A program made the translations under genes and the position numbers. From NCBI GenBank assembly GCA_902728285.1, contig CACVBU010000271.1:1830239-1894238 (forward strand): a DNA stretch of 64,000 bases. The letters are read 5' to 3'. Below the pieces are notes generated by a model. The model saw nothing but the letters and a program-made list of their open reading frames with translations, had not been told where the DNA came from and ran no database searches. This stretch comes from Clytia hemisphaerica (Eukaryota > Cnidaria > Hydrozoa > Leptothecata > Clytiidae). Numbering within the stretch: position 1 is the stretch's first letter; each line of letters opens with the position of its first letter. This document shows positions 1 through 64,000 of this stretch, piece by piece.

Positions 1-391
1 AAAAGAGTGTAATAAACGACAAAATTACTTGCAAATTACTTTTAAATTATGTATTGTTTCACCATAATCCTTCAAAAATAGCCAGAGATTTCGAAACCTC
101 GTGGAAAGGTGTCGTCCGTTGTTTGGGTCGAAAATGGACTCTGACGTCAATTTTGCACAATAGGGTTTCTTTTTATGGGTTTTGCTGAAAGTTCAGGGAA
201 GGCTTAGTCGGCCATTTTTTCGAAAGAAGATGCGAAGTTCGTCAAAATTTCGAACGAAATTCCAAAAAACTAGGTCCACAGTCGAAGAAGACAAATTCTT
301 ATACATACATTTCCAAACCTTGCGTGCTGTCACCCATCCATTTTTCAAAAGTTAGTCGGTTTCAAGGTAAAGTCATAATTGAAAGATCTGG

Positions 392-506
392 TACACGTTT
401 TTTTTATAAGAACAAACTACGTAAAAACATAAGGCTTCGATGGCCAAAAAGTTAAGAGCATCTGAAGGATTCAAAAATTTTGGATGTTCTTATAAAAAAA
501 CGTGTA
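392..506. mobile_element. MITE, TACACGTTTTTTATAAGAAC family (family T), short copy
   Basis: The sequence starts TACACGTTTTTTTTATAAGA and ends with its inverted counterpart, TTCTTATAAAAAAACGTGTA. The inside carries the family's characteristic 'aaggcttcgatggcc' and 'gttaagaacatc' words. There is no coding capacity. It is a short, probably internally deleted, non-autonomous inverted-repeat element. The same family recurs through the window, most densely at 53.9-57.1 kb. Confidence 0.7.
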
Positions 507-532
507 CTGTATGGAAGAAAATCCAGCATTTT

Positions 533-655
533 ATACACGTTTTTTTAATAAAAACAAACTACATAAGAACATAAGGCTTCGATGGCCATAATATTAAGAA
601 CAAGTTAAGAACATTGCTGACCCTAAAACACCCGATTTTTCAGGAAAATGGCCAA
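533..655. mobile_element. Truncated family T MITE
   Basis: A left end, TACACGTTTTTTTAATAAAA, is followed by the family's internal words 'cataaggcttcgatggcc' and 'aagaacaagttaagaacatt'. No matching right terminus is found downstream, so this is a truncated copy lying 27 bases after the previous one. Confidence 0.55.
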
Positions 656-823
656 AAGTAATAATTTCGAGATTCGACCAGTCAGATCGATTTGGATTTT
701 GAGCAAACTTTTAGACAGATAGCCGCAAGTATGGCACCAGAAAAGGAAGGCACCAATTTCCGTACGGGGACCGAGCTACATAGAAACACGATGCATCTTT
801 AACACACGCCAGTATACATCAAC

Positions 824-1088
824 TACATGTTTTTTTTTATATAAGGAACACGTTTATAAGGAACTCGAGGCTGAAAATGGTCCAAAAAATAAGGAATTGT
901 TTAGGAACTGCTCAGGCTGAGAATAAAAAAACAAGTTTTATAAGGAACAGTAAGAGATGGTTATCCAAACTTAGCAGCTATGTAAATAAGGAACTCGATA
1001 AGGAACTTTGAGGCTGAAATTCTCTGTAAAAATAAGGAACTCCAGGCTCAGAGCAAAGTTAAGGTTCCTTATAAAAAAAAAACGTGTA
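824..1088. mobile_element. MITE related to family T (ATAAGGAAC variant)
   Basis: The termini are inverted: TACATGTTTTTTTTTATATA at the left and TTCCTTATAAAAAAAAAACG then TGTA at the right. The body repeats 'ataaggaactc' and 'aggctga' words. The ends match family T, but the internal word is AAGGAAC instead of AAGAAC, so it looks like a sister subfamily. Confidence 0.55.
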
Positions 1089-1495
1089 TCGCGAAAAGAG
1101 CTGAAGTTCGCGAAAATCGCTGCTCGCGAAAGTTTGTACACCTAAAGTAATGAATAACTTAGCCTATCGACAACACTCTTTTTACGTTGTTACTATTGAA
1201 ATTAGCTGTGACGAAAGAACGTTCAAATATAGTCAAACACCCCTGGATCATCGTGGCCTGATCAATGTAATTGAACCAATTTGATTTTATGTCTCCAAAA
1301 TGAACAAGCAACATGCTGAATGGACCTACCTGATGATGAAAGTTAGTTAGCAATGCGAAAAGAAAAATGAAAATCAGTCAGAAAATATAGCATTTAGCAA
1401 AATACACAACACAATAAATTCATCATTGATTGTTGATGGGGGGAGAGAGAAGGGTTGTAGGGAAAAAATAAATAGGAAGTTCTGGTCGCAAAAAT

Positions 1496-2900
1496 CAGTT
1501 TTATTGACAATTGAATCATGCTTGATGGTGAGCATTGTTATCAATAATGTTTTTGTGTGAAAAACATAGAAATACAAGGAAAAAATCCAATGAAAATCTG
1601 CAAAAACGGCGATTTCCGGCAACCGGAAAAATTTTTTTCCCAAAAATCGAACTCGGCCATTTTTTGAGCATTGCGAATACGCATCTTTCTGCAAAAAATC
1701 AGAAAAAACTGAAAATGAAAATTCGAGAAAAAGTCAAAAAAACGGGTTTTCCGCCATATTTCCGGCATTTTCGGCCGGAAAAAAATGTTTTTCGAAAATC
1801 GGGCTCCGTCACATTTTAGGTATTGTCCTATTGCATCAGTGTGCAAAATTTCATAAAATATATATAAAGTACAGCTCGAGAAATTCAAGAAATACTGTCT
1901 TTCCGGCGAAAATAGGTTGTTCCGGCGACTTTTAAAATAGTTCCGGCTTCAAAATTCAATTTTATTGAAAATTGAAACATGCTTGATGGTGGGCATTGCT
2001 ATTGATAATGTTTTTGAATGAAAAAACAACCAATTATATGGAAAAGTTCAATGAAAATCTAGAAAAACGGCGATTTCCGGCATATTTCAGGCATTTTCCG
2101 CCGGAAAAAATTTTTTCTTAAAAATCGGTCTCGGCCATGTTTTGAGCATTGTTAATACGCATCTTTGAGCAAATAATCAGAAAAAACTAATGATAAAATC
2201 TCGAGAAAATGCCAAAAAACCAGTTTTTCCGGCATATTTCCGGCATTTTCGGCCTAAAATGAATTTTTTCGAAAATCGGGCTCCGTCACAATTTAGGTAT
2301 TGACATTTTGCATCAGTGTGCAAAATTTCATGAAAAAATATGAAGTACAGCTCAAGAAATTCAAGAAATACCGTTTTTCCGGCGGAAATCGGCTGTTCCG
2401 GCGATTTTTAGAAAGTTCCGGCTTCAAAAATCAATTTTATTGAAAATTGAAACATGCTTGATGGTGGGCATTGCTATTAATAATCTTTTTGAATGAAAAA
2501 ACAACCAATTATATGGAAAAGTCCAATGAAAATCCAGAAAAACGGCATTTTCGGCCGGAAAAAAAATTTTCTCAAAAATCGAACTAGGCCATGTTTTGGG
2601 CATTGTTAATACGCATGTTTGAGCAAAAAAAATCAGAAAAAACTAATGATGAAATCTCGAGAAAATGCCGAAAAACCAGTTTTTCCGGCATATTTCCGCC
2701 ATTTTCGGCCGGAAATTTTTTTTTTCGAAAATCGGGCTCCGTCACATTTTGGGCATTGCCATTTTGCATCATTGTGCAAAAAATTAGAAAAAACTAATGA
2801 GCCGATCCCGAGAAAAGCTGGCAACAGACGAACGGACGAACGAACGGACGAACGAACGGACAAGGGTTAATTTAAAGGACTACCTTAGGTAGGTCCAAAA
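1496..2900. repeat. Three tandem copies of a ~470-base repeat, CCGGCAT-rich, ending in a hairpin
   Basis: Three copies begin near 1496, 1956 and 2430 with 'ttttattgaaaattgaaaca', each continuing 'tgcttgatggtgggcattg'. Each then carries runs of 'tttccggcattttcggccgg' and 'atcgggctccgtcacatttt'. The third copy is shortened. The block ends with an (ACGGACGAACGA)-type simple repeat at about 2826-2862 and a hairpin GGACTACCTTAGGTAGGTCC at 2878-2897. A similar end sits at 60.87 kb, so this is a dispersed family with a defined terminus. The short open frames inside are by-products of low stop density and have no recognisable product. Confidence 0.7.
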
Positions 2901-4070
2901 ATGAGTTTGAGAGATCAAAGAAGATAAAGTCGAAAGGGAAATGGGTAGTGGTTCGAGGTCTAATAAAATATTGCTATAATTTAAAATCAACCTGATTTCA
3001 AAGGATCGAAATTTTAAGTTAAGTAATTCTCATACTCATATTATGTCCGTTAAGGAAAATTTGAGAAAAATACGAAAAACTGATCGAAACGTTATGAACA
3101 ATTTCCCCATTATAAGGAATTTCAGTCTTAAAATTTTTTGAAACTCCCAAGCAAGGGTGTAAAAATTAGGGTATCCATAAAATAAGGGCACACATACACA
3201 AATAAAAACATATCTCGACCTACATATCACCGTTTTCTTCTTGTTGGTCTTCATAAGCTTTTTCATATCTAACTTCTCATTCGTACTATAGTCACAGTGG
3301 ATATAAAGGCTAGAATTAGAGTGGCTCACATCTGGTCATGTTTCAATTATAACGTAAAATAACAGATGTGAAACTCAGACTCAAAGTATATGAGATTCCT
3401 TCCTCGATTAGTAAACTAAGATGAGTAAACATAAAAATATTGTCCGAGGATGTTGTCCAAAGATAGACTAATCTTCACTTGAATTTTGATTTAGTGCTAC
3501 AGAAAAGTGGCCATTCCAGAGGAAGGGGTACATTACGTCACGCTCATTTTTGACTGGATACCGTCAGTAGGGACCTAGGAGCGCCGCGACCAATGAACCA
3601 CTTTTTAGCACCCATAGAGACGGTTCAATCGGGGTTGAATAATCTCCTGGAATAGCCCAAAACTTTTTTACACTAACAAAAAGCTCGAATATCAAAATCA
3701 AAATGATTAAAGTCAATGAGAATACAGTAAAACAATCAGATTTTTTTGGGGAACCATGAACCATTGTTATAAACGTTTCAAAGTTTAAATATGGAAACAT
3801 TCGACATACATAGGGCCAGTAACCCAATTCTGATTAAAAATCTTCATTTTCGTTTTAAGTTCACTTGTGTGTACTTTGTGGTTCAATATGAACAAAAATA
3901 AAAAATAGAATTTCAAAATTTGATCAAAAATATAATAGAAAAATACCTTTTTCATCGATTCTTTACGACTAAACACTACGACAGAAACTTGTAATCTGAA
4001 ATCCCACTTCACTTGCAAATTGAACTGACTTTATGTCTACGAAAGGCAAAGCCAGCCAATCAAAAAGCAC
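2901..4070. other. Intergenic, nothing recognised
   Basis: AT-rich sequence with only short chance open frames. I see no splice-flanked coding block, tandem repeat or inverted repeat of note. Confidence 0.5.
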
Positions 4071-4072
4071 CT

Positions 4073-4303
4073 ATACCTTTTTTTATAAGGAGAAACTATT
4101 TAAGATCACGAAGCTTCGTGGACCGAAATATTAAAATCAAGCTTAGAACTTTTCAAGACTTTGAGCAGTTCGAGAACCGATTTCTTAGGAAAATGGACAA
4201 AAATAATCAAAAAATGGCGAAAAGTAAGAACATGTTTTAGGCTTAAAACTCTAAAAATTAAGAAAATCCATAGGCTTTTGGATGTTCTTATAAAAAGCTG
4301 TTA
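4073..4303. mobile_element. Diverged family T MITE
   Basis: The left end 'ctatacctttttttataagg' and right end 'ggatgttcttataaaaagct' are degenerate versions of the family T termini. Internal words such as 'aagcttcgtggacc' and 'agaacatgttttaggctt' also match. It looks like an older copy, and the outer CGTGTA is lost on both sides. Confidence 0.5.
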
Positions 4304-4479
4304 TTGAAAAATAAAGGCCTGCCAATCATCGAAAAGAAAAGACTTCATACATGTATTGAAATTTTGTATGAATTTCTATAGTTCGAAAAATATTTCAAAC
4401 AAGAAGTGGAGCCAGCTTTTATTACGTGAAAGAGTGCTACCAAAGAAATTTATTTTTAGAAGCGGCAAGTGCTAACCTC

Positions 4480-4760
4480 CAAGCAGCTCTTCGTGCTCCA
4501 CGCATTCCACGCATGCGCTCTAAAGGGAATGGTTCTGCAAGAAGACCTGCGAAGGTTCTCGGGTTTTCTTTGATGGCCGACACTCTGAAATTTCAGAGTA
4601 CTTTTCACGATTCAATCTGATTCAATCGCAGCATTCGCATAAAATTTGTCGATTTGCTCGGGCCGTCTTTGGATGCGTGGGCTAAACAAAACCGATTCTA
4701 CTGCGACCGTGGCTTTCTTGCTCCGAACCAAATCCAAGATGGCGCCTGAAATTCACGTTT
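4480..4760. promoter_or_regulatory. GC-richer promoter-like patch with NRF1-like and YY1-like sites
   Basis: This stretch is clearly less AT-rich than its surroundings. It contains GCATGCGC (about 4511), the core of an NRF1 palindrome, and TCCAAGATGGCGCC (about 4732), which matches the YY1 motif that often overlaps transcription or translation starts of TATA-less animal genes. No TATA box is evident. It could be the start of a small gene running right; splice-like signals follow at 4980-5505 and 5981. Motif presence is seen directly; promoter function is inferred. Confidence 0.35.
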
Positions 4761-4979
4761 TGGCTCTTGGTCAATGTTTTGATTTTTTTATTGCTTTTGA
4801 GACTTATGAAGGGAAATTCAATGTTTCAAATGTTGTTTATTCATTTTAGTGTAGCTCTGACATACACCCACAGAAGTGGCTGCTCATACTTATTGACCTA
4901 AAAGCTTTGAAAGACTGTTTTGAAAGGTGTATTGATTGTACACTGATTTTGCTTGGATGTTTTCTCATTTTTGTTCAAG

Positions 4980-5505
4980 ATGAAGGCTCAAACATCAACC
5001 AAATTATTACAGGTATGTTGTCTTATGTAATGATTACTTTTCTCTTGCTATCTGCTTGATTATTAGGAGGAATGAAGCATTTTATCAGAATAATTATAAC
5101 TTAACGTGTGCGAAATGTCTGTCGGGCATTCAACCGACAAAAAATTGATTCAAACACCAAGAGGTTGACTAGTTTAGGCTCTATATGTATTGTTGGATAT
5201 TTGGATACTCTATTTGGATAGAGTATTGGTGAAATTTTATGGGAATTTTATGTTTGTTGAGCTTTTTTAAGCGGTTTCGATGATCAGTTTTTTGGGTTGC
5301 ATACTTTTTGCAATGCAATCAGACTTCAAAAACCTTTCATGAGAACTGTTTAATAGATTTGCAGGATAAACAAATACCAACTCTAAGTTCTGGACAGTAT
5401 TTTCTGGCTTGAAAAGGTTTTAAAACTCCAAATTAAATGATACTGTTTATGATTTTGTAGCCATGATATGTTCAGGTGGTCAAAAGGCATTCCAGCAGCA
5501 AAAAA
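4980..5505 (+). other. Two exon-like segments with good splice signals
   Basis: Segment 4980-5012 is preceded by TTTTTGTTCAAG and followed by a GTATGT donor. Segment 5461-5505 is preceded by a T-rich tract ending in TTTTGTAG and followed by GTTAGT. In one joining phase both are open and can be joined to each other. Neither then continues in phase with the longer candidate exon at 5981, and neither encodes a recognised motif. They may be untranslated or chance exons. Confidence 0.15.
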
Positions 5506-5755
5506 GTTAGTATTTTTGACAGGTGAAGATTCAGATTGTTCAATGTACAATTGCCTGTTATCGTTTGAAAAAATTCTTGGAAAATATTCAATATTTCAAA
5601 AGATACAGAGGTTTTTGCTACTTAGTTCTTACAAAAAATTGTTTCCTATAAAATGATAAATGAATCTTGAAAACTGCGTGCCAATCGGATACCGGTATCC
5701 TGGTCACGTGTCATAGTTTTTCCCAGACCCCGCCGAACGCGGTTTTGTAAAATTT

Positions 5756-5891
5756 CGCTGGAGAAACTTTTCAGATCATCATATGCCTTAGCAATGGTGA
5801 TCGGTTATGAGATTAGGCAAGTGCCGAAATGGTGACCACAACCGCTGACCTGACAAATTTGGGTTATCGAGTTGTTTCTCTTTCTCCAGCG
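5756..5891. mobile_element. Short inverted-repeat element related to the 12.0-13.3 kb element
   Basis: CGCTGGAGAAAC at the left and TTTCTCTTTCTCCAGCG at the right form imperfect inverted ends. The interior 'ggtgaccacaaccgctgacc' and 'tttgggttatcgagtt' is a diverged version of the arms of the element at 12007-13253. Confidence 0.45.
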
Positions 5892-5980
5892 TAAAGTCTC
5901 TCTCCTGATCATTTTAATAATTTGATCATTTTAATAATTTGAGACTTACGACGTCACATTTGTCGTAACTCGGTTTTCAG

Positions 5981-6160
5981 GGCCTCGCCTTGTTAGGAGC
6001 CATTTTCTCTAAGAACCAGGCAGTTTTGGCAGTAGTGGTGAACAAAGTAAAGAATGAATCTGATTGGTCAATGGAATATGTCCTTCAGTCTAAAGGATCA
6101 TCCAGGCTAGTTCAATTTATTCCAATAAAGTATGAGCCCGAACACCAAAGGACTAGATAG
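5981..6160 (+). CDS. Possible 3'-terminal exon, unknown protein (59 codons)
   Basis: A CGGTTTTCAG acceptor at 5971-5980 is followed by 59 open codons ending in TAG. The residue make-up (GLALLGAIFSKNQAVLAVVV, then a more polar tail ending EPEHQRTR) is more protein-like than the low-complexity frames nearby. The stop lies just where a 70-base minisatellite begins. With the promoter-like patch at 4.5 kb it might be the end of a small plus-strand gene. I do not recognise the family, and the upstream exon candidates do not join it in phase, so this stays tentative. Confidence 0.25.
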   Translation, partial: GLALLGAIFSKNQAVLAVVVNKVKNESDWSMEYVLQSKGSSRLVQFIPIKYEPEHQRTR

Positions 6161-6362
6161 GACTTGTAAAAGTTGTGTTTTCTGTGTTCGATCCAATAGC
6201 TGCAAAAAATTCATTTTTTATGATAGGACTTGCAAATGTTGTGTTTTCTGTGTTTTGTGTGTTCGATCCAATAGCTGCAAAAAATTCATTTTTTATGATA
6301 GGACTTGCAAATGTTGTGTTTTCTGTGTTTTGTGTGTTCGATCCAATAGCTGCAAAACTTTA
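6154..6362 (+). repeat. Minisatellite, about three ~75-base units
   Basis: Three near-identical units of 'gataggacttgcaaatgttg', then 'tgttttctgtgttttgtgtg' and 'ttcgatccaatagctgcaaa', occur in tandem; the first is slightly shorter. The repeat is open in more than one frame, giving a cysteine-rich 176-codon frame over 6132-6662 that I regard as a by-product. A segment near 6490-6540 is an inverted partial copy, so the region may fold back on itself. Confidence 0.75.
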
Positions 6363-6659
6363 TTATACTTTGTAAGTAATTACCGGAGTGTATATCACCG
6401 TCTATTAAGAGTTATTGATTTGATTCTTATAAATTATATGCTTATGAGAAAAATAAATGTGCTCATTATACTTTCGCTAGGCGAAATTAACAAGACACAC
6501 AAAACGGGCACAAAACACAGAAAACACAACATTAGCAAGTCATTTCACTTCATTTTTGAAAACTCAGAATCCCAAAATTTTAGGTCCCAAAAATCCACAG
6601 TGGTGGCTTGCGGGCCGGTTGAATGTCTGAATCGATCATTACAGCTTTTTTGCCAAGTG

Positions 6660-7130
6660 TAAATGGTTCAAGCTGCAACTAAAGGTCCCATGTGTTTCTT
6701 TTGATTTTCTGAAATTACTCACGGTAAAGTGTCAACCCATGCCGTATGACCTTTATCGCACTTTCCATAATCGCCATTATGGTCGAAATCTATTGAGAAT
6801 TAAGATTATTTCCTCGTTTTTCGAAATTTGGAGTTCGGGTGAGAAAGTCGATTTTGGGCCATCTCTTAAATTCAATCGGATATTTCAATTTAGCTCGGAT
6901 TTATAGGCTATATTATGAGCCTTATTGGACCATTTTTGAACTTTTGGATCCTCAGATCTTAAGTTTTAAGTCTCATGTTAAAACTCAGAGTTAAAACTCT
7001 ACCCTTCCAACCTACTTTAGAGCACTTACAAATCGATTGTGGTTTCAAAACTTCCCAGTGAATTTCCCTTTTTTCTCAAATATTACGACCATAATTGTAG
7101 ATAGGTCACGAAACTCGCTTTGTGATAAAG
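6660..7130. other. Intergenic, nothing recognised
   Basis: AT-rich single-copy-looking sequence without convincing coding, repeat or RNA signals. Confidence 0.45.
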
Positions 7131-7134
7131 CTCG

Positions 7135-7390
7135 AGAGATTCAATAAAAACCGTTTTCCGGCAATTGGCTGTTTCGGCGATTAATAAAAAGTTTCGGGTG
7201 AAAAAATCAGCTTTACTGACAATTGAATCTTGCTTGATCTTGGGCATTGTGATCAATAATGTTTTTGAGTGAAAAATAAAGAAATTTAACGACGGCGATT
7301 TCCGGCATTTTTAGCCTAAAAAGAATTTTCGCCAAAATTGGGCATTGTCATTTTGCATCTTATGCCAAAAATTGCCCATTTTGCCTAAAC
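7135..7390. repeat. Partial, diverged copy of the 1.5-2.9 kb repeat
   Basis: The words 'gacaattgaatcttgcttga', 'gggcattgtgatcaataatg' and 'cggcgatttccggcattttt' align in order with the unit at 1496-1960. The copy is shortened and more diverged. Confidence 0.6.
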
Positions 7391-8413
7391 AGCCCTAGGA
7401 TACTGTATCTAGTGATTAGAAAATACTATTAACTAAAAATTCGGCAAGTGTTTTGTTTTGATGATACAAGCTTGCGGCCAAAATTTCAAAATTGGACGAA
7501 TTTTCATGCTGAAAGTGAACATTTTAGGTAAAAAAAAGACTAGTCTGTAAAATACCAACCACTCACGTCACTAAATTGAAATTTTGCACTGTCTTAGATG
7601 GTCAATGTCTATCACTGGTAAAAATTTCAGGTCAAAAGCTCAAGTAGTTCCTGAGTTCCGGCAGCGGGTCAACGTATATTTTACAGACGGACCTCTCTGC
7701 AAAATACCAATCACTTATGCTGACAAACTTATGCTGACAAACTTTTTCTGTTACTTGTCTCTTTTATTTGTCAAATCAGCCTTCAGGAACAAACCCCCCT
7801 CCCCAAGATGCTTTCCCTAGCAAAAAATAGGAAGATGCTCGAAGGGTTTACACAAAATGAGCGGAAAAGATTTTCAATTTCACCTGATATTGGCTAAAAA
7901 GGTCTGTATAGAAATCTTGATTTCTGATGAAATTTTTAGGTTTAAATTAAAAATCGAATTACAGAGTACAAAATGAAGTTTGTATGTATAGACACTCTTT
8001 GAGGACTGGACATAAAGTCATGTGAACAGGATAAAATTGTAATTAATTTCAAAATCAGAAAAAAAAAGAAAGGCTGCCACAGCCATTTATGGGTCAGTAA
8101 CTGCTTTCCAAACACTGAAACATCGTATTCCATGGTGAGTAAGTGCTGCTGGTGTTAGTTCCGAAATGGTAATTTACTCGACCTAGTGCCATAAATGGAG
8201 CCTGCTCAGACTGGCTCAAATGGAGTTTTAGGGTTGGTAAAAAGGAAAAAAAATTGAGATTTGAATTTCTCAGGAAATCTCCCCAAAGTTAAAAAAAATT
8301 CCTAGCTATTCATTTTTTTTTTTTTTTGAATTAGTTTTTATTTGACGTCAGTTAGTCAACACGCATTTTGTGTAGTTCTTCAAAAATGGTTGAAATTTAG
8401 CAAAATCAAAAAC
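7391..8413. other. Intergenic, nothing recognised
   Basis: No supported gene. There is a T run at about 8315-8329 and A/T-rich low complexity just before the LINE ORF1 remnant. Confidence 0.4.
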
Positions 8414-9494
8414 ATGAACGAAAAAACCGACAAAAAGCAAGAAAAACAACCATTTGAAGAAGCTAAACAAAACCAAACATGCACTCCCACCTCCTGCTCA
8501 GATGATGATGACCAAAACCGTCTAAAATGCCGAAAATGCCACCGCATGGTACACTACGAGTGCACACAATTACCGCTTTATCAGCTGCAAATTTTTGCCA
8601 ACACTTATAACGAACAATATCTATGTCAGAATTGCGTGCGGATAACACGATCTCTAATGAGTAAAATAGGTGAGAACTCGTATCATATGATGCAGAGGGA
8701 GATTGAGAAGAAGGACGACGTCATTAAAAAGCTCAAAAACCAGCTAGCCAAGAACCGCAGCCTTAAGAACGATATCGAAAACATCTTAACAAATAAGATG
8801 GCTGACTTTGAAATAAAAACCAAGCAGATTATAAAAGAAGAAATAAAGCAAACTACGAATTACATAGAGAAAACATCAGAAAAAACATACGCTGAAATAA
8901 CTAAGAAACACAAGGATAATTTCAAATCAGCAGTGAGAGAACAACAAGAAAAAACAAAAAAAGAAACAAGAATGAAGAAAGAGACATCGAATCAAGAAAA
9001 CGAAATATTATTATACATGGAATGGTGGAATTAGAGGTAGACAACAAAGAGGAACAACAGGAACAAGACAAAATAGATATTCAAGGTATACTAGGTAACA
9101 TTGGCGTTCAAGATATCAAACCGTCCCACCATCATCGCATTGGACAAAACCGAAAAGGGCTACATTGGCGTCCAAGCAAGTTGATCTTAAAAAGTATAGA
9201 GGAAAAAGAACGGATAATGCAAAATCTGCATAAGCTGAAACGATTCAATGAAATTGGTGGCTTTATATCACAGACGACTTCACCATCAACGAAAGAAAAA
9301 TTATTAAAGATATGTGCCAAAAGGCGAAAAAAATGAATTCAAAAAATGACGATTTCGTTTGGCATGTAAGAGGAAGCCCTAGAACAAACCTTCGCCTAGT
9401 TCGAAAACCTAGGACGAAGACCAAAACAACGTCTTCTCTTCTGTCCATATCTTCTGACGACTGGACGACAGATGAAGAATTAGACAATTTATAA
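8414..9494 (+). pseudogene. LINE ORF1-type protein: PHD-like finger, coiled coil, RRM-like RNA-binding region; frameshifted
   Basis: From ATG 8414 the frame encodes a Cys/His cluster at 8478-8640 (TCTPTSC, LKCRKCHRMVHYEC, LCQNC) of PHD type. A long Lys/Glu/Gln-rich helical stretch typical of coiled coils follows. The frame breaks near 9000-9020. The next block (IHGMVELE, then RIGQNR, LILKSIEEKERIMQNL) and a third frame after about 9336 (VRGSPRTNLRLVRKP) follow the order of the RRM-like and C-terminal parts of ORF1 proteins in L1, CR1 and related LINEs. Such proteins bind element RNA as multimers. At least two frame breaks make this a dead copy, and I find no ORF2 (endonuclease/reverse transcriptase) downstream. 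The family is well supported; the clade is not. Confidence 0.75.
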
Positions 9495-10213
9495 ATCTAA
9501 AATTATTTCGTAGAGGTCGATAGACCTGTGAAATATAATTCTATGAATATTGAAAAAGGATACTTCGCCGTGTTAATTCAAGACAGATTTAAGTCCATTT
9601 TTTCCATTTTGAGATAATCGACTTTAAAGGTTTCATTTGCTTTATAAACTTTGGAACAAATAATGCCCTAAGTCCATACTTTTGATATTATAGAACCATT
9701 ATAGGTATCCTTTTGTGGTTTAAAGGATATTTTCATGGCTTGCTCACGAGGCTCTGAAATGGCAATTTTAAGTGACATCATTGGACTTCAGTTTTTTTTA
9801 CCAGAAGTAAATTCTTATTTTTACTGACTTAGGGCCACTTTTGCATAGATATTTTCAAACCACTACATACATCAATTGAAGAATTTAGATTACAGAAGTG
9901 AGAGGCCATGTGAATTCTGAACTTGGAACTTTCCCTCTCTACATTTGCCCAAGAAGACAAGCAAAAAGAATCTCAACAACAGCTATCGTTAGCTTTAGTC
10001 TACACTGACATTGATTCAAATAGTAAAGGATTATCTAAAGTATTGGTTAAATACTGGATCATACAGCACCTTTCAGTTTTTAAAACTAGATATCAGATAA
10101 GCTAAAGTCTCCTCACTCAGACAAGCTTCAATCTTCCACACCAAAGCAGCAGAACTATTCAAAGGTCGGCGAGGCTAAGTCTGAAGACTCTTTAATGAAT
10201 CCAATCGGTCAAC
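9495..10213. other. Unassigned; possibly eroded start of the BEL/Pao polyprotein
   Basis: A 60-codon frame at 9923-10105 and neighbouring sequence look mildly coding but match nothing I can name. Position suggests it may be decayed gag-pol linker of the element that follows. No LTR was identified. Confidence 0.3.
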
Positions 10214-10850
10214 TTGGAAAGAGAAGATCGAAACCACCGTAAATGGACATGTCAAAGGAAGGAGTCATGTCTATCACAGGTTGTCCCTATTCGTGTAAAG
10301 AATGCTCGGATTATGTGGGTTGATACATACGCCATGCTGGATACTGGCAGCCAATGTACCTTTATTACCAAATCCCTTTGCAATGAGCTAAATCTTCAAG
10401 GAAGAAAGACCAAAATCAACTTCGGTACAATCAGAGATGTACCATTTTACCGACAAAGCTGGTTGATCTTACGTTACCAAACGAAAGTGAAAATTGTGTT
10501 CTCCCTCAATGATTCAGATTACAATGTACCAGGACAAGAAGTTCCAGTAACAACTGATTCTAGCTGGGATTACATCAGAGATCTCGGTCTTCAAGACATT
10601 AACAGCAGAAAAGTACAACTACTGATCGGTGCTGATGTTCCAGACGTTCTCATCAGCTATGATTTGAGAAAGTCAGAAAAGGCTACCCATATGCTTTAAA
10701 GACTCGACTCTGTTGGACTCTGCGTGGAGTATACGATGGTACTTCAGTTCTGATTGAAAATCGAATAGTTGCACTGACCAGAAATTTGGGGATCAGAAGT
10801 GAATTCTCTGAGGCTGAATACAGCAGTTTTTGGGAGAGTGAATCATACTG
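10214..10850 (+). pseudogene. BEL/Pao retrotransposon protease region
   Basis: The frame contains YAMLDTGSQCTFI, the active-site motif of a retropepsin-type aspartic protease in BEL/Pao context. It is followed by the family's usual downstream signature (VPGQEVPV, IRDLGLQDI, VQLLIGADVPDVL) over about 160 codons. A frame change near 10680 then continues into the short YALKTRLCWTLRG-like linker seen before the reverse transcriptase in BEL polyproteins. Broken frames show it is inactive. It belongs with the reverse transcriptase, RNase H and integrase remnants that follow. Confidence 0.85.
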
Positions 10851-10949
10851 AAGTTAAAGAAAGCAAAACACGCTCAATCGACTATCAACGTAACCAAAAA
10901 ATTCTTGACAAAGAAACCGAATTCAAAGATGGTCACTACATCGTACCAA

Positions 10950-11405
10950 TGCTTTGAAGAAGGATGTCAACCTTCCTGAAAGCAAAATCTTGCCTGAGAG
11001 ACGTCTCAACCAAATATGCAGGAAGTTCCAATCTAATCCTGACTTCTTTGAAATGTATGCTAAGAACATTATCATCCTACCTCGAAAAAGGATACATCAG
11101 AGAACTCTCAGACAAAGAAGCATTATGTCGCACAGCCACTTGGTACATCCCTCATCATGGAGTCACCAGTGCCAGGCAAAGTACGTATGGTGCTCGACGC
11201 CGCAGCTCAGTCACATGAAGAAAGCTTGAATTCCAACCTGTACAGTGGTCTACTGAACAGCCTTCTTGGTGTTTTGTTTTGACGCCATAGAGTTGCTGTG
11301 GTTGCTGACATCAAAGCAATGTTTTGTCAAGTGAGATTGAAAGAGGCTGACACAGATGCAAGCAAATTCCTGTAGAAAGACGATCTAAAGTCTCTCAAAA
11401 CACCT
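10950..11405 (+). pseudogene. BEL/Pao reverse transcriptase, N-terminal part only
   Basis: Pieces in several frames give the start of a BEL-type reverse transcriptase: YIRELSDKEA, TWYIPHHGV, then KVRMVLDAAAQ with SLNSNLYSGLLNSLLGVLF, then VAVVADIKAMFCQVRLKEAD. The first catalytic aspartate region (VADIKAMF) is visible. The sequence then runs into an inserted hAT-like MITE at 11411. The part that should carry the YxDD active site is not found on either side of the two insertions, so the polymerase core is deleted. Stops and frame breaks are present. Confidence 0.85.
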
Positions 11406-11410
11406 GATCA

Positions 11411-11974
11411 CAGGGGGGGGGTCATGCAGTTATTATATAAACACTATGACAATTACTACCGTGGTGGTATATAAACCAAAATTTGGGAAAACAGTTACTC
11501 CACCAGTGGACTAACTGCAACATGGGTGGTGCCTAAGCCCAAAATTGTCGATTTTGGTAGGATATGGTGTACTAAGTGAGCACACTTTTCAACTTTTCAC
11601 TTAAAATTTTAGGTTTTTAAAAATTCCGGAAGCAAAAAAATTCAAAACATTTTTTCAAAAGTCAAAAAAAAATCACAAAATATTTTCTTCAATCAAGGCA
11701 TGAAAGATATTTTAGAAAACTTGGAAAATGATTGAGATATTTAACTCTTGAACGGTCATTAATAAGACGTACCCAGTAAAATGGTATCAAAAATGAGGAA
11801 TTCAGTGAAAAAATTGCCAAATTTGGCACTTTTGGGGGTGGTATACACCAATTTTGAGGGTAAAATCAGTTAGTACACTATGGAATAACTGCAAGGGTGG
11901 TGGTGTCTGTAGAAAATGTCCAAAATTGCAGTTACTCCACATAGTGTCAAGGAGTAACTGCAAGACCCCCCCTG
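11411..11974. mobile_element. hAT-like MITE nested in the BEL element
   Basis: It starts CAGGGGGGGG and ends CCCCCCCTG, with extended inverted similarity (tgcagtta ... taactgca). The 7-base sequence CTGATCA is present immediately on both sides (11404-11410 and 11975-11981). Short CAGGG-type ends and a 7-8 base target duplication fit non-autonomous hAT elements. There is no transposase. It splits the BEL reverse transcriptase. Confidence 0.8.
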
Positions 11975-12006
11975 CTGATCACTATAAATTACTTGTACAC
12001 ATTTTT

Positions 12007-13253
12007 GGGAGTTTCTAAACGTCGACCAGAAATGATGACCACGACCGGCAACCACGACCAGCGACCAGATAAATCTGGGTTATCAAGTTTTTCCCTTTCT
12101 CCAACGTAGAGTGTCTCTACTAATCATTTGAATATTATATCATATTAAAGAGTAAGCTCGCCCCTGTCTCATCAATTTAAAGCCACATGCCAAATACGTA
12201 AAACAACCATTTCGAAGCTCTTGGAGCTTGGAGCTTGTTTCTAAACATCGACCAGAAATGGCGACCACGACCACGACCAGCGACCACGACCGGCGACCAG
12301 ATAAATTTGGATTATCGAGTTTATCTGCTCTCTCCACCGTAGAGAAGTTTAAATCAAGTCCTCAGAATACTAAAAAGTGACCTTTGAAGTAACCCGTCAT
12401 TTTCTTGATAAAGTGACTCTATTTGACAAAAATATTGACAGGGTCATTAAGTATGATGTCTGTAAGCTTTGTTACACCAAATATTTTAATTATGCTGAAT
12501 GAGATTTTTTTAATATGAATAGATAGAACTTGTCAGTAGGAAAAAATCGGGCAGGCCAGTTTTAGAGATATGATTCTAATCAATTATTCTATTGTCTTTA
12601 TGCTGACAAAATGACTAATTTCGACAGAAATAACAATCTGATGATGAAATACAAAGCTTCTCAAGCCATTTTCAAAAAACTTTGTGCCACTAATTGTTGT
12701 GATGCTGATAATACAAAACGATAGAAATTGACACCATAATCTAGCCAGTGGTCAAAGCAGTTTTTTTCTGTGAGATGGAAAAACTTTTTAATAGAGATAT
12801 TTTGGTACACAGTGACACCCGCAGGGCCCATCATGGTTAGGGCCGAGGGCCAGAAAATTTTCAGATTTTTTACCCCCTAGATTGGCTAGAAAGGCACTAA
12901 ACTTTGTTAATTAAAACAACTCAAAATGTTCTTAAATGCCGATCATACAGTGAAAATATCTATGAATCTATATTTCTTGCTAAATAACCATTTCTAACTG
13001 AGACGGAAAACTTTGAAAAAAATTTCTGTGAGACGGAAATCCGTCTGAGACGGAAGAACTTTGATCACTGTCTAGCTCCAAGAGCGTCGAAATGGTTGTT
13101 TTACGTATTTGGCACGTGGTTTTAGATGAGACAGGGGTGAGCTTACTCTTCAATATTAAATATATTCTCTACGTTGGAGAAAGAGAAAAAACTCGATAAC
13201 CCAAATTTATCTGGTCGCTGGTCGTCATTTCTGGTCGACGTTTAGAAACTCCC
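12007..13253. mobile_element. Long inverted-repeat element with GACCACGACCAGC repeats, nested in the BEL element
   Basis: The left arm begins GGGAGTTTCTAAACGTCGAC at 12007 and the right arm ends GTCGACGTTTAGAAACTCCC at 13253. Similarity between arms continues inward for about 180-220 bases (to about 12230 and from about 13073). A second direct copy of the arm start, with (GACCAC)-type repeats, lies at about 12235-12350. The centre has no transposase; a 'gagacggaa' word repeats at 12.76-13.06 kb. It sits where the BEL reverse transcriptase active site should be. A related short element is at 5756-5891. Confidence 0.8.
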
Positions 13254-13299
13254 GATAAAAAGTTTCAAAGTAACGATGACTTGAGTGAGTGACTTACCA

Positions 13300-13893
13300 A
13301 AAAAAACTATTCAATCTATTAGGATAAAACTGGACGACAAGGTCACGTCTAGAGCGCTAGGTGTTCACTGAGACCTTAAAACAGACTGTTTTGTTTACAA
13401 GGTCAATGTTGGAGTTGATCGATGAAAGCCATATACCAAGAGATCTGTCTTCAAGAAGACTGCAACTACGATCTATTTAGCCTATTGACACCAATCATCA
13501 GACACCAATCAAACTTTGCATGCAAGAACTATGGAGAGACAAATTTGAATTGGGCGAGGAAGTTACCAAATCTCTCAAAAATCGTTATGAAGATTGGCTT
13601 TGTCGAATGTCTGACATTGCATCCACTGTTGCTGTCCCACGAAGTCTCAACTTTACTGGTGACCAAGACGTGCAACTACATATCTTTGGTGACGCTTCCA
13701 AGAAAGCATTTGCTGTGCTAGCTTATGTCAGGATCGAGAGCGAAGGAAATGTATCGTGCCTTATCTTAATGTCGAAGTCAAGAGTTGTTCCACTGAAAAG
13801 CTTGACGTTGCCAAGCCTAGAATTACAAGGAGCTGCCATTGCAGTGAGAATGAAAGAAACCATCGTAGATGAGACTCTTCATTTAATCTTCTA
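13300..13893 (+). pseudogene. BEL/Pao RNase H region
   Basis: After the nested element, coding resemblance resumes with a 'LGVH*DLKTDCF' block. A 124-codon frame (13520-13894) follows with MQELWRDKFELGEEV, RYEDWLCRM, HIFGDASKKAFAVLAYVR and SKSRVVPLKSLTLPSLELQ. This is the typical RNase H segment of BEL/Pao polyproteins, in which the aspartate of FGDAS is catalytic. An in-frame stop in the first block and frame changes make it non-functional. Confidence 0.88.
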
Positions 13894-14720
13894 GTACATC
13901 AACAACGGGAGTAAACGTTTCAAGGTTTTCGTTGCAAACCGAGTTACTGAGATACGAAACCATTCTGAAGTCGATCAATGGAACTTCGTACAAGAGGAGA
14001 TATTGATGACAATGAAGCTATCAGATACTGGTTCGACGGACCAAATTTCCTGTTCAAAGACAAGGCAGACTGGCCAACAGCATCTGTGACACCCCTGTCT
14101 ACTGACGATGAAGAAATAAAAAACTAGTCTGTAAACTAACATGCGTCACAGCGATTATGCTTTTCGACAGATTTTCAAATTGAAAAAGAATGGTCCGAGC
14201 AGTTGCTTGGGTGATTGTTCTTCTGTCACCCAAGATGAGCCGCAAAGAGAAAGGAAGCGGCCATTGTTGCAGAGAGAGGAGATCAAGTGTCAATTCAATC
14301 CACCAGAAGCACCCATGCCATATGGGAAGTGTTTATGAAAGTCTGATTCGAAGTGTCAAGATAACGCTGAGTGTCATGCTAAACGATTCAGCGCCATTAA
14401 ACGATTTCACTTTTCAAACTGTAATGACAGAAGTTGAAGCTGTACTTAACAGTCGACCACTAACTTATGTTAGCAACGATCCGAACGATCTTGAACCATT
14501 AACTCCTAATTACGTCCTTTTGGGAAGACCTTCTTCAAAGCCCATTACAAGCGTGGATTACGAAATTCGATCAGCTCCTCGAAAGAAGTGAAAGCAGGTA
14601 CAATCCAAAAAAAATCAATTTTGGGATAGATGGTCGAAAGAGTATCTCGGGACATTGACTTCTACGTCAAAATGGCAAAAGACAAGATAACCCTGAATTT
14701 TACTCTTAATCCATTATTTT
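13894..14720 (+). pseudogene. BEL/Pao integrase region
   Basis: Sequence after 13894 gives NRVTEIRNHSEVDQW and WFDGPNFLF, the BEL pre-integrase linker. The frame 14190-14591 then gives [36 protein letters not shown] and [11 protein letters not shown], the C-terminal half of a DDE integrase including the glutamate-containing [10 protein letters not shown] block. A last piece at about 14585-14680 resembles the 'FWDRWSKEYL' tail. The zinc-binding and first DD portions are badly eroded. I did not find flanking LTRs. Confidence 0.85.
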
Positions 14721-15779
14721 AGCTTCATTATATAGTTGGTTAATTTTCTAAAGCAAGGGGTAAATTACTCCAAAAATCTTGAACACTTCTTCTAAAAATC
14801 CCAAAAAAATCCAAAACGTCCCAAAGAAATTCCCGAAATGTCCTTAAGTCCTAAAATTCCTAAAACCCTGAAAAATCCTAAAAATCCAAAAAAACTCAAA
14901 TAAGAATTAGGATTACAAGTGCCAAAAATTCCAAAATACCAAAAGTCTATCAATCCTTTATACTTTTAGCAAGTGATTTACCCCCTTCAATCCTTTTTTT
15001 CAACTTTGAGAGAAATGGGTTTTCACGGGTGCATAGACTGTACAGACCACAGGCTATCATCATTCCTCGCAAAAAAGTGGAACCAATCAACTTGAAGTGT
15101 TCGAATTGAATAACAAGAGAGACAAATAAAATAAAATTATACCTCAACTGTGTTGCTTTCTTCGGTGAAGAGGTTTCTCTTTACAGCAATAACGGCAGCA
15201 GCAGGTAATGTAGATTGATTGGTGGCCTCCATACATTCCTGGCCAAGAATGGTTCTTTTTCTTTGTAATTCTCTTATTTCATAACCACTAGAATGATAAA
15301 ACGTTTCAATAATTAGAAATTACTATAGTTAATCAGGACTAGATTCTACATTCATTAGAGTTTTGATGGCTGGATAAACTTTAATATGATAACATGAAAT
15401 CTCACTATTGTTTGAATTGGACGCTTACAGACAAATTGTGGACCCTTTAATCAGATCCCAAATATGGTATTTTTCCAAAAGCCCTATTCTGACCAAGAGT
15501 CGACCCTGTTGGAAACAATTTTTTCTAATTTAACACTTTTACCCAATACTCCGTTAGTATTCATAGTGTGCAAGGGGGTTCCAGGTCCCACCTGAAAATT
15601 CAGGTCCCACCTTATCCTAAAATTCCCACCTTCAGCCCAGACTCCCAGATCCCAGCTAAAAACAAAAAAAATATACTAATTCGAGGAACAAAACAAAACT
15701 TCTTTACCATAATATGAAGATGCAATATATTACATATGTTTAACTTTCCATTTGCCTATGACCTACATTAGGGGTAGAA
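14721..15779. other. Intergenic; low-complexity AAAATCC tract and CCCACCT-rich patch
   Basis: At 14780-14945 the sequence is a degenerate run of 'aaaatccc' words. At 15570-15665 it repeats 'tcccacct', a motif that returns at 16855-16930. No gene is supported. Confidence 0.5.
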
Positions 15780-16418
15780 CAGGGGGGGTCCATGTACAAT
15801 ACAGCGGCATGTATCAGTACTTTGTAGCAAATTTCGATTTTAAACACCCCCCACCCCTATAGTACAAAATGTACAAAATACTAGCCAGCAAACTCCCAAA
15901 AACACCCCAACACCCCCTATATTTTACAATATACTATCCAGCAAAATCACAAATACACCCTGACACCCCCTGTATAATACAATATACTATCAAGCAAACT
16001 GCCAAATATACCACAACACACCCTTACATAGTACAATATACTATCCAGAAAACTAACAAATATACCCTTACACCTCTTCATAAAATAAAAATTTTAAGCC
16101 AAAAAAATTGAAACTTTGGGGCAAGATTTTTATTCTTCCCATAAAAAAAAATTGACAAAAACAATTGAGAATTTTGAAAGATTTCCGGCGAAAATCTAAA
16201 ATAAATTACAATTTGATTTGATTTTGGCTTTTTAGTACACAAATACTAAGCAGAAAATCCGAAATTTGACCCTGACACCCCTGTATAGTACATGTATACT
16301 AAACAGCAAATCAGAAATTTGCCCCTGCCCCATGTATAGTGCACAAGTACTAAACAGCAAAATTTTTTTGAAAACACCCACCCATGCATGCCGCTTTTTT
16401 GTACATGGACCCTCCCCT
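15780..16418. mobile_element. hAT-like element with internal ~60-base minisatellite
   Basis: The ends CAGGGGGGGTCCATGTACAA and GTACATGGACCCTCCCCT are inverted, and the similarity extends to 'gcggcatg ... catgccgc'. A perfect 8-base target duplication GGGTAGAA lies at 15772-15779 and 16419-16426. The inside is largely a tandem repeat around 'acaccccctgtatagtacaa' and 'tatactatccagcaaact'. It is non-autonomous, and the open frames across it are repeat by-products. Confidence 0.85.
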
Positions 16419-16426
16419 GGGTAGAA

Positions 16427-17132
16427 ACCAATCAAGTAGTCAGACGACTTAGAAGTAAGTGTGAGTCGTTAGATATAAGTTTGGCATGAAATTATGGCTA
16501 ATCCTCGAATAAGAAGTTTTGGGGAAAATTTGTCCCAATAACTACAATATTAGTATAAATAAGTGAGGATTCGCCTACAACCATAACTGCAGGGAGGGAG
16601 GGAGGTAAAATATCTCATCCTGTCAGCTTTCAGTTAGAGTGTCGACTTGAACAGGGAGATGTGATGGCCATTTTGAACATGACGTCACATGGCTATTAGC
16701 AAAGTAGACTCAGTTGGCGGAGGGCGGCCACCCAGCCATTCGAATACTGCATATAGCGCTTTTCAAACAAAAGTTAAACCGCAATTTAACCTGTGTTAAA
16801 TTATATACATTTATGAAATATATAAAAAAAATATATCATAAAGTCATAAAGTCCCACCTAAAGAAATTAACTCCCACCTTAACTTGTTTCTCCCACCTAA
16901 AACCTGGAAAACCCCAAATCCCACCTGAAAATTTTCGACCCAAATCAGCAAAACCCCCCCACTATTCTGGGGGGGGTGCACACTATGGTATTGTGGTTGG
17001 TGGGTTCCAACACACGTTAGCAATGTGGAGATGAATTTCTCCCAATTCACTCTCTCTGTCCAGTCAGTATATAGACAAGAATTCACTTCCAGCTCTACCG
17101 AGTGGCAATTGAGTCCTTGGGTTGTTCCACAT
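16427..17132. other. Intergenic with CCCACCT repeats
   Basis: A second CCCACCT-rich stretch lies at 16853-16930, followed by a C run and then a G run at 16955-16976 that could pair. No gene is recognised. Confidence 0.45.
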
Positions 17133-17205
17133 GGACCTGTAGCTCAATGATAAGAGCAAATGCCTGCATATGGCATGGTTGTGAGTTTGAGTCTCTCCAA
17201 ATCTG
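17133..17205 (+). repeat. tRNA-like head, probably a degraded SINE
   Basis: 'ctgtagctcaatgataagag' resembles a pol III A box and D arm. 'gttgtgagtttgagtctc' resembles a B box with its T arm. An ATGCC/GGCAT stem lies between them in the place of an anticodon arm. The acceptor ends do not pair and the loop does not give a normal anticodon context, so a functional tRNA is unlikely. A tRNA-derived SINE fragment is the better reading. Confidence 0.35.
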
Positions 17206-17800
17206 TTGATTTTCCAAAGATTCTGGTGGCTGGTCAAAAGACAACATAAGAGCGACATTCACTTTATCAATTCATTACAAATAACTATTTTTATGTTGAA
17301 AAAGGCCAGTTGGCCAAAATATTCATAGAAACTGACTACTTTACAAATAACTAATTAACAAAAAACCCATAAGTCTTCAACAATGTTTGTTCTATCTATA
17401 CTTTTACTTGAGTCCCGTATCGGCCTTTGAAAAGGTTGCTTTTGGGACAGTCCCAATTTAGCTTATGAAAAGGTTGAAGTATATAAAGCAATTTTCAAAA
17501 TGTTTCTAAAGAAAGTGCACACTCTTCTGGATATTTTTAAAGAAGTTGAAATACTGTGTTAGGGTAATAACTCTGTGTATTTCCCCTTCTTTAACAACAC
17601 ACATTTTTGGATGTTTCTAAAGAAGGCAAAGTACTGTCTTAAGGTAAATACTCAAGACAATGTATTTTGGAACATCCGAAAGGGTGTGTATTTTTAAAGA
17701 CAAAATACACCTTTGAGATATAAGGTAATAACTCAATGTAAAGTACTTTTTTGAGGCAAAAATTTTGCGGGGATTAAATTTCGCAGTTGAGCTCCATCTG
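17206..17800. other. Intergenic, nothing recognised
   Basis: Degenerate repeats of 'tttctaaagaag' words occur between 17500 and 17720. No coding signal is found. Confidence 0.4.
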
Positions 17801-17920
17801 TTAATTTTGCCGACGGCACTATAGTTGGTAAATATTTTCATGATTTTGTGCCTTTTTCTGTTAATTTTGCCGACAGCACTATAGTTGGTAAATATTTTCA
17901 TGATTTTGTGCCTTTTCTGC
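17801..17920. repeat. Two tandem 60-base repeats
   Basis: 'ttaattttgccgac(g/a)gcact' followed by 'atagttggtaaatattttca' occurs at 17801 and again at 17861, almost identical. The minus-strand frame across it simply repeats the same amino acids. Confidence 0.8.
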
Positions 17921-19077
17921 CAACTTATGTATGTTATACAAAGTGCCACGGATGAAGCTGAAAATGAAAATGAGGATGACAATTCCAACAAACCTCCTTG
18001 ACTTAGGAGAGGCGCTGAAATTAAACTTCCACTCCCCAAGAACACAGTTTGCCTGAATTCTTTTAATTTCCGAGCTGGTCAAGCTTGGAATAGACTATCT
18101 TTGGAATACAAAACTATTGACTCTTTAAAAGAGTTTTAAAATCGTCAAGGCAAAAATTTTATTGTTCATGCAAACTATGTTCCATACTATATTTTAATAT
18201 TTTTTAAATTTTAAAATTATTTACCTTATACTAGATATTTGAGTGTCATGTTGGATTTAATTAGTACTGTAAGTGTAACTATTTTTCATTACCAACGTAA
18301 AATAAAGAACAATAAATAATAATAAATAATATGTATTGCGTTTGACAATCGAACTGCAATTCCTGGGTAATATTTGATTGTGTTTGATTGCATTCAAATA
18401 ACATTTGATAGACTTCAGTTGCTAGTCAATTATATATTTGATAAGTTTGATTGCAATTAATATGGTCCACACTCCTTTAGCGGCCGCTAATATGTCTTTG
18501 CATTTGACAATTGAATTGCAATTATTCAATTGCGTTTGATTGTGTTCAATTGATTTGTTTGATTGACATTGTCTGGAAGTATTCCACCTTCTATAAAAAC
18601 GACCACTTTTGGGTGTTTCCAAAGAAGAGCGCGACCTAGGGACAAGATTCAATTTATCCTATTTGTGCTGGCAGTAGGGAACAGTATTTTTGTCGTATTT
18701 TTGTGTCCATAAACTCAACATTTTTTTAATACCACAAATGAGCCAACATTTCTGCAACAGAGACCATGACAAATGAATTTTCACTGCTAGTGGGCACTGT
18801 TTAATTTTTTGTTCTTCAAAATGACACCGATTGGAGAATTACAGTGCGTCTGTCGCCAATGCGCCCACCGCCCCAATATAATGAACAATAACAAGGATGT
18901 AATTTGCCATGCAGGTGACGTCATATGCTCCATCATGACGCTGCAAATTTCTTCTTCTTCATTTTTGAGGAAGGTAAGTTGGGGGAAAGTTGAAAATGGT
19001 ACCAAAATTTAGCTAGTGAAAGCCGCCATTCATATTTATAAACAGGCTAGCTCTAAATAGTCTACATAATATATAGC
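17921..19077. other. Intergenic, ATTTGATTG-rich patch, isolated CRE site
   Basis: Between about 18335 and 18570 the sequence repeats variants of 'tttgattg' and 'tttgacaatcgaa'. A perfect CRE palindrome TGACGTCA lies at 18916-18923, and a splice-donor-like GAGGAAGGTAAGT follows at about 18968. I cannot connect these to a coding region. Confidence 0.35.
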
Positions 19078-19386
19078 TCCAGGCTTTTAGGCCTTACTCT
19101 TGGTCTATAGGCACTACTATATGCACCCACTAGTGGCCCCCACCATGAATTTGCTTTTTAATCGGATTAAACATAATAGTGTTTAATAGAAGTTTTTAAC
19201 AAATGAAGTTTATCAATAGAGATTTCAAATAAAAGAATGTAAAAACACAGCTATTGTCTCTATTGTTTCACTAAAACCCTAGTGTGCATGCGATTTATCC
19301 AGAAAAATTCAATATTCAAAACAAGTGCATATCCTGAAGAGTAGGAGTTTTACGCTCGAAACGAAGGAAGATATGACGTAGCCTAG
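19078..19386. repeat. Dispersed repeat, uninterrupted copy (family H)
   Basis: The copy runs from 'tccaggcttttaggccttac' to 'gatatgacgtagcctag' and matches 49076-49836 along its length. Here the sequence around 'gaagagtaggagttttacgc' is continuous. The copy at 49 kb carries a 434-base insertion at exactly that point. This copy therefore preserves the empty site. The element class is unknown; it is non-coding. Confidence 0.75.
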
Positions 19387-19821
19387 CTCTAAAGCTCTAA
19401 ACAGCATCTAGTAACATGAAAACCAGAGTGTGATTCTTCAATGGGAATCAAAACATTAAAGTGCACTCACACACATCAATTTGTCAGATTTAACAACATT
19501 AACAGTTAGTCACACTAGGAAATAAAGTTTTCAGAAAAAACAACATCAGTCATCTACAGGATGTATTTGCAACAAGGATGAGAGTTATCTGAATCAAGTT
19601 TGCAAGACAATTAATCAAAACTTGAAAGTTTGAAACAAAATAAAACGTGCAGCAGCCAAAATCAAACAACCAAAGTTTGTCATTCAATTCCTGAGACAGC
19701 GCTTCGACTTTTAAGGCTTTGTTTATACGCTTAAGTAAAAACAATTCCGCACATGTAAATGGGTCAGTGTTTGAGGTCCGGCAAAATTTCCGGGAAATAG
19801 CCTATCCGGCAGTGTGCGGAT
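19387..19821. other. Intergenic, nothing recognised
   Basis: AT-rich sequence with chance frames only. Confidence 0.4.
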
Positions 19822-20842
19822 CTAAAGTCTGTCCAGATATAATTGGCAGTGGAAACAAGAATGCCTGTAACTTTTGATAGTCAAATTTAATTATGAAAAT
19901 TTTTTTTTCTTGTTTTAGAGAATCAAAAGCTCTATATTTGAATGTATTTTTGGTTGAAAAATTCGCAATTTTTAGTGGTTAAATTTGCGATTGCAAAAAT
20001 TGAGCTTTTTTCCTACTTATGCTATAACGTTCATTTTTACATCAGTGGTAGTTCAACCTTAGGTTAAGAAGTTTCTTAAATTTCAAGGCAAACAGAAAAG
20101 TCCTTCGGAAGATATGGGACCCGAAATACCCCTTGGTAGCACTTTTCTGTGAAATATCAAATCTCCAACTTATTACTTAAAACGGGGGTAGTGATATGAT
20201 TGATAAAACAGTTTTTCGATCATAACACATTTTACGATCTTTTTAATGAGCTCATAGCCAAACTGTGTTTAGTGTTTTGGGAATTAGCAAAGTTCTTTGA
20301 TGACTTAAAAATAACAAAGGCAATATACGTTCATGCTTATCTTTTCAATAAAAGCAATTATACTGTGATTTCACTTCGTTCCGAATTAATCAATGATACC
20401 AATAATACCAATGAACCAACACTTAACATTTTCCAACTTTTAATTGCACTGTTCAAAAAACATGATAATATATAACCCCCGTTTTTAGTAATAAGTTGGA
20501 GATTTGATATTTCACAGAAAAGTGCTACCAAGGGGTATTTCGGGTCCCATATCTTCCGAAGAACTTTTCTGTTTGCCTTGAAATTTAAGAAACTTCTTAA
20601 CCTAAGGTTGAACTACCACTGATGTAAAAATGAACGTTATAGCATAAGTAGAAAAAAAGCTCAATTTTTGCAATCCCAAATTTAACCACTAAAAATCGCG
20701 AATTTTTCAACCAAAAATACATTCAAATATAGCGCTTTTGATTCTCTAAAACAAGCAAAAAAAAATTCCATAATTATATTTGACTATCAAAAGTTACAGG
20801 CATTCTTGTTTCCACTGCCAATTATATCTGGACAGACTTTAG
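19822..20842. mobile_element. Foldback element with ~370-base inverted arms
   Basis: The left arm (19822-20189) starts CTAAAGTCTGTCCAGATATA. The right arm (about 20474-20842) ends TATATCTGGACAGACTTTAG. The arms are near-identical throughout; for example, the block 'gggacccgaaataccccttg' is present inverted on the right. The loop is about 285 bases and holds one open frame. I could not define a convincing target duplication. The structure would fold into a hairpin of about 370 base pairs. Confidence 0.88.
20200..20475 (+). CDS. Open frame filling the loop of the foldback element, unknown
   Basis: A 91-codon frame beginning ATG ATT starts 10 bases after the left arm and ends at the start of the right arm. 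Its make-up is varied, with alternating hydrophobic and charged residues (FYDLFNELIAKLCLVFWELA, later TNEPTLNIFQLLIALFKK). It is unlike the Lys/Asn/Ile strings of random AT-rich frames. No motif or family is recognised, and it is too short for a transposase. It could be captured coding sequence or chance. Confidence 0.3.
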   Translation: MIKQFFDHNTFYDLFNELIAKLCLVFWELAKFFDDLKITKAIYVHAYLFNKSNYTVISLRSELINDTNNTNEPTLNIFQLLIALFKKHDNI

Positions 20843-21345
20843 GTGGGTTTCGCCTCCCCTGAGATCTTTTTCTTGGGAAATTGATCTTCAAATTAGTTCT
20901 CAAGGTTGGCTTGGCTCAAATTGTTTCATCTATGGCTCAAATTTTAGGCAATTTCTCATAGTTTTTGAGAATGTTAATTTCATTAAAAAGCGCCAGGTTA
21001 TTTTTTCATGAATCCCTTTAGAAGTTTTGCGACGCATTTTTTTGCTTGTGAGTCAGGTAAACGATATAGCGCTTTTGCAGCATTAATCTTTGATTTGCAT
21101 TTTGGCGGGACACTAGTGTGACTAACTTATTTATAACGGCACTGCACTATTACATTGACAATCAAACAAAGGGTTTTCTGTAAAGAACCTTGTAAACATT
21201 ACAACAACTTGCAGCTAAGTTCTACCATTTTGTGTGTGTTTTGAGGATTGAGCAGAGAACGCTCGCAGAATGCCTGTGAGCTCCCGCACGGATAAAAAAC
21301 TTTCACTGTCTGTCAATCATTTTCTCAAGGCGAAGAGTCAGTTAC
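20843..21345. other. Intergenic, nothing recognised
   Basis: No repeat or coding signal stands out. Confidence 0.4.
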
Positions 21346-21565
21346 CTACCGTAACTTGGTCTAATGTCAACATCCCTCGTCTAAATTCGACACCCTTCTC
21401 TAGAGCTGACAATAATAGAAAAGTCGAAACTATTTTTCTTTGCTTAGTGGTAAGAGAGGAAAAATTCTTTTTCAATCACTGATTCCAACTTTCATATTAT
21501 TCCTATCTCTAAAAAAGGGTGTCGAAATTAGAAGACGGATGTCGAGATTAGACCAACTTACGGTA
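21346..21565. mobile_element. MITE with TACCGTAA...TTACGGTA ends
   Basis: 'taccgtaacttggtctaatg' at the left is mirrored by 'gattagaccaacttacggta' at the right. The inverted similarity continues inward for about 55 bases (the GTCTAAATTCGACACCCTT region). No transposase and no clear target duplication were found. Confidence 0.65.
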
Positions 21566-22435
21566 GTTATTACCTAGAGACAAAAACATCCATCCCTGTC
21601 TATCCTGCTTTTACTCAATCTGTTGATTGTTTCAATCTGTGATCCAATCCTAAGGCTTAGGTTTTTTCTCATCTTCAATTTACTGAAGAAAGCGGGAATT
21701 TGATGCAAGAGTTACATTGTCAAAAAGTGCCGTAAAAAAATCATTGAATAAAAGAAGAACTCAAAATCTTAAATATTTCCATTTTGAAGAGTTATATAGT
21801 GCAAAAACATAGAGAAGTTTCATTTTTCATTGCACTTCCATAATCAAAGATGTTGGCTTGAAATTGAAAATGAAACTACTGAAAACGAAAGTAAAATCAG
21901 TCTGAACTCGAAATCCCGTAATCTTGATAAACCAGTTTACCAGTTTAAGTCTGAACTGTCTATACTGCCAGACTTTCCAGACGTATACAGACTAGTGTAT
22001 GTTATATTCCGGACATTTTCAGCAGTATTTTAACCCTCCGTGCTTAGAAAAAAAAACTTAGAAAAGAAAAAATACTATTTTGAATAGGGGCTAGCCTGCT
22101 AACTAATGATATCAACTAGGTTGTTGATTAACTGGATGTTTACTTGTTAAAAACAGCATAAGGTGTTCGAACAAACATACTGTCGAAAAAGTGACATGAC
22201 CTCCTAACTGACATGCCAACATGCCAATTGGCCAGCAAAAACTTTTTTTCACTCCCCCCACTGGACTATTTTTGTCTAGCTGATCTTCGTTTGGAAAACT
22301 AAAAATCCATTATACACATTGTATGTATACCATTAAGTGACACAAAATTATACCATAGAGTAACACTAAAATATGCACAAACCATGTGGAGAAGCAAAAC
22401 AAAAAGGGAAAGGAACCAAAGTGAGAAAATACAAA
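21566..22435. other. Intergenic, nothing recognised
   Basis: A 67-codon frame at 21830-22033 is not supported by any motif. Confidence 0.4.
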
Positions 22436-22567
22436 ATGGCTTCCTCGCTTCGCTTCACAACGTTTTTTATTTTCCTCCTTTTTCGCTTTCCCGCAGTCGC
22501 AGACTTTTTGGTACTCCGGCCAGACGGATTGTTGCCTGTACCTACCGACCACGGCTTTTTCCTATAA
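22436..22567 (+). CDS. Possible short secreted peptide or first exon
   Basis: An ATG in a favourable context (acaaaATGG) opens 43 codons. The first 22 or so look like a signal peptide: a short basic start (MASSLRFTT), a hydrophobic core (FFIFLLFRF) and a PAVA|D-like cleavage site. The local base composition is richer in G+C than its surroundings, as at a gene start. The mature part is only about 21 residues with no cysteines. A second acceptor-like site and a 27-codon frame follow at 22665-22747. Not recognised; may be chance. Confidence 0.2.
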   Translation: MASSLRFTTFFIFLLFRFPAVADFLVLRPDGLLPVPTDHGFFL

Positions 22568-23204
22568 CCTTTTACATTATTTTATTCCCCCAGAGATTCG
22601 TGGGGGAATAAAAATCCTCGGCTTCAAGCCAAAGTGCCAAAGGACCGTAGCTTTTTGACTGCAGCAAAAACTTTACCAATAAAATTTGTCACTGCGAAGG
22701 AGTATTTTTGTAAACAAAGCTCAAAAACAGAGGCGAGGAGGAACTGATGTTTTGCTACATTTCGAACCAAAACATTCGAAAAAATGTAACTTTAGAAACA
22801 TTCTAAAATGTACCAAGAGAGTTCGAAATGTTGCAGAATGTTGTGTTTTTATTTATTTTGTGCTTTGAACTTTGAAGAGTCACTTTTCAAAAAGTTTTTG
22901 GAATGCCCTTATAGTAGTTGTTTTTATATCCTTTTCTAACACTCATTTCAGTTTTTTGAAACAATTATGGGTCATTTCAGCAAAAGAAAAATTGATTGAA
23001 ATTGGTACTCCCTTATGAAACATTCATAATAATTGTTGTCTCTAGAGACTTTTCAATGATTAACGGTATTTAAAAGAATGGAAGTCTTTTGTAATCGCGA
23101 TGTACATCGAAGGAACAGTAATTTTGTCTCCGTTATGTTCTTTATTGTACACTTTGAGAAATATTCCACAGAGGCTCTCAACTTATTCACTTTGGTTCCT
23201 TTTT

Positions 23205-23660
23205 AGAGAACAGTTTTGTCTGTTGATAGAAAAGAATGTGTCCCGTGACAAATGTCCAATTAGTTCGCTTTTCATTTTCAAAACCATTCCCTCGAGAAAT
23301 GAATAATTTCTTCTAACCCACCAGTGAACAATTTCGCACGTTAAATTAGAACATAATATCCCTTGATAAAATGTCCAACTTGATATTTTTAAGAAAGGAA
23401 TACTTTGTTCCATTCTGTGGGAGAACGATTTTGTACGGCAAAATAAAAGAGAATGTACCATGACAATTGTCTAATATGGTGGCGTGTTCAATATCAAAAC
23501 CTTTCTCTCAATACAGGAATAAGTTCTTCCAATACTTAGAGAACAATTTCGTATGTTAATATGAAACAAAATGTCTTTTGATAAATGTCCAATTAGCTTG
23601 CTTTTTCTGTACAGAATCGACTCAAAGGGAAGCAACTCTTCTAATCTGTAAGAAACCATG
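23205..23660 (+). repeat. Four diverged ~115-base repeats upstream of the recombinase gene
   Basis: Four units in a row share the order 'agagaacaattt(c/t)gt', then 'aaatgtccaatt' and 'gaataatttcttct', starting near 23208, 23323, 23421 and 23537. They are only moderately similar to each other, unlike the homogeneous arrays further right. They lie between 380 and 840 bases upstream of the start codon. They are repeated in copy 2 (26.34-26.80 kb). Position and form would suit protein-binding iterons, which is inference. Confidence 0.55.
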
Positions 23661-24041
23661 CGTTGTAAGCACTAGAACATTTCCAAATCCCAAGTTCTTA
23701 TAATTTGAGTATCTTTTGCACGGACTAAATATTTCTAAAAACTGAAGTTAAATGTCCTCCTTACCTTTATTGATATGGTTCCAGTTAGTTCCGTTGTCAC
23801 TTAATGAATAAAAGTTCAGTCTGGAACCCTCATTTATGGGGACAAAATTTGTTGTTTTTTCGGCGCCAAATAATTTTTACCCCCGTTTAACAAGTAAACC
23901 AATCAGAAGGCTGCAAATATAATAAGATGATAATAAATTTCCTTGTTTTAAAAGAATAGGACACCCCGTGTAAATGAATATTTCCTGAATCAAAATAGTA
24001 TATAAGGACCTAATTTATATACTAAATTATCAAAAGCCGGT

Positions 24042-26019
24042 ATGGCACGCCGACGAGTGCTCTTCGTAGACTGGAATTCACTCAATGGATCAGCAAATGG
24101 AAAGCGGAAGTTGATTTTCGAAGAAAACGATAAAGGTAAATTCACTTGTCCAGCTAAACTTTGCTTACATGCCGACTTTGGTAGTAAACGGGGCTTGCGG
24201 AAACACATCGACAATAAACACCCCTGGCTTTATTATTTTGATGATCAGCCTGAGATCAATAGACAGGAAATTGAACTGAATCAACCAATGGCTCATAGAA
24301 AGGCTGCTACCCACTCAAAACCTCACTATTCTATAGAAGACGGTATCGGCAAGGCGTTTCTCAATTGGCTACGAACTACCTGTGGCGGAGGTAAAAATGA
24401 AAAGGAAGCTAACCAGACCGCCAAACGTGCACTCAAGTTTTTGATGTGTAGTACTGGGGACAATGAATCTCAGGCATCATTGTCTTATGAGCTGATCGAT
24501 TGTTGTTTGGGCTCGACAAGCATCATCTTAAAATTCATGACTGTATTAGAGGAGGAATGGAAACTGTCTTCCTCTGGAGCATTGAACTATGTAAAATCAA
24601 TCTCTGATTTGATGGATTATAGAAAAGCGATGGGGATCAATGATAGCAAATTGCGTTGTTTTACTATTACAGAGGTTTACTTGAGAAGGGCAAGGGATAA
24701 TCTAAGGAAGAAAAAACGTCTTGATAGCACAAGAAATTTTGATTTAGAAACCCTCATTGGTCGCGACAGCTGGGCAAGCTTGGAAGAAATGGAGCGGGTT
24801 ATCCCTCACCATATCAATGGCTTCAAGCAGGTTGTTGAAAAGTGCAAATCGCAAACACCATTACCTACCAAGCAGGAATTAACATTTTGCACTCGTTTCG
24901 TGACAACCTATCTTTTTTTACGTGTTAAATGCAGCAGACCCATGACATTTCAATATCTAACTCTTCCGATGATCGAAAAGGCAAAGCAGACTGATGGCTT
25001 CATTGATCAAAGAGAATTCAAGACAAGTGGTAAATATCTATTCGACACTTTAATTCTAACAGAGGAAGTCTTTACAATTTTGGATAATTACATCGATATT
25101 GTCAGACCTCACATGAAGCCAGCATGCCACTATCTTCTGGTATCAACAGCCGGAACTCAATACCAATCCTTAACAAGTGCAATGACGATCCTTGTTCACC
25201 AAGCAATAGGAAAGTACATCCATCCAACTCGCTACAGACAGATTATCGAGACCGCCAGTGCTGACAGGTTATCCCATTCAGAACAAGAAATAGTCTCCGA
25301 AGATCAAAAAACATAGCTCAGAGGTAGCAAAGGTCCATTATAAAGAAAAAAACAGTCAAGAATTGTGGCAACGGAGGGGAAAAGATGCATGGAAAAAAAT
25401 GCTTGGAGACGCACGAAAGGACCAACAACAAGCCATTTCAGGTATGTATACCGAGTTTGTCGTTCTACATCTGTAATTATACGTCAATCGATACTTGGGT
25501 TAGCAGCCGTATTGAGAGAGAAAGAGAGTAATATATGTGGTAGTGTGAAGGGTTCGAGCACAGACTTGCACCGCAAAGGACTGTGTTCGAATCCCATGCA
25601 CTTCCAGGCAGGATTTATTTTATGGTGAAAGATTCACTAACTTCACTTATAATTTCAGGTATATTCAAAGATTTGGCTGAAATATCCAAATTTCCATCGA
25701 TGAGCGTGGCAAGTGAAAAAGCAGGACCATCGACAAGCAATGTAGCTTCACCTTATGTGGTAAACTCTGACGAAGATATGCTTGATTCCGAGAGCATCGA
25801 AAGACAAAGTATAGAAGTTAATACTATTTTGCAACGAGTTCAAAACATGTGTTCGCCGGATGATAACGCAAATCTTGACGACAGTGAGGGTATCCAAATG
25901 GAAGTAGTGAGATCAGTGGATGAAGAAGCACCCGTCACATTGGAAGAATCGATTGTTTACGATAGAACCACGACAACTCGAAATTCATCAAGAAAAACGG
26001 AGGTTGAAGTAAAAGCTCA
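24042..26019 (+). CDS. Crypton-like tyrosine recombinase, copy 1 (frameshifted near the catalytic Tyr; 3' end missing)
   Basis: Exon 1 (24042-25441) encodes a C2H2 finger (C36, C41, H55, H60) and a helical core-binding region. The recombinase catalytic domain follows: Arg299 in CSRPMTF, Lys328 in REFKTSGK, and the box HPTRYR with His394 and Arg397. The second His and Tyr433 (VAKVHY) follow after a one-base A-run difference near 25310 that breaks the frame in this copy. Intron 1 (25442-25658, GTATGT...TTTCAG) joins in phase to exon 2, an acidic Ser/Thr-rich tail that runs into the undetermined base at 26020. These enzymes cut and rejoin DNA through a covalent tyrosine link. The arrangement recalls Crypton elements but with added finger and tail. 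ATG 24042 is the only sensible start. Confidence 0.82.
25550..25595 (+). other. Hairpin with pol III B-box-like arm in the recombinase intron
   Basis: GGGTTCGAGCACAG and CTGTGTTCGAATCCC are imperfect inverted repeats (one mismatch, one bulge) separated by 17 bases. The right arm contains GTTCGAATCCC, which matches a B-box/T-arm consensus. The same hairpin lies in copy 2 at 28666-28711. It could be a tRNA-derived scrap, or an inverted-arm site for the recombinase; the 17-base core is longer than the 6-8 bases usual for such sites. Confidence 0.5.
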
Positions 26020-26050
26020 NCGCGGAGGGAATAAAAAACAATCGAATGGC
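26020..26050. other. Undetermined base and junction sequence between the duplicates
   Basis: The single n at 26020 is followed by 30 bases (cgcggagggaataaaaaaca...) not present at the matching place in copy 2. Copy 2 begins at 26051. This looks like a scaffold or haplotype join, not a biological breakpoint. Confidence 0.8.
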
Positions 26051-29000
26051 TTATAGTAGTTGTTTTTATATCCTTTTCTAAAACTCATTTCAGTTTTTTG
26101 AAACAATTATGGGTCATTTCAGCAAAAGAAAAATTGATTGAAATTGGTATTTCCTTATGAAACATTCATAATAATTGTTGTCTCTAGAGACTTTTCAATG
26201 ATTAACGGTATTTAAAAGAATGGAAGTCTTTTGTAATCGCGATGTACATCGAAGGAACAGTAATTTTGTCTCCGTTTTGTTCTTTATTGTACACTTTGAG
26301 AAATATTCCACAGAGGCTCTCAACTTATTCACTTTGGTTCCTTTTTAGAGAACAGTTTTGTCTGTTGATGAAAAGAATGTGTCCCTTGACAAATGTCCAA
26401 TTTGTTCGCTTTTCATTTTCAAAAAACCATTCCCTCGAGAAATGAATAATTTCTTCTAACCCACCAGTGAACAATTTCGCAAGTTAAAGTAGAACATAAT
26501 ATCCCTTGATAAAATGTCCAACTTGATATTTTTAATAAAGGAATACTTTGTTCCATTCTGTGGGAGAACGATTTTGTACGGCAAAATAAAAGAGAATGTC
26601 TCATGACAATTGTCTAATATGGTGGTGTGTTCAATATCAAAACCGTTCTCTCAATACATGAATAATTTCTTCCAATACTTAGAGAACAATTTCGTATGTT
26701 AATATGAATAAACAAAATGTCTTTTGATAAATGTCCAATTAGCTTGCTTTTTCTGTACAGAATCGACTCAAAGGGAAGCAACTCTTCTAATCTGTAAGAA
26801 ACCATGCGTTGTAAGTTCTTATAATTTGAGTATCTTTTGCACGGACTAAATATTTCTAAAAACTGAAGTTAAATGTCCTCCTTACCTTTATTGATATGGT
26901 TCCAGTTAGTTCCGTTGTCACTTAATGAATAAAAGTTCAGTCTGGAACCCTCATTTATGGGGACAAAATTTGTTGTTTTCGGCGCCAAACATTTTTTACC
27001 CCCGTTTAACAAGTAAACCAATCAGAAGGCTGCAAATATAATAAGATGATAATAAATTTCCTTGTTTTAAAAGAATAGGACACCCCGTGTAAATGAATAT
27101 TTCCTGAATCAAAATAGTATATAAGGACCTAATTTATATACTAAATTATCAAAAGCCGGTATGGCACGCCGACGAGTGCTCTTCGTAGACTGGAATTCAC
27201 TCAATGGATCAGCAAATGGAAAGCGGAAGTTGATTTTCGAAGAAAACGAATAAAGGTAAATTCACTTGTCCAGCTAAACTTTGCTTACATGCCGACTTTG
27301 GTAGTAGTAAACGGGGCTTGCGGAAACACATCGACAATAAACACCCCTGGCTTTATTATTTTGATGATCAGCCTGAGATCAATAGACAGGAATTGAACTG
27401 AATCAACCAATGGCTCATAGAAAGGCTGCTACCCACTCAAAACCTCACTATTCTATAGAAGACGGTATCGGCAAGGCGTTTCTCAATTGGCTACGAACTA
27501 CCTGTGGCGGAGGTAAAAATGAAAAGGAAGCTAACCAGACCGCCAAACGTGCACTCAAGTTTTTGATGTAGTACTGGGGACAATGAATCTCAGGCATCAT
27601 TGTCTTATGAGCTGATCGATTGTTGTTTGGGCTCGACAAGCATCATCTTAAAATTCATGACTTATTAGAGGAGGAATGGAAACTGTCTTCCTCTGGAGCA
27701 TTGAACTATGTAAAATCAATCTCTGATTTGATGGATTATAGAAAAGCGATGGGGATCAATGATAGCAAATTGCGTTGTTTTACTATTACAGAGGTTTACT
27801 TGAGAAGGGCAAGGGATAATCTAAGGAAGAAAAAACGTCTTGATAGCACAAGAAATTTTGATTTAGAAACCCTCATTGGTCGCGACAGCTGGGCAAGCTT
27901 GGAAGAAATGGAGCGGGTTATCCCTCACCATATCAATGGCTTCAAGCAGGTTGTTGAAAAGTGCAAATCGCAAACACCATTACCTACCAAGCAGGAATTA
28001 ACATTTTGCACTCGTTTCGTGACAAACCTATCTTTTTTTACGTGTTAAATGCAGCAGACCCATGACATTTCAATATCTAACTCTTCCGATGATCGAAAAG
28101 GCAAAGCAGACTGATGGCTTCATTGATCAAAGAGAATTCAAGACAAGTGGTAAATATCTATTCGACACTTTAATTCTAACAGAGGAAGTCTTTACAATTT
28201 TGGATAATTACATTGATATTGTCAGACCTCACATGAAGCCAGCATGCCACTATCTTCTGGTATCAACAGCCGGCACTCAATACCAATCCTTAACAAGTGC
28301 AATGACGATCCTTGTACACCAAGCAATAGGAAAGTACATCCATCCAACTCGCTACAGACAGATTATCGAGACCGCCAGTGCCGACAGGTTATCCCATTCA
28401 GAACAAGAAATAGTCTCCGAAGATCAAAAACATAGCTCAGAGGTAGCAAAGGTCCATTATAAGAAAAAACAGTCAAGAATTGTGGCAACGGAGGGGAAAA
28501 GATGCATGGAAAAAATGCTTGGAGACGCACGAAAGGACCAACAACAAGCCATTTCAGGTATGTATACCGAGTTTGTCGTTCTACATTTATAATTATACGT
28601 CAATCGATACTTCGGTTAGCAGCCGTATTGAGAGAAAAAGAGAGTAGTATATGTGGTAGTGTGAAGGGTTCGAGCACAGACTTGCACCGCAAAGGACTGT
28701 GTTCGAATCCCATGCACTCAGGCAGGATTTATTTTATGGTGAAAGATTCACTAACTTCACTTATAATTTCAGGTATATTCAAGATTTGGCTGAAATATCC
28801 AAATTTCCATCGATGAGCGTGGCAAGTGAAAAAGCAGGACCATCGACAAGCAATGTAGCTTCGCCTTATGTGGTAAACTCTGACGAAGATATGCTTGATT
28901 CTGAGAGCATCGAAAGACAAAGTATAGAAGTTAATACTATTTTGCAACGAGTTCAAAACATGTGTTCGCGGGATGATAACGCAAATCTTGACGACAGTGA

Positions 29001-29190
29001 GGGTATCCAAATGGAAGTAGTGAGATCAGTGGATGAAGAAGAACCCGTCACATTGGAAGAATCGATTGTTTACGATAGAACCACGACAACTCGAAATTCA
29101 TCAAGAAAAACGGAGGTTGAAGTAAAAGCTCAATCGAAAAACAAGGCAAAGAATGTAAAATTTCCATCGAAGAAGACGAACAGTTATTAA
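26051..29190 (+). repeat. Tandem duplication, copy 2
   Basis: A near-identical second copy of 22909-26019. It includes the upstream 115-base repeats, the TCTCTAGAGA palindrome, the recombinase gene, its intron and the intron hairpin. Its differences from copy 1 are mostly one- or two-base indels, plus a 25-base deletion at about 26815 between short AAG repeats. Confidence 0.9.
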
Positions 29191-29338
29191 AAGGTATTTT
29201 AAGACATGGCGAAAAAGTTGGACAGCAATCTTAAAGGACACACAATACCAATTCCATCCAACGCGGAACCGAGATTCTCTTAGAGTGCGTGCAGACACGG
29301 CAGCTTTCAAAAAACTAAAGAAGAAACAACCCAAATAA
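27161..29338 (+). pseudogene. Crypton-like tyrosine recombinase, copy 2 (several indels; carries the SANT/Myb-like C-terminus)
   Basis: Exon 1 is 27161-28557 and exon 2 is 28773-29338, with the same intron as copy 1. Small indels relative to copy 1 interrupt the frame near 27250, 27305, 27391, 27569, 27661 and 28024, and one A is missing near 28784. The second catalytic His and the Tyr (KHSSEVAKVHYKK) are in frame here. Beyond the point where copy 1 stops, exon 2 encodes ISIEEDEQLLKGILRHGEK and, after a break near 29213, W..IL and FHPTRNRDSLRVRADT. This is the pattern of a SANT/Myb DNA-binding helix bundle, followed by a basic tail ending at TAA 29336-29338. The duplicates complement each other's breaks, which points to consensus error or recent decay. 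Confidence 0.78.
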
Positions 29339-29599
29339 ACAGAAAACTGGAATTAATATTTTCTTAACTTAACATTTATGATAAAATTGTATATATTACA
29401 TTAAAAATATCAAAGAATTTATAGAAAAATTTTTAGAGCGATAAACAAAACTAAAAAATTTTCAAAACACTGCTTCCAAAATTTAACATGCTTGTTCCCA
29501 ATAATATCAACATCTTCTTTGCTACTAGTGAACCATAGATGCGATCAATTTCGGCAGCTCATGAATACAAAACATTATTTTCTTTTCTTATTCGAGATT

Positions 29600-31260
29600 G
29601 TTTCTAAAAATAGCCTGCTTGTTCCACTTAGTGTCACATTGTTCCTTGTTGTTACCCATTTCTAGAGAAAAAGTGGGATAGTGCTGTTCTAAGTCCGTAA
29701 AATTTTTAACTTTATCTTGTTCCCAGATTGTTCCCTAAAAATAGCCTGCTTGTTCCCGTTAGTGTCACGTTGTTCCCGGTTGTTACTTATATTCTAGAGA
29801 AAAGGTGGGTCGAAATTGTAGATTTTTCTTGTTCCCAGATTGTTCCCTACAAATAGCCTGCTTGTTCCCGTTAGTGTCACGTTGTTCCGGTTGTTACTTA
29901 TATTCTAGAGAAAAGGTGGGTCGAAATTGTAGATTTTTCTTGTTCCCAGATTGTTCCCTAAAATAGCCTGCTTGTTCGTTAGTGTCACGTTGTTCCCGGT
30001 TGTTACTTATATTCTAGAGAAAAGGTGGGTCGAAATTGTAGATTTTTCTTGTTCCCGGATTGTTCCCTAAAAATAGCCTGCTTGTTCCCGTTAGTGTCAC
30101 GTTGTTCCCGGTTGTTACTTATATTCTAGAGAAAAGGTGGGTCGAAATTGTAGATTTTTCTTGTTCCCAGATTGTTCCCTAAAAATAGCCTGCTTGTTCC
30201 CGTTAGTGTCACGTTGTTCCCGGTTGTTACTTATATTCTAGAGAAAAGGTGGGTCGAAATTGTAGATTTTTCTTGTTCCCGGATTGTTCCCTAAAAATAG
30301 CCTGCTTGTTCCCGTTAGTGTCACGTTGTTCCCGGTTGTTACTTATATTCTAGAGAAAAGGTGGGTCGAAATTGTAGATTTTTCTTGTTCCCGGATTGTT
30401 CCCTAAAAATAGCCTGCTTGTTCCCGTTAGTGTCACGTTGTTCCCGGTTGTTACTTATATTCTAGAGAAAAGGTGGGTCGAAATTGTAGATTTTTCTTGT
30501 TCCCAGATTGTTCCCTAAAAATAGCCTGCTTGTTCCCGTTAGTGTCACGTTGTTCCCGGTTGTTACTTATATTCTAGAGAAAAGGTGGGTCGAAATTGTA
30601 GATTTTTCTTGTTCCCAGATTGTTCCCTAAAAATAGCCTGCTTGTTCCCGTTAGTGTCACGTTGTTCCCGGTTGTTACTTATATTCTAGAGAAAAGGTGG
30701 GTCGAAATTGTAGATTTTCTTGTTCCCAGATTGTTCCCTAAAAATAGCCTGCTTGTTCCCGTTAGTGTCACGTTGTTCCCGGTTGTTACTTATATTCTAG
30801 AGAAAAGGTGGGTCGAAATTGTAGATTTTTCTTGTTCCCGGATTGTTCCCTAAAAATAGCCTGCTTGTTCCCGTTAGTGTCACGTTGTTCCCAGTTGTTA
30901 CTTATATTCTAGAGAAAAGGTGGGTCGAAATTGTAGATTTTTCTTGTTCCCAGATTGTTCCCTAAAAATAGCCTGCTTGTTCCCGTTAGTGTCACGTTGT
31001 TCCCGGTTGTTACTTATATTCTAGAGAAAAGGTGGGTCGAAATTGTAGATTTTTCTTGTTCCCAGATTGTTCCCTAAAAATAGCCTGCTTGTTCCCGTTA
31101 GTGTCACGTTGTTCCCGGTTGTTACTTATATTCTAGAGAAAAGGTGGGTCGAAATTGTAGATTTTTCTTGTTCCCAGGTTGTTCCCAAATTTAGCCCGCT
31201 TGTTCCCGTTAGTGACACGTTGTTCCTTATTGTTAAACAATTTTCAGAGAAAAGGTGGAT
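29600..31260 (+). repeat. Satellite array, ~15 units of ~112 bases rich in TTGTTCC (direct orientation)
   Basis: Units read TTCTAGAGAAAAGGTGGGTC, then a T-rich stretch, TTGTTCCCAGATTGTTCCCT, AGCCTGCTTGTTCCCGTTAG, and TGTCACGTTGTTCCCGGTTG. The spacing of GCCTGCTTGTTCC is 108-123 bases, and most central units are nearly identical. Each unit carries about five TTGTTCC words and one TCTAGAGA palindrome. The array lies between the 3' ends of two converging genes (recombinase, ending at 29338; helicase, ending at 31382). Its edges are more diverged (29480-29600 and 31180-31260). Open frames across it are by-products. Confidence 0.95.
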
Positions 31261-31381
31261 TTTCACTTGAGGGCTCCTCAGAAACTTATATTTTATGAAA
31301 TATAATGACAATAACACGACATTACAAAAGAATTTATAAATCTAGTTATAGGGTTTCAAAGATATAAAAAGTATGGAACAA

Positions 31382-34300
31382 TCATACAATGACAAAATCT
31401 TCTTCGATATCAGAATCCGGTATTTCGATTGGGTTTGTTATCTCTGAGGAAGTTTTGCGTACAGGTTTTATACGGATCTTTGGCTTGACCTCACCCCCTT
31501 CTTCTTCGTCTGTTGTGATCAAGGAGACTGGGTCCGTGATTACAGAGGGCGTTTTTCTACCTTTAATTCGTGGCGGTTTCTTATCTTCGTCCGAAGCGCT
31601 TTCCGTTGACGTGCCACTATCGATTTCATTTGACTTTTCCAATTTCTGTGATTTCTTCGTCCGCTTCAGGGATGGAAGAACTTCATCGTCGTCATCACTT
31701 GTATAGTCGCTGTAAAGAATCTTCAAGAGATGTAGAGGAGATCTTTTGAAGACTTCGGCGGTGAAGGTGCAGAGTTTTGCTCGAACTTGATGGGTGGAAG
31801 AACTTCCCTGGGAACACTTTTTCCTTTGATAGGACTGAAGTTTAACACTCGGTTGGGAAGTGTCGTTTTTGTTGAACTAGAAGAGTTAGAGTTTTGCTCT
31901 GCTACATTAGTAGGGTTGGAGGTTGAAACATTGGGGGGCATATCCTTTAACGGAGTTTCAGGCACCGTTTCCTGCCGTGCCAGCCAAGCCTCGTAAAACG
32001 TGTCTCCGCCACGCCATTGCGTTTTCTTCTTATCTCGTACCTAAAAAAATAATGAATCAGCCGTCAATATAACATCGGTTTCGTGGTGCTGGAAGTTTCC
32101 TTATGTTTCAATCGGAGCATGGAGCATAAGAATTCGAATCCATAATATATTCAATGGTAAAAATTGGCAATTAACAATTTGCAGGGCAGTTAATCACACT
32201 TTGAGAGAAATAATAACAAATACCTCTTTATGTCCTCCTGGTTGATAGGCACCTTCTTCCATCCTCGTTAGACATGTAGTTCAAAGTATTGATACACAAC
32301 TGTAATGAGTAGTTCCTTTCTCCGTGTAGAAAAGTTGGTGTGTTTTAGCCCACCTAGCTGGAGTTGCCTCGTCCGACTCAAGAAAATAGAAATCCATATC
32401 CTCGTCATCCACAATCGGGTCTCTGACAATTTCCTGTTGTATTAGTTCATGGGCAGACTGAGAACATGATAATTCGTCTTCCTGAAAGTCTGACTCCATA
32501 ATTAGCTTGTCGGAACCCGCCGTCATAACGTTGTATATGCTTCCAATTGTCATCTTTAGTAGAAAATACGTAAGCGTCATCGCAGCTCTCGAATAGGGGC
32601 GTCTCTTTAAGCACCTCTGAACAATAATGAATGACCTCCATGCAGTGACGCCTCAGCCATCCTGTTAGAATGATATGGAAACCGTTCATTTAAATCAGCT
32701 GGATAATCAAGACGTGAGACATAGGAAATACATAATCTACTATACGCTCTAAGAAATTGCAAAAAAAATTGCTTCAATTTAACAACCGTAGTTTTTTGAA
32801 ATGCACTAATCGTAATTACTGTAATGCCTTACTTGTTACACTGGAATCATTCTTTGGTAACGGTTTTGTTGAGAACACCTTCAGCCGGTTGTATACAGCG
32901 TCATGATCTTTCGATATTCCAAAGTTTGGTAGCACATTCGTAGTGATAAAGAAACCCGAGTTGTACATCACCTTTGTTGCACTGGCGTGTTTCTGTGAGA
33001 GCATGATTAAAACCACCTAAAATAGAAATGATTGAACCCAAATTGTCAATGTTTTACTCGAGACACGCCCAAATTCACTTTGCGCAGGAATCGATATGCC
33101 AATAGTCTACCTCTCGAAGATAAGATTGAAATAACTTTATCATTTTACCTGAAGTATACGCTTTGCATCTTCACAACTAAGACTGTTAACAGTCACTCGT
33201 CCATGAACACCAACTCGGTTTGATTGTTTATCAAATGTCCTGCAAATCTTCCCTCTTGGGTGACTCCAGCGATGTTTTCTGTTGGTATTAAACCTTCGAA
33301 TACGGCAGCCCAGCTGGTTTTGCCCGAATTTGAGTCGCCCTCTAGCAAAAGTTTTGGCTCCTTCATTGGGAACTTTTTGTGCAACAATAGTTGAAAATAT
33401 TTCTGCAAGAAATGAACTCGTGTCTTCCGTTCGGGAAAACTGTTCATTATTCCTGAAGAGAAAAAAAAAAGAAGGTTTTCATAGTTTCAAACGAATTTTA
33501 CAAGTTCAAAAGTTTTATGTCACTTTTCAAGTATATCGAAATGTGTCGAAATGACAAAGGCCAATTAAAAAATCTGGAAGTGGTTACCTTGTATGAAAGT
33601 CCAGGATATGGTACGTATGATTTATCATATGTGTAGCGGATGAACGCACGGGTGTGCACCCTTCAGGAAAATTCCTGATTTTGTAAAACCGCTCTCTTGA
33701 AATTACGAAGATGGTACGTGCCGGCAACACTTCAATGATATTGTAAAGTATCTTCAGTGGCTTTATCAATCCGCAGTCTGGATCTGAAAGCAAATTCGAT
33801 ACCGAATTGATGTGCGATGCCAGCACATTGGCGACCGAGCCAACACGGAGTGATCTCATCAGGAACCTCTTCACTGTAAGACAGTACACGTAAGAGAAAG
33901 CACTATCTGGAGCCTTTTTGTAGATTTTCCCGTTACAGATGGCATAGCTTTTCTCCTTCATGAACCTTGATAGCTCTGCTACAGCAATACAAATTGGATC
34001 GGTTGGAATGAACGATGGTGTAAGGTTAGAAGCTGAAAAGGAAAAAATTATATAAGTAATAAGTGAAAAAGCCACCATCCATCTTTTCTCTAGAATATAT
34101 GTAACAACAAAGAACAACGTGACACTATCGGGAACAAGCAGGCTAAATTTGGGAACAAGTTCGGAACAAGAAAAACAGCCATTATCCACTTTTTCTCTAG
34201 AAATTAAGTAACAACAAAGAACAACGTGACACTAATGGGAACAAGCAGGCTAAATTTGGGAACAAGCTCGGAACAAGAAAAAAAGTTCAAATTTCAAAGC

Positions 34301-37210
34301 CTAACCATCCAAGATTCACTTTTTCTCTAGAAATTAAGTAACAACAAAGAACAACGTGACACTATCGGGAACAAGCAGGCTAAATTTGGGAACAAGTTCG
34401 GAACAAGAAAAACAGCCATTATCCAATTTTTCTCTAGAAATTAAGTAACAACAAAGAACAACGTGACACTAACGGGAACAAGCAGGCTAGATTTGGGAAC
34501 AAGCTCGGAACAAGAAAAAGAATTCAAATTTTAAAGCTTAACCATCCAAGATTCACCTTTTTTCTAGAAATTAAGTAACAACAAAGAACAACGAGACACT
34601 AACGGGAACAAACAGGCTAAATTTGGGAACAAGCTTGGAACAAGAAAAAAAATTCAAATTTCAAAGCCTAACCATCCAAGATTCACTTTTTCTCTAGAAA
34701 TTAAGTAACAACATAGAACAACGTGACACTGACGGGAACAAACAGGCTAAATTTGGGAACAAGCTTGGAACAAGAAAAAAAATGCAAATTTCAAAGCCTA
34801 ACCATCCAAGATTCACTTTTTCTCTAGAAATTAAGTAACAACAAAGAACAACGTGACACTAACGGGAACAAGCAGGCTAAATTTGGGAACAAGTTCGGAA
34901 CAAGAAAAACAGCCATTATCCACTTTTTCTCTAGAAATTAAGTAACAACAAAGAACAACGTGACACTAACGGGAACAAGCAGGCTAGATTTGGGAACAAG
35001 CTCGGAACAAGAAAAAGAATTCAAATTTTAAAACTTAACCATCCAAGATTCACCTTTTTTCTAGAAATTAAGTAACAACAAAGAACAACGAGACACTAAC
35101 GGGAACAAACAGGCTAAATTTGGGAACAAGCTTGGAACAAGAAAAAAAATTCAAATTTCAAAGCCTAACCATCCAAGATTCACTTTTTCTCTAGAAATTA
35201 AGTAACAACATAGAACAACGTGACACTGACGGGAACAAACAGGCTAAATTTGGGAACAAGCTTGGAACAAGAAAAAAAATTCAAATTTCAAAGCCTAACC
35301 ATCCAAGATTCACTTTTTCTCTAGAAATTAAGTAACAACAAAGAACAACGTGACACTAACGGGAACAAGCAGGCTAAATTTGGGAACAAGTTCGGAACAA
35401 GAAAAACAGCCATTATCCACTTTTTCTCTAGAAATTAAGTAACAACAAAGAACAACGTGACACTAACGGGAACAAGCAGGCTAGATTTGGGAACAAGCTC
35501 GGAACAAGAAAAAAAATTCAAATTTCAAAGCCTAACCATCCAAGATTCACCTTTTTTCTAGAAATTAAGTAACAACAAAGAACAACGTGACACTGACGGG
35601 AACAAGCAAGCTAAATTTGGGAACAAGCTCGGAACAAGAAAAACAGCCATTATCCACTTTTTCTCTAGAAATTAAGTAACAGCAAAGAACAACGTGACAC
35701 TAACGGGAACAAGCAGGCTAAATTTGGGAACAAGCTCGGAACAAGAAAAAGTTAAAAATTTTACAACCCTAAACAGCCACTATCCACTTTTTCTCTAGAA
35801 ATTAAGTAACAACAAAGAACAACGTGACACTAACGGGAACAAACAGGCTAAATTTGGGAACAAGCTTGGAACAAGAAAAAAAATTCAAATTTCAAAGCCT
35901 AACCATCCAAGATTCACTTTTTCTCTAGAAATTAAGTAACAACAAAGAACTACGTGACACTAACGGTAACAAGCAGGCTAAATTTGGGAACAAGCTCGGA
36001 ACAAGCAAAAGAAGATTTAATTTCAAAGCCCTTTAACAGTGTTAGGCGATAATTTTATTTAAAACTTACCATTGGAAGATTCTGCATCGTCAATGGTAAA
36101 GGCTATAGTCAAAAATTGGATATTTTTCATTGCTTTGTGAAGATCTTGTCTCGAATTTTGCGGCATTGATGGTCTAATCGTCAGTTTGGCAAATGGTTCA
36201 CCCTCCTCAAAATCTTCAAAAATCGGATTCTCGGTTAGTGTGAGCCCATCTCTTTTGCGCAGTTTTTCTTCGGACAGCCTCGAAAAGAATTTCATGCCTT
36301 GTTGATGATGGCCGTGGAAGCGTGGTCTTTCAAACCTGACACAGCAATCTGGAATAAACTTCGGCTGTATCGATCTTGCCTCTTCCTGATTAAAAGAACA
36401 TTTCATTATTGAATTTATTAGTAAGTAAAAATCAAGAAAATTTAGAAAAGGGGAGTAGATTTTTTGACATGACAAGAAAAAAATGATGGAGATATGAAAA
36501 GTATTTTATGACACCACCATCTCATAATCATTTGTATTCATTCCAAAATATAAACAAGCCAATAAGTAAAAACTTACCTCTCACTGTAATCGGCTTACAC
36601 GAAGAACGTCCAACCCGGCAAGCATCATTTTGAGGAAATGTCAGTTTCAAATTTTGCCACCCCACGTTTGGTTGATGTTATAGCGATCCAAAAAGACACG
36701 CCTAAAAATATAAAAAATTCCAATGAGCACATGTTCGGAGAAAATAAAGAGTTATATTTTAAAAGTAAAAGCAAAACGAGAGTACCATTTATTCACAAGC
36801 TGTCGGAGAAAATATCAGATATGGTTTAAAGATTGAACACGCCACACAGAGGACTAAAGTATAATATATGTACCTGGTATCATTGCTTCGTCATCATCCT
36901 CATATTGTTGGTATTCTTGGTCACTTTCAGTATTTCCATTTGTTTTTTTCAGTTCTTTTCTCAAAATAGAGGACTGCATGGCACACGTGCAAGAAAAATA
37001 GGCTACCACATCGTCATATAAGTTCACGATCGATTCAAGTTCGTCTCGTTTGCTATCTATATTATAGCTTGCTAAATTTATATCTTGTTCTTGTACATCC
37101 CAAAGACAACGTAGAGTAACAACAAAAAATTTATCTTTAAAAATCGGCACCAAAAAGTTCTTAAATGCATTTCGTACTGTAGAACTCCTGATAGTTCTTT
37201 TTACAGACAT
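31382..37210 (-). CDS. SF3-type helicase of a large mobile element, eight exons, with small frame breaks
   Basis: Minus-strand exons with GT-AG borders: 37210-36874, about 36701-36578, 36385-36070, 34032-33588, about 33439-33149, 33016-32833, 32698-32224 and 32040-31382. They total about 940 codons. Phases agree at most joins (exons 3-4, 4-5, 6-7). The ATPase core has Walker A (GDSNSGKTSW, about 33312-33342), Walker B (LVFMDE, about 33200-33222) and an SF3 motif C (FITTN, about 32945). The first half is unassigned; no HUH nuclease is evident. The C-terminus is an acidic, Ser/Thr-rich tail (TSDDDDE, SDIEEDFVIV). Frame breaks: A run near 36620, the TG after Walker B at 33196, about 32650, about 32535, about 32283, and an A run near 31745. 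SF3 helicases unwind replication origins of small DNA viruses and plasmids, so a replication role is inferred. Intron 3 (2,037 bases) carries the inverted satellite array. Confidence 0.78.
34055..36045 (-). repeat. Inverted satellite array in intron 3 of the helicase gene, ~16 units
   Basis: This is the reverse complement of the 29.6-31.3 kb unit: 'aagaacaacgtgacactaac', 'gggaacaagcaggctaaatt', 'tgggaacaagctcggaacaa', ending at 'tttttctctagaaattaagt'. Units alternate between about 113 and about 130 bases, depending on whether an insert around 'cctaaccatccaagattcac' is present. Neighbouring pairs repeat in a higher-order pattern, so local amplification has occurred. The array almost fills the intron (34033-36069), leaving short normal borders with donor GTAAGT and a T-rich acceptor. 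Confidence 0.95.
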
Positions 37211-37260
37211 TGCAGTCCAAACAGTGCACACGCGAAGTGAACACTATTTGATTATATGCC

Positions 37261-37700
37261 TTAAGGGAAGAAATTTTCGCGAGAAGAAATTTTCGCGGAA
37301 GAAATTTTCGCGGAATTTAATTTCGCGAATTGGGGCGTAATTCGCCAAATTAAATTCCGCGAAACACACCAAAATTGTGAAATCGCGAAATTAAATTCCG
37401 CGAAATTCGATTTTTTTTCTTCTTCTTTTATTTTGTTGTTTTTGACCAGGTGTTACCAAAAAAGATGGACACAATTGATTTTTAAGCATTATAACGTGTA
37501 TTTTTTATCAAATATAAACGAATATATACAACTCCGTGATGCTTAAAAGTTAATCTAAGTTGATAACTTCTTCTCAATCGCGAAATTAAATTCCGTGAAA
37601 CTTTTGAAATCGGCTCATTCGCGAAATTAAATTCCGCGAAATTTGCCATTTTGAAACTTTGATTCGCGAAATTAAATTCCGCGAAAATTTCTTCCCTTAA
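37261..37700. mobile_element. TTAA-flanked MITE made of TTCGCGAAATTAAATTCCGCG repeats
   Basis: TTAA at 37261-37264 and 37697-37700 flank inverted ends GGGAAGAAATTTTCGCG and CGCGAAAATTTCTTCCC. The interior repeats 'cgcgaaattaaattccgcga' in both orientations. A TTAA target with short GGG-type ends fits a non-autonomous piggyBac-like element. It sits about 50 bases upstream of the first ATG of the helicase gene, in its presumed promoter. Confidence 0.82.
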
Positions 37701-38190
37701 GGTAATACTTAGGTGTAAAATGTCAGAGCTAAAGAATTTGCATTATCGTCAAATAAAGTCATTGTATTTTTTGATTTTTTTAAATTCTTTCTCAAAATTT
37801 GTTGACAGTAAAATTACTTGATTGAAAATAAAAGATCCGAAAAATTACAAGAAATATGGGCTTCAAACTTTTTGAAAGAAAAGGCATAAATCATTAAATG
37901 TTTTTATGAAAAAATATGTTTTTCTGCAGAGCCCCTTTATTTTGGGGCCCATACTTATTTTTCTTTCATTCAGTCACAGAACGTCAGAAATAGGGGAAAC
38001 ACGTTTTATAATTTTTTCAAATTTAGTTTCAATAATTTTAAATTGCAGTAAAACTGCTAAGCTATGCTGCTACCAATCGTTTTTGGCTTAACAATTATCT
38101 TATTTTTATCTTTGCTTTGTGGTTTGATTATGGTCCCTGTATAACAAAGTTCCTTGGTATGATATAATTTGCGGCAATTGAAATTTTTTC
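37701..38190. other. Intergenic, nothing recognised
   Basis: AT-rich sequence without supported features. Confidence 0.4.
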
Positions 38191-38192
38191 TA

Positions 38193-39248
38193 CAGTGTAT
38201 GGCCCCTAAAATGTAGGTTGGTGCTTAGCAAAGTATTTTGACCTGCAGTTGTTTTTGGTACTTCATATTTCATAAGTTAAAGAAGCTTTTAGTTTCAAAT
38301 AGTACATTTATGTGAAATTATGTGGGTTGCATCAAAAATTGAACTAAAAATTACCAAAAAATCGTGTTTAAGCTGACTCCAGCTTCCTAAATATCGCAGA
38401 AAAGTTCTTAAGATTTGGTATAGGAGAGCTCCTTTATCCAATAGCTACTAGAAAATCCAAAGAAAATTATCTCTGAATGCAGCCAATGAAAAAAAATACC
38501 TTCTTGGAGCTAACCAGCATTTTCGGGCCCCAAGAAAAGTCATATAATTTTCGAAAAAATATTGCTGAATCGGCAAAACAGCAAAATTTTGCATTTTTGT
38601 GTAGAAAATGGGTAGTAAAGTCTGATATCTTCTTTTGGAGTAAAGCGTTAAGCATAGAATTTTGACAAGATAAAAGTAAAATTCTCGTTCAAAAATTTTT
38701 AATGACGTCAGCCGCTAAAAATTGCTATTTCTGTATTTCTTGGCTTTGCGTTTAAAAAACTCTCAAATTATTCAACGTTAAACGATCATATTTATGCCAG
38801 TCAGCCGGTATCGGATAACGAGAATATGTAAACAGGTTTTTCTGAATCCAAAATTTGGATTTAAAGAAACCTACATTTTAGGGGCCTCAAACCTGCATTT
38901 TAACAACCATGAACGCTGCTGTGAAAATATAAGTAAAGAAATTTAAAGCTCGTAATCTTCCAAATCACGCTTTGAAAATATGATAAAAATTTTTGCTCGA
39001 TACCAATGGTAGTTTTGGAGAAATGGCCAAAAAATCAAGCCTACATTTTAGGGGCCATTGAAAAAAAGTGATCTAGCTTTGGGCGATTAAAGAATTTTGT
39101 TGCAATCATAGCTTTTGTAAAACAACTTTTGGGAAAGATAATAGAGGTACTGAAGTTTTGAACATTACAAAAAGTTCGGTGAAATATTTTTTACTAAAAT
39201 CTCTAGAATTTTTTTAGATTCAACCTACATTTTAGGGGCCATACACTG
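38193..39248. mobile_element. Tc1/mariner-like non-autonomous element with TA target duplication
   Basis: The ends CAGTGTATGGCCCCTAAAAT (continuing GTAGGTTG) and the exact inverted form ending ATTTTAGGGGCCATACACTG are present, with TA on both sides (38191-38192 and 39249-39250). The word CTACATTTTAGGGGCC from the terminus also recurs inside at about 38872 and 39042. No transposase frame is found; the frames inside are short. Confidence 0.85.
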
Positions 39249-39250
39249 TA

Positions 39251-40400
39251 AAGAGTAAATATTTGGAGTAGGGAATTAATTAAACATTGCAAGATTTTAT
39301 ATTTTTTTGTTGGGAGGGAATAATGGTCCTAAGGAACAATCAGGGGGTCATTTCCCGGGGGCAATTGTCCTGTCACGAAATGATAAATAACAGTTAATCT
39401 TGTTGTTAAGTTATCAAACATTTTGGAATTTTCACTATTTGACAATATTACACTCTTATATATCTTTTCAACAAGCACAAAACCCACTATCTTGAATCCA
39501 ATTTTATGAAAAGTCAATAAATTCTTTCTTGTCTCCTCTGATTGTTTGAGACTACTTTGAGGGGTAGGGTATTTGAAAGTTAGTTTCCAACAGCCAGCAT
39601 ACATGACCGTACTGTTTATTGAAGATTTTAGGCATTTGCAACAAAAAACGGATAGCAGGTACAATTAGCCAACCTTTTTCATGCCATTGATGAAATATCT
39701 CTATAATTTAATACAATTGCTTTTTGAGAGTTTAAAAGAACAGCGTTTTTGCGAATTTTTCTGCCTTACTCGCTAAAATGTCGAGAAATCGCAAAAATAA
39801 ATTTTAGTGGAATTTTCAAAACGGTAACAGATCACTCTAAAGAGTTTTATGTTTGGCAAAAATTTGAAGCTGATTTCAGTTGACTTGCGAATGATTAAAT
39901 CCATAATCGCACGATGGGTTATTTTTTCTTATTTGGCACGCCCTCAAAGAGAGCAATTAATCATTAATTGCATCCTGTAGAGAGCAATTAATCGTTAATC
40001 ACACTCTCCAATGCCGCGCCAATGTTTACAAAATTGATTATAATGTTTTTCTTCCATTTTTTTTTTGCATCGAACGTTTTAATTGCATTCGAAATTTATT
40101 TTGCGAGAAAGAAAATCAATAAACAACAATAAGAGAAAGACATAAAGAGAAGAGAAAAATATAAAACTCTCAGTGTAATTTCTGTAATCTACTTTCCTAA
40201 CTGGGAAAAAGTAGTGACAGCCATTGTGCGATTAGCTCGTAATCACATAATAACTCGTACAATTCGAAAATTGCACTCGTGATTTTTTTGTTTCGAATTT
40301 TCCTCGTCCTTTCGGACTCGGAAAATTAATAACAAAAAAATCACTCGTGCGAATTATATTCGAATTGCACTCGTTATCATGTGATTACATATACTAATTA
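39251..40400. other. Intergenic, nothing recognised
   Basis: A short repeat of 'gagcaattaatc(a/g)ttaat' occurs at 39950-40010. An imperfect inverted pair lies around 40245 and 40370 (taatcacataataactcgta / aattgcactcgttatcatgt). No gene is supported. Confidence 0.4.
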
Positions 40401-40694
40401 CACCCCCTTTTCACAGACCCACTAGGTAGGAACCCTTCCCACTGGAAAAATCGGCCAAAATATCGTCCCCAGTTGAAAATTATGCTTCAATTTTGTTCCC
40501 GCTGAAAATAATCAAATCACTGCAAAATATTATGCTAGTTCTTCCATCCCCACTGAATTTTGTGACTTGAAAACAATGGATTTTAAATCCTCAGCCATAA
40601 AGAATAAGAGACTTTTAATCCCCATCGACTTTCAGTCTGTTATTTTTACCCCCACTGGCTGAAAAAATCCTACCGGGTCTGTGAGAAGGGGGTG
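40401..40694. mobile_element. MITE, CACCCCCTTCTCACAGACCC family (family C)
   Basis: The left end CACCCCCTTTTCACAGACCC and right end GGGTCTGTGAGAAGGGGGTG are inverted. The inside is rich in 'ccccactgaa' and 'aatcctcagccat' words shared with copies at 51.1, 53.4, 61.2 and 62.4 kb. TA or ATTA-like bases flank it, but no firm target duplication is evident. Confidence 0.8.
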
Positions 40695-41412
40695 TATAGT
40701 TTTTTACGAGTCCATGCGGTGGGGTAGAATATTAAACCCCAAATAAATATGGCACCAGAAAAAGTAACTGTACACTTTGAGGAAAATGGATTTTAAAAGA
40801 AATATTTATAGCATACGAAACTTAAAACACGATTTCATGATAATATATTTTCGTTTTAAATGGTTTAAAATTTGTAACACTAGTAATTATCTGACCAAGG
40901 TATAAATATTTACAAATTCAAAAACAACCCCTTAAAATAGGAATAGGATGTCCATATACCCTAAACGAGATGTAAATATAGAAGCAGGAAACTTAATAAA
41001 TTCTATAACTAAAGTTCTTTGCTACTATAAGACATTTTCAGAACTCAAAGAAAGCGATCAAAGCTTATTACTAGGGCGAAACACGCAGTGGATATTGATG
41101 TCACAAAGTTATGTGCTTAAAATGCAACAACTTAAAGGTAAAAATTACTATCAGTTTAGGAACATGTAAGAAACATTTAAGGCTCAAAAGGCCAATTTTT
41201 TAAGAAACATTGAGGCTACTTGGTAAAACTAGTTTCTTAAAAAATAATGTGTAAAAAAGCCCGAATGTTTCATCAAATCAGAAATTTTAACATTCTAAAA
41301 AGTAATATCATCATTATAATAATCATCAAGTAAAGCAGGCAGGCAGTCATCAAAAATCAGGTAATCCAAAAGAAAACAGAAGAAAAAGAATCCTAAAAAA
41401 AACAAGTTCATA
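40695..41412. other. Region downstream of the BEN gene
   Basis: AT-rich. It would hold the 3' untranslated region of the minus-strand BEN gene. AATAAA-type signals cannot be assigned with certainty. Confidence 0.35.
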
Positions 41413-44400
41413 TCAATTAGAATGTAGACTACTATACGGGTCTCTACTACGCGAATCGCCTTCATAAACAGGTGGGTAAATAGCGTCTTCTTTTCCTAGG
41501 AGCACTTGCTTATTAACATCATCCAAAACTCCTTGATACCTTTTAGTGATACAGTCAGAAGGGATTCCTTTCCGTTTCATAAGACGTTTCACACCACGAC
41601 ATTTAGTGTTTATTTTTGTGGTCAAAATCTTCCATACGGTCTCCTCTTCATCTTCATTTTCGCCTGGAAATTTCCTGAAAACTGTTTCCTTGACTTTCGC
41701 TATCTTCACTGGATCTAGCATAAATTTCCCGCGCGCTCCTGTTACGTTCGAATGAGCAAGCGTTGAGCGGGTGAATAATGTTTCAATCAAAGTCCTGGTA
41801 AACTCCTCGCGATTACTTTGTACACGTTTCTTATCGGACACAATGTCACAGGGCAAACCTCCAATATCTTGGTGAACATTTTCCATATATTTGTCAGCCA
41901 GTTTATCACAAAGTTCAATAACAGATTGTGGATCTGATGGCACGTTATGTAATACGAGACCACAACGTTCGAAATTATCATCCATGTCAGCACAGTTTCC
42001 GTTGCTGATGTCATCACTACCATTATCATCATCCTCGTCAATCACTTTCACTTCAATATCGGATGTTTCACCAGGCGTTTTAATTGACGAAGCGAAAGAA
42101 TCAGCATTTTCGAATTTAATGGAATTTGATGAATCTGGTCTTTCTTGGTAACGGGTTGAAGTTGAGGAAGCTTCAACTGTGATTGTTTCCGTATATTTCA
42201 TAGCATTTGTACCGGAAAAGGATGACACAGATGCGGGTGTCGGTCGCTCCACAGGTGGGTGAACCATAGAATTGATCCTTTCTGGTACTGATTTCCAAGA
42301 TCGTTCTCCTGATGCACATTCCACAGAACTCGTATCGCTATCCGATGAAGATTGATGGCGTGTAAGGCGATTCTCATTGGCGACGCCCGAGGGTGGAACA
42401 AAGGAACAACGCTCATAATCACTGAAAGATTCTTTTCGATATTTGGTTGTCGTCGGAGGTATATGATGATCGTATGGTAAAGTTTTCATTGAGTGTGATT
42501 TCATATATTCCTCCGTTGGAGGTTGTGCACTATTCTCCAGCTCCCAGATAGCTGATTTACGTTTTAAAGTGCGAGTCACTCCACGACATTTAGCATTTAT
42601 TTTATCGCATATATATTTCCATAGATACTCTTCATTTTCCGTGGAGCGCACTGGATAAGTCCTGAAAACAGTTTCGCGAATTTTATTAATTTTGCTAGGA
42701 TCTAATAACCGTTTCCCTTTAACTCCGCGTACATTGGCGTCCGCGAGATCGTCATATTGAAACAATTGATCGACTAAATGGCGTGCTAGTTCTTCGCGTG
42801 CCGTCTGTGAAAACTGTTCAGCGGTTTGGTAAGACTGAGCTTGGTTGTAAGTATCGTAGTAGGTTATAGAGCTTGCTGATTCAATGGTAGCAGTGGGCGG
42901 GTGTGGCGGACGCACAGGGGCGGTATTTATGAGGGTTGGAATAATACGTGATACTGGAGCTTGGGCGTTTGTATAATGATGTTGGATTGGACTTTTGCGA
43001 TGGTACGTTTCGTACATTCGTTTGTAATCGGTATTCGAACGAGCTGCATTTGACTCAAGTCTTTGCCTAGTATGTTCATTGTTTGGTCGAGTTGATGACT
43101 CGTATCTTTGTTGAGGTTGTTCGAGTTGATGATTGCTGCCGGGTCGAGTTACTTCAGGTTCTGGTCGGTGGTCTCTTGAAAGTTTACGTAATGGTGGCCA
43201 GGAAGCTTCGGCTTTTGTCGTTGCAGGTTGTAAATGATGTGCAGAGGCTTGCTGAGGTTGTTGGTGTTTGTGTCTAACTTCTGAAGTATCAGCAGTTGGT
43301 GGAGATATTGAGGTAGCAAATACGGAGTCAATTTTATCGAAAATCTCGACCTTAAGATTCTGCAATTTCCGATCAATAGCCCGACCTAAATTTTGCTCAA
43401 ATGAAAAATCGTTTGAAGGCCTTTCATTGGATGGATCGGTTTGTGTTGATTGTTCTTTCGAGGAACCTGATTGGTTGATAGTTGTGACACGTGATTCTGA
43501 ATTCGGTAAATGATTGGACATCTCGCTTTCTAATGCGTTGATTTTGACTAACATTTCCTCGCGCAGGCGCGAGATTTCAGATCGTAGATTCTGTACTTTT
43601 TGATTATCTGAATCTATTTTGTGTGAATCTGACGAATCAAGAAAATGGTCAATGTCTTTTACTGGTGATGACGTAGATGGTGGACGTTCTTTTTGAGGAT
43701 AAAAATCGATTGAATTCGTTTTTGTTGAGAAAGAGTTATTTTTTTCAACAAGCGGTGGTACAGTGTTGTTGATATAAGGAAAATCTTTCATGAACAGCCC
43801 AGGAGGAGAATGGTTTCTATTTAATACTGGCGTTGGCTGCTTCTGATTGATGCAATGTACTTCAGAAACCTTAAAAGAAAGGTGAATAATATTTTTAAAA
43901 AATCTCTCAAGTTTTCGTTGGAAAAAGAAGAATACAATATGAAACAATAATTGAGCTAATGTCGACATAAATAAATTTCGAGGGGATTAAATAGCTTGAG
44001 AAGATTCAATAGCGGCAAAAGCTAATCTTGGAGAGACAGCAATTTCTCTAATTTCTTTAATTTTATCAAGAAGTAATTTTGATAAGTTTTGGGCTAAATT
44101 AGCTAAAGACATTTTTGGTTTCAAGTCTTTGAAGAGCGTTTGATGGGAGAAAAAAACTTCATAAAATGTGAAATCAAATTATCTTAACGGCCAATAGACA
44201 CCTGCGAACTATATTTCTATGTTTCTTTAAACAAGCTATACTTTCTGTGTTTTTTTTCCTGCAATTTTGTGAGCTCTGTCAGTATCCTTGAGTTTGTTTT
44301 GTGTTTTGTTTCTACAGTTTTACGGTTTTACAATCTGCAATTTTGTGAGCTCTGTCATTATCCTTGAGTTTGTTTTGTGTTTTGTTTCTACAGTTTTACG

Positions 44401-44711
44401 GTTTTACAATCTGCAATTTTGTGAGCTCTGTCATTATCCTTGAGTTTTTTTTGTGTTTTCTTTCTACAGCATATTTTTTTCATAGAATATAATTTCTTTT
44501 ATTTAAATATGATTATTTTTACATAGGACAAATAGCCATTGTAAAATATGGAAGAGCCTGAAAGACAATTAATAAATAAAATAAATAAAAAATAAAACAA
44601 GGTATTCGTACTATTTTTTGTTGAAAACATATAATGTTTTTATACCTTGTTAGCGATTTGTGGTGCAGCGATAAGATGTGGTGGAGGGACGGGTTCTTCA
44701 ATACTTGCCAT
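41413..44711 (-). CDS. Protein with two BEN domains (two exons, ~840 aa)
   Basis: Exon 1 (44711-44646) encodes 22 residues starting MASIEEPVPPPHL and ends in an AAG|GTATAA donor. Exon 2 (43869-41413) follows a TTTCTTTTAAG acceptor and joins in phase 0. After a Ser/Pro/Gln-rich start comes a predicted coiled coil (about 43520-43620, SEISRLREEMLVKINALESE). A long disordered linker follows, with BEN domains at about residues 380-460 (42800-42555) and 710-790 (41808-41560). Both show the family pattern L..LF....LA.(A/S)NV.G..GK..LDP.KI.K...TVFR.(Y/F)P, W..I..KIN.KCRGV.R..KRK. BEN domains bind DNA and usually mediate transcriptional repression or chromatin organisation, so a nuclear role is likely. 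The frame is intact throughout, unlike the neighbouring element genes. The first ATG upstream of 43869 in the exon 2 frame lies in the intron and is not the start. Confidence 0.88.
44261..44470. repeat. Tandem repeat, 76-base unit, in the BEN gene intron
   Basis: 'gcaattttgtgagctctgtc' begins units at 44261, 44337 and 44413, each continuing 'cttgagtttgttttgtgttt' and 'ctacagttttacggtttt'. The third unit is partial. It lies inside the 776-base intron (43870-44645). Confidence 0.85.
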
Positions 44712-45363
44712 CATTCTTTAAGGGCACTAACAAATTCTGTTTACATTCTTCAGTAGTGCAAACTACTATATATCCGTTGCTGATTCTCTTCCAAGTGTTC
44801 TTAGTTAACTGTAAAAGAAGAACAAATAGAGAAGTGATTAGTCGAGATCATTGAGTTTAAAGCCCGAAGGGCTACAATGCTGGACAAAAGGTTTGTAGAC
44901 TTCTGCAATATTTGCAAAATACTTCAATATCGATCAAAAACAAGTTCCCAAGAGGCTCTGGGTGCTTTCCAAACCTATCCAAAGCTGTTCAAAGTCTATC
45001 AAAGTCACCCATTGCAGTCTAACCGCAAGGGCAAACCACAAGGGCTTGATTAACTGGCTTACACCAGTATCAAAACGCTGATTTTTTGCTTGTGGTTCCC
45101 TCAAAAGCAATTCAAAAGCAATGCAACGACTTCAAAAGTGTTTTTCTTAACTTCCATCCCCTTGCAGACATATTGAAGAGTCATTTTGCTCTATTTCTCA
45201 TCATTTTTTACTGAAATTCCATTTGTCTACAACCTTTTGTCCGGCATTGTATAGTAGAATCTCTAACCTTTCTCAGGCAAGAAAAAGTGAAGTCACTTAT
45301 TTCCCATTCCATCCAAAACGCGCCAAGAACGCGCCGTAATTAGTCCAGATTCAGTTGAACTAG
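44712..45363. other. Upstream of the BEN gene; nothing recognised
   Basis: The presumed promoter side of the BEN gene. I see no strong core-promoter motif and no coding block. Confidence 0.35.
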
Positions 45364-45371
45364 GTTTTAGT

Positions 45372-45748
45372 CCCGGGGGGGGCACTCGATCTGAAAACGA
45401 CCATACGTTCGGCCCAAAATTTGGCTTCTAAAATCGGACCCTTACAGTGCAGTGAATTTCCATAAAAAATCATACCCTTACAGTGCACTTTTTCAAAATT
45501 TCTCGCCCGTAAGGGCGAAAACTTTTGCAATTTTCCAAGAAAATGTGGAATTTTTCCTCCAAAATTGACCAATTTTGTGCCAATTTTACCAAAATATTGG
45601 CCTTTCATCACAGTTTCCTACCCTTACAGTGCAGTTCAGTGCAGTTTTGTAATTTCCTACCCTTACAGTGCACTAGCTGAACTATGAAAAACCTACCCTT
45701 AAGGGCCGAACGTCTGGTAGGTCATTTACCTTGAGTGCCCCCCCCGGG
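45372..45748. mobile_element. hAT-like MITE with CCCGGGGGGGG ends and CACTGTAAGGGT repeats
   Basis: The element starts CCCGGGGGGGGGCACTC and ends GAGTGCCCCCCCCGGG. A perfect 8-base duplication GTTTTAGT flanks it (45364-45371 and 45749-45756). Inside, 'acccttacagtgca' recurs at least five times. A second family member is at 56295-56638. An 8-base duplication suits hAT-type transposition. Confidence 0.88.
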
Positions 45749-45756
45749 GTTTTAGT

Positions 45757-46044
45757 GTCAATTTTCTACCTATATTTTAGTCAATTTGACTAAAAGAGCT
45801 TCTCTGTAACAATTTGGTCTAAGTAGTAAAATAAGATAGGGTACCCTAAAATGTCTCATTGTTGCTCTAAATCAAGAACAGTGCCAAAATATAAGAGCAG
45901 CCGAATGTCAAGAAAATATTACTGACAAATAATATAATTAAGGAATATTTCAAATAATTTTCATAAAGATATGCCCACTATAGAATTTCCTCACTCTTCG
46001 TCTGTACTCATTCATTTTTACCCTTCTCATGATGCAGAATACAC
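45757..46044. other. Intergenic, nothing recognised
   Basis: Short AT-rich gap between two MITEs. Confidence 0.35.
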
Positions 46045-46276
46045 GATCTATATAAGATATAAGAACATAAGGCTTCGATGGCCAAAATGTTTAGAACAAG
46101 TTAAAAACATTTTAAGGCTTTGTAGACTCCAAAACACCCGATTTCTCAGTCAAATGGTAAAAATACTAAAAAGATGGTGAAAATAAGAACATGTTAAGAA
46201 CTAGGCTTAAAAACTGAAAAAAAGTTAAGAACATCTGAAGGCTAAAATTTTACATGTTATTATGAAGAAAAAGGTA
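46045..46276. mobile_element. Family T MITE, terminally eroded
   Basis: The sequence 'aagaacataaggcttcgatg' and 'cttaaaaactgaaaaaaagt' matches the family T body from end to end. The outer TACACG is lost at the left, and the right end is 'gttattatgaagaaaaaggt'. Confidence 0.6.
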
Positions 46277-46724
46277 TAGAATAAACAATGTTTACAAATA
46301 ACCACGACATCAAGAGAAACATGAAATCAAGAGAAATGTGCTTTCCAATCAACACAGTCGTTTAATTAAACGCACACGCTATTCAGATGTTAAGTTATCT
46401 AAGACACGCAAGCACAAATTTTCGTGAATGAAAATGTAATAATGCTATCACGAAAACAGCTGGTTATTTCTTTATGCTTTTATACTATTGAGCCTAAGAA
46501 CAAGTTAAGTACAATTTAAGACTAAAAAAACACTCAACTCCTGGGGGCATTGCACAAAAATACTCACACAATGGGGAAAATAAGAACATTTTTAGAGCTT
46601 ATTAAAATTCAAGCAGTTAATATCCAAACCCTTAGAAAATTTTGAAAGTTCTTATTAAAAAATGTATAACTTGTAATCTTTTATGCAGAATCAGCCAAAC
46701 TAGTCCGGGCGTTTACCACTAGAT

Positions 46725-46870
46725 TCCGTACTTACCTATAAAAATCCAAAGTTTCCCTTAACAATCAAATGCTTTTTCTGAGCTCTGATTGGTTCATTTA
46801 GGTCAATTACATGATTTTAAGTTTCAATGATTGTTAAGAGAATTTTTGGACTTTTATAGGTAAGTACGGA
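46725..46870. mobile_element. Short palindromic element or hairpin
   Basis: TCCGTACTTACCTATAAAAA at the left faces TTTTATAGGTAAGTACGGA at the right. Inverted similarity extends inward to 'cttaacaatca ... tgattgttaag', giving imperfect arms of about 45-50 bases around a loop of about 50. It could be a tiny MITE or, if transcribed, a miRNA-precursor-sized hairpin. No target duplication was identified. Confidence 0.55.
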
Positions 46871-47037
46871 TTATATAGTTTAAATTCGAAATTAGCGGCA
46901 AACACCCGGTCTTTTTTGGGTGCTTCTGTATAAAATATTACGTCATGAATATCATGACTCGGTAACTGCTTAATTCCAAAATAATGAAAAACAGTATGAC
47001 TTCTTTTGGACTTATTTGTTTAGTACCTAAGTAACCT

Positions 47038-47185
47038 ACACGCTTTTTTATAAGAATATACTTTATGAGAATATTCATGATAAAATTGGCCAAAAAATTG
47101 ATATTTTAGGATGATTTTCCACCAAAAAGTTAAGAATATCCACGATGAAATGAAAAAAACACCATTCTTATAAAAAAAGCGTGCA
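47038..47185. mobile_element. Family T MITE variant (ACACGCTTTTTTATAAGAAT)
   Basis: Inverted ends ACACGCTTTTTTATAAGAAT and ATTCTTATAAAAAAAGCGTG enclose a short body with 'aaaaagttaagaatatcca'. This is the shortest well-bounded member of the family here. Confidence 0.6.
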
Positions 47186-47529
47186 CCAATCAAATTCAAT
47201 ATGCGTCACCTAAATTATGTAATCTTAGCAGAAAATAATCATTAAAGTGAATTCAAGAGGAGTCGATAATCGACGTTTCTTGATATTTCCTTGGTATGCT
47301 TAATCGCCAGATTATTTATATTTTATGGCTTTATAAAAATAGCGAGATATTAGTACCTCGTTACGTAGGCGTACCCTTCTAATCATTATTACTACTAATA
47401 AAACTAAAATCGGAAAAAACATTGACAGAAATTATTAATTATAATAAAGATATTTTGATTTTATTTTGACAACAGATACATACACATAGCTTCAAAATAA
47501 ATGAAAACTGTCGTTTGATGGGGTTAAAA

Positions 47530-47652
47530 ATGTCAGAAACAATCGACGGAAAATCTTTGCTCAAAATACTCGAAATCGAGCAAGAGTTAGAAGCTTGGTC
47601 AAGACAATGGCTGGGCACCAAAACCCCTGCTACCGTGATCCTAAATAAATAG
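47530..47652 (+). CDS. Possible small ORF or first exon, 40 codons, unknown
   Basis: ATG 47530 opens 40 codons to TAG 47650-47652. The residues are balanced and protein-like (SETIDGKSLLKILEIEQELE, then AWSRQWLGTKTPATVIL), with an amphipathic helix in the first half. This is unusual for such AT-rich DNA. There is no recognised family and no clear splice donor. It could be a microprotein, a retrocopy fragment or chance. Confidence 0.25.
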   Translation: MSETIDGKSLLKILEIEQELEAWSRQWLGTKTPATVILNK

Positions 47653-49075
47653 CAACATAAGTACATATATCAGTAGAAAGCTTTTTCAATCTACAAAAGG
47701 TCGTTCCTTAACGTGGATTTACATCAAAACGCATGTGTTAAGTATATTTCTACTGTGGCCCCTTTGTTTGGTTGAGAAACTAATTATCAACTGCGCCTCA
47801 AACAAAAATTATCCTGTTTCGAATGCGCATTTGTATTATAAGAACCGGTAAATTTTAGCTCAAGCTCGGACATTCTTTAACCATTTCGAAATCTTAAGAC
47901 ATAACATATTCTTTAGATGTTCTTATTAAAATTTAGTTTGTTTAATTTCCCTAAAGAGTAACATGGCCTTTTAATCAGGGTATAATCTCCTGGCTTCATC
48001 TAAAGGTAAAACATTGTTCTTATATAAAAAAGCGTGTAATAGACAAGCTGCAGATTTATAAAACTTAATGGCTTAATGTTCAATTAACAAGAACACGATT
48101 GTTTACCGGAAAAATTCCTGATTTAATCAAGATATAATCAAAAGTAGAAATTCATTACCGCAACAATATGAGTACACGCCTTCATTAAAGCATCAGTCTT
48201 TATTATAAGCTAAAACAACAGTTCTCATTTACGACACTTTGAGACTCAAATTGTTGTCAAAACCTATTCTCAATTTAAGGGCAATAAATTTTAATTTACT
48301 ACTTTCATCGATTATTTACTTAAACTTCAGCAATTTCTAGGCTTGGTGTATGTTCTTATTTTTCGCGTATATTTAAAACAGACTGGTTCAGATTCAATAG
48401 AAAAAATAGACAAGATTGGACCTCTGTGCACAATTTCATCCTGGACCTCTGTGCACAATTTCATCTCAACACCATTTTTGTCCGAGTAGTTCCAGGAACA
48501 TGCCAGGAAGCACCAAAAAAAGCCCCAACCCCAGGAAGATGGGAAAACCCTCAAATCCATAATGGCGGACATGTTCCTGGACATCTGTGCAAAATTTACT
48601 TCCCTCTAATTCTACGTGACTATACACAATGAACAATGAACAAAATTCGAAATAAGAAAACATTAAAATTCCAAAAATATTATTCTGATACTTAGACTGT
48701 GGCTTAAAATGATTTCAATTACTAATAGCAATTTTAGTGATTTAGAAAATATTCTTAAGACCATTCATATGCATCATCATTAACTTGATAGGAGGTCCAA
48801 TTATCATTATGCAAACAATTAAAAACACGTCGACATTTAAGATACCACAATAAAATGAACAAAAAGTGGACCCTAACCAGAAATATGACCAAGAACTCCC
48901 ATATTGTCATCCCTTATCAATTTAGTTAAACATTTGGTAAGACGAAATGATATAGTGTACAAAATGATAATTTATTGTTATATAAGAACAAATGACGCCC
49001 AACAACACCGAAGTATAAGAATTATTAAATGGACAAAGCCAAGCCTGGTATTGTTAGTCTACACAATAGACAGAT
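47653..49075. other. Intergenic with family T scraps and a short direct repeat
   Basis: Scraps such as 'tgttcttatataaaaaagcg' occur at about 48016. At 48418-48465 the 24-base sequence starting 'tggacctctgtgcacaattt' is directly duplicated. A related 'ctggacatctgtgcaaaatt' lies at 48576. No gene is supported. Confidence 0.45.
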
Positions 49076-49836
49076 CCAGGCTTTTAGGCCTTACTCTTGG
49101 TCTATAGGCACTGTTATAGGCAGCCACTAGTAGCCCCCACCGGGATTGCTTATTATTAGGTTTAAACATAATAGACAACTTCTACAAAAGATGTTTATCA
49201 ATAGAGATTTAAAATAAAAGAATGTTTAAAACACAGCTGATTGGCTTAGGTTTCGAAACTCTCTATTGTTTCATTGAAACCTCAGTGCGCATGCGATTTA
49301 TCCGGAGAATTTCAATTTTCAAAACAAGAGCAGTGCTCATATCCCGAAGAGTAGGCATAGCTTCAGCCAGGTTTCTAGGTCCCCCCAACAAAGTAAGGTC
49401 CCCCCAATAATTTAGCTCCCCCCAAAAAATTGCCTTGTGCTAGGTCCCCTTAAACACTTAGGGAAAAAAATGAAAACATTGTTCTCCCACCCCTGTAGAG
49501 AAGTCAATAAAAAATATATGCGAGTACAGTACTGATAAATGAAAACTCAATTTTACTTGTATTAATATTTATGTTTACAAATCTTTTGCTTTTTATATTT
49601 GATTTAATAGTAAGATAAGAGATCTTTTGAAATTAGATGAACAACCCCCAGAGTCTCAGTCAGATCATCTAGGTCCCCCCCAACCATCTAGGTCCCCCCA
49701 AATATTTTGGTAATTTTAGCCCCCAGGCTCTTTAAAGGCCAAAATATTTCTTAGCCCCCCCAAAAAATAAGGGGGGGGCTGATGCTATGAGTAGGAGTTT
49801 TATGCTCGAAACGAAAGAAGATATGACGTAGCCTAG
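49076..49836. repeat. Dispersed repeat (family H), copy interrupted by an insertion
   Basis: Matches 19078-19386 from 'tccaggcttttaggccttac' to 'gatatgacgtagcctag', but is split after 'cccgaagagtagg' by the element at 49356-49789. Confidence 0.8.
49356..49789. mobile_element. 434-base MITE in the family H repeat, 6-base target duplication
   Basis: It starts CATAGCTTCAGCC and ends GGCTGATGCTATG (one mismatch between the ends). AGTAGG is present on both sides (49350-49355 and 49790-49795), and the uninterrupted repeat at 19 kb has AGTAGG once. The interior is rich in 'aggtcccccc' words near both ends. No coding capacity. Confidence 0.9.
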
Positions 49837-51108
49837 GTATTGTTTAATTTCATTCAATTTAAAATCGTGGAAGAGGTACTTATGAGATATATGATTTCAT
49901 AGGTTAACGAACTGCCCTCTCCACCAGTGGCCGATGAAAGTTGTCTCTAATTTTTACACCTTAAGATTGAAATAAAATCTACAATACTCTGCAGTGCCTG
50001 AAGATTGTGCCAGTATGAAGCACTGAGAAGCGATTGTAAGTTAGTTCTTTATTTCTTGATATTTCGCAATTTCGCATTTCGAATTTTCTTGAGGACTATA
50101 TTAATTTCACCTTAAAATCAGTTTAAGCCAAAAAGAGGAAAGAGATCCAACAACTTTCGGTCACACTTCGCCCCCACTTCGCCAATATTGGTCAAATTCC
50201 CTTGTCAGGCCTTCTGAATCCTAATTCAGGCCTTAGAACACTTCCTAATCACTCATTTTTGCTATGTGATCACACCACAATACTTGGGGTCTAAATCCAA
50301 ACCTGTCAATAAAAAGTTTTCAGTTTCTTTTTATCTTATCCACAAAGGTGTGTGCGATTATTGGTATTCGTTCTATAGATTCAAAAAAGCGATACAGTAT
50401 CGCACCACCTCTGGTAAAAAAAGTACAAGACCTTGTTTACATATACAGAACAAACAATAATTCTGACAACATCTTACAGAACGTAAGGTTTCAATCCAAT
50501 ATCAGGGAAAAAACAAATTCTGGAAAATCACAATTCAAACTAATTCGTCAATTAAATGTTTCTTTTTGGTTTCAGGCACGACTTTTCTTTAGAACAAAGT
50601 CACCACGGGATCACCATTCTCGTCAACTTAGAAAGAAGTTGTTTTTATTTTGGTCCTGACATACAATTTGACAATTGATCTTCAAGTGTTGCAATTTCGA
50701 ACCCTTTAAAGTGATGTATCTTAAAAGTTGTTTCTAAATAGTTTATTCCCTTTGGGAAAGATATTTCCAAGTGGAAAGATGTCATTATCAGAACTTCACG
50801 CTCTTCTTTTTTTATATTTGCCATGGCCCCGGCGTGCGAATCGAATTGAGGGGACCAAAAAATATGTCGCCCACCATGGTTGGGCGACGAAGAAAATTTT
50901 TGACTTTTTACACTTATTTCACCTCTATAAACAGTATATATAAGATTTTTTAAAGTAAAAAAATAATTACTTTGCAAAATATTCTGGGGGGGGGGGCGGT
51001 GGGGCCATGTATCGCACATTCACGCAAACCACGCATTCCCAATTTTATGAAGATTGCGAAATAATCCGATGAAATATGTGTTATGTTTAAGAAAAATTAG
51101 TATGAATT
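49837..51108. other. Intergenic, nothing recognised
   Basis: Contains a GC-richer palindromic patch (cgcccaccatggttgggcg at 50869-50887) and a G run at 50985-50996. The open frames are low-complexity or antisense to each other. Confidence 0.4.
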
Positions 51109-51368
51109 CACCCCCTTCTCACAGACCCAATGGGCAAAATATCGTCTCCAGTGTTCAACTATACTCTAATTTTTGTCCCCATTGAAAATGTTCAGATAAG
51201 CAAATCCTCACTGCAGATTATTGTGCTATTTTTTCATCCCCGGTTAATTTTCTGGCTCGAAAACAACGGAATTCAAATCCTCAGCCATGAAAAAACATAG
51301 GAATGTCTAATCCCCATCGAGCTTTAGTTCGTTAATTTTACCCCCACCGGGTTTGTGAAAAGGGGGTG
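51109..51368. mobile_element. Family C MITE
   Basis: The ends CACCCCCTTCTCACAGACCC and GGGTTTGTGAAAAGGGGGTG are inverted. The interior matches the copy at 40401-40694 ('aaatcctcagccatgaaaaa', 'aatccccatcgagctttagt'). Confidence 0.8.
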
Positions 51369-53373
51369 TCTGAATCTTTAAAACGGCGGAGTAAACCGAG
51401 TACGAAATTAACGAGTAGTGTTCACACAACCATTCATTTCGTTGTGTCGAAATAAATTAAAACATCCCTCGTTACACACCCAAAAATTTAAGAATATGTT
51501 AAGAACTGTCTCGCCATTATGGAATTCGGCAAAAAAAATGCCATTTTAATTGTAAATTGCCAATTATCACACTCTCACAAAAATGCCACTTTTTGTTTCA
51601 GGCATATAAAATTTAGGTTGATTTAAACCATGACCTAAGAATAACGCAAGACTATTTCTAGGATAATTTCCCCCAAGAAGTGATGAAATGGAAAAACTGC
51701 ATTCTCATAGATAAAAAGCGCGTGACCAATTATATAACATATTATATATATATAAAAACAGCGTATATAACAATTGTTTATTGCAATTTATAAACTGCTG
51801 ATGAACATTAGTTCTGTAATATAAGATCCATTTTACTTTTCAATGTCCATTAGATTTTAAAGCAGCTTTTCAAACCAACCAGGTCCGCCAGAAGCTGATC
51901 TCCAAATAAACTAGCAAATGAAATTGCTTTGTATTAATATAAATGTTCTAAAGCTAGCAAACAGGGAACTGAGATAGAAAACCAGCTGTTATAACTACTA
52001 CTCGAACACTCTTTACTAACTATAAAGAAATACAAAAGACTCGAAACTTAAAAATCCTTAGAACTCAGAAAACGGAAAAAATTCGCACACGAAAATCAAG
52101 GCGGTTACCTAGTCACTCACTCGAGGTCCTCCTTGTCCAAAGATGTTACCAAGGTATTTTCAAAAGAAAATTTAAAGAAAAAGTAAAATTATTTGTTAAA
52201 TCGCACGCAAGCAAAAACCCTGTTCCTGCAGATAGTAAAGAACCTTTTTTTCGCCTTCACGTTCACCCTGGTTCTCATAAATAAAGAATTTTAAAGAAAT
52301 ATTATTATGAAAAATATAACATATAATATTTAAAAAGGAAGAACATGAAAAGAGAAAAATAATATAGAATTCACATGAAAAATTATGATTTGGCAAAAAA
52401 AAGAAGAGAAATATTCGAAAGTTTGAAAAGAACTATCTTGTCCACTGTGTACTACACTGTGTGTTGAACATCATATTTTTCGGTCACATCACAAAGAAAG
52501 AGAAAATCGACAGTAGCGCGCGTGTGTGTGAAGGGTGAACATCAGAACGTGCATGATTCCCTATGCTAAACTCCTTCACAGTGTCCCTATTGCACGAACC
52601 GATCCCATAAAGTAGAGATATAAAATAACACTCACCAAGGTGAAGATTTGAACCAATTAATAGAAAGCATTGATATATAGAAAATGTGTTATTGTTTTCA
52701 GCGTATATATTCACGCTTCTTTTCTTTTTTCTCATATCTATAACTCAATCACCGATTGATAGTAGTGACGTCATTATCCAATGTGAACGTGCTCTTTCAC
52801 AGGGTCACGAAAAAATTAGATAACCTTTCACAAGTTTGTTATAAGAATAAAGTATACGTTCACAGATTTCCTAAGAGAAATCTACAGTTAAATTAATTGA
52901 ATATTCTTATATAAAGGTATATGATGATAGCACTCAAATGACAGCAAGCATGACACGACATGACGAACTTAGAAACTATTTTTCCCTCTCTCTCTCTTTT
53001 TTTGTTGTAATCAAAAAAAAATCTTGTAAGCGGGTCACGCTACTAAGGTATATCTTATCGTGAGGAAAAAGAAGCGGACAGCCTTGTATCTACATATAAC
53101 ACGATCTTTAACAGGGGGGTTTTCACTTTTACGGTACGACGGTATTGGGCCTTTTTCCCCCCGGTAAATCGGTATTACTAGAAAAAAACGACGGGATTAC
53201 GGTATTTCATTTTCTACCGGTATCGGTAATTAGGTAGTTAGGCTTCCTTTATCGACGGTATTACGGTATTTGACCCAAATTTTAGTCGGTATGACGGTAT
53301 TTAAGACCCCTGAACCCCCCCCCCTATACGGTACAGTATCACCAAACCTCTTAGGAGGAAGCTAACATAACCA
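51369..53373. other. Intergenic; ACGGTATT-rich patch at 53.1-53.3 kb
   Basis: 51480-51720 has family T-like scraps. At 53112-53330 the words 'acggtatt' and 'ggtattacgg' recur many times between a G run (caggggggtt) and a C run (ccccccccccta), suggesting another G/C-ended repeat element. Its ends are not cleanly inverted. No gene is supported. Confidence 0.45.
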
Positions 53374-53560
53374 TACCCCCTTCTAACAGACCCGGTAGGA
53401 TTTCTTCAGAAAAATTGGAGGATAATTTTAAGTTGTCCGGAAAATTCCCCCGTGGTGAATCCCCCGGTGAATTTCCACCCAGTGAATTACACCGGGGACG
53501 ATATTTTGGTCAATTTTTCTAGTGGGAAGGGGTTCCAGTGAATCTGTGAGAAGGGGGTAT
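53374..53560. mobile_element. Family C MITE, shortened
   Basis: The ends TACCCCCTTCTAACAGACCC and GAATCTGTGAGAAGGGGGTA are inverted. The inside has 'gtgaattacaccggggacga'-type words of the family. Confidence 0.7.
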
Positions 53561-53912
53561 ATAACGTTGCAAAATGTTCTATCCAGATATGATTCTGAAA
53601 AGGACAATAAAAAACTAGGTTTCCGATTCTTCCTTATCCCGAACCCTAAACGAGCTTTACTAAAGAGCTGAGAAGAAATACCTCAAGGGGGAAAGGAATT
53701 CTTTAAGTCATGATAGGAAAACAACCCAATTAAGCAAGCAATTATTCCCATGAAAAAAAATGTCCAAAGTTTCAAAACACGTGCGAGATTAGAGGAAAAA
53801 TGCAATTAGAGAGGCTTCATTAATCAGATTGCCCCATGACCTGGTGACCTTTTGTTCACGATGTTGTTCGTGTTATAGCCAAAACACTCTAATTGAATTT
53901 TGCCGCTGATTA

Positions 53913-54194
53913 TACACGTTTTTTATAAGAATATCCAAAAAATTTGAGGCCTTCAGGTGTTCTTAACTTTTTGAGTTTTAAGCATTAAAGTTTTCTTCGT
54001 CTTTCCTTTTTAAAAATTTGTGTTCCTTTTTTCACCATTTTGTGAGTGTTTTTGTCAATTTTCCTCAGAAAATAGGTGCTTTATAGTCCTCCTACCTTCC
54101 TCAAAGCTTTAAAATATTCTTAACTTGTTCTTAATATTTTAGCCATCGATGGCCTTCAGTTCTTATATAGTTTGTTGTTATAAAAAAACGTGCA
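53913..54194. mobile_element. Family T MITE, full-length-like
   Basis: The left end TACACGTTTTTTATAAGAAT and right end TTGTTATAAAAAAACGTGCA are inverted. The body contains 'atcgatggccttcagttctt' in the orientation opposite to the copy at 392. Confidence 0.75.
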
Positions 54195-54337
54195 TAAACA
54201 AGATTTCAAACATACTGTACAAAACATACATCTTACCAGGGATAGAGAGTGAGGTTACACCTATATTGTTTTGTAATTCCACTATAGCCAAATTTTCTAC
54301 CAGGTATTATAGGAACGTGGAGAGAGAGTAAAAAGCA

Positions 54338-54545
54338 TACACGTTTTTTATAAGAACAAAATATATAAGAACATAAGGCTTCGGCGGCAAAAAATCTTAC
54401 GAACAAGTTAAGATTATTTTTAGGCTTTGATGGGCTCTAAAAACACCTGTTTTCTTAGGAAAGTGGAAACAAATTCTGAAAAAAAGAACACGTTAAGAAC
54501 ATCTTAAGGCTTGAAACCCAAGTTAAGAACACCCAATACCAAAGA
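54338..54545. mobile_element. Family T MITE, right end missing
   Basis: TACACGTTTTTTATAAGAAC followed by 'cataaggcttcggcggc' and 'ttaagaacatcttaaggctt' matches the family. The right terminal repeat is not found. Confidence 0.6.
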
Positions 54546-54747
54546 TCACAAAACCAAATATATAAAGACTAGCTTGTAAAGTTTTAGTTTGGCTATAAGT
54601 TTAACATAGTCTTGAATTTCATTGAACCATATCTATACGTTTAAAATAAACAATAGTAGTGCTGCAGTAGCACGATAAGAGAATATAAAAAATTATAAGT
54701 GTCGGGAATAGAGCTATAAATCAAACCTAGATACACGATAAAGGCGT

Positions 54748-54775
54748 CAACAACAACAACAACAACAACAACAAC
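54748..54775. repeat. (CAA)n microsatellite
   Basis: About nine consecutive CAA units, followed by 'acaacaaaacaaaacaaa'. Not coding. Confidence 0.9.
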
Positions 54776-54889
54776 ACAACAAAACAAAACAAAGTAAAAT
54801 CCTTGACAACTTTTGATATCTTGTTTTTTTATAACTGTCACAGAGTGCGAACGTGATCGATAACGTGTGGTTTCGCAATTGGCAGCCGA

Positions 54890-55165
54890 AAACGTTACAC
54901 TCTTTTCTTTTATCAGAACAATCTTTTAAGAACAATGGTCGCCAAGAAATAAGAACAATTTAAGAATAATGCTGAGCCTGGAATTACTCAATCTCAAATA
55001 ACTCAGGGGTCAAAGTAGGGGTAATGCAGAGTAGTAGACATTGGGTATGAATCCTGCAATAAATCAATTCACCCAATAAATAAGAAGAGGACGAGAACAA
55101 AAAAAAGAACAAAAAAAAGAACAGCTGAGCCTCATAAAAAATTTTCTGGTTCTTATAAAAAAGAA
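54890..55165. repeat. Family T-like repeat scraps
   Basis: Words such as 'aataagaacaatttaagaat', 'gctgagcct' and 'ggttcttataaaaaagaatg' recall the family T body and right end. The left end is not convincing. Confidence 0.35.
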
Positions 55166-55454
55166 TGTTGCAAATATAAGAAATTACCTTACGTTTGTGA
55201 CTGTGAGCAAAAAGGCAATCAATGATGTAATGCTGTAAAATTTTGCGAACTACACAATAGCAATAACAAATTTATTCCGCAATTTTTGGCGCTGAAGCAA
55301 AAATATCTCGGCTACTTCTATAAAATTCCAAGCGTGTCGCATTTAAATTGGATTCACTTTAACAGAACAATTTGCACTGAAAGCTGAATCTCTGAAGATT
55401 AGGAAAACCACAAAATATGCCGAAATTCTCTGAGGGTAATAAATAGGTACATAT

Positions 55455-55566
55455 ATAGAAAAAATGTTAAGACCATGTTAAGAACATTTTAAGGCTTAAA
55501 AATCAAAAAGTTAAGAACATCCAAAGGCTTCAAAAATTTTAGATTTTCTTATAAAAAAACGTGTAC
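55455..55566. mobile_element. Family T MITE, left end missing
   Basis: 'gttaagaacattttaaggct' and 'aagttaagaacatccaaagg' lead into a right end, CTTATAAAAAAACGTGTA, at 55566. Confidence 0.6.
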
Positions 55567-55892
55567 GGTAGTACGGTTAGTTAGTCTAAGTGTCAGGATT
55601 TGGATGTCTAGACAGAGTCTAGTTCGCACATACTTGACATTTCCCGACCCTAGTTACCCCGGGCCTTTTCTAATGTTTATATATCAACTTTGAGGGTGTG
55701 TGTGTTAGCAAAACTGTATAACTTAATCATCTCCGTTTAGAGCACGTTGTCTGGAATGAGAATTACCGCTCTTTAGAAAATTGCATAAACATAATTAAGA
55801 ATTAATTATAACTGAAACACCTCTTAAAAGACACGTAAGGTTTTAACGAGACAATATAATCAAGCGATTAACTCTTGCTAGCATTTAAGGTT

Positions 55893-56140
55893 TACACATT
55901 TTTTTATAAGAGCATCCAAAATTTTTGAAGTCTCGGGGTGTTCTTAATTTTTTGAATTTTCAGCCTAAAAATGTTCTTAACATGTTCTTATTTTCGCCAT
56001 TTTTTGAATATTTTTGTCTATTTTACTTTGAAATCGGGTGTTTTGAGGTCCGCAAAGAGCCTTAAAATGTTCTTAACTTGTTCTTAACATTTTGGCTATC
56101 AAAGCCTTATGTTCTTATATAGTTTGTTCTTATAAAAAAG
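55893..56140. mobile_element. Family T MITE
   Basis: It begins TACACATTTTTTTATAAGAG and carries the reverse-oriented family body ('aacattttggctatcaaagc'). It ends near 'gtttgttcttataaaaaagt' with the outermost CGTGTA eroded. Confidence 0.65.
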
Positions 56141-56294
56141 TCCAACATTTTCATTTTAAGTTATTATATCTTTAAGATTGAGATGAACTTTGAGGATTTT
56201 ACTTTACGTACATTTTGCTCGACTGTTAACCCATGTACACTCTATGTGTCCACACGAAGTGTGAACAAAACAATGTATAAGCATTTTGGCAGCA

Positions 56295-56638
56295 CCCGGG
56301 GGGGGGGCAGCTGGGCAAAAGGACCGACGGGTATGTGCGGGTCCTAAGGGTACCTTTTCGAATATGTTTAAAATGCACTGTAAGGGTCGGAAAAACTAGA
56401 GATGCACTGTAAAGGTAGAAATTTCAGAAAATTCTTGAAAAATCTAGATATTTTGACTAAAAATGCTAGAATTTTGACCGTTTTTTACACGAAAGGGATC
56501 GAAAATTTGGGCGAAAATGCACCCTAAGGGTATGATTTTCACTGATTTTTGCTGCACTGTAAGGGTGCAATTTTAAAAGCCAATTGTTGGCCCGCACATA
56601 TACCGTCAGTCCGCAAACCCAGTGCCCCCCCCCCCGGG
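56295..56638. mobile_element. hAT-like MITE with CCCGGGGGGGG ends, second copy
   Basis: G-run and C-run ends (CCCGGGGGGGGGGCAG ... CCCCCGGG) are flanked by TGGCAGCA (56287-56294) and TGGCAGCG (56639-56646), a 7-of-8 match. 'gcactgtaagggt' recurs inside, as in the copy at 45372-45748. Confidence 0.82.
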
Positions 56639-56659
56639 TGGCAGCGTCTGTAGCCAATG

Positions 56660-56905
56660 TAGAATAAACTTTTTTTTATATAAGAACACAAGGCACAAGG
56701 CTTCAATGGCCAAAAGAACAAGTTTCATTCATTGATGTAGACAACCAATTTCTTAGGAAAATGCACAAAAATACTCACAAAAAGGTTAAATTAAAAGCAT
56801 TTTAAGATTTCAACATTTGGCATAAAACTTAAAAAGATAAGTACATCCACAAGCTTAAGGATTGCAAAAAAAAAATGCTTTTAATATTATCAAAAAGGAA
56901 TTGAA
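56660..56905. mobile_element. Family T MITE, eroded ends
   Basis: 'ttttttttatataagaacac' and 'aaggcttcaatggcc' begin the copy. The family body follows, and the right end is lost in an A-rich stretch. Confidence 0.45.
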
Positions 56906-57130
56906 TACACGTTTTTATAAGAGCATCCAAAATTTCTGAAACCTATCGATATCTTTTACTTTTTGAGCCTTTTTTAAACCTAAAAGCTTTTTCATTTTCA
57001 TCATTTTGTAATTAATTTAGCAATTTTCCTTTTTCTTGAAGAGACTGCAAAGACTTAAAAACGTTGTTCTTAGTATTTTGGCCATCGAAGCCTTTTGTTC
57101 TTACAGTTTGTTCTTATAAAAAAACGTGTA
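56906..57130. mobile_element. Family T MITE, full-length-like
   Basis: TACACGTTTTTATAAGAGCA at the left and TTGTTCTTATAAAAAAACGT then GTA at the right are inverted termini. The body reads in the same orientation as the copies at 53913 and 55893. Confidence 0.75.
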
Positions 57131-58562
57131 GGAGCTTTGCAAACATCTTGACTTCAAACGTGAGATTGTCAATGACATTTCCAAATTGGCAATAATTATA
57201 CAGTGTGTCCGCAAGTAGACTGAGCAGAATCTTTTCAAAAAAAAAATCATCCAAGTTATAAGTCTTTTTACCCCCCTCCCCCTCTTATTTTGACTCACAT
57301 TATCAAAGTATGAGCAAACATTTTTCATCTATTCGATAGATATTGTATAAAATTCTGAGTTAAAAAATAAATTCGCAAGATTTGAATTATAAAATCAGAG
57401 GACCATTTTTTTGGAGACACCCTATATTCAAAATATAAGCCGTGAATAATGAAACAGATATGGCTAGAAGTTTTCCCAGGTCTTTATTAATCGTGGTAAA
57501 AAAGGTAGGATAGGTCCTGAATAGGTAAGAAAACTACTTACTGAGTTTAATACCACATCAAATAAATAAACAAACAAGCAAACAAAAATGCAAACAACAA
57601 TTGACAGTCGATTTAAAGCAATGGTTAGATCCTTGTACACGCTTTCAAATCTCTCTATTTTGATAGTTGCACACTACTCGATCGCTGAGCTCAAAATGAA
57701 AAGTGTGCTCACTGTGTTAGCTTATTTAAAAAGTTTATTTTTTTGCAAACGTTATGGAAAAGAGGAAAATGATTTTTGATATTATATTACCGAAACGAAA
57801 ATAGACCAAAGAATAAATTGGATAAATGATAAAAACAGTCAGGGCCATGACATAAGATTACTATTTTTGCTACTCGTTAGATTATTTAGCGTTAGACTTA
57901 CACAAATTTTGACGTCACATGTTGAATAAGTCAGTCAGTCAGCTGAACAGAAAAGCTCGGCGCTGTTCAAGGGTTAAGCGTTATAAAAGTATGTCAAAAA
58001 AGGTCAATGTTAATAATAAAACCTCATATTATTCGAAGAGATTTATACAACACGGTCTAAAAATAAATAATGTATTCGAAAACTGATCTCGAAAAAATAG
58101 AAATCTGAAATTATGGTGATTTTTATGTAATTCTCTTTAGTAGATCCTATTTTAGAAAAATACTTTGATAGATGGTCTACTTTATGCAAGAGATAATTTT
58201 TGTCACGTTAAGAATTTTTCTCACTGACTGAGAACGAAAAGCTTATCGTCTTTTGGACGTACATTTGATAGCTCTTGCCATAACAACAAAGTTAAATCAA
58301 CCGGTCTTTTAAATTGTGATACAAGAATTTTTATATAATAATTATTTTTTTTTATAAAAATAAATCAATCATTACAAGATTGCTACCATAATGTATTTTT
58401 ACGCAGTTTATAAAAAAAATTAAGCAGAGTAAACTCGTGTTTTAAATATAGAAAGCGTTTTATAACACGCGATAAGATCTAGAGCAAAGTAAATGCAAAA
58501 GAAGCATCAAAATTACTTAAGTCAACAACAAGAGAAAACATGGAAGATTCTTTTGTTTGAAT
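57131..58562. other. Intergenic, nothing recognised
   Basis: AT-rich. A 63-codon frame at 57588-57779 has no recognisable motif. Confidence 0.4.
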
Positions 58563-58755
58563 ACACCCCTGTCTCACAGCCCCGGTGGAATTTTTTCCCA
58601 CAGCGGAGATAGAAATTTCTATCGAATTTCCAATATGGAAAATTGAATATAAATATTGGAAATTGAATATATAATAGATATGGAAATTGAATATAAATAT
58701 GTCAGTATTGAATTTTGCTACATACGGCCAGCCATCATAACTGAAACAGGGGTGT
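58563..58755. mobile_element. Short element with ACACCCCTGT...ACAGGGGTGT ends
   Basis: Perfect 10-base inverted ends surround about 190 bases. The left part (CTCACAGCCCCGGTGG) resembles family C, and the interior repeats 'ggaaattgaatataaatat'. It may be a rearranged family C copy. Confidence 0.5.
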
Positions 58756-59899
58756 TTTTAAGGTTTTAATATTTTTGATTAAAAACATACAGTCAGTATG
58801 TTTACTACATTGAAATTTGCATTTGTTGAAAAATAAAGGGTTTTAAGTGGTCTAAAATGGATCTAGGTAATAGAACGGAATTGTGGTAATACATTGATGT
58901 TATTTCATTTGAAGAAAAATGGTTTTAGAAGTTTAGAAGTTTTAACAGAGCAATAGAATTTCTAGCCAGCCATACTCAGTACAGCGATCCAGTGAAGTTT
59001 TGAAATCTACTGGGATGGCATTGAAGATGTTTTTTTTCTTTTGACCGGGTTGCCCTAATTAGTGCGATAAAACAATAAAAAACGAACGAATTATGACAGA
59101 GTTTACTCATTCTTCCATCGGGGCTTAAAATTAGACCATTTTTGGCAATTTGTTCACCGGGTTATCGACGTAGATGAATCTCATCCTTTCAATGATCAAT
59201 GAAATTATTCAGTTCTCGAATCAAAGTTTCATCCTAGTATTATGAAAACCTGGCGAGTTCTCCAAAATCATAGAACTGAAAGTGAAATGCACAATTTTTA
59301 TACATCTAATTTTTCCAGCATTGGAATATGTAAGACTAACCAAATCAAATTTGAAGCCATCCAACCAACACCAAATATGCAAAAGCAATTGAACGTTTTG
59401 CAATGTGATCAGAATACCAATCAAAAAAATTTCAAAACTTAAGCATTTGACTAAAAATCATTTTGACTGAGAGTTTGAGAAAAATGGAAATTGTTGATTG
59501 ATGTTCAATACCCTTTTCAAAAGCAATGTTTCCAATTACGACAAACTGCTGAATAGAATACATTGGGAATAAAATAATAAATACCACTTTGAAGTTTTCT
59601 ACATGACCTTGTATATACGAATAAAAGAACTATTCCCTTGCTCTCGTTCTATTTTTTTAGTTTACAGTTTTTACATATCTATCAATCATTGACATGATCA
59701 AGAAATCAAGGGCTCAAGAAAAATTAAAAAGTCATCCTATATCCAAAACTAAATTGAAACTTTCACAAGTGATACTTTTATTGACCTACCTGGTTAATGC
59801 ATTTAACACAAATATAATTGATATCTACGTGAGCATGACCGTTGAACAATCATTCAGAACACAAATAGTGACGATCAATTAAAATTAGTCGCTGGTTTC
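58756..59899. other. Intergenic, nothing recognised
   Basis: AT-rich. Overlapping short frames on both strands at 59.22-59.44 kb are antisense to each other and unsupported. Confidence 0.4.
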
Positions 59900-60895
59900 T
59901 TATAAAAAAACGTTTTGAAACCAAAATTTCATGCTCTTGAAAATTCTTTCATATTCAAGACTTCGTGAGCAAAAAAAACATCTATCTCGTCAAAGAAATG
60001 AGTAATTTTGCTAAGAACATTGATGTATGCTTATTAATAGTGATTCTAATGGATAAAGATGCGTTTTTTGAGCCAACAAAATTTTTTTGCAAAAATCTGC
60101 TTGAGTCGTCTTTTACCAATGGTGTTAGCCTACTTCCATGCAAAAAATCAGAAAAAATTAATGATCCAATTTTTTACAAAGTCCAAAAAACACGATTTTT
60201 AGCAGTTTTTTGGCCGGAATTTGCCCGAAAAATTTTCTTTCGAAAATCGAGCTCCGTCACATTCGAGGGTTTATAATTATGCATCTTTGTGCATAAAATC
60301 ATAAAGAATGAAAGAGCCAATCTCGAGAAAAGATAATACCTAAGTAATTGCTAATGTGCTTATAGAAAAATATCGAATTTGGCCAGTTTTCTACAAAAAC
60401 ACGCCAAGCAACCAAAATTTCATGTCTAAACATACATATTCTTTAAAAGTAAACCCTCATGAGCAAAAAAAACTTCTATCTTATAAAAAAATTGAGTAAT
60501 TTGACTAAGAACATTGATGCATGCTTATTAATAGTGATTCTTATAGATAAACATGCGTTTTTTGAGCCAGCAAAATTTTTTTGCAAAAATCTGCTTGAAT
60601 CGTCTTTTACCAATGGTGTTAGCCTACTTCCATGCAAAAAATCAGAAAAAATTAATGATCCAATTTTTTACAAAGTCCAAAAAACACGATTTTTAGCAGT
60701 TTTTTTGGCCGGAATTTGCCGGAAAATGTTTTTTTCGAAAATCGGGCTCTGTCACATTTTGGCCACTACCATTTCGCACCTTTGTACCAAAAATCAAAAG
60801 ATTCCTATTATTCAATCCTGAGAAAAGTTGGTAACAGAAGAACGTACGAACTAATAAAGGTTAATTTAAAGGACCTCCACCGGGGTAGGTCCAAT
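59900..60895. repeat. Two tandem ~493-base repeats related to the 1.5-2.9 kb block
   Basis: The segment 59968-60250 ('gagcaaaaaaaacatctatc', 'atcgtcttttaccaatggtg') repeats at 60461-60740 with high similarity. Both units contain 'ttggccggaatttgcc' and 'cgaaaatcgggctctgtcac', linking them to the repeat at 1496-2900. The block also ends in a hairpin, GGACCTCCACCGGGGTAGGTCC, preceded by 'ggttaatttaaa' as at 2.88 kb. The 100-120 codon frames inside follow the repeat and encode nothing recognisable. Confidence 0.75.
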
Positions 60896-61051
60896 AATAC
60901 TAATTTTGAGCTGTGTGAAGTACTGATGATAAAAGTTTCCAATTGCAACCAAAAACAATATGTATAAAGTGAAGTGTCAATAGCTTTAAAAAATACATTC
61001 TATTCAAAGTCGAATTAATATACAGAACACCATTTTTTCCAGGGTGAATTT

Positions 61052-61150
61052 AAGGACACTTGTATAGCGTAGCTGGACTGAGCACAAATTTATTTTCTTT
61101 GACCCATGTGTGTCGTCGTAATAATATATATTCGCTATACAAGTGTCCTT
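61052..61150. mobile_element. 99-base hairpin element with perfect 18-base inverted ends
   Basis: AAGGACACTTGTATAGCG at 61052 and CGCTATACAAGTGTCCTT ending at 61150 are perfect inverted repeats around about 63 bases. It is probably a very short MITE; a structured transcript is the alternative. Confidence 0.7.
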
Positions 61151-61189
61151 GGCGAATTAAATCTTGAAATTGTAGCGAAACAATGATAA

Positions 61190-61470
61190 ACCCCTGTGTC
61201 AGACCCACTGGGATCCCAGCCCCACTGGAAAATTTGGTAAAAATTTGGTTCCCGGTGGGAAAATACCCTGGAATTTCAGCCCCACTGGGAAATTGACTTT
61301 GATTTCATCGTTCATCCCCACTCGAAAATTATTGTCTAAAAATTGCAATCCAAAACCATCCGCACTGGATTTTTTCAACCTTGGAACAATCTAACCCAAT
61401 TGAGATTCCAATAGGGAATTTTATCCCCACTGAAGAAAAAAGTTCCGACGGAGCTGTGAGAAAGGGTTGT
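61190..61470. mobile_element. Family C MITE, diverged
   Basis: It begins ACCCCTGTGTCAGACCCACT and ends GGAGCTGTGAGAAAGGGTTG. The inside repeats 'ccactgggaaatt' words typical of the family. Its 69-codon frame is a by-product. Confidence 0.65.
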
Positions 61471-62357
61471 AATAACGCACCACATTGTTCTTGGCTATTT
61501 CCTGATTTGCTGTTTAGTCAACCTGCTACCTTCTGGGAAATCGTTGACGATATTTTCAAGTACACTGCAAACAGAAAACAAAGTGTTTAGTCGCAAGGTT
61601 TGAAAAAACAATACCATTACCAAGATGAAAGCGGATGGGAACTATAAAACAAGAATCAGCGCATTATATGAAAGCAAAATGGTCTACATTTTTCCAAAAA
61701 AGAAAAAAAAATTGTTTTCAAAACAAACATAACGAAGCCAAAGTCCTCAAAGTCAACCATACTTGAAGAGTATCCTTCGATTTCGTTGACCTAGGTACAA
61801 TTGTCATTCCTAAAAGAATTTGAGATTGTAGAAGCTGGTGCAAAAATGCAACTACCTAAAAACCACATACCCCTTGGTAACCTAAAAATTTAGATTTTGG
61901 TTAGGTGTGTAAAATAGTGTCTAGCTTTCAAGGTGTATTTGATTTTAACGTACAGTTCTAGAAAATAGGTACCATTGATCTAATTGCAGCATAAGTATGT
62001 TTGTAGCGAATCACTGTTCAAAATTTGAGACCAAAAGGGCTATTTTATAAAAAGTTATTCAAGAAAAGCCATTTTATTGGTTTTAAGGAGTAAATAGCTA
62101 GAAGGGCATTTTTTTCACGAAGCAATAGAAATTTATTAAGTAGCTTTTCCAAAAAGACATACCTAGGGAAGAAATCCATAGGTAGCCTAGACTCACCAGA
62201 AAAAGTTTCAGCCCTTACTGTTTTCGTTATCAGGATATAGGGGGTACCATTTTTTTGTAGGTTTTAAGTTAAGGGGTATCCACTTTCCTGGTAATGGCAA
62301 GTGAATCCTCTTGGATTGAATATATTGAATTAAAGTTTAGGGTGCAAAATATTTTGA
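61471..62357. other. Intergenic, nothing recognised
   Basis: No supported feature. Confidence 0.4.
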
Positions 62358-62601
62358 CACCCCCTTCTCACAGACTTACTGGGAACCCTTCCTACTGAAA
62401 AAATTGTCCAAAATGGTGGGAAATTATCCTCAAATACCGTGCTACTTTCCTATCCCCACAGAGTTTTCTGACCTGAAAACAAAAGGAATTGAAATCGCCA
62501 GCCATAAAAAATATAGGAATTTCAATCCCCATCGAGTTTCAGTCCGTTATTTTTATCCCCACTGCCTGAAAGAATCCTACTGGGTCTGCGAGAAAGGGGT
62601 G
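62358..62601. mobile_element. Family C MITE
   Basis: The ends CACCCCCTTCTCACAGACTT and GGGTCTGCGAGAAAGGGGTG are inverted. The interior matches the 40.4 and 51.1 kb copies ('gaaatcgccagccataaaaa', 'tcaatccccatcgagtttca'). Confidence 0.8.
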
Positions 62602-62974
62602 TTTTTTGTAAATGAAACAAACACCACAAACAAGATTCTCGCTATCTTTTTAAAAAACAAATTGAACAATCTAAACAAATCCAAGCGATTATATTCGTCT
62701 GAAACACGTCTGAATCGAAGACGGTTTTAAAACGAAAGGTATAAAGCACAATATTAGAGATAATGCGAAAAAAGAATCCTTAACCTTTTTGTCATTAAAC
62801 AAACACACGTAAACAAGTGGACTGAAATTTTCTTTATCAGACGTGCACGTTGATTATTGCACGTTATGGCATAGTATCAAAAACAAAAGACAATAAGATT
62901 TATCAACTATGTTCGGTATATTACACAAGCAAAGATCCGCTATAGACCGACACGGTATGTCTAAGGTCAATTAT
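62602..62974. other. Intergenic upstream of the X-box
   Basis: No coding or repeat signal recognised. Confidence 0.35.
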
Positions 62975-62988
62975 GTTACCATGGCAAC
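62975..62988. promoter_or_regulatory. Perfect X-box (RFX transcription factor site)
   Basis: GTTACCATGGCAAC is a full palindromic match to the X-box consensus bound by RFX proteins, which in animals typically drive ciliary genes. CCAAT follows 10 bases later. The site is symmetrical, so the controlled gene could lie on either side. No coding exon is recognised between it and the window edge. Confidence 0.5.
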
Positions 62989-63967
62989 AGGCGACGAACC
63001 AATAATAAACAAGCTTGCTAAGCACGCAGTTTGTAAAAAAACTCCTTTCGACTCCCGAATGTATGATAATTCGTTAAGTAAGTAATAGTTCTAAAACAAA
63101 AACACCTAATTTTTGAAATGAGGCATTCTATGGCTCTGATTTTTCGAAACAAGAATAAACTATTTTTTATAAGAACCGTTGATTTTTTATGAGGCTCGGT
63201 TGTTCTGATATATACTAATGCCAAACACTTTGAATCTAAAATTGTTTTTATCATAATCTTATTTCTCGATTTTAGGTTTAATTTACCCATAATTTGGTTA
63301 AATTATAGTCGTTCCAGGCCCAGCAGCTCTTAAATTGTTCTCAAAATTTGTTTTATATAAAAAGAAACAATTCTGAAATTCTGAAATTCGAGGCTGGGAT
63401 CGTCTGGATTCGTTCTTAAACTATGAATCTCACCATTTTGTGTTTTATTCTTAGATTTTTCCAATCAATAAAAAGATCATAGGTTACTAACTGTCCACAA
63501 GGTAGTAAGAGAATTCGCTTTTAATTTTCTCATTCAAATGGGCTAGAACTTAATCGTTTTCACCTTTCACTTTTGTTTTCAGGTAATAGGAAGCGCAATA
63601 TTTTTTAGTTTATGTAAAATATAAATCATGCTCATTTCGAGCTTTCAAAATTTTAAATTACAGTATTAGGTTTTGTTTCCTTCCTCCTTTCGAACGTTTG
63701 AAAATACTAATATAATTCTAATTGTAACAAGCTATTTTTCTTCTAATTTCCAAATTTTTTCTATTATTTATCAAATTCCCATAATTTTAAAACTTTTAAT
63801 ATTTTCTAGATTTGCTTCACTGCTTTCAGTACTCTTGTGGGATTCATTATTTTTTTCTGACAGCTTTCAATTTCTGAATGGGCTTTGCAGGAATTCAGCT
63901 TTTTTGTATTTTTGTCAACAAAGAGCCTATCATCTTCTAAATACCATCTTCTTTACACTTTTCCCGT
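62989..63967. other. Intergenic; family T-like scraps
   Basis: At 63155-63380 the words 'ttttttataagaaccgttga' and 'ttttatataaaaagaaacaa' recall a family T relative. Otherwise T-rich DNA without supported genes. Confidence 0.35.
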
Positions 63968-64000
63968 TACACGTTTTTTTTTTTTATAAGAACGTCAAAG
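63968..64000. mobile_element. Family T MITE, cut by the window edge
   Basis: TACACGTTTTTTTTTTTTAT followed by AAGAACGTC is a left terminus of the family. The rest lies outside the window. Confidence 0.6.

Follow-up and report, generated by a model that had tools for sequence, protein, structure and literature searches.

A candidate transposon of the jellyfish Clytia hemisphaerica pairing a tyrosine recombinase with an SF3 helicase and repeat arrays

According to excerpts of one account of Cryptons (PMC3212892), members of this group in animals encode a recombinase only and are said to have neither a C-terminal domain nor terminal repeats, and some in fungi and oomycetes carry a second gene, a peptidase. 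The published case nearest to the locus described here is, in excerpts of PMC4642659, a Polinton-like group that combines a tyrosine recombinase and an SF3 helicase with capsid genes. Another near case, found in excerpts from a set of four sources (PMC3212892, PMC11071296, PMC4642659 and PMC3537659), is a single animal virus genome with a primase-superfamily 2 helicase, a tyrosine recombinase and virion genes. A search of the openly licensed PubMed Central literature gave no description of the combination reported below in an animal transposon; Repbase could hold an entry.

Results

Two insertions are joined in the window

We analysed a window of 64,000 nucleotides (the whole stretch of DNA under study), which lies on contig C193 of the Clytia hemisphaerica genome, and searched that genome (417 Mb, 951 contigs). 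The only N in the window, at 26020, lies between two copies of the left 3.1 kb of a repeated element. Both copies begin with CTTA followed by TAGTAG, their flanks are unlike, and 4 substitutions and 9 indel positions distinguish their recombinase genes; the window therefore joins a partial copy A (22908..26019, plus strand), the left part of a second insertion with a left flank of its own, broken off at the assembly join, to a complete copy B (26050..37263, plus strand, 11.2 kb). This N, where two insertions of one transposon meet, is likely to be a scaffolding error. We thus reject the 14.3 kb extent (22909..37210) given in an earlier note on this DNA, because it fuses the two insertions at 26020.

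Copy B runs from CTTA at 26050-26053 to CTTA at 37260-37263, and blastn of 20 stretches showed that its ends are common to other copies, with element units aligned on C730 (two), C820, C230 and C41. Defining the ends by aligning several insertions, as the earlier note had proposed, gave ten distinct left junctions (CTTA followed by TAGTAGTTG) and seven right junctions (ATATGC followed by CTTA) in a search that tolerated three errors, so that ends more diverged than that escape it. The outer flanks vary from locus to locus. CTTA is thus the terminal direct repeat, within the 4-6 bp range of Crypton repeats, and both genes lie inside the ends. Besides these genes and their antisense, the ORF list for copy B contains no ORF of 80 aa or more.

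Elements also occur head to tail, at intervals of 10,332 bp (C730) and 11,477 bp (C455). The joins on both contigs read ATATGC-CTTA-TAGTAG with a single common CTTA, the product expected if a circle were to integrate at its own site, and unequal exchange or misassembly can also give rise to tandem clusters. The earlier suggestion that the element recombines in and out is thus borne out as regards the CTTA repeat and the tandem joins that resemble circle integration, with the circle itself inferred. Immediately to the right of the element, both C41 and C820 carry a sequence whose start resembles a related left end (CTTAATGTAGTTGATTTTATACC and CTTAATGTATATAATTTCTGG) and which continues into a related recombinase gene (62% and 54% identity, respectively), and on C695 the left-hand sequence encodes a 38% match to the helicase start. 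From these abutting sequences, relatives appear to act as landing sites. For copy B and the C230 copy, the right CTTA falls within the end sequence (CCTTAAGG) of a short inverted-repeat element, possibly a preferred target. The window copy of this short element occupies 37259-37702, with TTCGCG-rich termini and CCTTAAGG ends. Judged by eye, there was no strong inverted symmetry around CTTA.

The recombinase is maintained by selection

The recombinase ORF of copy A (24042..25316, plus strand) encodes a C2H2 finger and a tyrosine recombinase domain, as indicated by the ORF list, fold models and conserved residues. In copy B the gene has a first exon at 27161..28557 (plus strand; frameshifted in this assembly, donor site placed by eye) and a last exon with a Myb tail at 28773..29338 (plus strand; acceptor placed by eye), which is open in L010 at 588-1232, the Myb domain being present in relatives. 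The predicted structure has the Xer/Cre fold of tyrosine recombinases, and the catalytic R, R and Y are present in 55 of 55 recombinases, with H at the HxxR position in 21 and N in 34 of the 55. The window recombinase matched no Pfam family at an E value of 1, and neither DUF3504 nor GCR1_C was found in five relatives. A Crypton recombinase is absent from the fold-library matches listed, which speaks neither for nor against Crypton kinship. The genome also contains 71 DUF3504 (Crypton-type) recombinase matches, many in open frames.

Copies A and B and six other copies differ from one another by 0-17 substitutions across 1,269 recombinase bases, and copy B has no substitution relative to the C230 copy. 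More distant comparison, between C730 and C207, gave a pS of 0.86 and a pN of 0.10, and C730 against C41 gave a dN/dS of 0.07 with few changes; the protein has therefore been maintained by selection.

The helicase gene

The SF3 helicase gene (31382..37210, minus strand) has eight exons with GT/AG introns, at 37210-36874, 36701-36578, 36385-36070, 34032-33588, 33452-33149, 33016-32833, 32661-32224 and 32040-31382; the boundaries were set by eye and are backed by proteins P0135 and P0140. Exon 5 (33149..33452, minus strand) encodes Walker A and B, as seen in the ORF list and exon searches. P0135, a Clytia hemisphaerica protein, is 98% identical to a window helicase exon over 128 residues. The picture of a recombinase gene converging on an eight-exon SF3 helicase gene, drawn in the earlier note, thus holds for both genes and the arrays, with a different extent and with frameshifts in both genes of copy B.

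The helicase has the SF3 fold and motifs in a weak predicted structure (pLDDT 57). Searched against the viral library, the model's top match was a D5 primase/helicase, and the SaPI5 primase-helicase stood at VIA rank 2. A single exon searched against solved-structure sequences gave nothing reliable (best E 0.11), the profile reached papillomavirus E1 at E 0.35, and the PHROGs search returned no family. BLASTP of P0132 against two window helicase exons found no match, and the N-terminal part is therefore poorly conserved. For one exon compared between C730 and C355, pS was 0.71 and pN 0.39, a weaker selection signal than that of the recombinase. Another cnidarian, Rhopilema esculentum, has a protein of the same helicase family (P0144, 37% identical).

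The two genes recur as converging pairs

Nine helicase loci at 98-100% identity are each adjoined by a converging recombinase at 97-100%. Across the genome, the recombinase search yielded at least 106 matches (99 scored of 448 candidates) and the two helicase exon searches 85 and at least 151, merging into at least 97 recombinase and at least 141 helicase loci. Among the matches listed, pairs within 15 kb of each other were converging in 42 cases (not all independent, tandem clusters being counted more than once), divergent in 9 and same-strand in 2, against 0.98 expected by chance for all orientations together. Several divergent pairs are neighbours inside tandem clusters (C730, C455, C41, C820 and C352). 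Converging pairs take in 41 of the 97 recombinase loci and 38 of the 141 helicase loci, with 56 and 103, respectively, having no converging partner among the matches listed. As controls, we paired 71 DUF3504 and 128 Phage_integrase matches with the helicase; neither class gave a converging or a divergent pair, and each gave 1 same-strand pair, about the chance number, both of these lying at one place on C459.

Identity to the window copy was correlated between the two genes (Spearman 0.91 over 37 of the 42 pairs, and 0.80 over the 28 that fall outside the subfamily of the window), with values taken by hand, C412 and four repeat pairings of an already paired locus left out, and pairs that share ancestry not being independent. 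Unpaired helicase loci, some of which have 300-aa open frames, may come from relatives whose recombinases have diverged further.

Together, these sequence comparisons support the view that one mobile unit holds both genes, because the copies share exact ends, converging pairs number 42 against 0.98 expected, and control recombinases form none. This was the central claim of the earlier note, which had named two outcomes as refuting it, homologues that are never neighbours elsewhere and boundaries that fall between the genes; within this genome neither holds, as pairs recur and the ends enclose both.

Phased repeat arrays

The two arrays of a TTGTTCC-rich unit described earlier are indeed present, one between the genes and one in helicase intron 3. 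Array 1 (29583..31260, plus strand) consists of 112-bp units with TTGTTCC/TTGTTAC sites, and array 2 (34058..36030, minus strand) of 107-130-bp units inverted relative to it. TTGTTCC occurs 57 times on the plus strand and never on the minus strand of array 1, and 47 times on the minus strand and never on the plus strand of array 2. In the one 112-bp unit that we tested, five sites are spaced 11, 22, 20 and 10 bp apart with a coherence of 0.95 at a 10.5 bp period, placing them on one face of the helix.

A 224-bp array 1 probe gave 225 matches; the matches listed come from nine contigs, each of which also carries a recombinase of the window's subfamily. The same plan recurs with altered sequence in three further elements: TTGTTACCCG in 10-bp steps within 109-bp units (L033) and TTGTCACCCG in units of 92-102 bp (L035), each in forward orientation and then inverted, and CCTTGTTACA in 99-bp units, seen in a single orientation (L025). 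On C355, where both genes are present, such an array was not found within the stretch examined, nor was one found in the stretch adjoining the recombinase on C75 (L039).

A short form has no detected helicase

One of these elements, L033 on C207, is about 6.5 kb long, with a window-like left end, a recombinase at 83% identity, two arrays that adjoin each other in inverted order and a terminus containing ACGCGAAGTGAACACT followed by CATATGC-CTT. It gave no match to the helicase exons. Its recombinase is intact without a helicase, and the helicase is therefore dispensable in cis. On C321, four recombinase copies fall into two pairs, and the spacing is exactly 7,376 bp in both, as would be expected of tandem short forms.

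Other features of the window

Outside the element, the window contains an 851-aa open frame with BEN domains (41416-43968, minus strand); ORFs with weak PHD finger and aspartyl-protease similarity, both below Pfam cut-offs (8342-10696, plus strand), perhaps retrotransposon remnants; a tRNA-like Rfam match of 33.3 bits unreported by ARAGORN (17133-17205, plus strand), perhaps a tRNA-derived repeat; and near-perfect tandem repeats of 75-76 bp units (6156-6357 and 44259-44469).

Discussion

Our results indicate that the element probably belongs to a DNA transposon family that has been active recently in Clytia hemisphaerica, operating as an integrative circle equipped with a replication gene of its own. 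The recombinase would join the two CTTA sites and free a circle, the SF3 helicase would open and replicate this circle from the arrays using host polymerases, and circles would reinsert by recombination at CTTA sites in the chromosomes, sometimes where a resident relative ends, so building tandem clusters. Judging from the SF3 helicase and the phased arrays, it is plausible that the element starts its own replication. Against the integrative-circle reading stand the unpaired loci, the array-free C355, the helicase-less L033 and the weak helicase model (pLDDT 57).

More tentatively, and leaning slightly to the sceptical side, we suggest that this could be the first integrative replicon without a capsid to be seen in animals. 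Such a chromosomal plasmid would use its own tyrosine recombinase to excise as a circle and its own SF3 initiator helicase to replicate from iteron-like arrays, and would then reinsert, with the ends of relatives among its targets; satellite forms devoid of the helicase would use it in trans. If so, it would form a new superfamily beside Crypton and Polinton, would connect an animal transposon to replication genes characteristic of DNA viruses, both small and large, and would offer a route for such helicases to pass between viruses and hosts. How eukaryotic tyrosine-recombinase DNA transposons gain copies is unsettled, and a replicative helicase with an origin-like array of its own suggests a testable answer, in a laboratory jellyfish that carries near-identical copies of the element.

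The alternative that survives best, though we consider it unlikely, is a Crypton-like transposon whose arrays are accessory recombinase sites for the Myb tail or the zinc finger and whose helicase is a passenger or recombination aid with no part in replication. The recombinase tail does resemble telobox Myb domains, which bind short repeats, and L033 retains arrays and recombinase where no helicase exon is matched; but array 2 sits inside the helicase gene, the helicase is retained with the recombinase in many subfamilies, and the SF3 helicases whose function is known act mainly in replication.

Much less probable is a viral remnant: an endogenous DNA virus of Polinton-like or similar type whose capsid genes were lost. 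Excerpts of PMC4642659 place a tyrosine recombinase and an SF3 helicase together in Polinton-like viruses and virophages, and D5 primase/helicase heads the viral-library matches of the helicase model, yet the element has no further long ORF and the same two-gene plan recurs in many subfamilies. A search of viral contigs, reaching close relatives only, also counts against such a remnant, having yielded no confirmed relative; with no further ORF of 80 aa or more in copy B either, we reject a capsid virus. Two unrelated mobile genes brought together by chance or nesting, as the many loci of either gene unpaired among the matches listed might suggest, are barely credible and are rejected within this genome by the pair counts (42 converging against 0.98 expected among the matches listed), the lack of such pairing for other recombinases and the shared ends that enclose both genes.

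Compared with known systems, DIRS and Ngaro elements share a tyrosine recombinase with the jellyfish element but need a reverse transcriptase; it has no candidate ORF long enough for one, and DIRS is rejected on this ground. Some Polinton-like viruses and virophages integrate and encode both proteins, tyrosine recombinase and SF3 helicase, but, in excerpts of PMC4642659, retain capsid and packaging genes, of which we found none. Cryptons, as described in excerpts of PMC3212892, share the tyrosine recombinase and the short terminal direct repeats, likewise lack a reverse transcriptase, and have a circle as proposed intermediate; the described groups have DUF3504 or GCR1_C, neither of which was detected in the jellyfish recombinase, and, unlike the animal Cryptons of that account, this recombinase has a Myb tail and the element has CTTA repeats. 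The element further adds arrays and, within the same ends (except in the L033 form), an SF3 helicase. Thus, as far as sequence can indicate, recombination resembles that of Cryptons, and two Crypton features, the DUF3504/GCR1_C domain and recombinase-only content, are not shared. SaPI-type phage satellites combine an integrase, an SF3-type replication helicase and repeated origin sites in an integrative, replicating element; they are bacterial and packaged by a helper phage, and the likeness drawn here is one of proposed function. By that analogy, it is these bacterial integrative elements that the jellyfish element would most resemble in the way it works.
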